NCBI GenBank assembly: GCA_947625975.1
Contig: CANQQL010000009.1
Location: forward strand, 1 to 40,647
Source of the DNA: an uncultured Bacilli bacterium
GTDB lineage: Bacteria; Bacillota_I; Bacilli_A; RFN20; CAG-826
Length of the DNA: 40,647 bases
Direction of reading: 5' to 3'
Positions within the stretch are counted from its first letter, which is position 1. Each line of letters starts with the position of its first letter. Below are positions 1 through 40,647 of this stretch, piece by piece. The notes beneath the pieces were generated by a model. The model worked only from the letters and a program-made list of their open reading frames with translations. It did no database searches and was not told the DNA's origin. Position numbers and translations under genes: made by a program.

Positions 1-11
1 ATTAAAAGTAG

Positions 12-39
12 AAAAACGCCTTTATTTAGGCTTTTTTTT
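12..39. terminator. Bidirectional Rho-independent terminator-like hairpin
   Basis: A short GCCT/AGGC stem (18-21 with 28-31) is followed on the plus strand by eight T residues and preceded by five A residues, so it could stop transcription from either side. It probably ends a gene lying outside the left edge, or the degraded element at 149-238. The stem is only 4 bp plus A/T pairs, so it is weak. Confidence 0.4.
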
Positions 40-148
40 CTTCTTTTCCTTTTCTCCAACTGTCAAAGATGAGAAAATTCAATACTTTTGACATCTTTTT
101 TATCGCTATATTTAAACTTGAGTTAAAATGCTTTTTCTTTGTCGGTTA

Positions 149-238
149 CTATATGACTTTTTCATTTCTTTTCCTTCTTTGTAGATATTGTTTCACAACA
201 TTTATTTTAAATTCTTCTAAATATTTATTGTTCTCCAT
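149..238 (-). pseudogene. Possible remnant of an IS3-family transposase OrfA (29 codons)
   Basis: An ATG at 238 has AGGAAG 8 nt upstream and opens a 29-residue frame beginning MENNKYLEEFKINVVKQYL, then a TAG stop. The pattern [K/R]-x-x-x-EFK-x-x-VV-x-x-YL is the usual beginning of IS3/IS150-type OrfA helix-turn-helix proteins, normally followed by a G-x-SY stretch. Here the SY (from KSY) appears in the next reading frame, so at least one frameshift is implied, and the remaining helix-turn-helix and OrfB are absent. A TGGACAC sequence on the minus strand (320-326) resembles some IS3 ends, but no matching end is clear. The assignment rests on a short match, so chance similarity is possible. Confidence 0.33.
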
Positions 239-331
239 GTTCGAGCTTCCTGCTTACATTATTTGAGATTCAACCTTTTTTACATTTTGGATTTTTTTAC
301 GATTACATTTTAAACTCATGTGTCCATTCAT

Positions 332-368
332 AAAAAAACTAGATTGATAATTCCAATCTAGTTTTTTT
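332..368 (-). terminator. Terminator of the tRNA-His transcript
   Basis: An 8-bp perfect stem CTAGATTG/CAATCTAG (339-346 with 354-361) with a 7-nt loop is flanked by A7 and T7, so it works on both strands. On the minus strand it lies 6 nt beyond the CCA end of tRNA-His. No other terminator is visible between the phosphatase gene and the tRNA, so it may also end the upstream unit. Confidence 0.8.
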
Positions 369-373
369 CAATA

Positions 374-450
374 TGGGGCGGTTAATCAGAATCGAACTGA
401 CGAATGTCTGGTTCACAGCCAGATGTGTTAACCACTTCACCATAACCGCC
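374..450 (-). tRNA. tRNA-His (anticodon GTG), CCA encoded
   Basis: The minus strand folds as a full cloverleaf. The acceptor is GCGGTTA paired with TAACCGC, with the extra G at position -1 opposite C73 that is the hallmark of histidine tRNA. The anticodon stem TCTGG/CCAGA encloses CTGTGAA, giving anticodon GTG. The T arm carries GTTCGATTC and the 3' CCA is genomically encoded (374-376). A possible own promoter (TTTACT, 17 nt, TAAAAT) lies in the gap before the phosphatase gene. Confidence 0.96.
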
Positions 451-519
451 ATACTTAATTATTTTAACGATATAAATACTAAAAGTAAAGAAAAATTTAT
501 TAAAAGGAATTATCTCTAC

Positions 520-1320
520 TTACTTTAGATATAATTTTTGCATTAAATTAAGTTTTTCATCTGTCACATTAATTTTTATTTTTAAAAATTCTCTCATCGA
601 TCCATAATTTATTTTAATAAAATCATAAATATTTTCTAAATATCTTCGTTTGATACCAAAAAGTGCTTTAACTACATTGTCAACATTTGTAAGATTCGGA
701 TGTTCACTTTTAATAGTTTTTATCATTTTATGAACATCATTTTTCACATACTCATTAGTAAGTAAATAATCGCTGATAATTGTCTCTCTATCAATGCCTA
801 AGCATTCCAAAACTAATACTGTGGCAAATCCCGCACGATCCTTACCTGCGGTACAATGCCATAAAGTTGCCTGATCATTATCGACAAGCAAATGGTCAAT
901 AAATTTTCCATACTGCGTTAATGCATAATCATCGTTGATAATATTTTCGTAAATATCTTCCATATATTTCTCGGCTTTTTCTAAATCATCGCCAATATCT
1001 AAAATAATCATTTTTACAATATCTTTATTACTTTTTTCATCGCGGGTAATGCCTTTGGTAATTTCATGCATTATGGGATTATAAATATATTTTACACCCG
1101 GCAGAACAGGGTCAGGCTTTTCATTTTTTTCATCGAGTGAACGAAAATCAATGATTTGACCCAAATTAAAATCTTTTAATAGTATTTCTTTATCCTTTTC
1201 CGTTGCAAAAAACAATTGACCGCTTCGAATAAGTTTTTTATCTTTTATTACTCTGCCGTCTATTGTCTTGAGTCCACCTAAATCTCGTGTATTGCATAGT
1301 CCTTCTAAATTAATTCTCAT
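520..1320 (-). CDS. Tyrosine/dual-specificity phosphatase-like protein (Y_phosphatase3 family), cytoplasmic
   Basis: This 266-residue protein has the P-loop HCTAGKDR (His155, Cys156, Arg162), the HCxxGKDR signature of the Y_phosphatase3 family, which removes phosphate from phosphotyrosine and in some members from phosphoinositides. The N-terminal NTRDLGG (10-16) is the other conserved block. There is no signal peptide, so it should act in the cytoplasm. It is the last gene of the unit transporter, phospholipase C-like, phosphatase, 4 nt after the preceding stop, and its ribosome site AAAGGTGA overlaps that stop. A secreted relative of the same family is encoded at 37317-38417. The substrate is unknown. 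Confidence 0.85.
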   Translation of the reverse strand: MRINLEGLCNTRDLGGLKTIDGRVIKDKKLIRSGQLFFATEKDKEILLKDFNLGQIIDFRSLDEKNEKPDPVLPGVKYIYNPIMHEITKGITRDEKSNKDIVKMIILDIGDDLEKAEKYMEDIYENIINDDYALTQYGKFIDHLLVDNDQATLWHCTAGKDRAGFATVLVLECLGIDRETIISDYLLTNEYVKNDVHKMIKTIKSEHPNLTNVDNVVKALFGIKRRYLENIYDFIKINYGSMREFLKIKINVTDEKLNLMQKLYLK

Positions 1321-1324
1321 AAAA

Positions 1325-2269
1325 TCACCTTTTATTTTCTAATAATAGTCTAAAATATTTCTTTGTTGCGCCAATTTCAAAGCCATCATGATCGATATTA
1401 TGGACAAAATTATTTAATAAATCTTTAACTTCTAAGCCACTTGCCGCTTGTTTCATAATATTATTAACTGTCTCAGCATCCTTTTTGGCGTTATTAAATA
1501 ATTCGTAAAATGATTCAAAGCGAATATTACCATTCACACAATTGAGCCATTTTTGCCCTGATGAATTAAAAATATCATATTTCTTTAGTTTTCTTAAACT
1601 TAAAGGACCCGACATCGCATTTAATTCATGTTTGTTGAAGAAAATATGAAAAAATAACTTTTTAATTTTAAATGGAGAATACATCAGACGTGTAACAAAA
1701 CGCATATTTTTTACACTCAAATAATAAGTATCTTCCTTAATGTATGAAATTTTAAAATATCTTTTGGCCAAATGAGCAAACATCTTCGATATCACATGTA
1801 AATGCTCGTCGCTTACTTCAATCATTTTGGGTGTCTTTTTAGTTTCTTTACATTTTTTATACATAATTGCATCAATATATGATTCAATCTTGGCATGTTC
1901 TAAAGAATATTTTCTCTTTTCTTTTTCAATATTCGAGAAACCAGAGATATAAAAAATATAGGGATGAGCATTTCGATCTAGGCAATAATGGAAAATGAAT
2001 CCTTTTATAAAACTCAGCAAAATTTCTCTTTCGCTTTCACTTTTTTCCAGTGCGTAAGTAAGCATATATTCATAAACAGGAGCCACATTAGTATGGTGCA
2101 AAAGTGTTCCAAAATTTCGTACTTCTTTTACGTTTTTTTGTTTTTTTAAACTATAACCATAAAAGAAAAATGGATCTGGTCCTTGACCCGCAAGTGCAAG
2201 AATATCGAAATACTTATCTTGCTTTGCTTGGCTTTTTATAAATTCATAATGTGTAATTAATGCTGGCAT
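1325..2269 (-). CDS. Zinc-dependent phospholipase C-like protein
   Basis: This 314-residue protein carries the spaced histidines and acids of the zinc-dependent phospholipase C family (PF00882): MPALITHYEF at the start (His7), GPDPFF (Asp32), LLHH (His58-59), FHYCLDRNAHPY (His94, Asp98, His102) and H125-x3-E129. Bacterial members of this type without a signal peptide are common in Firmicutes and mostly uncharacterised; the fold suggests a metal-dependent phosphoesterase, but lipid cleavage is not shown. It begins 12 nt after the transporter stop, with AGGAG upstream. It ends in TGA (1325-1327), which shows that TGA terminates translation in this organism. Confidence 0.75.
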   Translation of the reverse strand: MPALITHYEFIKSQAKQDKYFDILALAGQGPDPFFFYGYSLKKQKNVKEVRNFGTLLHHTNVAPVYEYMLTYALEKSESEREILLSFIKGFIFHYCLDRNAHPYIFYISGFSNIEKEKRKYSLEHAKIESYIDAIMYKKCKETKKTPKMIEVSDEHLHVISKMFAHLAKRYFKISYIKEDTYYLSVKNMRFVTRLMYSPFKIKKLFFHIFFNKHELNAMSGPLSLRKLKKYDIFNSSGQKWLNCVNGNIRFESFYELFNNAKKDAETVNNIMKQAASGLEVKDLLNNFVHNIDHDGFEIGATKKYFRLLLENKR

Positions 2270-2281
2270 AACATAAAACTC

Positions 2282-3610
2282 CTAATTTTTATTTTCCGTA
2301 ATCATATTGTCTTTTATTGTCGCATGACGATTTGTAACAAATATAAATACTAAAAGTGCTAAAATCATAAATATTGTTGAATAAATAAATAAAGACTCAA
2401 AGCCTAATATATCCATTACTCTACCTACAAAAATCGGCGTAATAGATTGAGCAAGCATTGAGGAGGTATAATATAAGCCGGTATATTTGCCAACATTCGT
2501 GGCATTAGACATTTCCACTACCATCGGATACGAGGAAAGATTAATCAATGCCCATCCAATGCCGGCAATTGCAAAGAAAACAATATAAATATAAAGCGTG
2601 GTTTTTAAAGCCGTAAAAGAAATTATATAACAACCTCCTAAGGAAAATATCATGAGAATAAGTCCTAATACTATAGACCATTTACGACCAATTTTATTCA
2701 CAAGTTTGCCACCGGGAATAAATGTAAGCATCGAGACGATAGTTAAAATTATTGTGGCAATAGAATTAGACCCCAAATTCATAACCTTTTCACCATAGGT
2801 CGACCAAAATGTCTCAACTGCATTAAACGACATAAACCAAAGGAAAATAGAAATAATAAGTAAAATTAAATTTATTTTATCTCTTTTTGTTAATTTATGA
2901 TCATCCTTTGTTGCCGCTTCTGTCTCTGCTAATTGCTCGCCAATTTCCATTTCTGCTTTAATTTCTTCTTTGATTTTGTTTTCCTTGATTTTTAAAACTA
3001 AAACAATCAGTGCACCTAGCATTAAAAGAGAAGTTAAAGCAAATGGAATAACAAGATACATTGGATCCGGTGTACTTTTAACGGAAAATATTCCAATCAT
3101 TTGCAGGGCACCCGCAAATATAGCTCCGACATATCCTACAAAATTAATTATTCCGTTTGCGCTAGCTCGTAAAGGTTTAGGTGTGACATCCGGCATTAAA
3201 CTTACCGCCGGATTTCGATACATCTGCATAAAAACAAGAATCAATCCCATTGTAACAATTACACCGACAAGTGAATTTATTGCGTAAAAATATGGAATTA
3301 ATGGAAAAATAATTAACGAAAGTATCGTACCAACAATTATAAACGGAATTCGTTTTCCCAACTTAGTATTAGTTTTATCGGATAATCCACCAAATAAAGG
3401 AAGTAAAAACAAAGCTAAAACATTATCCATTGCCATAATGACACCTACTATTGAACTATAGTTTCCTGCACCGTAAGTAGAAACTAATAATTTGTCCAAA
3501 AAGAGAGGACAATAGTAGTTATACATTTGCCATAGCATCAATATAGTAAAAAACGTAAGCCCAATTATAATGGTGCGTTTATAGTTTAATTTCAGTTTAA
3601 TTTGCTCCAT
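2282..3610 (-). CDS. MFS sugar transporter, SLC45/GPH-like
   Basis: The protein has 442 residues and about 12 hydrophobic segments, with a charged loop of about 35 residues in the middle (near 210-245), the usual 6+6 layout. The N-terminus (TFFTILMLWQMYNYYCPLFL) and the loop GGLSDKTNTKLGKRIPF, equivalent to the MFS motif between helices 2 and 3, are typical of the SLC45 and glycoside-pentoside-hexuronide symporters that import disaccharides with protons or sodium. It is the first gene of a three-gene unit and lies just after the terminator of the glucan operon, so it may import small products such as laminaribiose. That substrate is inferred from position only. Confidence 0.78.
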   Translation of the reverse strand: MEQIKLKLNYKRTIIIGLTFFTILMLWQMYNYYCPLFLDKLLVSTYGAGNYSSIVGVIMAMDNVLALFLLPLFGGLSDKTNTKLGKRIPFIIVGTILSLIIFPLIPYFYAINSLVGVIVTMGLILVFMQMYRNPAVSLMPDVTPKPLRASANGIINFVGYVGAIFAGALQMIGIFSVKSTPDPMYLVIPFALTSLLMLGALIVLVLKIKENKIKEEIKAEMEIGEQLAETEAATKDDHKLTKRDKINLILLIISIFLWFMSFNAVETFWSTYGEKVMNLGSNSIATIILTIVSMLTFIPGGKLVNKIGRKWSIVLGLILMIFSLGGCYIISFTALKTTLYIYIVFFAIAGIGWALINLSSYPMVVEMSNATNVGKYTGLYYTSSMLAQSITPIFVGRVMDILGFESLFIYSTIFMILALLVFIFVTNRHATIKDNMITENKN

Positions 3611-3627
3611 ATTTTTCCACCCATTTA

Positions 3628-3656
3628 ACTATATCATTTATAAAACCAATTTACAA
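3628..3656 (-). promoter_or_regulatory. Candidate sigma-A promoter of the transporter unit
   Basis: On the minus strand TTGTAA (3651-3656) and TATAGT (3628-3633) are separated by 17 nt, in the gap between the phosphorylase terminator and the transporter start. The leader would be only about 10 nt. No LacI or cre-like palindrome is seen here, unlike the other units. Confidence 0.4.
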
Positions 3657-3694
3657 TTTATATACGCTAGGATATCAGATAATTTTAAGGCAAA

Positions 3695-3723
3695 TAAAAA
3701 AGCCCTATTTTTTATTTAGGGCT
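3695..3723 (-). terminator. Terminator of the large glucan operon
   Basis: A perfect 7-bp stem AGCCCTA/TAGGGCT (3701-3707 with 3717-3723) is followed on the minus strand by six T residues. It lies 16 nt after the phosphorylase stop and is the first convincing terminator downstream of the promoter at 20116-20144. Confidence 0.85.
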
Positions 3724-3739
3724 TAAATATAATTTCGGA

Positions 3740-6700
3740 CTATCCTATTGTAGCATTAAGCTTTTTGATTTCTTTATTACGCAATTTAAGAGCTAAATTA
3801 CCTTTTAAGGTATCACCTTGAACATGCAAAATTTCACCATTTGCAAGAAGCACTTCTATTTCTTTTACTTTTGCCTCATAACCATTAAGTCTAAGCGGAT
3901 TTTTTAATGTTACCTCGGTATTAGCTAATAATCGGTATTTGATTTCATCGTTTTCATCAAAGAAATCTTTTTCTATTAGAGGGTTAAAAGTAAAACATAA
4001 TTCATTATTTTGCATATTGAAAGACTTCGTTCCTACAAAAAGCATATACCACATACTTATAAATTCTGCATTCGCGCCAGATAATCTTGCCTGAAAGCCT
4101 TGACCAACGAGATTTTTATTTTTAAAGTTACTTGTCGCAATAAACGAACAATTTTCAATAGTGGACCTTCCATATCTTTCCGGGGCAAAAAATGGTGGCA
4201 TATTGGTTTTGATTTGTTTAAAAAATTCCTTATATAAACCGCCTTTTAACATGCCTAAAAGAAATTTGTAGTCCATATGTAAGAAGCAAGATTCTCTTTC
4301 TAACCATCCTGATGCAAAGGTCCTGATTCTACCAATTTGATTTGTTTCATTTACTAATGATTCAGAAGTTTTAAATAATTTCAATTTATGATCATAGCCA
4401 TCTGTTGCCACATACTTCTTGTATTGTTCTTTATTATTAAATAAAGGCACTTCAAATGATTTGGCTATTCCTTCGGCGAAATGTGGCAATGTATGCACTT
4501 TAAACTCTTTTGGTAAAACATATGTGTATTTGTTGTCCTTACCAATTTCTTCATATTTTTCCACACTGTAATAGAAATAAGTAGGAACCATATGCTTGTC
4601 ATCATACTTAATAGCTTTGTTTAAACCGTTTTTAAGAGTTTTTAGAATTAATTCATAATCGCGAAGAATTTCCTCATTAGGAATAAAATTTTCTTTCGTT
4701 TCAGGATTATTACGCATTGCCTCTCTTAAATTCTCTTTAAGAGCCACTAAGGCAAAATAACGTTCCACATCCTTTAATTTTATCGCCTTAATAAAACCAT
4801 CTAAGAAATCTTTTTGTTCTTTTAAGAGTATAACTCCATGGCCATAAAGTTTTTGCTTTTCATAAGCAAAGTTTACCAAGCGGTATAATTCAATTAAATC
4901 TGTCACACTTGATCCAAAAATGCCCGGTAAACCATTTAAAGCATCATTCCATCCTGGTTTACCACCATCAATATCTAAACCCATACCATAGGGGTCTAAA
5001 GAAGCCGCTTTAACCATTATTAGTGCAAAAACTTTACTGGCAAGCGTGGTATAATATATCTCGCCATTTTGCTTAAACCACGGTTCATTTAAATATCCTA
5101 ATAAACCGAGATCTTTATTTTTTTCATCATCAATCAAATCCCATCTTCGAACACCCCTTGGGGTCAAAATATAACGGTTGTTATATGATCTTGTAACTAA
5201 AGGAGTATTAAATGTCGCTATGTTGCGATTATTCCAGATTTCTTTTATTTTGTCTGGAAGAACTTTTTCGAAATTCTCCAATAAATCTAGCAAATAAATA
5301 AAATGATCGCACCAATATCCTTCACCCGTTTTTGCCAAATAGCACTCTTGAGAATTTTTTAATATTTCATCGACCTCTTCATCGGTAATATTTTCGTTCA
5401 AAAGATACAAATCCCCTAAAGAAAAATTCTTTAATTTCTCTTTTGCAATTCCGGCAATTGTCTCTTTTTCGCCAACATAAGTGAAATTAACACCACCCAC
5501 TACTAAAGGATTAAAGCCATCAAATTGTACTAAGGACATAAAATAACGAATATTATAGTCGCCTATCTCCGGATGAAAAAATAAATCATTTCGTCGATTT
5601 TGCAAAACATCTCGGAAGTTTCCTTCACCATGAGAATAATATTCAGGTTTTATGATAAACCAGTTATAATCACGTTCCGGATCACCATGCTTTCTTGAAT
5701 AAATATAGTGTATTTTTTCTCCTTTTTTGATTGGTAATCCTCCGCGAAGCAAGTTATCTAGGTAGCATTGCTTGATATATTGATTAAAAAGCGAATTGTT
5801 CGTTTCAGTGGAAATTTCGCTCATAATTTCTTCAAGAATCTCATGATTTCTTTTTTTCTTTTTATCGACAAAATCGAAATCATTACGGTCTAATGACATT
5901 ATTTCGCCTTTTTCGTTCCAGCCAAATATTTCCATTAAACGAACCTCTTCTCCAGGCTTTAACTCTACCTTATTTCCTAAAAAGGCACAAGGAAGCTGAT
6001 TATGGGTAATTTGCTCTGTTGCTCTAATTTTCTCAAAACTATTTTTTTCCACTCCTGCTGCAACACTTAAAGAGGTGTCATAAGCAAAAATAATATTTTG
6101 ATCTACAATCCGAGTTGTTTCCCCCTTTGAGGAATAGGCTTTAAAAAAGAAACTTGATTTTACATCTTCCACTAAAGAGGAATCATTTGTAGATGAAAGT
6201 AAGCGATAAAACGGAATATTATTTTCCAAATTCTCTACACTCATCCAAGCACGGAACAAATTTCCGGTACTTTTTAATTCACCAAGCGACAAACCATAAG
6301 GAATCAGTGTGGCAAGTCCATCGTAAATTTCTAAATTACGAGTTTCTTTAGAAAGATTTTTTATTCTTACATCCCGAATTAAAGCTGGATATTTTTCCTC
6401 TGGCATCGTAAAATAATGAACTTCGGTATGAAGTTTACTTTTGTCATTAGTTTCTTCAATTATCAATTCTTCGTTATTCATGAACATTTTGGTTTGGCAA
6501 GTTTGTCCAACCTTAAAAGGTTCAAAAATCTTTTTACCTATTTTAATAAAAGTACGAAATCCTTGATACTGTACCCGTTCATAAGCAATAAATGCCGGTG
6601 AAAATTCAAGCATACAACTATCTTTATCACGAATACCAAAACTAGTAATGCATTGTCCTCTATTTGTGTAAAACAGCCATAGAGGTTTGCCTTTCTCTCC

Positions 6701-6790
6701 GGCAATCGCCGGAGTAAAGTTTGTGAATATTTTTTTCTTAGCAAAATTTTTAATTACAAAATAATTATTTTCAAATGAATAATCCGACAT
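3740..6790 (-). CDS. Inverting beta-glucan/oligoglucan phosphorylase, GH94/GH149/GH161 type
   Basis: This 1016-residue cytoplasmic protein has the plan of clan GH-Q phosphorylases: an N-terminal beta-sandwich (about 1-300) and an (alpha/alpha)6 barrel. HGEGNFRDVLQNRRND (387-402) and GKPGWNDALNGLPG (610-623) are landmark motifs; Asp616 of GWND is the expected general acid. Classical GH94 cellobiose phosphorylases have GDWND here, so the GWND form and the length point to a long-chain branch such as GH161 or GH149. These enzymes cleave beta-1,3 (or other beta) glucans with phosphate, giving glucose 1-phosphate. It is the last gene of the operon, and its AAGGAGGT ribosome site is embedded in the final codons of the LacI gene. 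Linkage specificity cannot be read from sequence alone; two GH16 genes nearby favour beta-1,3. Confidence 0.82.
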   Translation of the reverse strand: MSDYSFENNYFVIKNFAKKKIFTNFTPAIAGEKGKPLWLFYTNRGQCITSFGIRDKDSCMLEFSPAFIAYERVQYQGFRTFIKIGKKIFEPFKVGQTCQTKMFMNNEELIIEETNDKSKLHTEVHYFTMPEEKYPALIRDVRIKNLSKETRNLEIYDGLATLIPYGLSLGELKSTGNLFRAWMSVENLENNIPFYRLLSSTNDSSLVEDVKSSFFFKAYSSKGETTRIVDQNIIFAYDTSLSVAAGVEKNSFEKIRATEQITHNQLPCAFLGNKVELKPGEEVRLMEIFGWNEKGEIMSLDRNDFDFVDKKKKRNHEILEEIMSEISTETNNSLFNQYIKQCYLDNLLRGGLPIKKGEKIHYIYSRKHGDPERDYNWFIIKPEYYSHGEGNFRDVLQNRRNDLFFHPEIGDYNIRYFMSLVQFDGFNPLVVGGVNFTYVGEKETIAGIAKEKLKNFSLGDLYLLNENITDEEVDEILKNSQECYLAKTGEGYWCDHFIYLLDLLENFEKVLPDKIKEIWNNRNIATFNTPLVTRSYNNRYILTPRGVRRWDLIDDEKNKDLGLLGYLNEPWFKQNGEIYYTTLASKVFALIMVKAASLDPYGMGLDIDGGKPGWNDALNGLPGIFGSSVTDLIELYRLVNFAYEKQKLYGHGVILLKEQKDFLDGFIKAIKLKDVERYFALVALKENLREAMRNNPETKENFIPNEEILRDYELILKTLKNGLNKAIKYDDKHMVPTYFYYSVEKYEEIGKDNKYTYVLPKEFKVHTLPHFAEGIAKSFEVPLFNNKEQYKKYVATDGYDHKLKLFKTSESLVNETNQIGRIRTFASGWLERESCFLHMDYKFLLGMLKGGLYKEFFKQIKTNMPPFFAPERYGRSTIENCSFIATSNFKNKNLVGQGFQARLSGANAEFISMWYMLFVGTKSFNMQNNELCFTFNPLIEKDFFDENDEIKYRLLANTEVTLKNPLRLNGYEAKVKEIEVLLANGEILHVQGDTLKGNLALKLRNKEIKKLNATIG

Positions 6791-6794
6791 TTTG

Positions 6795-7814
6795 CTACCT
6801 CCTTCTTATATCATAAACTGACTTACCACGCACTATCGTACCAGGTATTAAAATTCTCTTCGTCTTGGCTGAGACATTTCGCATCGTTTCAAGCAATAAA
6901 TCGGATAAGGTCTCACCAATTTTTTCACTATCTTGCTTAGCGGTTGTAAGTAACGGATAAGTGTAATTTGCAATATCTGTTCCATCAAAACCGGTGACAG
7001 AAACATCTTCAGGGCAACGAAGACCCATTTCATTAATCACCTGAATTGCCGTTGCCGCATCATAATCATCAGGGCACATAATAACACTAGGTCGCACTTT
7101 CTTTAAGAGTATTTTTCTTACTACTTCTCGCATGCTTTCCGCATCTTTAAACTTAGATACGTAGTAATTGTCTTCACTCCAGGCAATATGGTGCTTTTTT
7201 AATGTTTCCAAGAAGGCTTTATATCGCACTTCACTCACATCGCTCGTATTGCTCCCCGAAACGTAGGCAATATTTCGATGCCCATTTTCCAGTATATATT
7301 CGGTCAATTCTTCCATTAGTTTAGCATTATCAGATGAAACCGAACTGACTGCTAAATCACCCAGATAGTCGAATGCAACACAAGGAACATCACTTGTCAT
7401 CATTTCAATCATTTCTTGTTGATTCATATCACCATAGAGTAAAACTCCCGCAATATTCCGGCTTTTGGCATTACGATAGAATGTTTCTTCTTTTCCTAAA
7501 ACATTACGTGATATAAATAAAATATCATATTTTTTTGTTTTCAGAGCATTTTGGAAGTGAGAAGAAATATTACCAAAAAATTCGTGATTTAAAGTAGAGA
7601 TATTCGTGTCGTAATAAGATAAAATGCCAATATTATGCGATTTGGCCTTCGAAAGGGTAATTGCTCCAACATTAGGAATATAATTTAATTCTTTAATGGC
7701 CTTCTTAACTTTTTCTTTGGTTTTCGGCGTTATTCCACTATAACCATTTAAAACTTTTGAAACAGTTGAAGGCGCGCATTTGCAATATTTTGCAATATCA
7801 TAGATTGTGACCAT
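6795..7814 (-). CDS. LacI-family transcriptional regulator
   Basis: This 339-residue protein has the helix-turn-helix VTIYDIAKYCKCAPSTVSKVLNG at its N-terminus, the hinge region at about 46-58, and a periplasmic-binding-protein-like effector domain to the end (for example CPDDYDAATAI, VTGFDGTDIANY). I chose ATG 7814, 2 nt after the GH30 stop, over an in-frame TTG at 7835, because family members begin a few residues before the TIYDIA motif. It is co-transcribed with the glucan importer and enzymes and is the natural candidate to bind the GAAANCGNTTTC palindromes at 23262, 36912 and 40535. Its inducer is probably a beta-gluco-oligosaccharide (inference). Confidence 0.93.
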   Translation of the reverse strand: MVTIYDIAKYCKCAPSTVSKVLNGYSGITPKTKEKVKKAIKELNYIPNVGAITLSKAKSHNIGILSYYDTNISTLNHEFFGNISSHFQNALKTKKYDILFISRNVLGKEETFYRNAKSRNIAGVLLYGDMNQQEMIEMMTSDVPCVAFDYLGDLAVSSVSSDNAKLMEELTEYILENGHRNIAYVSGSNTSDVSEVRYKAFLETLKKHHIAWSEDNYYVSKFKDAESMREVVRKILLKKVRPSVIMCPDDYDAATAIQVINEMGLRCPEDVSVTGFDGTDIANYTYPLLTTAKQDSEKIGETLSDLLLETMRNVSAKTKRILIPGTIVRGKSVYDIRRR

Positions 7815-7816
7815 TG

Positions 7817-9133
7817 TTACGCACCAAAAACGCAAGTTGTTATAGAATGTGATGGTAATTTAACTATATATTTTTTATTATCCAACTCTATAACTTCCGT
7901 GCACTCTTCCCTTTCATTTAAAATTATCGACACCACTTCTTGGTTGTCATTTAAAAAACTAACTATTAAAAAATCATTATTCTTAGATGTCGCAATTCTT
8001 TTTGCGTTTGGTTTAATAAAATGCGCAAAGTGCTTGACAATATAATAACTTGGGTTATAAATAAGTTCTTTTGTCTCATAGTTATATTGAATTAAGGCTT
8101 CGCAAAAATTGCCAACATGATTTGGTCCACCATGTGCATCGAGAAGCAAATTCCAATCAATGAATCCATTAGAAAAATTTAAACTGTCATTAATATAATT
8201 TTTCGCATAGCGGAAAGCATTATTAATTGTTCCCAATGCTGCGTCTGGATCATCGCGGTTTAAATTTAATAATTCAATACATCCTTCTGTAAATACTTTA
8301 ATAAGCTTGGGATATTTTTTATGCACTAATGAAATGTTATTCCAATCTCCGTTATCATACCAATGATAGGCAAAACCAGCGACTAAAGAAGAAAAATTTG
8401 GATTGGCTTTTTCATATTCTTCCATTTTTCTTACCAAAGCATCTCGATTATGATCCCATAAAGTAATTTCACAAGTAAGATTGTTTTCTTTAATTTTATG
8501 GTTTAGAACTTCCACAAATCTAATTTCTTCTTCTGAAGTATATCGGCATGATTCCCATGGTTGGGTCGCTTCTGGTTCATTTTGAGCAGAAATATAATTT
8601 ATATGAATACCACGTTTTTCTTGTTCCTTTAAGTATGTGCACAAGTACTGAGCATAATCTTCATAACAATCCGTTCTTAATTTCCCACCATGGGCTTTAT
8701 CGTTAGTGGTTTTAAATTGTAATGGAGGTGTCCAAGGAGCAGCAAATAAAGTTAAAGCATTATATTTCATCGCAGCTTTTACAAATGGTTCAATATTTTC
8801 AATATCATGTTTTAATGAAAAATCCGAGGAATCTCTCCTTAAAGCATAGTCATACGAGGAGCGTGAAAAATCACACGATCCAATAGTAAGTCTTCCCAGA
8901 TTATAGTTAAGACCTTTATCGGAAAATAAAGCCTCAAGCACTTCTTTTTTTTGTTCTATCCTTAAATCATTATAAATGCCACAGGCAGAATCAGTAAAAG
9001 CGCCACCAAAACCAAGAATTGTTTGATATTGTATACTTTTATCTATTTTTATGGTCGAAGAAATATTTTTTACTTCTTCTATAATTTCTTCGTTAAAATA
9101 ACTATTATAACTAGATGTCCACTTTTTCATCAT
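7817..9133 (-). CDS. GH30 beta-glycosidase, cytoplasmic
   Basis: This 438-residue protein shows the glycoside hydrolase family 30 pattern: GFGGAFTDSA (41-50), AAPWTPP (131-137), acid/base Glu186 in AQNEP, AYHWYDNGDW, and nucleophile Glu283 in FTEG. Family 30 covers glucosylceramidases, beta-1,6-glucanases, beta-glucosidases and beta-xylosidases. There is no signal peptide, so it should act on imported oligosaccharides; removal of beta-1,6-linked glucose branches from laminarin fragments would complement the phosphorylase (inference). Its start overlaps the end of the membrane protein gene by 23 nt, with AAAGGA upstream. Confidence 0.9.
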   Translation of the reverse strand: MMKKWTSSYNSYFNEEIIEEVKNISSTIKIDKSIQYQTILGFGGAFTDSACGIYNDLRIEQKKEVLEALFSDKGLNYNLGRLTIGSCDFSRSSYDYALRRDSSDFSLKHDIENIEPFVKAAMKYNALTLFAAPWTPPLQFKTTNDKAHGGKLRTDCYEDYAQYLCTYLKEQEKRGIHINYISAQNEPEATQPWESCRYTSEEEIRFVEVLNHKIKENNLTCEITLWDHNRDALVRKMEEYEKANPNFSSLVAGFAYHWYDNGDWNNISLVHKKYPKLIKVFTEGCIELLNLNRDDPDAALGTINNAFRYAKNYINDSLNFSNGFIDWNLLLDAHGGPNHVGNFCEALIQYNYETKELIYNPSYYIVKHFAHFIKPNAKRIATSKNNDFLIVSFLNDNQEVVSIILNEREECTEVIELDNKKYIVKLPSHSITTCVFGA

Positions 9134-9929
9134 TATTTAATCCTTTCAAATAATATTCTGGATATTGCTTTTTGTTAATATGTTGATCAAACAACGCTAA
9201 GGAATAGCAGATAAAGGTCAACTCTAACATACCAAGATAGATAAAGGCACTTAAAATTATTGCCACAATCTTAACAGCACTAATAGGTACGAACTCAAAG
9301 AGAATAAATGGTAAAAACAATAAAACAAATAAACCTAATGATTTTAAAATAGTGCCTACCAAAAATTTTACTCCATTTTTCAAAGATAGCATAAAACTAT
9401 TTTCATAAAATATCGTTTGTGTTTGCATAAAGAAGGCAACTAAAAGAACTAAGATGAAAACCACATATTCAAAAGCAATCAATAAAATTACGGAAATATC
9501 ACTCCAAGAAGTTGCCATAATCGAAGCACTTCCCAGATGAAGTAACATATATGTTATTCCAATAAACAGGTAAATTTTTATAAATTCTTTACCATTCTTT
9601 TTAATGCCTTTAAAGAAATCAAGGTGAACATTACAACCTTCATTCCATAAAAATTTTCGAAATACATAAAATCCACCTGCAAATCCCAATCCTCCAATAG
9701 TGAGTGTCAAAGCGACTCCCAAATATAAAACAAGTACATTCAAAATAGATGCGCCCTGAAATATTTCAAAGTTAAAGGCAAAGAGAATCCAAGCAAATAA
9801 AGGTATAAAGAAAAGAAAAGTATAAAGACTAACAGAAATAATTTCTGCAAAATGTTCTTTAATAATTTGTAACCATTGTTCTTTACGATTAAGTGGTTTT
9901 TCTCCATTTCCAAATTTTTCTTTATCCAT
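9111..9929 (-). CDS. Six-helix membrane protein, possibly DUF624/YesL-like
   Basis: The protein has 272 residues with about six hydrophobic segments (near 30-55, 65-90, 118-138, 143-167, 185-215, 215-245). A segment after helix 2 (FRKFLWNEGCNVHLDFFKGIKK) recalls the [Y/F]-x-x-RKW...FFKxFK loop of DUF624/YesL proteins, which sit in many sugar ABC importer operons of Firmicutes with no known function. The resemblance is weak and I am not sure of it. Its ATG lies in ATGGATAA, overlapping the previous stop by 8 nt, which implies translational coupling. Its position between the ABC ATPase and GH30 suggests an accessory role in uptake. Confidence 0.6.
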   Translation of the reverse strand: MDKEKFGNGEKPLNRKEQWLQIIKEHFAEIISVSLYTFLFFIPLFAWILFAFNFEIFQGASILNVLVLYLGVALTLTIGGLGFAGGFYVFRKFLWNEGCNVHLDFFKGIKKNGKEFIKIYLFIGITYMLLHLGSASIMATSWSDISVILLIAFEYVVFILVLLVAFFMQTQTIFYENSFMLSLKNGVKFLVGTILKSLGLFVLLFLPFILFEFVPISAVKIVAIILSAFIYLGMLELTFICYSLALFDQHINKKQYPEYYLKGLNNDEKVDI

Positions 9930-10563
9930 TACAATACCTACTCAATAAATAATTTAATAATTTATAGCCATTATCACTAGTGTTTGTCTCCTTTATACGA
10001 GAAAAATTTACACTATGTGCGCTACATAGCAAATAATAATTATAATTTCCATCAAAAGATATAAAATCGTTAAAATGATATTTTTCGTTATAGCTTTTAT
10101 TAGTATAATCGAAAACTTTTAAACCATAATTAACCTCATTTAATTGATAATATTCAAAATCTTCTATGGCACTGGAAGTCAGCGAATTTTGATCATAAGG
10201 AAGCCAATACTCCGGAATTATTTCTTCCATTGCTTTTAAATCTTCATCATTTAAAATCAAAAAATCAGCATCTCTTCCATAAGCTTGATATAACTGTGTC
10301 AGCATATTTTCATTTGCGGAATATGCATAAATATCGACATTTAATATTTCCGGAATATCTTTAAGAATATCTTCTTTTAAACTTTGATCGTTTAGATATC
10401 CTCCTGAAGAAAAAATTACAATTTTTTCATAATTTTTAAAAGCATTGATTTTATGAATGGTGAAATAAACAAGGACATAGGATAATAAGAGTGAGCAGAT
10501 AACAGGTGCCCAACGATATTCAAGAAAATGGTTAATAGTTTGTCTGGAAGTCTTAATTTTCAT
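9922..10563 (-). CDS. Single-pass membrane protein with extracellular binding-protein-like domain
   Basis: I do not recognise this gene. From ATG 10563 (AGGAAA upstream; an in-frame GTG at 10581 is possible) it encodes 213 residues: one transmembrane helix near 18-40, then an outside domain. The stretch KIVIFSSGGYLND...DADFLILNDEDL (about 45-110) reads like lobe 1 of extracellular solute-binding proteins, where a beta-strand with an acid or serine-glycine is followed by an ADF-x-I-L-x-x-DL segment, but it is far shorter than a full binding protein (about 400 residues). It may be a membrane-tethered accessory substrate-sensing domain. It overlaps both neighbouring genes and belongs to the glucan operon. 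Confidence 0.6.
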   Translation of the reverse strand: MKIKTSRQTINHFLEYRWAPVICSLLLSYVLVYFTIHKINAFKNYEKIVIFSSGGYLNDQSLKEDILKDIPEILNVDIYAYSANENMLTQLYQAYGRDADFLILNDEDLKAMEEIIPEYWLPYDQNSLTSSAIEDFEYYQLNEVNYGLKVFDYTNKSYNEKYHFNDFISFDGNYNYYLLCSAHSVNFSRIKETNTSDNGYKLLNYLLSRYCNG

Positions 10564-11035
10564 CTTTAATTTCCTCGACACCTAAAACATATCGTGAACA
10601 AATATTTAAAGTATATTGTTTGCCAACTTCTAAGACGAACGCTTCACTATCTTCGACCTTAACAATTAAATTACCTGCCTCACTCTTTGTTTGATATCTT
10701 TGAACGAAAAACCCATCCTCAAAAGATTTTGAAAGATGTTCGGCAATTAAACATGTCACTTCATGCGTCCCTTCTTTTTGTGCTTTAAAGATAACACTTA
10801 ACCATTTTCTTTCCGGATTTATAAAGGAAAATATGACAAACCACATCATCGTTATTAAAATCCAAATAAATACTGTACTGAATATTATATAAAATCCCTG
10901 TGTTTCGCGATTTTGAAATAATAACGTCAACACAATATCTAAGACTATTAATCCGCTTAAAATACCCACAATTATGTATTGTTTAGTTAATTGTTTTTTA
11001 ATAGCTTTTATTTCTTCATCAAAATCAATTTTCAT
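10553..11035 (-). CDS. Small membrane protein of unknown function (two transmembrane helices)
   Basis: This 160-residue protein has two N-terminal membrane helices (about 18-40 and 48-72), followed by a soluble domain of about 85 residues that is probably cytoplasmic (WLSVIFKAQKEGTHEVTC onward). The domain is rich in beta-type sequence and contains VEDSEAFVLEVGKQYTL. No family is recognised. There is no clear Shine-Dalgarno; its ATG is 4 nt after the ATPase stop, so coupling is likely. Together with the next two genes it forms a compact block of three membrane proteins between the ABC ATPase and GH30. Confidence 0.6.
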   Translation of the reverse strand: MKIDFDEEIKAIKKQLTKQYIIVGILSGLIVLDIVLTLLFQNRETQGFYIIFSTVFIWILITMMWFVIFSFINPERKWLSVIFKAQKEGTHEVTCLIAEHLSKSFEDGFFVQRYQTKSEAGNLIVKVEDSEAFVLEVGKQYTLNICSRYVLGVEEIKDEN

Positions 11036-11039
11036 AATT

Positions 11040-12464
11040 TTACAAAATATAGCGTGTAGTATTTATGTCAAATAAATGAATTTGATCAATATCAAATTGC
11101 AGGCCAATAATTGAGTGATTTTCAATTTCATTAAGCGCAGTTACTTTAGAAATAACTCTATTCTCACCTATCATTGTATGAATATAGTATTCTTGCCCTA
11201 ATAATTCAATATTAACAATTTCTGTTTCAAGCGTATCAGATAAAAGTGTGGCATTATTTAATAAACCATATTTATGAATATTTTCTGGTCTGATACCCAT
11301 TTTTATTTTGTGCTTTTTAGTTTCTAAAATTGCTTTTATCTCTTCGATTTCGGCATTATATTTAACAATTTCATTTTGCCAATAATTTCGATCAGATTCA
11401 ACTTTTAAAGTTTCCGACTTAACTTTAGCATCTTCAATCATCTTCGTTAATTCTGCAATGCGATTATTATAGAAGGCATCATGCGCTTTTTTGGCAGATG
11501 TCGGTAATTTAATTACAAATCCGTTTGGTAAAATTATTTTGCCATTATTATAAGTTGAATCAATGATATTCATTGATGGCGAACCAATAAAAGTCGCAAC
11601 AAATAAGTTACTTGGATGATTGTAAACTTCACGCGGTGTTCCGATTTGTTGAATTACGCCTTTACTCATAACTACAATCCTACTAGCCATTGTCATAGCC
11701 TCGGTTTGATCATGAGTGACATAAATCGTTGTGGAACCAAGTGACTCATGTAAATTAACAATTTCACTACGCATTTGCACACGCAATTTTGCATCAAGAT
11801 TACTTAATGGTTCATCCATTAAGAAAACTTTTGTATCACGAACAATGGCTCTACCTAAAGCAACACGTTGACATTGTCCACCGGATAAAGCACGTGGTTT
11901 GCGATCTAAATATTCTTCAAGTTGCAAAATTTTAGCAACTCTTTTAACTCTTTCATCGATTTCTTCTTTTGGCACTTTACGCATTTTTAAGCCAAATGCC
12001 ATATTTGCGTAAACTGACATATGTGGATAAAGAGCGTAGTTTTGGAAAACCATAGAAACATTACGATCTTTCGGCTCTAAATCATTAGAATAAACTCCAT
12101 CAATATATAAATCACCTGATGTAATTGATTCTAGACCCGCAATCATACGAAGCGTTGTAGATTTTCCACAGCCGGAAGGTCCAACAAATACGATAAACTC
12201 ATGTTCTTTAATTTCTAAATTAAAATCAAAGACAGCTTGAACACGATTTCCATATATTTTATTAATGTGTTGCAAAGAGATAAAAGAATCTTTCGGGGCA
12301 ACTTTTGCTAACTTCCGATTTTCTTTTTGAAAGGCAATTGTTTTACGATAAATTTCTTCCCGTTCCCTTTGTAAACGATCTTCTTCTCTTTCGTGCGCTT
12401 TTTCTTGTTCTCTTCTTAATTTCTTTTGTTCTTTTAGTTTAAGTTTTTCTTCTTTTGAAGCCAT
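11040..12464 (-). CDS. Sugar ABC transporter ATPase (MsmX/UgpC-like) with two coiled-coil additions
   Basis: This 474-residue ATPase has Walker [10 protein letters not shown] (95-103), signature LSGGQCQR (193-200), Walker B VFLMDEP (213-219) and H-loop His251, followed by a C-terminal OB-type regulatory domain (MGIRPENI near 389). It should energise the importer formed with the permeases at 16772-18639. Family members usually have about 370 residues. The extra length is a highly charged N-terminal extension (1-55, Lys/Glu/Arg-rich, probably helical) and a helical insertion of about 60 residues in the regulatory domain (324-385). Its own ribosome site TAGGAGGT is strong. As in other CUT1 systems, the ATPase might also serve several importers. 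Confidence 0.93.
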
Positions 12465-12474
12465 AACTTACCTC

Positions 12475-13878
12475 CTACTTTTGATACCATTTAACGTAAT
12501 CGACTTTCATTCTTGCCGGAATATCTTCAGCATCCGGCATACGATAGCCATCAAAGTTACCACCAATAGCCATATTAATTAAAATGTGGAAGTTTTTATC
12601 AAATGGTGCAGCATTAGAAAATTTGCTTGTACCATCTCTTACCGACCATTCAGTTGCTTTAATGGTTCCGTATAATTTACCATCGGTAAAGAAACGAATT
12701 TCGCTTTCATCCCATTCAACGGCGTATGTGTGGAAATCGACAATTGTGCCATTATCAAAAAACATACTTGCATTTTTATATAAATGTTCTCCATCTGTAC
12801 CAGAAAAATGTAACGTTCCGAACATTTGATATTTTTGACGGCCACGAACCTCCATAATGTCAATTTCTCCACTATTAGGCCATCCGCCATATTCGTTTTT
12901 ATCATTAAATTCTGGTAACATCCAGAAAGCTGGCCAAATTCCATTACCAGTTGGACAAGAAATCTTTGCTTCAATACGACCATAGGTATGAGCAACTTTA
13001 CCTTTTGAACGAATTCTACCAGATGTATATCTCAGATTACGTAAATTTTCTGAATGGTATTCTTCATTTTTAGCCGAAATTATTAAATTACCTTCGACAA
13101 CCTTCAAATTATCTTCAGCATAATATTGTTCTTCTTCATTCCCCCAACGAGAAACACCATAAGCACTACCATCGCCAATCATAACTTCCCAGTTGTTTTT
13201 GTTTAATCTTTCCGATGAAAAATCATCTTTAAAGATTAATTTGTAGCCATTTACTTCTTCAATGCTATTATCAGTCTCCTCACCATTATCTTTAGGAGAA
13301 AGCGTAACTTCACATTCCGCAAAAGCATCAGGATTAATTTTTGAGAACGCTGTTACAACTATTTTTCTTTCTAGTCCTATTTGATGAACGGTAACATTTC
13401 CGTTGCTATCAACACTAGCTAAAGCTTCGTTATTAACTTGCCAACCAATACCGGAATTTGTGGTGTCACCAGTAATAGAAGCGGAAAACTTTTTGGTTTC
13501 TCCAACCTTCATACTTGCAAACTTATTCGTAATTTCAACGACTATTAATGTATTCTTTTTAACTTCAATAGGCACTTCCTGGTATAAGTCCGGATCTGCA
13601 ACACTGGTTGCTTTAGCTAATACATATCCTTTCCTTAAAGCAGATAATTTTCCATCTTCGGTAATAGTTGCAATTAATTCGTCGTCAACCGACCAAACTA
13701 TACCTTTCTCTTTCGTATTTTCCATCGTTGCTAAAAGTTGAATTTCTTTTCCGCATTCAACGCTAGTTGGACAATTAGAATCAATAATTAATTCAGGATC
13801 CTTATCTTCGACACCGCAGCCACTCATAATTGATAATGTAAGTATACTAATTATTATTTTTTTTAATTTGTTCTTCAT
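12475..13878 (-). CDS. GH16 endo-beta-glucanase lipoprotein with two Ig-like domains
   Basis: This 467-residue protein begins with a lipoprotein signal (IMSGC, Cys21). Two Big_2-type Ig-like domains (about 30-107 and 110-195) precede a GH16 catalytic domain (about 212-467) with GEIDIME, whose Glu338, Asp340 and Glu343 are nucleophile, helper and acid/base. RWGNEEEQYY and HTYGRIEAKISCP are typical of laminarinases and lichenases, so it should cut internal beta-1,3 or mixed beta-1,3/1,4 bonds at the cell surface. It lies between the beta-helix lipoprotein and the ATPase gene in the importer operon. A second GH16 lipoprotein is at 38430-39416. Confidence 0.92.
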   Translation of the reverse strand: MKNKLKKIIISILTLSIMSGCGVEDKDPELIIDSNCPTSVECGKEIQLLATMENTKEKGIVWSVDDELIATITEDGKLSALRKGYVLAKATSVADPDLYQEVPIEVKKNTLIVVEITNKFASMKVGETKKFSASITGDTTNSGIGWQVNNEALASVDSNGNVTVHQIGLERKIVVTAFSKINPDAFAECEVTLSPKDNGEETDNSIEEVNGYKLIFKDDFSSERLNKNNWEVMIGDGSAYGVSRWGNEEEQYYAEDNLKVVEGNLIISAKNEEYHSENLRNLRYTSGRIRSKGKVAHTYGRIEAKISCPTGNGIWPAFWMLPEFNDKNEYGGWPNSGEIDIMEVRGRQKYQMFGTLHFSGTDGEHLYKNASMFFDNGTIVDFHTYAVEWDESEIRFFTDGKLYGTIKATEWSVRDGTSKFSNAAPFDKNFHILINMAIGGNFDGYRMPDAEDIPARMKVDYVKWYQK

Positions 13879-13892
13879 ATTACCTTACCTGC

Positions 13893-15326
13893 TTATCTTA
13901 CAAAGTATGAATAATATGCACTTAACGATGGAATTTCGCCATCATAAATATTCCAGGCATCAGTAGGAAAATCACTATACAAAGAAGCATCTTTTAATTC
14001 TTCCATTGTTTTCATTGCGCAATTTCTAATTGAGCCTGTATCTGGGCCATCGGCAATTTTATTCAAATATACATGGGTTTGACCAAAATAGGCTGGGGCA
14101 GAAAAATGTGCAGTTTTTATTGCAAAATTGGCTGCGTAACAATCCATAACAGCACCATAGCTGATACCAACACCGCCATAAACGCCATTTGTTTCAACAC
14201 CATTAGAGTCTTTCTTATCAGAACCTTTTGTTCCTCCATAGAATGTCCATCTCATCAATTCATCTTGGCTTACAGAATCTATATCAAAATCCGGATTATT
14301 CTTATTTTCTTCAATGAGTCTCTCTTTGTTGCCTTCAATGTATTCTTCTCCATAACCTACGAATTGATCGGCAATCGAACATTTAGCTAAGGAAATAACA
14401 TTTCTAATGCATTGATTTGTATCATCAGCGTCGTTTAAGCCACAGATGCCACCAACATTACAGGACTCATCATAGAAATGAGTAGAAATTTCTGCTGTAC
14501 AGTTTTCATCGATAAAACAATTTTCGATTAATCCCGAGTTTTGTCCGGCAATAACTCCGGCAATAGTTCTGCCAAAGATATGAACATTTTTAAAAGCGGT
14601 ATTACGCACAATTCCACTTGGTCCAATTAGTTGGAACACTCCAAACATATTGCCCATTTTATGGCTCTCATTTTCAAATAAATATATATCAGTTTTACGC
14701 GATGTTTCTTCGCTTGTCATATTGTTAGAATATCGCGATGTCAAATTTTTTATAGCATAGCCATTTCCATCAAAAACACCTAAAAATTCTTTGTTAATAG
14801 TGCTTGATGTTGCAGATGTCGCAAAACCTAATGGTTCAAAATTTGAAATTGAACTGCAATCAATATCATTTGCTAAAATATAGGAACCACTTGGATTCTT
14901 GTTAATATCTTGTAAATCTTGTGCATTCTTAATTACTTTATCAACAAACAAAATGTTAATTTCTTGAATTTTTGTTGTACCTTTACATTTAATTTTAGCG
15001 ACACGATCGCCGGAGTTAACTTGAAAATCTCCCTTGTCATTATATAAGGCTTTTGTATCAATTGATAAGATTCCATCTATATATCTAATTTGTTTATCTT
15101 TAATGCGCACGCGAGTACCAATATTTATATATTCGATATCAGTATTTGGTAAATCAACTTTGATGTTGAGATGGTCGGGAACATTGTTTAAATCAACATA
15201 AGCGGTTTTATTAAAGACAATTGCCCCAGAGCCTTCTTTCAAATCATTATTACATGCTGTTAAAGCAAACAAACTTGAGAAAAGAATAGATGAAACGCTT
15301 AATATTTTTTTTACACGTTTATGCAT
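13893..15326 (-). CDS. Surface lipoprotein with GLUG-like beta-helix domain
   Basis: This 477-residue lipoprotein (LTAC, Cys25) has an N-terminal beta-rich region (about 30-125) and then a repeat-rich right-handed beta-helix-like domain. The entry to that domain has YILANDID (149-156) and FLGVFDGNGYAIKN (181-194), followed by turns such as GVIAGQNSGLIENC and VGGICG, the pattern of GLUG-type surface repeats. No catalytic residues can be assigned. The C-terminus AWNIYDGEIPSL matches those of the lipoproteins at 15344-16744 and 23363-25657. It is probably a glycan-binding or adhesion protein of the importer operon; function is not known. Confidence 0.72.
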   Translation of the reverse strand: MHKRVKKILSVSSILFSSLFALTACNNDLKEGSGAIVFNKTAYVDLNNVPDHLNIKVDLPNTDIEYINIGTRVRIKDKQIRYIDGILSIDTKALYNDKGDFQVNSGDRVAKIKCKGTTKIQEINILFVDKVIKNAQDLQDINKNPSGSYILANDIDCSSISNFEPLGFATSATSSTINKEFLGVFDGNGYAIKNLTSRYSNNMTSEETSRKTDIYLFENESHKMGNMFGVFQLIGPSGIVRNTAFKNVHIFGRTIAGVIAGQNSGLIENCFIDENCTAEISTHFYDESCNVGGICGLNDADDTNQCIRNVISLAKCSIADQFVGYGEEYIEGNKERLIEENKNNPDFDIDSVSQDELMRWTFYGGTKGSDKKDSNGVETNGVYGGVGISYGAVMDCYAANFAIKTAHFSAPAYFGQTHVYLNKIADGPDTGSIRNCAMKTMEELKDASLYSDFPTDAWNIYDGEIPSLSAYYSYFVR

Positions 15327-15343
15327 TTATTACTTCTCCTTTA

Positions 15344-16744
15344 TTAGTCAAGTACTTTCAATGTTGGCATTTGATTATCGACTAAATTCCAAGCGTGCTC
15401 GTTTAAATCATAGAAATCAGCACTTGTAGCCTCAAACGAAATTCCTGGATTATATCCCTCAAAATCAGTGATAGCAGTGCCCCAATCCCAAGTTTGTCCA
15501 CCAATGAAATCCGTTGAAGTATTTGTATATAGATTTTTAGTAATTTTTGAATCATTATTTGGATAAGCATAATCTGCATAAATTGAACCTCTACCCGCAT
15601 TGTCTTCAATATTTACAACAGTATCATAAATATTTCCGGCACCAGAGCCAAATATTGCAGAGTTAAACCCAAACCAATTGTTTGCATCAATGTTTAATCC
15701 GTTATCATAAGAATGATTAACATTAATTAAGCAGTTATCAACGATACAGCCTGAAACACCAACGCCGATAAATGGTGTAGAACCCCACCCTGAGCCTTTT
15801 TCGTCTACTTCACATTCAAGTGTTAAGTTTCTGACTGCCGCTCCTTTATCCAATTTATGGATTAATGCTGCATTATTATATGCTTTTCCTTCTTGTGTAC
15901 CTTCAACCTTGTAATTCTTTATTGTATGACCTCGGCCATCAAATTTCCCTTTAAAAGTAGTCGTTGCTTCATCTTTTTTACCGGATTCGACATACATACC
16001 TTCCATATCAATATCCGCTGATAAATAGTAGTTCTTACTTTGATCACTTACACCATATACAAAATCAAGTAATTGAGCCTTGGTAGAAATTTCTACCCAA
16101 GTTGAAGTAATATCACTTTCTACATAAATTTTAAATTCAGCTTGTTTACGATATTCACCGATACTGGCATTTAAAACGATTGTTTCAGATCCTTCTTGTA
16201 AAGGACGGAAAGTGACTGATTGAGTATTATTTTTGCCTACAAAACTACCTTTACCATTTTTGATAGTCCATTCATAAATAATCTCATCACCTTTTGGATT
16301 AGTGACTTCAGCATTGAATACGACTGTTCCAGATCCAAATTTTATGGTGTCTGAAGCTGTAGTGATTTTTAAAGTAGGTTTACTGGAAGCAGTAACTGTA
16401 ACTTTGTGTTCTGCTTTTGCTGTGGCATCTTCACGAGATGTAACAGTAATTGTAACTTCTCCTATACTTAAACCTCTTACATTTCCCTCATTATCAACAG
16501 TAGCAACGGCATCATTGGAAGAGGTAACTGTATAACCTTTTCTGTTATTGTCATTTTCTAAAGTAATATCAAGTTTTATTTGAGAATCAACTTCAACTGT
16601 ACTAGGACCGGCGATATTGACCTTAATATTCGTCTTGGTTACGGACGTATTATCACTGCCATTATTTTCACCACAAGATGTCAACGTCATTGCGCCAGTT
16701 AGCATAAATATTGCACCGGCAAGTAAAACTAAAGATTTTTTCAT
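15344..16744 (-). CDS. Surface lipoprotein with Ig-like domains and beta-helix C-terminus
   Basis: This 466-residue lipoprotein (LTSC, Cys24) has a Big_2-type domain (about 38-118, with AVATVDNEGNVRGLSIGEVTITVTS-like sequence), a second Ig/PKD-like domain (about 122-210) and a beta-helix-like domain from about 215. The latter has YYLSADID (239-246), FKGKFDGRGHTIKN (264-277) and the C-terminal HAWNLVDNQMPTL (450-462), all shared with two other lipoproteins in the window. It follows the second permease by 27 nt with AAAGGAG upstream. A role in binding glucan next to the ABC importer is likely but inferred. Confidence 0.72.
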   Translation of the reverse strand: MKKSLVLLAGAIFMLTGAMTLTSCGENNGSDNTSVTKTNIKVNIAGPSTVEVDSQIKLDITLENDNNRKGYTVTSSNDAVATVDNEGNVRGLSIGEVTITVTSREDATAKAEHKVTVTASSKPTLKITTASDTIKFGSGTVVFNAEVTNPKGDEIIYEWTIKNGKGSFVGKNNTQSVTFRPLQEGSETIVLNASIGEYRKQAEFKIYVESDITSTWVEISTKAQLLDFVYGVSDQSKNYYLSADIDMEGMYVESGKKDEATTTFKGKFDGRGHTIKNYKVEGTQEGKAYNNAALIHKLDKGAAVRNLTLECEVDEKGSGWGSTPFIGVGVSGCIVDNCLINVNHSYDNGLNIDANNWFGFNSAIFGSGAGNIYDTVVNIEDNAGRGSIYADYAYPNNDSKITKNLYTNTSTDFIGGQTWDWGTAITDFEGYNPGISFEATSADFYDLNEHAWNLVDNQMPTLKVLD

Positions 16745-16771
16745 AATTTTTTCTCCTTTTTATTTTTATTT

Positions 16772-17713
16772 TTAACCTTTTAATCCACCAACTGAGGTGT
16801 TTTCCATAATAGTTTTTGAAAATATACTAAATACTATAACAATAGGTATAATCGTCAATGTAATAGCGGCAAATAAAATAGTCTTTGAATCAAGAGAACT
16901 TTTTGCCATTAAATCAAGGCCAACTGCGATTGTAGGACGACTTGGCAAGAAAATTTTTGGCGTCATGTAATCATTCCATAGACCAATTAAGGTAATAACC
17001 GAAATAGCAACAATTGGTCCTCTAGCCATTGGAAGGCTGATTGAAAAGAAGATTCTGAAGTCGCTAGCGCCATCAATTTTCGCCGCTTCAATATAAGTCC
17101 AAGACAAATTCTTAAAAAACGAATAGAGAAGCATAAAGTTCATTCCAAAGCCCCCGCTATATAAGAAGATCATACCCAGAATCGTATCATTCAAATGTAA
17201 TACTTCTTTCATCAATTGAATTTGTGAAGGCAAAGATCCGACTATCGGAATAATCATTGTAAAGATAACAATACCGAAAATCAGATTTCGTCCGGGGAAT
17301 TCATATTTTGCCACAACATATGCAGCACAACTAGATACAAATACGGTAACTAATGTACCTGAGAACGCCAAAATTACCGACATTCCCAACATTTGTGAAA
17401 TTGTTTTATGATTAGTTTCCGAACTGGAAAATTTCCAAGCTGTGATAAAGTTTTCTAATGTCCATTCTTTTGGTATAGAGATGAAATCCTTAGAATATTC
17501 AGATGCTGTTTTGAAAGAGTTAATTGCCACCCACACAAAGGGGAATATATAACTTACCATAAATATAAAGCAAATTATGAACATCACAACAAATAGAACT
17601 TTCTCGCCACCATGTCTTTTATATAAAACATTATTTTTACGTTCATAATCAACTTGACGAGCTTCATCACGCTTTTTACGGAAGAATTTCTTAATGGAAG
17701 TTGAGATACTCAT
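16772..17713 (-). CDS. Carbohydrate ABC transporter permease, MalG/CUT1 type
   Basis: This 313-residue inner-membrane protein has six hydrophobic segments and the EAA loop IEAAKIDGASDFRIFFSISLP (about 220-240), which contacts the ATPase. The C-terminal tail MENTSVGGLKG is typical of the second CUT1 permease. Its ATG overlaps the stop of the first permease (TAATG), so the two subunits are translationally coupled. It forms the channel with its neighbour, working with the binding protein at 18646-20076 and the ATPase at 11040-12464. The likely cargo is beta-gluco-oligosaccharide, judged from the operon. Confidence 0.93.
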   Translation of the reverse strand: MSISTSIKKFFRKKRDEARQVDYERKNNVLYKRHGGEKVLFVVMFIICFIFMVSYIFPFVWVAINSFKTASEYSKDFISIPKEWTLENFITAWKFSSSETNHKTISQMLGMSVILAFSGTLVTVFVSSCAAYVVAKYEFPGRNLIFGIVIFTMIIPIVGSLPSQIQLMKEVLHLNDTILGMIFLYSGGFGMNFMLLYSFFKNLSWTYIEAAKIDGASDFRIFFSISLPMARGPIVAISVITLIGLWNDYMTPKIFLPSRPTIAVGLDLMAKSSLDSKTILFAAITLTIIPIVIVFSIFSKTIMENTSVGGLKG

Positions 17714-18639
17714 TAGAAATTCACCTCCTTAAAGAAATGATTTAATAATGCTCGAACTCCTAAAACAATTGGTGTAGCTATAAGCGTACAAACTAAGCCC
17801 ATTGTCGCCGGGTTATTTAAAGCCGAACCTTGGGAATCATTGAATATTTGTAAGCCTATAGTTTTTGTAGAATCAATCGTTCCGGTTAATAACATTGGTT
17901 GCAAATATGTTCCAAATACACCCATCATACCAAAGATGAACAAAGTAGTAATCGTTGGCCATGTTAATGGAATAATAATATGGAAGAATTCTTTTATAGG
18001 AGAAACTCCATCCATTTTTGCTGACTCAAGTAAGTCATTAGGAATTCTTGCCATACCTGCTGTAAGAAGCATAACGTCATAACCAATGCCAGTCCAGAAA
18101 CAGAATATCCAGACCATCCATTTTTCAATTCCCGTGCCTTGAACAAAAAAGTTCGCAGTGTTTATTCCAAATTTTGCAAATAACGGATAAAGAAGACCAC
18201 CGGTATTAAACATTGAAGAATAAACAAGAGTTAAAATAACAGTTGGTAAGACACTTGGAAGATAATAGACAACCTTAAACACTCCACCCATATAAATCTT
18301 TTTAAAAATAAAATAAGCAAAGAATAAGGAAACTGGTAAAGTAATAAAGCAATTTAAGACTAAATAAACCAAGCTGTTTAAATACATTTGTTTGGTTGCC
18401 GGAATGCTCATCTTTTCAAATACATTAACGTAATTTTTAAAGAGACTATCAATCGGTAACCATTCCAGGTATCTATCCTTAAAGGTTAAGAGAATGGAAT
18501 TTATATTAACTCCGAACCACATTATTGCAAATTGCAAGCAAGGATATAACAGCATTAAGATAATAAATATCGTTGTAGGTTTAATAAATCTACGTCTCGC
18601 TTTATTCTCCCTTTTATTATTAACTACTGCTGTTGACAT
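17713..18639 (-). CDS. Carbohydrate ABC transporter permease, MalF/CUT1 type
   Basis: This 308-residue protein has six membrane helices and the EAA motif LLESAKMDGVSPIKEFFHIIIP (about 200-222). The N-terminus is positively charged (NNKRENKARRRFIKP) before the first helix, as in the first permease of CUT1 importers. Its ribosome site GAGGTTG is inside the last codons of the binding-protein gene. It overlaps the next permease by 1 nt. There is no extra periplasmic domain. Confidence 0.93.
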   Translation of the reverse strand: MSTAVVNNKRENKARRRFIKPTTIFIILMLLYPCLQFAIMWFGVNINSILLTFKDRYLEWLPIDSLFKNYVNVFEKMSIPATKQMYLNSLVYLVLNCFITLPVSLFFAYFIFKKIYMGGVFKVVYYLPSVLPTVILTLVYSSMFNTGGLLYPLFAKFGINTANFFVQGTGIEKWMVWIFCFWTGIGYDVMLLTAGMARIPNDLLESAKMDGVSPIKEFFHIIIPLTWPTITTLFIFGMMGVFGTYLQPMLLTGTIDSTKTIGLQIFNDSQGSALNNPATMGLVCTLIATPIVLGVRALLNHFFKEVNF

Positions 18640-18645
18640 AAAATA

Positions 18646-20076
18646 TTATTCAACCTCAGCGTTTAAGCAATAACCTCTCCAGTTATCTCTTGCATAATTA
18701 TAAACTTTTTCAAAGACTAAATCAGGAGTGTTTTCGCTTGGATTTGCCATACATGATTTGTAGTAACGATTATTACCAATCCAAGGTTGAATATCAATAT
18801 CGCTATTGCCGGTAATAATTGGTGAGTTACTGGAAAGTGTAAAGTTCTTAGTTTCGGTTAAAATTTTATACATACTATCAACATAAGAATCTTTGGCACA
18901 TAAATCAGACATATCGATATCACTATAATCGAAAGCGAGGAATGGTCCTTGAGCTTTTTCCACAAATGTTCTGCAGGCCAATTTAGAAGCCATGAATTTT
19001 AAGAAATCTTTTGCAATTTCGATATTTGGTGAATTTTTTGCAACAATCATCGAATCGCCAAATCCAACCATGAAATTGTAGTAGTCACTTGTTGCATTAA
19101 CACGAGGTGTCTTCATCATGCGCACTTCAAAATTAAACTCTTTATTACCTTGTGATTTCTTTATTTCATGTTTTGCCCATTGTCCATAAGGAATCATTGC
19201 TGCTTGTCCACTATAGAACAAATATTGAGCACTATCTAATGTTGCACCTTGTGCATTCTCATTACTATATTCAGGATGTGTACCAACTAAATCATACCAC
19301 ATCTTGTAAGCTTGCTTGAAATTTTTGAATTTGCCATCAGGATCAAAATTATCAAAGCCATTTGCATAAGTTCCATCTTTGCCTTTTAATTCCGACCATG
19401 TTTTAAGATTATCTAAGCCATCTAATTCGGCCCACCATTCATAAAGGGGATAATCCCAGTAGTAATCTCTGGTGTCACCACCACCTGCCCAAGCAAATGG
19501 AATTATATTCGCTTCAGCAATTTCAGCACATAAACTAGTAAGTTCTGCATAAGTAGTAGGAACTTCCCAACCATGTTCTTTAAACAAATCGGCATTATAG
19601 ACAAATCCTCCTGCGCCTTGAGTTAAACACACCTTATAATAATGTGCTTCGCCATCTTTATCGCTTTTAAAATATGAAAGTTGTGCTGCATTTGGTAAAA
19701 CACGATCCATAAACTTATCTCCATCGATTGTTTCACCATTATAAACATCATCTAAGTTTGCCAACAATCCACGATTTGCATAGCTTTGCCAGTTTAAGTC
19801 ATGTGATATGAAAATGTCATACTCACTATTCTTAGACGTAAGTTGCGCTTCAACTTTTGATGCGATAGTAGAATCGGCAACATAATCAACCATGTTTCCA
19901 GATTCTGCTGCATAAGCATCAGCAATCTCTTTTACCCATTCATCGCCATAACCACCGTTATAGAACATAATGGATAAAACTCCTGGCTCTCTATCATCCT
20001 CGCCACAGGCCGCCAATGCACCAGAAAGAACCATCAATCCGATTATTGGCAAAATCTTTTTTGCATTCTTTTTCAT
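18646..20076 (-). CDS. Sugar ABC transporter substrate-binding lipoprotein
   Basis: From ATG 20076 the product is 476 residues with a lipoprotein signal (ALAAC, Cys24). The mature part is a family 1 solute-binding protein: LSIMFYNGGYGDEWVKEIADAY-like start, EVPTTYAELTSLCAEI, the aromatic patch DYYWDYPLYEWW and the hinge-side FYSGQAAMIPYGQW. An in-frame ATG at 20103 would place nine polar residues before the signal, and lies only about 6 nt after the predicted transcription start; GAGGAGGG sits just before 20076, so that start is preferred. It is the first gene of the 13-gene operon and sets its substrate, most likely a beta-gluco-oligosaccharide (inference). Confidence 0.93.
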   Translation of the reverse strand: MKKNAKKILPIIGLMVLSGALAACGEDDREPGVLSIMFYNGGYGDEWVKEIADAYAAESGNMVDYVADSTIASKVEAQLTSKNSEYDIFISHDLNWQSYANRGLLANLDDVYNGETIDGDKFMDRVLPNAAQLSYFKSDKDGEAHYYKVCLTQGAGGFVYNADLFKEHGWEVPTTYAELTSLCAEIAEANIIPFAWAGGGDTRDYYWDYPLYEWWAELDGLDNLKTWSELKGKDGTYANGFDNFDPDGKFKNFKQAYKMWYDLVGTHPEYSNENAQGATLDSAQYLFYSGQAAMIPYGQWAKHEIKKSQGNKEFNFEVRMMKTPRVNATSDYYNFMVGFGDSMIVAKNSPNIEIAKDFLKFMASKLACRTFVEKAQGPFLAFDYSDIDMSDLCAKDSYVDSMYKILTETKNFTLSSNSPIITGNSDIDIQPWIGNNRYYKSCMANPSENTPDLVFEKVYNYARDNWRGYCLNAEVE

Positions 20077-20115
20077 CTTGTTTCCCTCCTCTTGGAAACC
20101 CATTTCTTTAATATT

Positions 20116-20144
20116 ATTATATAAACGAATGAAAGCGGTGTCAA
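20116..20144 (-). promoter_or_regulatory. Perfect-consensus sigma-A promoter of the glucan importer operon
   Basis: On the minus strand TTGACA (20139-20144) and TATAAT (20116-20121) are separated by exactly 17 nt. Transcription should start near 20109, giving a leader of about 33 nt before ATG 20076. A CcpA-type cre overlaps the -35 element. Confidence 0.9.
20130..20143. promoter_or_regulatory. CcpA cre site overlapping the -35 of the importer operon
   Basis: TGAAAGCGGTGTCA agrees at every position with the Bacillus cre consensus TGWAANCGNTNWCA. Binding would cover the -35 hexamer and block initiation when a preferred sugar is present. Its core GAAAGCGGTGTC is also one base from the GAAANCGNTTTC palindrome found at other units, so the local LacI protein might bind as well. 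Confidence 0.75.
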
Positions 20145-20175
20145 TAAGATAATAAAATATATATTTTATTAAATT

Positions 20176-20203
20176 AAAAAGGAATATCCTTCATAGATAT
20201 TCC
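20176..20203 (-). terminator. Terminator of the discoidin-protein unit
   Basis: An 8-bp perfect stem GGAATATC/GATATTCC (20181-20188 with 20196-20203), 7-nt loop, is followed on the minus strand by five T residues. It lies 25 nt after the stop at 20228 and just upstream of the importer promoter, separating units C and D. Confidence 0.82.
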
Positions 20204-20227
20204 TTATAAATTATGTATTTTTTCTCT

Positions 20228-21490
20228 TTAATAGGCGCTTAAATCAACATAAGCTTCTATTTCATAAATTGAATAGTTATATGCTGTGCCTTTACTTAAA
20301 AATTTGATAATTAAATATCTTCCATAAGCCTCGTTTAGCATACAATCATCTTCGTAAATATATTTATCATGTTCTTTTACACTTGCCACGGCTTTAAAGG
20401 AACTAGTATCTCCATTAAACGTTTCAACATTAATATTGTTTTCAAGAAATACATCATATTCTTTGGCGTATGCTGCCTCCCAATAAATTTTTACTTTTGA
20501 TAAATAATGGGTTACACCCAAATCTATCATTAACCAAGCAATCGTATTTTCATTTGATTCGTCAATCCACCTAGTTTCATAATTAGCATCTACGACCGCT
20601 TTTGCATTACCACTTCCACTATATACCTCACAATTTTTGGCAACATTTGCCAGTTCAAGGTCTATAGGAGTATAAGGAAAAGCACCGGTTAATGGATATA
20701 AATGAGAAGGCAATAAATCAGAATCCAAAGTTGGGATTAAGCGTGCTGAAAAGCGATATTCATCTCTTTTTAAATGCGCCTGCATCAAGTGTTTTTCGAT
20801 AGTTTCCCGCGAAGTAAATTGATCTTCATAAAAAATATCAAATGTTGCTAACGAAGAAGATTTATCATCAATTTCAAAAGTGTCATCTGAAAACACCAGC
20901 ACTTGAATATGATTAATTTCTGCACCTTGTGGATTTGCGGTAAAAATTTCCCAAGGCCAAACAAGTCTTCCTGTTTCATCAACAGAAATCTTACCATAAA
21001 TATTTAGAGTATAATCAAAATCAAATACATATGAAACATCATTAATAGCATACCAATCCGAGTTCGAATATTCTTCTACTTTACTAACATATCTAAAAGC
21101 CGGTGAATATGAAATATTAGGCTCTGCATGAATACTTTTTAATTGATCAATTATTAAATCATGTGAAATTATTCCATCATCTTTATGATTAATGGTAGCA
21201 TATTCTTTTTCATCATCAAAGCCTTCATCAGTGGGGAAAAATGCCACATCTAAACTAGCAATATCTTTTACAGTCGGTCCATAAGAATTATATCTTCCGG
21301 TTAAATATTCCCAAGGATATCGCAAATTTCCATTATTCTCGAAATATGGTTGATGAGGAGCATTTTGGATGGCCAAATTGGGACTTAACAATTTTTCTGT
21401 TTCAGCAATTGCGCTTATAGCACTCAATTTAGTCATATAAATGCCACCTAGTACAAAAACCATCATCGTTGCAATAAAACTTTTTTTCAT
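20228..21490 (-). CDS. Exported F5/8 type C (discoidin) domain protein with duplicated N-terminal domain
   Basis: This 420-residue protein has a cleavable signal peptide (about 1-29, cut after AIA) and no C-terminal anchor. Two related regions of about 80 residues, 57-138 and 177-254, share a W-x-x-F/L-T-A-N/G-type start, a hydrophobic strand and a KHL-x-x-A...F-S-x-R/AFRY ending; I do not know this domain. Residues about 290-418 form an F5/8 type C domain (VVDANYETRWID, WLMIDLGVTHYLSKVKIYWE), a common carbohydrate-binding fold. It is a clear paralogue of the upstream gene but lacks that protein's helical module and membrane anchor. It is probably secreted and glycan-binding. Confidence 0.8.
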   Translation of the reverse strand: MKKSFIATMMVFVLGGIYMTKLSAISAIAETEKLLSPNLAIQNAPHQPYFENNGNLRYPWEYLTGRYNSYGPTVKDIASLDVAFFPTDEGFDDEKEYATINHKDDGIISHDLIIDQLKSIHAEPNISYSPAFRYVSKVEEYSNSDWYAINDVSYVFDFDYTLNIYGKISVDETGRLVWPWEIFTANPQGAEINHIQVLVFSDDTFEIDDKSSSLATFDIFYEDQFTSRETIEKHLMQAHLKRDEYRFSARLIPTLDSDLLPSHLYPLTGAFPYTPIDLELANVAKNCEVYSGSGNAKAVVDANYETRWIDESNENTIAWLMIDLGVTHYLSKVKIYWEAAYAKEYDVFLENNINVETFNGDTSSFKAVASVKEHDKYIYEDDCMLNEAYGRYLIIKFLSKGTAYNYSIYEIEAYVDLSAY

Positions 21491-21508
21491 ATTCTTTACC
21501 TTTATATA

Positions 21509-21540
21509 TTAAAACCGGATTTTGTTTTATCCGGTTTTAA
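21509..21540. terminator. Strong hairpin between the two discoidin-protein genes
   Basis: A perfect 12-bp inverted repeat TTAAAACCGGAT/ATCCGGTTTTAA encloses an 8-nt loop. It falls between the stop at 21553 and the ATG at 21490. It could be a partial terminator lowering expression of the second gene (the T run is at the foot of the stem), or an mRNA-stabilising element for the first. Confidence 0.6.
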
Positions 21541-21552
21541 TTCTTAACTTAA

Positions 21553-23211
21553 TTAGTTATTATATTTTTTCTTACTAGCGTAATAGTAATAAAGCACTGT
21601 CATTAAAGCGATACCTGCAAAAATTGCAATAAGACTATAAGATTTTTCATTATCACTTACACTTAACAACAAACTCGACAGGCTTCCTTCTGTAGTTGTA
21701 TTTTTTAGTTCAGTTAATGATTTTAGATATCTGATAGTATCGCCAATGGAAACTCCCATAGCATCATCTATTCCATCAAGTGCTAGTTTATCTTCTTCTT
21801 CTAAAGCGTCGTATCTAGCAAGCATTTCTTTCATTTCCTCGGAATCTTTAGCCGCACAAATACCATCTTTGCCACCTGCAGCACGTAACTTTAGCCAATC
21901 AATTTCAAATTTTTGTGCCTCGGTTAAATCGGCATTTACATATGCCTCAACCTCCCAAATGGAAAAATTATACACACTTCCTTTTTCTATACAGTTAATA
22001 ATTATATATTGCCCAGAAACACCCTTTGTTTCATTGACTTTAAAATCATCAAATTCATTAAACTCTCCACGATCTTTAACTGATACAACAGGTGTCATTT
22101 TGCTTGTGTCACCATCAAATGTAGAAGGATCAACTTTATCTTCTAAGAAAACCTCGAAATCTTTAGCAAACGCTCCTTCCCAATGAATTTTTATATTAGA
22201 TAGATATCTTCTTTCGCCTAAATCAATTAAAAGCCAGCCTGTATCAGCCTCATTATTAATCCAGCGAGAGCCTTGATTTCCATCTACTGCGGCATTAGCA
22301 TCACCATATGATGCATATGCTTTGCATTCCTTAGCAACATTAACGACACTCAAATCTTCTGGAGTATATTCAAAAGCTTCGGTTAAAGGATATAAATGCG
22401 ATGGAGTATACTTAGATTCTTTTGTTGGAATTAAGCGTATTGAAAACTTATACTCTCCTGTTTTTAAGTTAGCATTAGTCAAATGTTTTTGAATAATCTC
22501 TGCAGAAGTCTCTGGATCACCTTGATGTATATCAAAAGTTATTAATGGCTTTGATTCCTCATTGATTTCTTCAGTATCACCCGGAAACACTAACACCTGA
22601 ATATGGTCAATCTCTGAACTTTGCGGATTTGCAGTAAAAATTTCCGTTGGCCAAATTAGTTTACCAGATGTTTCATCAACCTTAAAAATATTTTCCATAA
22701 TAATATCTAATGAAAAATCAAAATCATATTTATGGTGGATATTATTTTCTTGAACATACCAATCTGAATTAGTATATTCCTCAACTTTACTTACATATCT
22801 GAATGCCGGTGAATATTCAATTGTCGGGTCAGCAAAAACACCCTTTAATGCCGTAACTATTGCATCGGTTAGAACCCAGTATCCACTCGTATGAGTTATA
22901 GTGGCATAAGTTTTACTTTCTCCTTCTGCTAGTTCTGCATTAAAGCCATCCTCATAAGGATAAAGAGCTATTTCCAGTTCAGCCAAATCGGCCATAGGCG
23001 TTCCTTTACCATCTAAATTAGCAGTAAACCATTCCCAAGGATAGTCAATTGCAGTAGTATCATCGTCATGACCGAGATGCACCTCTCTTTGATTTACTTC
23101 ATGTGGAGTTGGAAGTTTATCTTCGGCACTTACTGTCCTAGTTAATTTAGGAGATGCTAAACTTCCACTCATGATTAACGCCATAGAAAATACTAATAAG
23201 CTTTTTTTCAT
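21553..23211 (-). CDS. Membrane-anchored F5/8 type C domain surface protein
   Basis: From ATG 23211 (GAGGAAAAATT upstream; an in-frame ATG at 23250 precedes 13 non-signal residues) the protein has 552 residues. A signal peptide (1-29, cut after VSA) is followed by two copies of an unassigned domain (about 57-141 and 186-263, WEWFTAN and TEIFTAN starts), an F5/8 type C domain (about 290-427, NAAVDGNQGSRWI, WLLIDLGERRYLSNIKIHWE), a helical module (430-500) like those in the lipoproteins at 23363-27080, and a C-terminal transmembrane helix (525-544) with a KKKY tail. It is probably a surface glucan-binding protein. It heads unit C. Confidence 0.82.
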   Translation of the reverse strand: MKKSLLVFSMALIMSGSLASPKLTRTVSAEDKLPTPHEVNQREVHLGHDDDTTAIDYPWEWFTANLDGKGTPMADLAELEIALYPYEDGFNAELAEGESKTYATITHTSGYWVLTDAIVTALKGVFADPTIEYSPAFRYVSKVEEYTNSDWYVQENNIHHKYDFDFSLDIIMENIFKVDETSGKLIWPTEIFTANPQSSEIDHIQVLVFPGDTEEINEESKPLITFDIHQGDPETSAEIIQKHLTNANLKTGEYKFSIRLIPTKESKYTPSHLYPLTEAFEYTPEDLSVVNVAKECKAYASYGDANAAVDGNQGSRWINNEADTGWLLIDLGERRYLSNIKIHWEGAFAKDFEVFLEDKVDPSTFDGDTSKMTPVVSVKDRGEFNEFDDFKVNETKGVSGQYIIINCIEKGSVYNFSIWEVEAYVNADLTEAQKFEIDWLKLRAAGGKDGICAAKDSEEMKEMLARYDALEEEDKLALDGIDDAMGVSIGDTIRYLKSLTELKNTTTEGSLSSLLLSVSDNEKSYSLIAIFAGIALMTVLYYYYASKKKYNN

Positions 23212-23261
23212 AATTTTTCCTCTCTTTAAAATAATTAATTTACAAAACACAAAAAACTTTA

Positions 23262-23273
23262 GAAATCGGTTTC
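23262..23273. promoter_or_regulatory. LacI-type operator just downstream of the unit C promoter
   Basis: GAAATCGGTTTC is a palindrome with a central CG and GAAA/TTTC arms, the layout of LacI-family operators. It starts about 2-3 nt after the predicted transcription start, so bound protein would block initiation or elongation. The same 12-mer in the other orientation occurs at 40535-40546. Confidence 0.72.
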
Positions 23274-23281
23274 GCTATTTT

Positions 23282-23310
23282 ATTATAAAATAAGATGTAA
23301 GCGTTGTCAA
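23282..23310 (-). promoter_or_regulatory. Perfect-consensus sigma-A promoter of unit C
   Basis: On the minus strand TTGACA (23305-23310), 17 nt, TATAAT (23282-23287). A cre site covers the -35 and spacer and a LacI-type palindrome follows the -10. No terminator is visible between the end of unit B (23363) and this promoter, so unit B transcripts may run into unit C. Confidence 0.9.
23296..23309. promoter_or_regulatory. CcpA cre site overlapping the -35 of unit C
   Basis: TGTAAGCGTTGTCA fits the cre consensus TGWAANCGNTNWCA at all positions and overlaps TTGACA. Its centre is 35 bp from the centre of the LacI-type operator at 23262-23273. Confidence 0.75.
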
Positions 23311-23362
23311 AATTTACGAATCATTTTGAAACATATTAAACACTTTTCTAATAAAATGGCAC

Positions 23363-25657
23363 CTATTTGTATCTTACTAATGTCGGATAGAATCCCTCCC
23401 ATACACACCAAATTCGTTTATCGAAAGCAGAATATAAATTGCTATTTTTTAATTCCTGGTCGGTCTTATTACATTCGCTTAATGAATTGGAATTTCCTAC
23501 TGCTTTTCCATTTGTCACATTTTCTCCTAAAAAATAGGTATTTAAGACTTTACCATATTGTCCAACACAAATGCCTCCATCCTCTTGAGAACCATTAATA
23601 CTACTCAAGACAATGCAATTTTCAATTGTGCCCGTTGTGTGATTTTCACATACAATGCCCCCAATATTGCCAGTAGATGCAATATGCAAATTAATGAAGC
23701 AATCGGAAATCGTTCCATAATTTCTTACCGCAATAGCGCCAGCCCACGCACCAGCTTTTTCAACATCGCCTTCTAAAACTAAATCTTTTACTACGGCATT
23801 TGCTTTAACTTCTAAAAACAATCCGAATTCGCCATCTAGTCCCTCAGTGTTCCTTGTAATGTTTTTAATCGTATGTCCATTTCCATCTAGGGTGCCAAAA
23901 AATTCTCCCAAATTCTCCCACTCAATACCTGCAAGATCAATATCACTTTTTAATACATAATTAGCTTTTAAATTTTCTTTTATAGCTAAAAAATCTTCTG
24001 TTGAATAAATAGGCACAATTGATTCATCTGTTACATCTTTATACATATTCGTAAAATTATAAACATTTTGGGACAATTTACTTTTTATTAAAGAAGATTC
24101 CTTATATAAGCCGGTTCTATCTTTAATTTGTAAGCCAAAGTAAAATCTATTACCCACAAGATTCTGATCAAATAGCGATTGCTCTTCTAACTTGGTTACA
24201 ATAGTTTGACCGAGAATAACAGTGCTTGCTTCATATAACGCATTACTGACATTAATACTGACAATACTACTTGATAAATCTTCTTGTTTAGAAACATATA
24301 AATACATACTTGCTTTTTCCTTAAGCAATGCCCCGGAACTTACACCGTAAAAATTTTTAATATCTGCATAAAAATTAGCGGTCTGAGATTGTAAGACAAT
24401 GTTTTGTATCTGATCAGTCGAGAATAATAAGTTTACATTTAATGGTATGCTATCGGATAAATAAGTATTCAATTTGGCCCGTGCAAGTTCTAATTTTTCA
24501 TAGTTTTCTTTAACTTCGCTACGATTTAATGCTTTAATTGTTAATGTATCATAATATTTCTCTGCATTGGTAATACTTAAAGCATCATCCAAAGTAATTG
24601 AATCAAGATCATTTATACTTTCAACCAAATTAACAAATTCATCTACCAATACTTGTGTATTGTCATCAGATTTAGTTTCCTCTTTTGCACCATTCACAGC
24701 AATATAAAGCTCACAGTATTCATCAAAATAGGCCATCATTTGCACATAAGCTTTTTGCACATTTTCCAAATTTTTACTTGAAGAAGATAAACTTTGATAT
24801 AAATCCTTTGCTCGGAAAAGGTTTGTTCCTTCTTTTAAAGTGACAACATCTATGGCGTCAATGGCAGTCAAAAAAGCAGAGATAACTACTTGATCGGCAT
24901 ACTCCGGATGCTCCATTAACTCCTTGTACTTTTCATTTAATTGATCAATTAATGTCTTAGCGTTAATTACACGTTCATCTTCTTTTGCTTTCAGGCTAAG
25001 ATACTCATAAGCATCTTCGGCTGCAACAAGCAAATTCTTATCGCTTAGTGTTAAATTATCAATACTTGGCAGTTTATTGATAATTTCTAAAAAGCTTGCA
25101 ATTTCTTCTTCTAAACTTTTTTCTATTGAATCTAAAAACATTTGATCAAATTGAGCGCGAAACACCAAAAGTTTAGCATAGGCTTCTTCAACGCCTATAA
25201 TGTTTTTATTATCTAACTCATCATAAGCACTCTCGGCTGCAATAATATATCTTTCATCATCTAAGGTTAAGAAAAACGGAATAGCATCTACTTTTGCAAT
25301 GAAATCTTCGGCCATATTATTTGCTCTAAGATACTCATAATAAATTTCTTCGAGCATTACTAATTTATAATAGGCTTCTTGCACTTCGGAAAAACGATTC
25401 CAAGTATCATCATCAATTAAGTCGTAATAATAATAAGCTTCATTCAAATTGTAATCAAAGTTTTCATCAAAGCGGAGAGTGTTAACAATATTAACAAATT
25501 CTTTAGCTTCATTAGGCATCTCTTGTTCTTGATTAGTATTTGCACTTTCTCCGCTTAGTGAGGGAGTTAGTATAGAAGCAGAATTTTCACTAGATACTCT
25601 GGTTCCACAACTACAAAGAAGAGGAATTAATAATAAAGATAAAAATAATTTTTTCAT
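23363..25657 (-). CDS. Large lipoprotein: helical repeats plus GLUG-like beta-helix C-terminus
   Basis: This 764-residue protein has a lipoprotein signal (Cys15 or Cys17 in LLCSC). Residues about 45-400 contain four to five alpha-helical repeats of about 70 residues with the recurring pattern F-x-x-x-I/V-x-x-L-P...L...A-E-x-A-Y-x-x-L, probably a stalk. A middle domain (about 405-540) is unassigned. The C-terminal domain has YVLKSDID (567-574), FFGTLDGNGHTIKN (586-599) and GFYPTL near the end, shared with the two beta-helix lipoproteins of the importer operon. It is the last gene of unit B; AAGGAGGT lies upstream. It is probably a long surface binding protein. No catalytic motif was seen. Confidence 0.7.
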   Translation of the reverse strand: MKKLFLSLLLIPLLCSCGTRVSSENSASILTPSLSGESANTNQEQEMPNEAKEFVNIVNTLRFDENFDYNLNEAYYYYDLIDDDTWNRFSEVQEAYYKLVMLEEIYYEYLRANNMAEDFIAKVDAIPFFLTLDDERYIIAAESAYDELDNKNIIGVEEAYAKLLVFRAQFDQMFLDSIEKSLEEEIASFLEIINKLPSIDNLTLSDKNLLVAAEDAYEYLSLKAKEDERVINAKTLIDQLNEKYKELMEHPEYADQVVISAFLTAIDAIDVVTLKEGTNLFRAKDLYQSLSSSSKNLENVQKAYVQMMAYFDEYCELYIAVNGAKEETKSDDNTQVLVDEFVNLVESINDLDSITLDDALSITNAEKYYDTLTIKALNRSEVKENYEKLELARAKLNTYLSDSIPLNVNLLFSTDQIQNIVLQSQTANFYADIKNFYGVSSGALLKEKASMYLYVSKQEDLSSSIVSINVSNALYEASTVILGQTIVTKLEEQSLFDQNLVGNRFYFGLQIKDRTGLYKESSLIKSKLSQNVYNFTNMYKDVTDESIVPIYSTEDFLAIKENLKANYVLKSDIDLAGIEWENLGEFFGTLDGNGHTIKNITRNTEGLDGEFGLFLEVKANAVVKDLVLEGDVEKAGAWAGAIAVRNYGTISDCFINLHIASTGNIGGIVCENHTTGTIENCIVLSSINGSQEDGGICVGQYGKVLNTYFLGENVTNGKAVGNSNSLSECNKTDQELKNSNLYSAFDKRIWCVWEGFYPTLVRYK

Positions 25658-25670
25658 TTCTTTTACCTCC

Positions 25671-27080
25671 TTAAAAGTTTATAACTGCCCCAACCGAGAA
25701 GTTACTATATTCGCTTGAAGCATATAAATCACATTTACTTTCAATATTGATAGTAAAGTTATAGCCTTTTCCGGATACGGCTTTTTCATTTCCTTGATTT
25801 TTTAGCTCACGAAGTTTATTAACAAAATCATTAATTGTAAGATTATAACTTTCGGTTATGTCAAAGCGATAAAGCGGATCAGACTTAATCGCTCCTGCTT
25901 CATAATACATATTCAGATATACAATAGCATAATCACGAATATTTTCTTTTGGAAGATTATAATAATTGGTCAAAACCGAAAGCGGATCAGTTCCTGAAGA
26001 AAAAACCACTTGGAGATTGTAATTATTAGTAGAATTATTGAATGCTCCTAAGGATATGGAAAACCCGAATTTGCTAATGTCAAATGGTTCCTTTAAATTA
26101 TCAAATGCCTCTCGTGTTGATTGCAATTCGCGATAAGCATTACTGACACCGGGGTAAGCTTTTTCTTCCTCGGTCAAAGTTAAATATTTATCCTCACAAG
26201 CTTTGATTTGACTATCTTGTCCTGCATCTTTCCATTTTAATTTATCAAAAGTCGGCAAACGATAAACATCATCAATAAATGATTCTGCATGATTTCTAAT
26301 TACCTTTAACTCTTCCACACGTTGCGTTAAGGTATCCAATTTTTCTTTGGCAAGTTTCACCTCTGATTTTTCCTTGATATCATCAGGTAATTCATTATAT
26401 ATCTCGACCATTTCCGTAATTAAATCAATTTGTCCGATTGTCAGTTCTTCTTTTGTAGGCAATAAGCTTACTTTTGTACTAAACTCATAGGCAGCGTATT
26501 CTGACTCATTCATTGCCTCTAATTGATTCATTTTAAGGTTAAAGGAATCTAACTTCTCTTTGCTGGAAATAACAACTGATAAAGTCTTTGCCCCACTTGG
26601 TAAACTATCATACATTAAATTAAGTTGAACAATTAAATCTTTATCAGTTTTTAATAAAAACTCCACATCTTTAATTTTATTGACTGCATCTACAAAAGCA
26701 TAACCTGTTGTTTCAATCTCTTTTTGCGTAAGATATTCCTGGTATATTTCTAAAAATGCTTCTTTGGCTTGATCAAGCTTTTCTTTTGCTTCTTTGACTT
26801 GCGGAAGATTTTTACTATCTTCACTTAAAGAGTCATAAATAAAATAGGCACTGTCAATTAAACTCTTATGTTCTAATGTAAGTTCTTCATTAATCCAAGC
26901 TTCAAGCGACTCAATAAAAACTTTAGCTTCAAGTGGCAAATTATTTTCTAAATTAGTGCTTAACCCCTCATTTGAATTTGGCATGGTTACGCTATTTGAT
27001 AATGAGTCCGACGAGGTGTTATCACCACATCCACTTAAAAAAAGTAGTGAGGTCAACATTAAAATCATTTTCTTCTTCAT
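25671..27080 (-). CDS. Lipoprotein with tandem alpha-helical repeats
   Basis: This 469-residue lipoprotein (LSGC, Cys18) is dominated by four helical repeats of about 70 residues (about 47-330). Each is built on a pattern like F-x-x-x-V-x-x-L-P...D-x-x-x-I...Y-x-x-L-x-x-x-x-K...V-x-x-A-K-E-K-L, resembling the neighbouring 764-residue protein and the short helical module of the anchored discoidin protein. A C-terminal beta-rich domain (about 335-469) ends in YSNFSVGAVINF. I do not recognise the family. It lies between the CotH gene and the 764-residue lipoprotein, 13-14 nt from each, and starts with AAGGAGG. A structural stalk or scaffold role is inferred. Confidence 0.7.
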   Translation of the reverse strand: MKKKMILMLTSLLFLSGCGDNTSSDSLSNSVTMPNSNEGLSTNLENNLPLEAKVFIESLEAWINEELTLEHKSLIDSAYFIYDSLSEDSKNLPQVKEAKEKLDQAKEAFLEIYQEYLTQKEIETTGYAFVDAVNKIKDVEFLLKTDKDLIVQLNLMYDSLPSGAKTLSVVISSKEKLDSFNLKMNQLEAMNESEYAAYEFSTKVSLLPTKEELTIGQIDLITEMVEIYNELPDDIKEKSEVKLAKEKLDTLTQRVEELKVIRNHAESFIDDVYRLPTFDKLKWKDAGQDSQIKACEDKYLTLTEEEKAYPGVSNAYRELQSTREAFDNLKEPFDISKFGFSISLGAFNNSTNNYNLQVVFSSGTDPLSVLTNYYNLPKENIRDYAIVYLNMYYEAGAIKSDPLYRFDITESYNLTINDFVNKLRELKNQGNEKAVSGKGYNFTINIESKCDLYASSEYSNFSVGAVINF

Positions 27081-27092
27081 AAAATTTCCTCC

Positions 27093-28868
27093 TTAGAAAA
27101 TACTGTCTAAATAATTAAAACGATTTTCTAGCCATTTTTTTAAATAAACACAAGCATCTAGCTGACTATGCATATTATAAACATCACTCGTATGATAGGT
27201 GTGTTGTGAAGTACCTAACACCTGCCATTTTTGATAGTTTCGTTCAAAATCATTTGCATATGTTCGAGAGATATCTTCAATCTGTCTTAACATATAATCA
27301 AATACTCCACTTTTTGTGAAAAGATCAAAATATTCATGCATTAAGCTTTCAAAGAAATCAGTTCTTGATAGTAAAAATAGCCAAGGATTCATATGATCCA
27401 TAAAAACACTATTATAACGATGATTAGTTTCATAACAAAATCCGTTAGCATTACCACTCGACCAATCGAAATCCCATGGTGCGCCAAAAGTTAATTTATT
27501 GAATTTAGCATTCATAGAAAAATCCACGTACATATAAAAACTCGAGAAACCTACATCAATGTCACACATTATTTCTTCTAAAAGATAAAGGCGCATCAAG
27601 GAATCGATATTGATTACACTATTAATCACATCATAGCTATTTGTAAAATCAGAGACTACCACATCATGATTTTCATCTATCGTACAATACTCTCCCTTTA
27701 TTGCGGCACGATATAGAACATCATAAACATTTTTTAAATATTTTTCGATATATTGCAGTTGTTCATTACTATAAAGATCACTTTTAACAGAATAATTTCT
27801 TGTCGGAATTTTATTTATTACGCCATTAGAATCTGTAGCGGTATATGAAGCACCATTAATTTCAAAAGATGCACCATCTTTATATTCATCAAGTTCAAGC
27901 AAATAACCAATATTTAAATTAGTTTCATTGAGCATGGGCTCATAAATTTCCACACGATGTTTATTAACTTGCTGTTGCTCGGCTAAAAGATATACTCCAT
28001 TAAAAATATTATTAATGTAAAGATTTACGTGCTGGAAATCACTTGAATAATAACCTTTATTGTCTAAAAGAGAATCCCCAAGCATAAAGGCAGAAGCATT
28101 TCTCAGCATCGAATAATCATAAAATTCCGCTAACAAAACCCAATTTTTAGCTTTATCATCATCATTCAATCCTAATAAGTTTTGTTTAACATCAAACTTT
28201 AAACGATATGGTTTTTTACTTGCCTCCAGTGTTCCATTACCCCGCAAACGTACTCCGGCATTTATATTGCTCAACAAGTATTGGCTCGCACAATTTGAGA
28301 CATCAATTGTCGCCGGTGTATATAAATCTTTTGAATAAATACCGGCACTATCTAAAGTATGAATATCAATTCGCGGAAAGCCTTGGTAAGAAACAACACT
28401 TAAATATGCCTGCTTTGTCTCGATAAGATTGTTTTCGACATCTATAAATTTGGCAATTGCTAAATTAGTTCCAATCTGTGTTCTGCGATTATTCTCGTAT
28501 TCTACCGTTACACCTTTAGGTAACAAGCCACTGATTGTCAACACTTTTTCTTGACCGCTATATTGATATGTTTGATCTTTAAATTCTACTTCACTTAAAT
28601 CATAATAAGTTATTATTTCTTGATAATTATCATCTTGACAATGTCTTTCTTTTTTTCCGGTATGAAATAGATCAGCTTCTTCAATTACTGTCCACTCCGT
28701 TAAACTATGGGTATGTGGACGCGGAGGTTTAGTAGATGAAACACTCGAAGTTTCACTTGAAGAAAGATTAGTTGAAGTGGAAGGCAAATTCATGCTTGCT
28801 GAAACATCACTAGCACAACTAGCGAGAATAAATACTAAAGCCATAAAAATTCCCTTTTTAAACTTCAT
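27093..28868 (-). CDS. CotH-family kinase lipoprotein
   Basis: From ATG 28868 (AAAGGAG upstream; a longer frame from 28937 would lack the signal at its start) the product is 591 residues with lipoprotein Cys18. A Ser/Thr-rich linker (24-48), a His/Cys segment (51-78) and an MBG-like beta domain (about 93-158) precede the CotH kinase domain (about 165-590): GVRLRGNGT (205-213), KKPYRLKF (218-225), WVLLAEFYDYSMLRN (243-257) and the metal-site APWDFDW (463-469). CotH of Bacillus spores is an atypical kinase that phosphorylates serines of coat proteins. Here the enzyme would be anchored outside the cell. It follows the vWA membrane-protein genes by 4 nt. Its substrate is unknown; Ser-rich lipoprotein linkers nearby are candidates. 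Confidence 0.88.
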   Translation of the reverse strand: MKFKKGIFMALVFILASCASDVSASMNLPSTSTNLSSSETSSVSSTKPPRPHTHSLTEWTVIEEADLFHTGKKERHCQDDNYQEIITYYDLSEVEFKDQTYQYSGQEKVLTISGLLPKGVTVEYENNRRTQIGTNLAIAKFIDVENNLIETKQAYLSVVSYQGFPRIDIHTLDSAGIYSKDLYTPATIDVSNCASQYLLSNINAGVRLRGNGTLEASKKPYRLKFDVKQNLLGLNDDDKAKNWVLLAEFYDYSMLRNASAFMLGDSLLDNKGYYSSDFQHVNLYINNIFNGVYLLAEQQQVNKHRVEIYEPMLNETNLNIGYLLELDEYKDGASFEINGASYTATDSNGVINKIPTRNYSVKSDLYSNEQLQYIEKYLKNVYDVLYRAAIKGEYCTIDENHDVVVSDFTNSYDVINSVINIDSLMRLYLLEEIMCDIDVGFSSFYMYVDFSMNAKFNKLTFGAPWDFDWSSGNANGFCYETNHRYNSVFMDHMNPWLFLLSRTDFFESLMHEYFDLFTKSGVFDYMLRQIEDISRTYANDFERNYQKWQVLGTSQHTYHTSDVYNMHSQLDACVYLKKWLENRFNYLDSIF

Positions 28869-28872
28869 GTTA

Positions 28873-31500
28873 TTACTCCTTTGCTTCTTTTTTTCTAAAC
28901 CATTCATGTGGCCATTTAAAATTAAATTTTCGCACAATTATATCTAATAAAAATAAGATAAGCGCCATTATCATCATTGTTGGGGTAGGATCAATTACAT
29001 ATTCATCATAAATAACTTCATCATTAAGTATATCATCATTTAACGTATAAAGTTTACCTTTTCCATTACTAGCTAATTTTTGAGCAAAATCTACACAATC
29101 CTTGGTATCTTTGAAAAAATTGAACTCTTCAGAATATGAAAATGACACATAGCTTACTTCGGTCGTAACTTTGGCTCCAATAATTTTACTGACTTCGATT
29201 TTATATATACCAGCTTGAGAGCCAAAATCCGGAATAAGTGAAGAGTAAACACTTGCCGCCGTTTGCGGAACATCGACCGTTTTAGTAGTTTTATCCGGAT
29301 AAGTAATTTTTGCCTTAATATTTCCACTTTCTCCTAGTGAAGGAGTGTTAACTACCAAAATATTTTGGAAATTTTTACGATTAAATTGTATTGATAGTTC
29401 GTTTCTAGTTACGGAAGTAGTCAAAAGATTATCAATGATATTTTTAATAAATTTTGTTCCACGTTCATCCGTAAAATATTCACTTGACCAAGTTCCACTT
29501 AAATCACTCATAAAGGAGGCAACTTTCCCACCTTTAATATGATTTTGTTCATAAACCCATTCAACATATAATGCATCGTTATTAGCTTGTAAAACTACCA
29601 TTGCTTGGCTCTTACTTGTTACCCCAATATAGCCACCTAAATTCGGCAAGGTAGTAATCCCACGCATTACGGCAGTATGAGATTTAATAATTGGACGAAT
29701 AGTTCCTTCATTGATATAACTGGTTTGTAAACTTTTTGTTTCCTCAACCATTATATTTTGAAGTTCACTAGCTTGGGAGACCTTATAAAAATTACCCCCT
29801 CCGATATTCGCCATTCTTTCTAATTCGCTAGCATCTAAGTCATTACCAATTGCAATTGTCGAACAGGTAATTCCTTTTTGAAACATTCCGGCTACATAAG
29901 TGGTATATCCTGTATCATTGGAAGTTCCATCCGACATGAAAATTACATGTTTAATATCTGTCTTGTCATAACTTTGCATTTGACGATTTGTTTCTTCTAA
30001 AGCACGGCGATAATAGGTACCGGTGGCATTTTGTATACGATCAACTGCTGCCAGAATATCCGCTTGTTTTGTTAATGGTGTCATGGGTATTTCCACCGTG
30101 GGATTCGTATTAAAAGAAATTACCCCAGCATAATCTCCATTCCGCATTGACTTAATACTTTCTTTGACAGCATCTTTAGCCACTTCCAAGCGATTTTTAT
30201 TGCTACCTGGCATGGTACTTTGTACCATACTACCACTTGCATCAACTACAAACATTACACCAATCGGAGCCATATTATCTTTTTCCATGGTAATTGGTAA
30301 AACATCTTCAAAAGCTGTTCCGCTCATACCACCATTATAGTAAGTATTTGTACCACCAGTAGTTAATAAATTACCGCCATTTGCAACATATGACTGAATT
30401 GTTGTATCGAAATTTAAAGGAAGATTATTAACCGCTACGTTCATTAAAACAACTTCTTTATAATCTTCTAAGACTACTTCCATAGAGTTACTGGCATTTA
30501 TAACATCAACCAAATAACCATTATCCGATAAGAAGTTTTCTAATTTTGCACTTTCTGATCCGGTTCCATCAATAAGAAGAATTTTATTATCCAAGGTAAT
30601 ATTCACATTTGTATAATAGATATTATTTTCAGGATTTGTATCATTTTCACATTCTATTTCTGCAACTATCGTATATTCTTTTGTTTCTGTAAAGGTATAG
30701 GTAAATTCTACACTTGTTTCCTGTTCACTTAGAAATACTTGTTTTGTTTCAAGGTTAAAATCATTGATTTTGAATTTAACATTAACGACAGTGTTTGTGC
30801 TACTTTCCAAAATAACTGCAAATGTGGTTGTTTCATTTAACAATACATTTTCAGGTTTATCAATTCGCGAAATTTGAACTTCATTTTCGATTGGTTCATT
30901 ATCAAAAATCAAGGTATCAATTTGATACAAATCACCAGATATTTCGCTAGCCTTAAGTAAGGCATTACCATCAGTTTCTAAGCCATCAGTTAAAACAACA
31001 ATTCTTCCTCCTCGATCTTTTAATATATCCTGAACATAATTTATAGCTTGTTCAATATTTGTGGCATCATCTTTAACTTGTAAACGACTATTAATATAGT
31101 TTTCATAGACATTTTGATAGTTATTGCTTAACTTTGAAACATATTCACAATCATTTCCGAAAGTAACAATTCCCACTCGACTTTTCGAATCACTTTCTTC
31201 TAATATATTTTTAATATAATTATCAACTTTTTGTTTGGAATTAACACTGCTACGCGACACATCAACTAAAATAATTGTGTCACTTGATTTTAAATCATCC
31301 TTTTTAACTATCTTTAAATCAGCACATGTCAAAGCAATTAACACAATAATTGCCGAGTGTAAAACTAAAGAAACAATTTTACTTCGAACACGTCTTCGAC
31401 TTTTTTTCAAGCGAAAATATGGTATAAGCGATAAAATAATCGCAGGAATAATGAGAAGTAAAATCCATGCGTTTGCAAATTCAAAACTAGTATTGCTCAC
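28873..31500 (-). CDS. BatB/BatA-like membrane protein with two von Willebrand A domains
   Basis: This 875-residue protein has two N-terminal membrane helices (about 10-28 and 42-60), a first vWA domain with DVSRS (80-84), an Ig-like section (about 210-300), a class I amidotransferase-like section (about 305-400, ILLIDGTGSES, GGNLLTTGG) and a second vWA domain with the full MIDAS DASGS (420-424). A C-terminal helix (about 838-855) ends in a basic tail. The GTG start at 31500 follows GGGGGG and overlaps the previous gene by 14 nt. Large two-vWA proteins of this type occur beside MoxR and DUF58 genes. The first site is DxSRS, which still keeps the DxSxS pattern. Confidence 0.85.
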   Translation of the reverse strand: MSNTSFEFANAWILLLIIPAIILSLIPYFRLKKSRRRVRSKIVSLVLHSAIIVLIALTCADLKIVKKDDLKSSDTIILVDVSRSSVNSKQKVDNYIKNILEESDSKSRVGIVTFGNDCEYVSKLSNNYQNVYENYINSRLQVKDDATNIEQAINYVQDILKDRGGRIVVLTDGLETDGNALLKASEISGDLYQIDTLIFDNEPIENEVQISRIDKPENVLLNETTTFAVILESSTNTVVNVKFKINDFNLETKQVFLSEQETSVEFTYTFTETKEYTIVAEIECENDTNPENNIYYTNVNITLDNKILLIDGTGSESAKLENFLSDNGYLVDVINASNSMEVVLEDYKEVVLMNVAVNNLPLNFDTTIQSYVANGGNLLTTGGTNTYYNGGMSGTAFEDVLPITMEKDNMAPIGVMFVVDASGSMVQSTMPGSNKNRLEVAKDAVKESIKSMRNGDYAGVISFNTNPTVEIPMTPLTKQADILAAVDRIQNATGTYYRRALEETNRQMQSYDKTDIKHVIFMSDGTSNDTGYTTYVAGMFQKGITCSTIAIGNDLDASELERMANIGGGNFYKVSQASELQNIMVEETKSLQTSYINEGTIRPIIKSHTAVMRGITTLPNLGGYIGVTSKSQAMVVLQANNDALYVEWVYEQNHIKGGKVASFMSDLSGTWSSEYFTDERGTKFIKNIIDNLLTTSVTRNELSIQFNRKNFQNILVVNTPSLGESGNIKAKITYPDKTTKTVDVPQTAASVYSSLIPDFGSQAGIYKIEVSKIIGAKVTTEVSYVSFSYSEEFNFFKDTKDCVDFAQKLASNGKGKLYTLNDDILNDEVIYDEYVIDPTPTMMIMALILFLLDIIVRKFNFKWPHEWFRKKEAKE

Positions 31501-33349
31501 GATATTGCACCCCCCATTCTATAACTACTAAAACAAAAAGGGCGATTGCAAAATATTTGGCTAAACTTGCATAGTCAAAAGCATTCGCACCGGGAGTACC
31601 TTCGATTCCTAATTCTAAATTGACATACTTGTCCAATGCTAAAAATGGACGAGTATAGCGATAGTCACTTTCATTCTTTGGTGTTTTAACAAAAATTTTA
31701 TCAATAATAGTCTTTCCGTTATCTAACAGTTGCTTAATTTCATAAACGCCCGGTTTATCTAATTCAACTTCGATAGTCTCTTTATAACTGATTTCGTTCA
31801 TTATGATTTTATCCGCAAAAAATAATTCTTCTGTTCGCGGTTTAGCGTTAATTATAACTTTGTCGCCCACATTATAAATTCCTTTTTCCGTCGTAGAAGA
31901 AACACTATACTTTAACAAGTTTTTTACAAGCATGACAAAATTCATAGTAATCGGCAAATTTGTGTAATGAATATCCGTAGCTAAAATTACGATTTTGGCA
32001 TGCTTATATTCACCCACTAGCAATATTGGATGTCCATTTACCTCTAGTAACACATCAAAATCATCATAGTTTTCAATAACACGAATCTGTGTCGCTTCAA
32101 TCGTGGATGGTGTGACATAATCTAAAATACTTTTTAATTTCGTATTATTAGTACTCACAGCACTCATGGTATAAGAGCCTGAAAGAGTGCCACCCACTTG
32201 CAAATTTAAATTAGGTATTGCTCCGGTTGGATTTATAAACCATACTGAGCCATCAATAGGTAACTTTTTCGGAACATAACTATCAAAAATATATAATTCC
32301 TTTTCTTCAAATACGATATCTTTCTCTTCTTTTGGAGTAAAAATATTTACTTTTTCCGAGGCATTCAGCGCACTTGAAAAGAAATTATTGGCGACACCCA
32401 CTAATTCGACAGAATGCAAAATATCATCGTGATTTTGTTCATAATATTGATTGTCACTTGTCAAACTGTCATTAATTAATTTATTTTCGCTATCTAAAAT
32501 TTCAAAACTTATATTTTTATAATCAAAAATTGCAAGATTTTCAAAAACAATATCTTTTACTTCGTTTCCCTCTAAGCTTATATTTTTAATTTCTTTTATT
32601 TCTTCGTTGACACTTAATTTTAAATTAATATTAGTGCTTCTATTATAATTTCCTAACTTAACTGTAAATTTATATTGACCATCAATAAATTCTTTATTTA
32701 CATCTAAAATCGCTATATTCCACTCTGATTTTGAAAAATCAATAACATTAACATATCCCGTATTTTCATATTGACAATCCGTATAAAAATATACAACTGT
32801 GGAAGGATTTTCATCAATAATCGAATTTGCAAGTTTTAAAGATTCATCAAAATTACATTCGGTATATGTGGCTTCAACATTTAATAAAGAATATTTTATC
32901 AAAGACACTGAAGATTCTCTTCTTACTAAATAAGTTGGCTCCTCACTACCCAAAATAATTGTTAGTCTATTTTTCTCACTAACACTGGCTAAATCACGTT
33001 CAATTTGTTTAATTGCCCGATCAAATCGCGTTTCATTTCCGACATTAGATTGCATACTATATGACACATCTAAAATAATTGCCTTTTCAACTTCGCTACC
33101 TTGCACTCTTGTGACCGGTTGAATTAGTACGGTGGTAATCAATCCTATCACGCATATTTGGATTAATAATAATAAAGATTTTTGTAGCCATTCTAAGGGC
33201 ATTTTTCTTCGGCGATATTTTAAACTTAGCTTCCAAACAAAAGTGGAAGTAATATTTCGCTTTTGATAACGTGGTTTTATAATATAAATAATAATTAAAG
33301 CCGGAATGCCAATTAAAGCTAAAAGACCAAGAGGTAATAATATTTCCAT
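31487..33349 (-). CDS. BatA-like membrane protein with vWA domain
   Basis: This 620-residue protein begins with the BatA/aerotolerance N-terminal region (two helices, about 5-25 and 56-78, joined by KRNITSTFVWKLSLKYRRRKMP). It then has a vWA domain with MIDAS DVSYS (94-98), a long extracellular beta-rich region and a final helix (about 593-612) with a short tail. ATG and the previous stop overlap in TAATG, with AGGGGG upstream. It is the usual third partner after MoxR and DUF58, thought to assemble membrane complexes with the ATPase. In this window the operon also makes surface lipoproteins, which is unusual. Confidence 0.87.
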   Translation of the reverse strand: MEILLPLGLLALIGIPALIIIYIIKPRYQKRNITSTFVWKLSLKYRRRKMPLEWLQKSLLLLIQICVIGLITTVLIQPVTRVQGSEVEKAIILDVSYSMQSNVGNETRFDRAIKQIERDLASVSEKNRLTIILGSEEPTYLVRRESSVSLIKYSLLNVEATYTECNFDESLKLANSIIDENPSTVVYFYTDCQYENTGYVNVIDFSKSEWNIAILDVNKEFIDGQYKFTVKLGNYNRSTNINLKLSVNEEIKEIKNISLEGNEVKDIVFENLAIFDYKNISFEILDSENKLINDSLTSDNQYYEQNHDDILHSVELVGVANNFFSSALNASEKVNIFTPKEEKDIVFEEKELYIFDSYVPKKLPIDGSVWFINPTGAIPNLNLQVGGTLSGSYTMSAVSTNNTKLKSILDYVTPSTIEATQIRVIENYDDFDVLLEVNGHPILLVGEYKHAKIVILATDIHYTNLPITMNFVMLVKNLLKYSVSSTTEKGIYNVGDKVIINAKPRTEELFFADKIIMNEISYKETIEVELDKPGVYEIKQLLDNGKTIIDKIFVKTPKNESDYRYTRPFLALDKYVNLELGIEGTPGANAFDYASLAKYFAIALFVLVVIEWGVQYREQY

Positions 33350-34248
33350 TACTTAATTACCCCCTTAGTATATAATTGCTCTAAAAGCAGTTTTTCAATA
33401 TTGTCATTACTTGTCAAAAACAAATAATCTACACCCCGCGAAGCACAAAATTTTTTAATATCCTCTAAATAATCTTTCATTGCTTCCTGATAAGCCTCAT
33501 AAGCACCACGAGTAATATTGATTTTTAAACTTTTATCAATTTCCGAATCCATTTCTTCTGAATCGGTTAATATATTTCTGCCATTGTAACTGGGATTTAA
33601 TTCGTCGATAGATAATATTTGCACCAGCATTACTTCTCTTTTATTGTATAAAAGATAGTCAATCGCGGATTTAAAGTTACTTTCTGTTAAAAAATCAGAA
33701 ATGATGACTGTGAGACCATCACTATGTCCATTATTCGGTGAACTTTTAATAGCCTTATCAATATCGACTTCACCAGAAAATTTAATATTTTCCAATTCAT
33801 CTAAAGATCGATAAAAGGCATCTTTGCCACATATTACGCCAAATTTGTCGATTGAATTTTTTCCATACATGAATTTATAAGAAATCTTATCCATATTTTG
33901 GATGGAAATAAATCCAAGTGCCGCCATTACTTTTATTGCTGTTTCACTTTTCTTTGATCCTTCAAAGTTCATCGAGGATGAACAATCAAGATAAAATTGC
34001 ATGTGCATTTGTCTTTCATCGACAAAAAGTTTAATGAAATATTTTTCAAAGCGACTAAAAAGATTCCAGTCAATTCTCCGGATATCATCACCGAGAACAT
34101 ATTCTCGGAAATCCGCGAATTCAACTGTACTGCCGTATGATGAAGTCTTATGATTTCCACCAAAATATCCTTTCATCAATCCCTTCATATTTAGAGAAAT
34201 AGCTTCTAATTGAGAGATGAATTCATCGCTTATAATATTTCTTTTCAT
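33349..34248 (-). CDS. DUF58 domain protein, MoxR partner
   Basis: This 299-residue protein shows the DUF58 signature YVLGDDIRRIDWNLFSR (50-66) and a vWA-type metal site DCSSS (88-92). Such proteins are cytoplasmic partners of MoxR AAA+ ATPases and are found beside Bat-type membrane proteins. It is 11 nt after the MoxR gene, whose 3' end holds an AAAGGA. Its terminus ends in YTKGVIK and overlaps the BatA-like start by 1 nt. Confidence 0.92.
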   Translation of the reverse strand: MKRNIISDEFISQLEAISLNMKGLMKGYFGGNHKTSSYGSTVEFADFREYVLGDDIRRIDWNLFSRFEKYFIKLFVDERQMHMQFYLDCSSSMNFEGSKKSETAIKVMAALGFISIQNMDKISYKFMYGKNSIDKFGVICGKDAFYRSLDELENIKFSGEVDIDKAIKSSPNNGHSDGLTVIISDFLTESNFKSAIDYLLYNKREVMLVQILSIDELNPSYNGRNILTDSEEMDSEIDKSLKINITRGAYEAYQEAMKDYLEDIKKFCASRGVDYLFLTSNDNIEKLLLEQLYTKGVIK

Positions 34249-34258
34249 AATTTATTGA

Positions 34259-35311
34259 TTATTTTCTAAATAATCCTTTTTTAATTTTTTTATTATCTTC
34301 TTCGTTATTTGTGTCAACTGAACCAGGATTTAATTCTTGAATAATCATTTTTATTACATCATCGGTCGTAATATGCTCTGTAATTGCTTCAAAATTCAAT
34401 TTAATACGATGACGTAAAATTGGATATGCAAGCGTGTTTAAATCATCATAAGATACATTAAATCTTCCACACATCAAGGCACGAACTTTCGCCGCGGTAA
34501 TTAGAGCTTGACCGGCCCGAGGTGAAGCCCCGAATCTTAAATATTTAACACTGGCTTTAGCAGGTTTTTCACTTTCCGGTTGAGTAGCAATAACTAAATC
34601 CATTGCATAGTCCAAAACATCATTGGCAACCGGAATTGTTTTTGCAATCTCTCGCATTTCGAGCAATTCTTTGGCATTACATGCTACTTCCGCGGTTTCC
34701 TCCATTGTCTTCTGCGTCATATTAACTATATCTTTTAATTCAGTTTTATTTGGATAAGTTACTATTAATTTAAACATAAAACGATCCATTTGCGCTTCTG
34801 GTAATGGATATGTACCATCTTGTTCTATGGGATTTTGGGTAGCAAGAACAAAAAACGGATCGTCTAATTTTCTTGACACGCCCATGACTGTCACAGTATG
34901 TTCTTGCATCGCTTCTAAAAGAGAACTCTGTGTTTTTGGCGTTGCACGGTTAATTTCATCCGCTAAAATAATACTGCTAAAGATAGGACCAGGCTGGAAA
35001 CTAAATTTCGAATTTCCCTGGTCATCTTTTACAATTATATTAGTACCTGTAACATCAGCAGGCATTAAATCAGGGGTAAATTGAATTCTTGCAAAAGGAA
35101 GATCAAAGACTCTACCTAAAGAACGAACAAGACGAGTTTTACCAACTCCCGGAACGCCCTCCAATAAGACATTTCCGCCTGCAATCATTGCAATTACTGT
35201 ACCATATACAACTTCTTTTTGCCCAACAACATCTCTTTCAATTTGGGAAAAAATGTTATCACACTTTTTTTTAAAATTCTCTAAATCTTTTTCATTAAGT
35301 TCTTTTGTCAT
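34259..35311 (-). CDS. MoxR-family AAA+ ATPase
   Basis: This 350-residue protein has Walker A GVPGVGKT (52-59), Walker B IILADEINR (114-122), sensor 1 Asn160 in ATQNP and the arginine finger region EAQMDRF (172-178), with the MoxR lid domain FGASPRAGQAL. MoxR ATPases are chaperone-like machines that remodel or activate partner proteins carrying vWA domains. The next three genes encode vWA/DUF58 partners. AGGAG is present upstream and the gap to the preceding membrane protein gene is 12 nt. Confidence 0.94.
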   Translation of the reverse strand: MTKELNEKDLENFKKKCDNIFSQIERDVVGQKEVVYGTVIAMIAGGNVLLEGVPGVGKTRLVRSLGRVFDLPFARIQFTPDLMPADVTGTNIIVKDDQGNSKFSFQPGPIFSSIILADEINRATPKTQSSLLEAMQEHTVTVMGVSRKLDDPFFVLATQNPIEQDGTYPLPEAQMDRFMFKLIVTYPNKTELKDIVNMTQKTMEETAEVACNAKELLEMREIAKTIPVANDVLDYAMDLVIATQPESEKPAKASVKYLRFGASPRAGQALITAAKVRALMCGRFNVSYDDLNTLAYPILRHRIKLNFEAITEHITTDDVIKMIIQELNPGSVDTNNEEDNKKIKKGLFRK

Positions 35312-35323
35312 TCCTTTTTACTC

Positions 35324-36838
35324 CTATTTAACTTTAAGCATCTCTAAATATGCTTCAATTGCTTTACGTACATCTTCTGGTAAATCTTCATGTTCGGCAA
35401 GATATTCTTCAATTTCTTCACGACTGCTATCAAAGACATCCAAATAAGGGGTATTCCCATCGATTACAGTATCACTATCGATATCACCTTCATCAAATTT
35501 TGGTGGAGGATTATCGCCTCCATCTTCTCCGCCAGAAGTATTTCCACTATCTTCATTATTATCATCATCTTCATTACCATCATCGTCTTTTTTTTGATTT
35601 AAATCTGTCAATTTATCTTGAGCATCTTGCAATGCATCATCTAAATCTTTACCAAGGTCTTCAGTATCTTGACTAGCATCACCTTGTTTTTCTTCAGTAT
35701 CATCCGGAGATTTTTTTAATGCGTCTTGAATTTCATTACTTGCATCTTCAAAAACTATATCAAGATCTTCCTTTTCTAATTTACGAATGTGTTTTTTACT
35801 TTGTGGAGAAGCAACTAACTGATCTCTAAAATTACTGAGGGCTTGAATCAGAGCTTCATTCTCTTCTTTTGTAGCTGTGTTAATTGCCTCATTTAATGCT
35901 TCTATCAATGTTTCTAAATCTTCTTCGTAATTTTCACTAATTTTTAGTTTAGTTTTGATGTTTTCTAAAGCAATAGCAACTTGCTCAAGCTTACTTTCAT
36001 CTGCTGTTGCCGCAAGAATAGCACTTCCTAATTCTCTCGTAATATCATATTGCTTTAAACATCTTCCAACTGATAATCGCAATAATTCTTCTTCAATCAT
36101 TTTTTGAATTTCTTCTCTTGTTGTTTCAATTAAATTAATTTTCTCTTCCAACGTTGATAATGATTTTAAATCTACTTCCAATTTATCCACTACCGCATAA
36201 AGTTGATCTTTAAATTCACGGTCAACTGCGGATTTTTCAATAAGTTCGCGAAGCTTTTCCAATAATTGTTGAATAATTTCTTCTTCCGTTAGTTCTGAGG
36301 TTGAATCGTCTGTTTGGGAAGGAGGTACTTCGACAGATGATGGAACCGATGCATTATTTGAAGAAGATGTTTCACTTGAAAGATTAGGCAAAGCAAAGGA
36401 ACTAAGGGCTAATATCATCGCCACACCTAAGATTATTAAAGCAGGTTTTGATAAACGCATTTTAAGAGATTTTTCGCTTATCGTATCTAACTTTTCAATT
36501 GTATCTTCTCTTTGTTTTTTATATATAAATTCCTCTTTATCTAAAAATTCTACCATCGTAATAGCGCGTTCATCTAAGCCCAAGCTGTCAACGCGTCTGG
36601 CAGTCATCAATATTGTTGGCTTATATTTAAATCTAAAAATTAAAATCCCAGATACTATACCAACAATAGTTCCCAAAATAATCGATATTAAAATGTTTTT
36701 CGTATGAGCAATAAATAAGATTAAAGAAGACAATAAAACAACAGCAAAAAAAGCAATTAGACCAAAAATAACAGATTTTATAATTGCTTCTATTTTTAGT
36801 TTTTTTAAATACTTAGTCAATTTTTCCTTTTCTGGCAT
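35324..36838 (-). CDS. Membrane protein with coiled coil and acidic tail, first gene of the MoxR operon
   Basis: From ATG 36838 (a TTG at 36856 opens the same frame) the protein has 504 residues. Three hydrophobic segments (about 16-42, 45-66 and 128-150) are followed by a Glu/Leu-rich coiled-coil region (about 190-370), then a very acidic, Asp/Asn/Gly-rich low-complexity region (about 390-465) and a short conserved-looking C-terminus with EEIEEYLAEHEDLPEDVR. I do not recognise the family, although coiled-coil membrane proteins of this layout are often found next to MoxR/DUF58 genes. It heads unit B and so probably anchors or regulates the MoxR machine. The GGGAG ribosome site is 11 nt from ATG, rather far. 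Confidence 0.72.
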   Translation of the reverse strand: MPEKEKLTKYLKKLKIEAIIKSVIFGLIAFFAVVLLSSLILFIAHTKNILISIILGTIVGIVSGILIFRFKYKPTILMTARRVDSLGLDERAITMVEFLDKEEFIYKKQREDTIEKLDTISEKSLKMRLSKPALIILGVAMILALSSFALPNLSSETSSSNNASVPSSVEVPPSQTDDSTSELTEEEIIQQLLEKLRELIEKSAVDREFKDQLYAVVDKLEVDLKSLSTLEEKINLIETTREEIQKMIEEELLRLSVGRCLKQYDITRELGSAILAATADESKLEQVAIALENIKTKLKISENYEEDLETLIEALNEAINTATKEENEALIQALSNFRDQLVASPQSKKHIRKLEKEDLDIVFEDASNEIQDALKKSPDDTEEKQGDASQDTEDLGKDLDDALQDAQDKLTDLNQKKDDDGNEDDDNNEDSGNTSGGEDGGDNPPPKFDEGDIDSDTVIDGNTPYLDVFDSSREEIEEYLAEHEDLPEDVRKAIEAYLEMLKVK

Positions 36839-36907
36839 AATTATATTTGCTCCCAACTAGATAATTTCTACATCATTTTAATGTTTTATAGACACCTTTA
36901 TTCAAAG

Positions 36908-36927
36908 TTAAGAAACCGCTTTCTTAA
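36908..36927. promoter_or_regulatory. LacI-type operator downstream of the unit B promoter
   Basis: A 20-bp palindrome with one mismatched pair has arms TTAAGAAA and TTTCTTAA around CCGC; the core GAAACCGCTTTC (36912-36923) fits GAAANCGNTTTC. It lies about 3-22 nt after the predicted start of transcription, a roadblock position. It ties the MoxR/vWA/CotH operon to the LacI regulon. Confidence 0.75.
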
Positions 36928-36936
36928 TTTAATTTT

Positions 36937-36965
36937 ACTATATCATAGACCACAAATTTATGCAA
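36937..36965 (-). promoter_or_regulatory. Sigma-A promoter of the MoxR/vWA/CotH operon
   Basis: On the minus strand TTGCAT (36960-36965), 17 nt, TATAGT (36937-36942). The leader to ATG 36838 would be about 90 nt and includes the operator. Confidence 0.65.
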
Positions 36966-37112
36966 CAGGAGGTAAAAATAATTACTATTTTTACATACTT
37001 TTTGCTTGCTATATTGTATTCACTTATTTATAAAATTTTATAAATAATTTTTTATTACTTCTGACCAATAATTGGTAATGAATTAGACACAAGTTACGCT
37101 AATAATTTAATT

Positions 37113-37142
37113 AAAAAGGTTAACTAGTTAAAGTTAACCTTT
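37113..37142 (-). terminator. Terminator of the GH16/phosphatase unit
   Basis: A perfect 10-bp stem AAAGGTTAAC/GTTAACCTTT (37115-37124 with 37133-37142) with an 8-nt loop is followed on the minus strand by a T run (CTTTTTAATT). It is 175 nt past the stop of the phosphatase gene. Confidence 0.75.
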
Positions 37143-37316
37143 ATATATCCTTTACCATTTTAATAAAATTAAGTAAGGATTTCTTCGTAACTGATTTTTA
37201 ATTGAAATAATGTCATATCACTAATTCATCTTTATCAAGGAAATCTATGACTTACTTTGTATTAAGACTCAATCAAATTACACTTTTATTATGGTTTGGC
37301 TAATATTTTTTGAACC

Positions 37317-38417
37317 TTATATACTTTCAATAAAAATACTCTTTATAGCCTCAAGATCTTCGCTTGCTACCCCTATACTTATTAAATAATTCGCTATTCT
37401 TTCAGAAAGCGTATTTCCTTCTGTTCTTTTAATGGTCGCAACATAATTATTTTTAATATTGTTCATGGTTCGTGCTCCACCGATATTACCAAAGTTAGAA
37501 AATAAATAATCACGGAACAAATATTCATCTTCCACACCAAGTAAACCGTTTAATAAATATGCAATCATTCCAGTACGATCCGTGCCAATATTACAATGAA
37601 AAATTAAGGGATAACTATTCTCGTCAGCTAATATATCGGAAAAGATATGTTGTACCATTTCTTTATTTCCTTCCAGTATGTTACTTGCATGCCAATCCAT
37701 CGGACAACTAAAATAAGTAACTGAATCTCCTAAGACACTCGAAGTAATAGCACCAACTTCATTATCGTCTATTGTTCTTAAATCCATCTCTGATTTAATT
37801 TTTAAGTCTTCAAGCAATACCTTTTCTCCCTCACTTGTGACTTCTTTTATGATAGTACTTGCATTGCTTTGATTTAAGCGTCCACTGCGAAAAAACAAAC
37901 CTTGTCTTACACGATGTGTATCATCGATTGGCCATCCACCAACATCACGAGCATTGGTAATACCATCAATATATAAATTTCTTGGTCCAAAACTTTCAAT
38001 TTTAAAAGATTCTGTATCGCTTATTTCCGCAGTTGAGGATTCATAACTTGCTTCTACATTCCAATAATAAGTCGTGGCAATTTTTAAATTATATATTGAA
38101 GCTTTATTTTCTTTAGTCTCAATTTCTATCGCATCCGTAAAATCTTTAGTTTCACTGATTTTTACTTTAAAACCTGTTATATCTTTTTTTCTTGTTTTCC
38201 AAGATAATTCTATTGGTTTAGGTCGACTTAGTTCTTCCACACCAAAAGCATATTTTGTTGCCGCTTCGTAATTATCATTCAAATATTCATCTTGCAAGTC
38301 AGTATGAATTCTCACATCATCCTTATACTTGGATAGTTCAATTGCCTTGTTAGAACAAGATATTAAAACACCTGTTATTAACGCCAAAGAAATATAATTA
38401 AATTTTCTTATTTTCAT
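37317..38417 (-). CDS. Secreted tyrosine-phosphatase-like lipoprotein (Y_phosphatase3 type)
   Basis: This 366-residue lipoprotein (LISC, Cys21) has a fibronectin III-like domain (about 64-142, with PIELSWKTRKKDITGFKVKIS-like sequence and ATTYYWNV) and a C-terminal phosphatase domain (about 145-366). The P-loop is HCNIGTDRTG, with Cys275 and Arg281, and NARDVGG (155-161) is the second family motif. It would dephosphorylate proteins or sugars outside the cell. Family members are usually cytoplasmic or secreted without such an Ig-like domain. It ends the GH16 unit, 12 nt from the GH16 gene. The presence of a CotH kinase nearby is suggestive. Confidence 0.85.
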   Translation of the reverse strand: MKIRKFNYISLALITGVLISCSNKAIELSKYKDDVRIHTDLQDEYLNDNYEAATKYAFGVEELSRPKPIELSWKTRKKDITGFKVKISETKDFTDAIEIETKENKASIYNLKIATTYYWNVEASYESSTAEISDTESFKIESFGPRNLYIDGITNARDVGGWPIDDTHRVRQGLFFRSGRLNQSNASTIIKEVTSEGEKVLLEDLKIKSEMDLRTIDDNEVGAITSSVLGDSVTYFSCPMDWHASNILEGNKEMVQHIFSDILADENSYPLIFHCNIGTDRTGMIAYLLNGLLGVEDEYLFRDYLFSNFGNIGGARTMNNIKNNYVATIKRTEGNTLSERIANYLISIGVASEDLEAIKSIFIESI

Positions 38418-38429
38418 AGAACTTCTCCA

Positions 38430-39416
38430 TTATTCTTTCAATTGATAAACTCTTACATAATCAACAAGCATATCTGCCGAAGAAAATGAATCCTCCGGTT
38501 GCACATAACCAACATAATTTCCCCCAACCGCAAGATTAAATAAAATATAAAAATCCACATCAAATGGCGCACTGGGGTTATCTTTTGCCTTATCAGAATA
38601 ATAAATATCATTAGTAATTTTATAAACTACTTCTCCATCAATATAGTAGGCAAGATATTCACTTGTCCATTCTAAACCATACATATGAAATTGATCTATC
38701 GTTCCTTGTTCCGGAATTTTACTAGATTTTGATGTGCATTGATTATTTGGCCAATTTCCTCCATAGTGTATCGCATTACCAATCGTGTATTTATCCATAC
38801 CTTTTCCGTTTGCTTCCATTATATCGATTTCACCGGACGAAGCCCATCCACCATAAATGTCCTCATTATCAGGTAAGAGCCAAAATGCCGGCCACATTGC
38901 TCTTTGTGTTGGCAGTAAAATACATGCCTCAAAATAACCATACGTATAAAAAACATTATGTTTGGTTTGAATTCTTCCTGAAGTGTAGTTTTTTCCATTT
39001 TTATTTTCGCGTTTTGCGGTAATTTTTAATAATCCATTTTCTACACTTACATTTTCTTCTTGATAATACTCCAATTCATCGTTTCCCCAACCAGATAAGC
39101 CATACTGAGAACCAGTTCCATATTCAATATTCCAAACATCTTTGTTAAGAGAATCACCCGTAAACTCATCCTCAAATTTTAAAACATAATTTTGATTAAT
39201 ATATGTAGGTGGCGGATTTGTTATCGCAGAATTTTCTTCGCTTACGCCATTACTTGGTAGGCTTGGTTTACTGGTAAAACTTACACTACTTATAGATTCA
39301 GAAATAGTTGGTGATGTTAAATTTGATGTACTATTTTCAAAATAAATATTACAACTTGTTAGTATTAAAAGAATTGCACTAACTAAAAGCAATTTATTTT
39401 TATTATTTTTAAACAT
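38430..39416 (-). CDS. GH16 endo-beta-glucanase lipoprotein
   Basis: From ATG 39416 the product is 328 residues (a TTG at 39455 would add 13 residues before the signal). It has lipoprotein Cys22 in LTSC, a Ser/Thr-rich linker (27-66) and a GH16 domain (about 75-328) with SGEIDIMEANG: Glu196, Asp198 and Glu201 are catalytic. WGNDELEYYQ and FYTYGYFEACILLP match laminarinase or lichenase type enzymes, as in the other GH16 at 12475-13878, but without Ig-like domains. It is expected to act on beta-1,3 or mixed-linkage glucan at the surface. It starts 31 nt after the neighbouring lipoprotein gene. Confidence 0.92.
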   Translation of the reverse strand: MFKNNKNKLLLVSAILLILTSCNIYFENSTSNLTSPTISESISSVSFTSKPSLPSNGVSEENSAITNPPPTYINQNYVLKFEDEFTGDSLNKDVWNIEYGTGSQYGLSGWGNDELEYYQEENVSVENGLLKITAKRENKNGKNYTSGRIQTKHNVFYTYGYFEACILLPTQRAMWPAFWLLPDNEDIYGGWASSGEIDIMEANGKGMDKYTIGNAIHYGGNWPNNQCTSKSSKIPEQGTIDQFHMYGLEWTSEYLAYYIDGEVVYKITNDIYYSDKAKDNPSAPFDVDFYILFNLAVGGNYVGYVQPEDSFSSADMLVDYVRVYQLKE

Positions 39417-39447
39417 ACAATCATCGCCTTTATCCAAAATTCTGTCT

Positions 39448-40464
39448 TTAAGCAACTAAATTATTTCCTAAGAATGAAACACTGCCAGTATAGTATGTAG
39501 TGGCATTTTCAATTCTAATTGTAAATGTAATTGCATCAGTTTCTGTAATTCCTTTGTCTAGAACTATATAAATTCTAAATCTCGTCTCATTAGGGTCAGA
39601 TGGATAGTAATCAGAAACGATAAAATTATCATTATCGATTTCGACTTTCGTAATTTGTAAATCGGACCAATTTGTGCCATCAAAGCCTACCGAATCAGAC
39701 TTAATCCAGATCCAAACTCCAGCACCATCAATACGGTTTACTTCATTATCTACTCCGGTAGTGTAAAGTTCAAAATTTCCTCCATCGATCTTTTCAACGC
39801 TTGGAGCATCTTTCCAATTTTTACCGATAAACTCAACAGTGTTATCATAAAATTTTCCATCCGGTGCAGAAATTTTTACATAAAAAGTCAGTTCATCTTT
39901 AAATGTAGGTGCACCACTTAATGCCAGATAGACACGGACTGGATTATGTTTTCCTTCGTATAAATCTATTTGCTGACTAATAATTGTTAAAGCACCTTTT
40001 TTTACTTCAACTTCCACACTAAAATCCTGAATGACATTTACTCCTTCTTTATAGCCAATAGAATCTGCTTCAACCCAAATCCATACACCGGCACCTTCTA
40101 TATGAATACTTTCAGTTCCAGTATCTGCCGATTTTAAAATAAATTGTCCCCCATAATTGGGATTATCCGGTTCTTCCTGATCAGTCGGTGTACTTGGTTT
40201 TTCAACAGAAGTACTGGTATCCTCAACAGGTGTACTCGGCGTATTTACCGATGGAGTAGAAATATCTTCTGATGGTAATTCGACTGATGTCGAGCCCACC
40301 GATAAGTCCTCACTTACACTTGGAGAAACAGGTGTACTCACCACAGATTGAGAAATACTTGGTGATAAAGATTCACTAGCTGAATCAGAATTATCAGAAC
40401 AGCTAACCATAAGTGCTAGAATACAAGGGACAGCCCATAAAATTTTGACATGATTTTTTTTCAT
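39448..40464 (-). CDS. Lipoprotein with two tandem copies of an unassigned domain, probably carbohydrate-binding
   Basis: This 338-residue lipoprotein (VSC, Cys22) has a long Ser/Thr/Pro/Glu-rich linker (27-100), then two related domains of about 110 residues: 105-216 and 228-335. Each begins GG-x-F-x-L, contains GAGVWIW (124-130 and 247-253) followed by a D-S-[I/V]-G stretch, then R-x-Y-[L/I] and ends F-[I/L]-G-[K/N]-N. The aromatic GAGVWIW could form a binding platform. I do not recognise the family. It is the first gene of a unit with GH16, so it may be a glucan-binding surface protein. AAAGGA lies upstream of the ATG. Confidence 0.72.
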   Translation of the reverse strand: MKKNHVKILWAVPCILALMVSCSDNSDSASESLSPSISQSVVSTPVSPSVSEDLSVGSTSVELPSEDISTPSVNTPSTPVEDTSTSVEKPSTPTDQEEPDNPNYGGQFILKSADTGTESIHIEGAGVWIWVEADSIGYKEGVNVIQDFSVEVEVKKGALTIISQQIDLYEGKHNPVRVYLALSGAPTFKDELTFYVKISAPDGKFYDNTVEFIGKNWKDAPSVEKIDGGNFELYTTGVDNEVNRIDGAGVWIWIKSDSVGFDGTNWSDLQITKVEIDNDNFIVSDYYPSDPNETRFRIYIVLDKGITETDAITFTIRIENATTYYTGSVSFLGNNLVA

Positions 40465-40497
40465 ACTATTTTTTCCTTTACTCTTATTAATAAAATA

Positions 40498-40525
40498 ATT
40501 ATAGCATTAAAGAAAGCACTTTCAA
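40498..40525 (-). promoter_or_regulatory. Sigma-A promoter of the GH16/phosphatase unit
   Basis: On the minus strand TTGAAA (40520-40525), 16 nt, TATAAT (40498-40503), upstream of ATG 40464. A cre/LacI-like palindrome covers the spacer and -35. Confidence 0.78.
40511..40524. promoter_or_regulatory. Imperfect LacI/cre-type palindrome in the unit E promoter
   Basis: AGAAAGCACTTTCA keeps GAAA and TTTC arms but has CA instead of CG in the centre, one change from GAAANCGNTTTC. It overlaps the spacer and the -35, the ideal place for repression. Confidence 0.55.
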
Positions 40526-40533
40526 GATGTTTT

Positions 40534-40547
40534 TGAAACCGATTTCC
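40534..40547. promoter_or_regulatory. LacI-type operator upstream of unit E
   Basis: TGAAACCGATTTCC contains GAAACCGATTTC, the reverse complement of the operator at 23262-23273, and misses the cre consensus by one base. It lies upstream of the -35; its centre is 23 bp from the centre of the palindrome at 40511-40524, about two helix turns, so cooperative binding is possible. Confidence 0.7.
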
Positions 40548-40647
40548 AAAAATTAACAATTTTATTGCAAAAGCTTAATTAAAATTAAAACTTCAAAAAT
40601 AAAGTAATTCCAAAATAAACTTCAAAAAAGTTAAAATGTAAGTGTAT

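Follow-up and report, generated by a model that had tools for sequence, protein, structure and literature searches.

A predicted surface lipoprotein of uncultured Bacilli with a putative new Ig-like domain for binding beta-1,3-glucan

In the beta-1,3-glucan loci of Bacteroides, the protein SGBP-B is a non-catalytic surface lipoprotein of poorly conserved sequence, encoded beside a GH16 laminarinase and having SusC/SusD as partners at the Gram-negative outer membrane (PMC7157763). Gram-positive bacteria carry gene clusters for GH161, a family of beta-1,3-glucan phosphorylases whose substrates are oligosaccharides. Such clusters also encode ABC transporters and GH30 or GH3 enzymes, and a GH16 laminarinase is likewise known from them, the cluster of Acholeplasma laidlawii including one (PMC6484121). 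The protein considered here is encoded by an uncultured rumen bacterium of the Bacilli on a DNA stretch of 40,647 nucleotides, referred to as the window, and is predicted, with moderate confidence, to be a surface lipoprotein that binds beta-1,3-glucan by means of a new Ig-like domain.

Profile and sequence searches locate a complete beta-1,3-glucan catabolic locus at 3740..20103 of the window, separate from the unit that encodes this lipoprotein and about 17-19 kb away from it, with both on the reverse strand. The locus encodes a GH161 enzyme (3740-6790), a LacI protein (6795-7835), a GH30 enzyme (7817-9133), an MsmK-like ATPase (11040-12464), a GH16 enzyme (12475-13878), a conserved protein of 477 aa with no Pfam match (13893-15326), two permeases (16772-18639), and a sugar-binding protein (18646-20103), all on the reverse strand. 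The GH161 enzyme matches its relative in another locus, L054, at 3.6e-182, and that relative matches a solved GH161 at 8.8e-193. The 477-aa protein recurs beside GH161 in L014, L017, L018, and L054, and is a second unassigned candidate of those loci. The gene of the sugar-binding protein is adjoined by two neighboring paralogues on the same strand (20228-21490 and 21553-23250; phmmer E about 1e-121), both of which contain an F5/8 type C galactose-binding-like domain. Elsewhere on the reverse strand (28873-35311), genes for a MoxR ATPase, a DUF58-like protein, and two membrane proteins of the von Willebrand A type follow one another, as read by eye.

The gene of interest (39448..40464, reverse strand) has an ATG start and encodes a predicted surface lipoprotein of 338 aa with two copies of the domain. 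Directly next to it on the same strand lies a GH16 gene (38430..39455; PF00722, 4.9e-18; probable ATG start near 39416), in agreement with the initial annotation, which had seen here the first gene of a GH16 unit. The GH16 product is a laminarinase-like lipoprotein with a lipoprotein-type signal of its own, and in the PDB it comes closest to laminarinases (LamCAT 6jh5, 9.4e-46). The third gene of the unit (37317..38417, reverse strand) encodes a predicted surface lipoprotein with an fn3-like region and a tyrosine-phosphatase-like Y_phosphatase3 domain (PF13350, 7e-28); an extracellular phosphatase-like lipoprotein is unexpected within a glucan unit. The order of domain gene and GH16 gene is kept in L013, which belongs to a congeneric genome (G005). 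There the domain protein holds three domain copies and the third gene, in the matching place, is a likely counterpart, encoding a lipoprotein whose N-terminus is closely similar to that of the window product.

The N-terminus of the 338-aa protein, MKKNHVKILWAVPCILALMVSC, is compatible with a lipoprotein signal when compared by eye with the lipobox rule: residues 1-22 (40399..40464) would form the signal peptide and lipobox, reading LALMVSC at its end, which fits the lipid anchor proposed earlier. A linker rich in Ser, Thr, Pro, and Glu follows (residues 24-103; 40156..40395), and nearly all of the folded part of the protein is then made up of domain copy 1 (residues 104-217; 39814..40155) and copy 2 (residues 227-335; 39460..39786), all encoded on the reverse strand. 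These boundaries, taken from HMM coordinates, lie within about a residue of those first given (105-216 and 228-335). The copies share 33% identity across 114 alignment columns (BLASTP E 3e-15), and their alignment score of 141 compares with a mean of 28 (standard deviation 5.1) for 5000 shuffles, the highest of which scored 62. The motif GAGVWIW is the same in both (residues 124-130, 40075..40095, and residues 247-253, 39706..39726; reverse strand, by motif search of the translation), and the other motifs listed at the outset, GG-x-F-x-L, D-S-[I/V]-G, and F-[I/L]-G-[K/N]-N, are likewise found in each copy.

The claim that the domain is unassigned holds by sequence for Pfam, NCBIfam, PHROGs, and the PDB. 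The whole protein matches no Pfam or NCBIfam family and has no convincing PDB sequence match, and neither copy has a convincing match in Pfam, NCBIfam, or the PDB by sequence. A wider set of 24 domain copies gave only stray weak matches in Pfam, NCBIfam, and PHROGs and no PDB sequence match; among them, no Big family was matched at E 0.1 or better, CBM_4_9 of Pfam was not matched, and a stray match to Peptidase_C25_C (0.028) appeared in one copy. Profile search of the window's own genome found no copies beyond the two, a plasmid collection gave no match, and in the literature, of which coverage was incomplete, no description of the domain was found.

Structure prediction, one of the checks called for by the initial annotation, gave confident models. 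AlphaFold2 folds the single copies into discrete, non-catalytic, all-beta sandwiches that resemble Ig-like domains, with a pLDDT of 91.2 for copy 1 and 96.4 for copy 2. Foldseek found no neighbor under E 1e-3 (best 4.5e-3, 2mw1), and the matches from VIA-align, with Z between 6 and 8.5, were Ig-like domains, unrelated ones among them; these values may reflect only a common arrangement. The best of these is the Ig domain of the S-layer protein SbsB (4aq1; Z 8.5, 2.5 A, 82 residues); neither search brought a known CBM family to prominence or any specific neighbor, although a relation to such a family may still exist. Such a generic fold, with an S-layer Ig domain as its nearest structural match, suits the main rival explanation, according to which the domain is a ligand-free structural spacer or tip of surface proteins and owes its recurrence in glycan loci solely to the many large surface lipoproteins that such loci encode.

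The conservation pattern is less easily accommodated by a spacer, since two strands keep an aromatic and charged face opposite a hydrophobic one. Across 21 divergent copies (less than 70% identical), positions 26, 28, 30, 72, 74, 76, and 78 are always hydrophobic, with position 28 sometimes Thr, while charged or aromatic residues are kept at positions 20 (H/R/K), 22 (E/D), 27 (W/F/H), 29 (W/Y/F), and 31 (D/N/K/E) and, in the later strand, at 73 (R) and 75 (Y). This alternation fits strands with one face in the core and a conserved face that would point outward. Many glycan-binding domains contain strands of this two-faced kind.

A profile built from 11 domain copies (A2) was used for the genome searches. 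By this profile, 15 of the order's 279 genomes and 14 of the family's 224 have the domain, and so do G304 and G493, which belong to another family of the class; the best domain match in profile searches had an E of 1e-45. Among 149 genomes sampled from the phylum there was no further member, and a search of the genome contigs with the whole protein sequence found no relative where the profile did. A match in G431 (L063; E 2.5e-4) was left out of the counts for its partial profile coverage. Weak matches on contig 1 of G000 and in G099 were dropped, as they did not extend beyond the signal and linker (query 1-94, 2-70, and 6-94). In G108, the domain of L055 (contig 4, 61749-62129) has one in-frame stop; the closely similar L057 of G183 reads through the domain without a stop.

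Most named relatives come from rumen metagenome-assembled genomes. They mostly carry an N-terminal signal and range from about 370 to nearly 3000 aa, and several also hold Big_2 or other bacterial Ig-like repeats (Pfam), company that would be expected of a spacer. Among the largest are two surface proteins with the domain at the extreme C-terminus, of 2815 aa in L060 (9566-18013) and 2964 aa in L061 (9804-18698), the former with many Ig-like repeats in Pfam. The presence of the domain in these multi-Ig giants also favors a structural role, and no glucanase was recognized near either gene. However, in most relatives the domain, single or double, sits at or near the C-terminal tip, far from the N-terminal anchor, rather than in the stalk, and in the window protein it forms nearly the whole folded part.

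The association with glucanase genes argues further against a mere spacer. GH16 is encoded in 15/15 domain-bearing genomes of the order vs 60/264 others (Fisher 9e-10), GH161 in 10/15 vs 29/264 (1.7e-6), and GH81 in 3/15 vs 13/264 (0.046), with genus-level values of 1.7e-4 for GH16 and 1.3e-4 for GH161; because the genomes are related, these Fisher values overstate independence and are to be taken as indications. The domain is not essential to glucan use, since it is absent from most genomes of the order with GH16 or GH161 (the 60 and 29 counted above). At closer range, 6 of the 15 genomes (G000, G005, G170, G185, G197, and G262) have a GH16 gene no more than 10 kb from the domain gene, against a chance expectation of about 0.5 in 15 (rough p 8e-6). 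In both G120 and G216 a gene for GH81, an endo-beta-1,3-glucanase family, is about 2 kb from the domain gene, and G170 has the two in one locus. L014 and L054 share a slot for the domain protein in the order SBP-permease-permease-[domain]-conserved protein-GH161-GH16, in L017 and L018 the domain protein comes just ahead of LacI-SBP-permeases-GH161, and GH30 is adjacent in L018 and L019. The domain protein is thus encoded in or beside a glycan utilization locus in the window and in several relatives. In G069, G153, G108, and G183, no glucanase is close, and the neighbors are sugar transporters or unrecognized. The spacer explanation is less likely than a glucan binder, and it keeps its share of probability because of the generic fold and the two giant multi-Ig relatives away from recognized glucanases.

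Under the preferred reading, that of a glucan binder, the favored ligand carries beta-1,3-linkages, because the enzymes that share its loci, namely GH161, GH81, and laminarinase-like GH16, agree on it. This narrows the four substrates first suggested (laminarin, lichenan, cellulose, and starch), the genomic context favoring beta-1,3-glucan. Another glycan, such as mixed-linkage glucan, cellulose, an alpha-glucan, or a host glycan, is a distinctly improbable ligand given that those enzymes all point to beta-1,3-linkages, even though GH16 enzymes of subfamily 3 often cut mixed-linkage glucan too (PMC7157763), one relative (L053) has a SusF_SusE-like stretch, and others (L015 and L016) adjoin other sugar transporters. 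The match of the L053 protein (2902-6066) to SusF_SusE is at 2.1e-8, and a GH3 gene lies downstream of it.

The domain is probably an undescribed glucan-gripping module, and a working model can be outlined. The N-terminal cysteine would be lipidated and tether the protein to the membrane's outer face, from which the low-complexity linker would let the two Ig-like beta-sandwich domains extend outward. Each would grip a glucan chain by its conserved aromatic and charged face, formed by the W/F and W/Y of GAGxWxW, the preceding H/R/K-x-E/D, the following D/N, and the R-x-Y of the later strand, and the tandem copies may provide higher avidity. The neighboring lipoprotein GH16 laminarinase would then cut the captured glucan, and the oligosaccharides would be imported by the ABC transporter and phosphorolysed inside the cell by GH161, with GH30 assisting (locus 3740-20103). 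The label of dedicated surface glycan binder given in the initial annotation therefore finds support in the genome context (GH16 in every domain-bearing genome of the order, and several loci with GH16, GH81, GH161, GH30, or ABC transporters), but the binding itself is something we infer.

Pfam recognized no glycoside hydrolase domain in the same polypeptide in the window protein or in ten domain-bearing relatives. The domain has its own discrete fold, as a new carbohydrate-binding module should, but it falls outside the strict CAZy definition of a CBM, since no copy is fused to a recognized catalytic domain and its binding is deduced; the name is lowered accordingly and the functional reading is unchanged. 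Recurrence near rather than inside glucanases, together with the tandem arrangement, could also be expected of a protein-binding module that collects glucanases or components of the transporter at the cell surface. This is very unlikely, as the window glucanase has its own lipoprotein signal and needs no scaffold, and no partner motif is known.

If the binding is true, this would be an undescribed glucan-binding domain, and it would help to account for the ability of small uncultured rumen Bacilli to compete, with ABC transporters only, for beta-1,3-glucan, be it of fungal or algal origin or plant callose. Its profile would also allow annotators to mark beta-1,3-glucan loci whose binding proteins are now called 'hypothetical'.

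Among known domains, the Ig domain of SbsB (4aq1) and Big_2 may share the overall fold, as far as VIA-align shows; the window domain differs from Big_2 and similar families in having no convincing Pfam Ig-like match and in its conserved GAGxWxW and RxY. The jelly-roll of CBM4 and CBM9 is a separate domain: a stretch of the slot protein in L018 matches CBM_4_9 weakly (1.8e-4, below the cut-off), and the domain proteins of L014 and L054 have stretches related to it. In L014 and L054 these suspected CBM4-like stretches have no CBM_4_9 match in Pfam, so that the link to CBM4 rests on the one weak match in L018. At the level of the locus, the window's GH161 locus belongs with the Gram-positive GH161 clusters, sharing GH161, ABC permeases, and GH30/GH3; the available part of their description contains no binding lipoprotein with a domain of the window type (PMC6484121). 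The closest functional counterpart is SGBP-B, which the window protein would resemble as a non-catalytic surface lipoprotein of poorly conserved sequence, encoded beside a GH16 laminarinase. The two are likened by function and not by sequence, and they differ in their partners: no SusC/SusD was found among the locus proteins scanned, and these loci carry ABC transporters instead. It is tentatively proposed that a new family of beta-1,3-glucan-binding modules with an Ig-like fold begins with this domain, one that occurs largely in uncultured Bacilli of gut and rumen and could serve ABC-transporter loci as SGBP-B proteins serve SusC/SusD loci.
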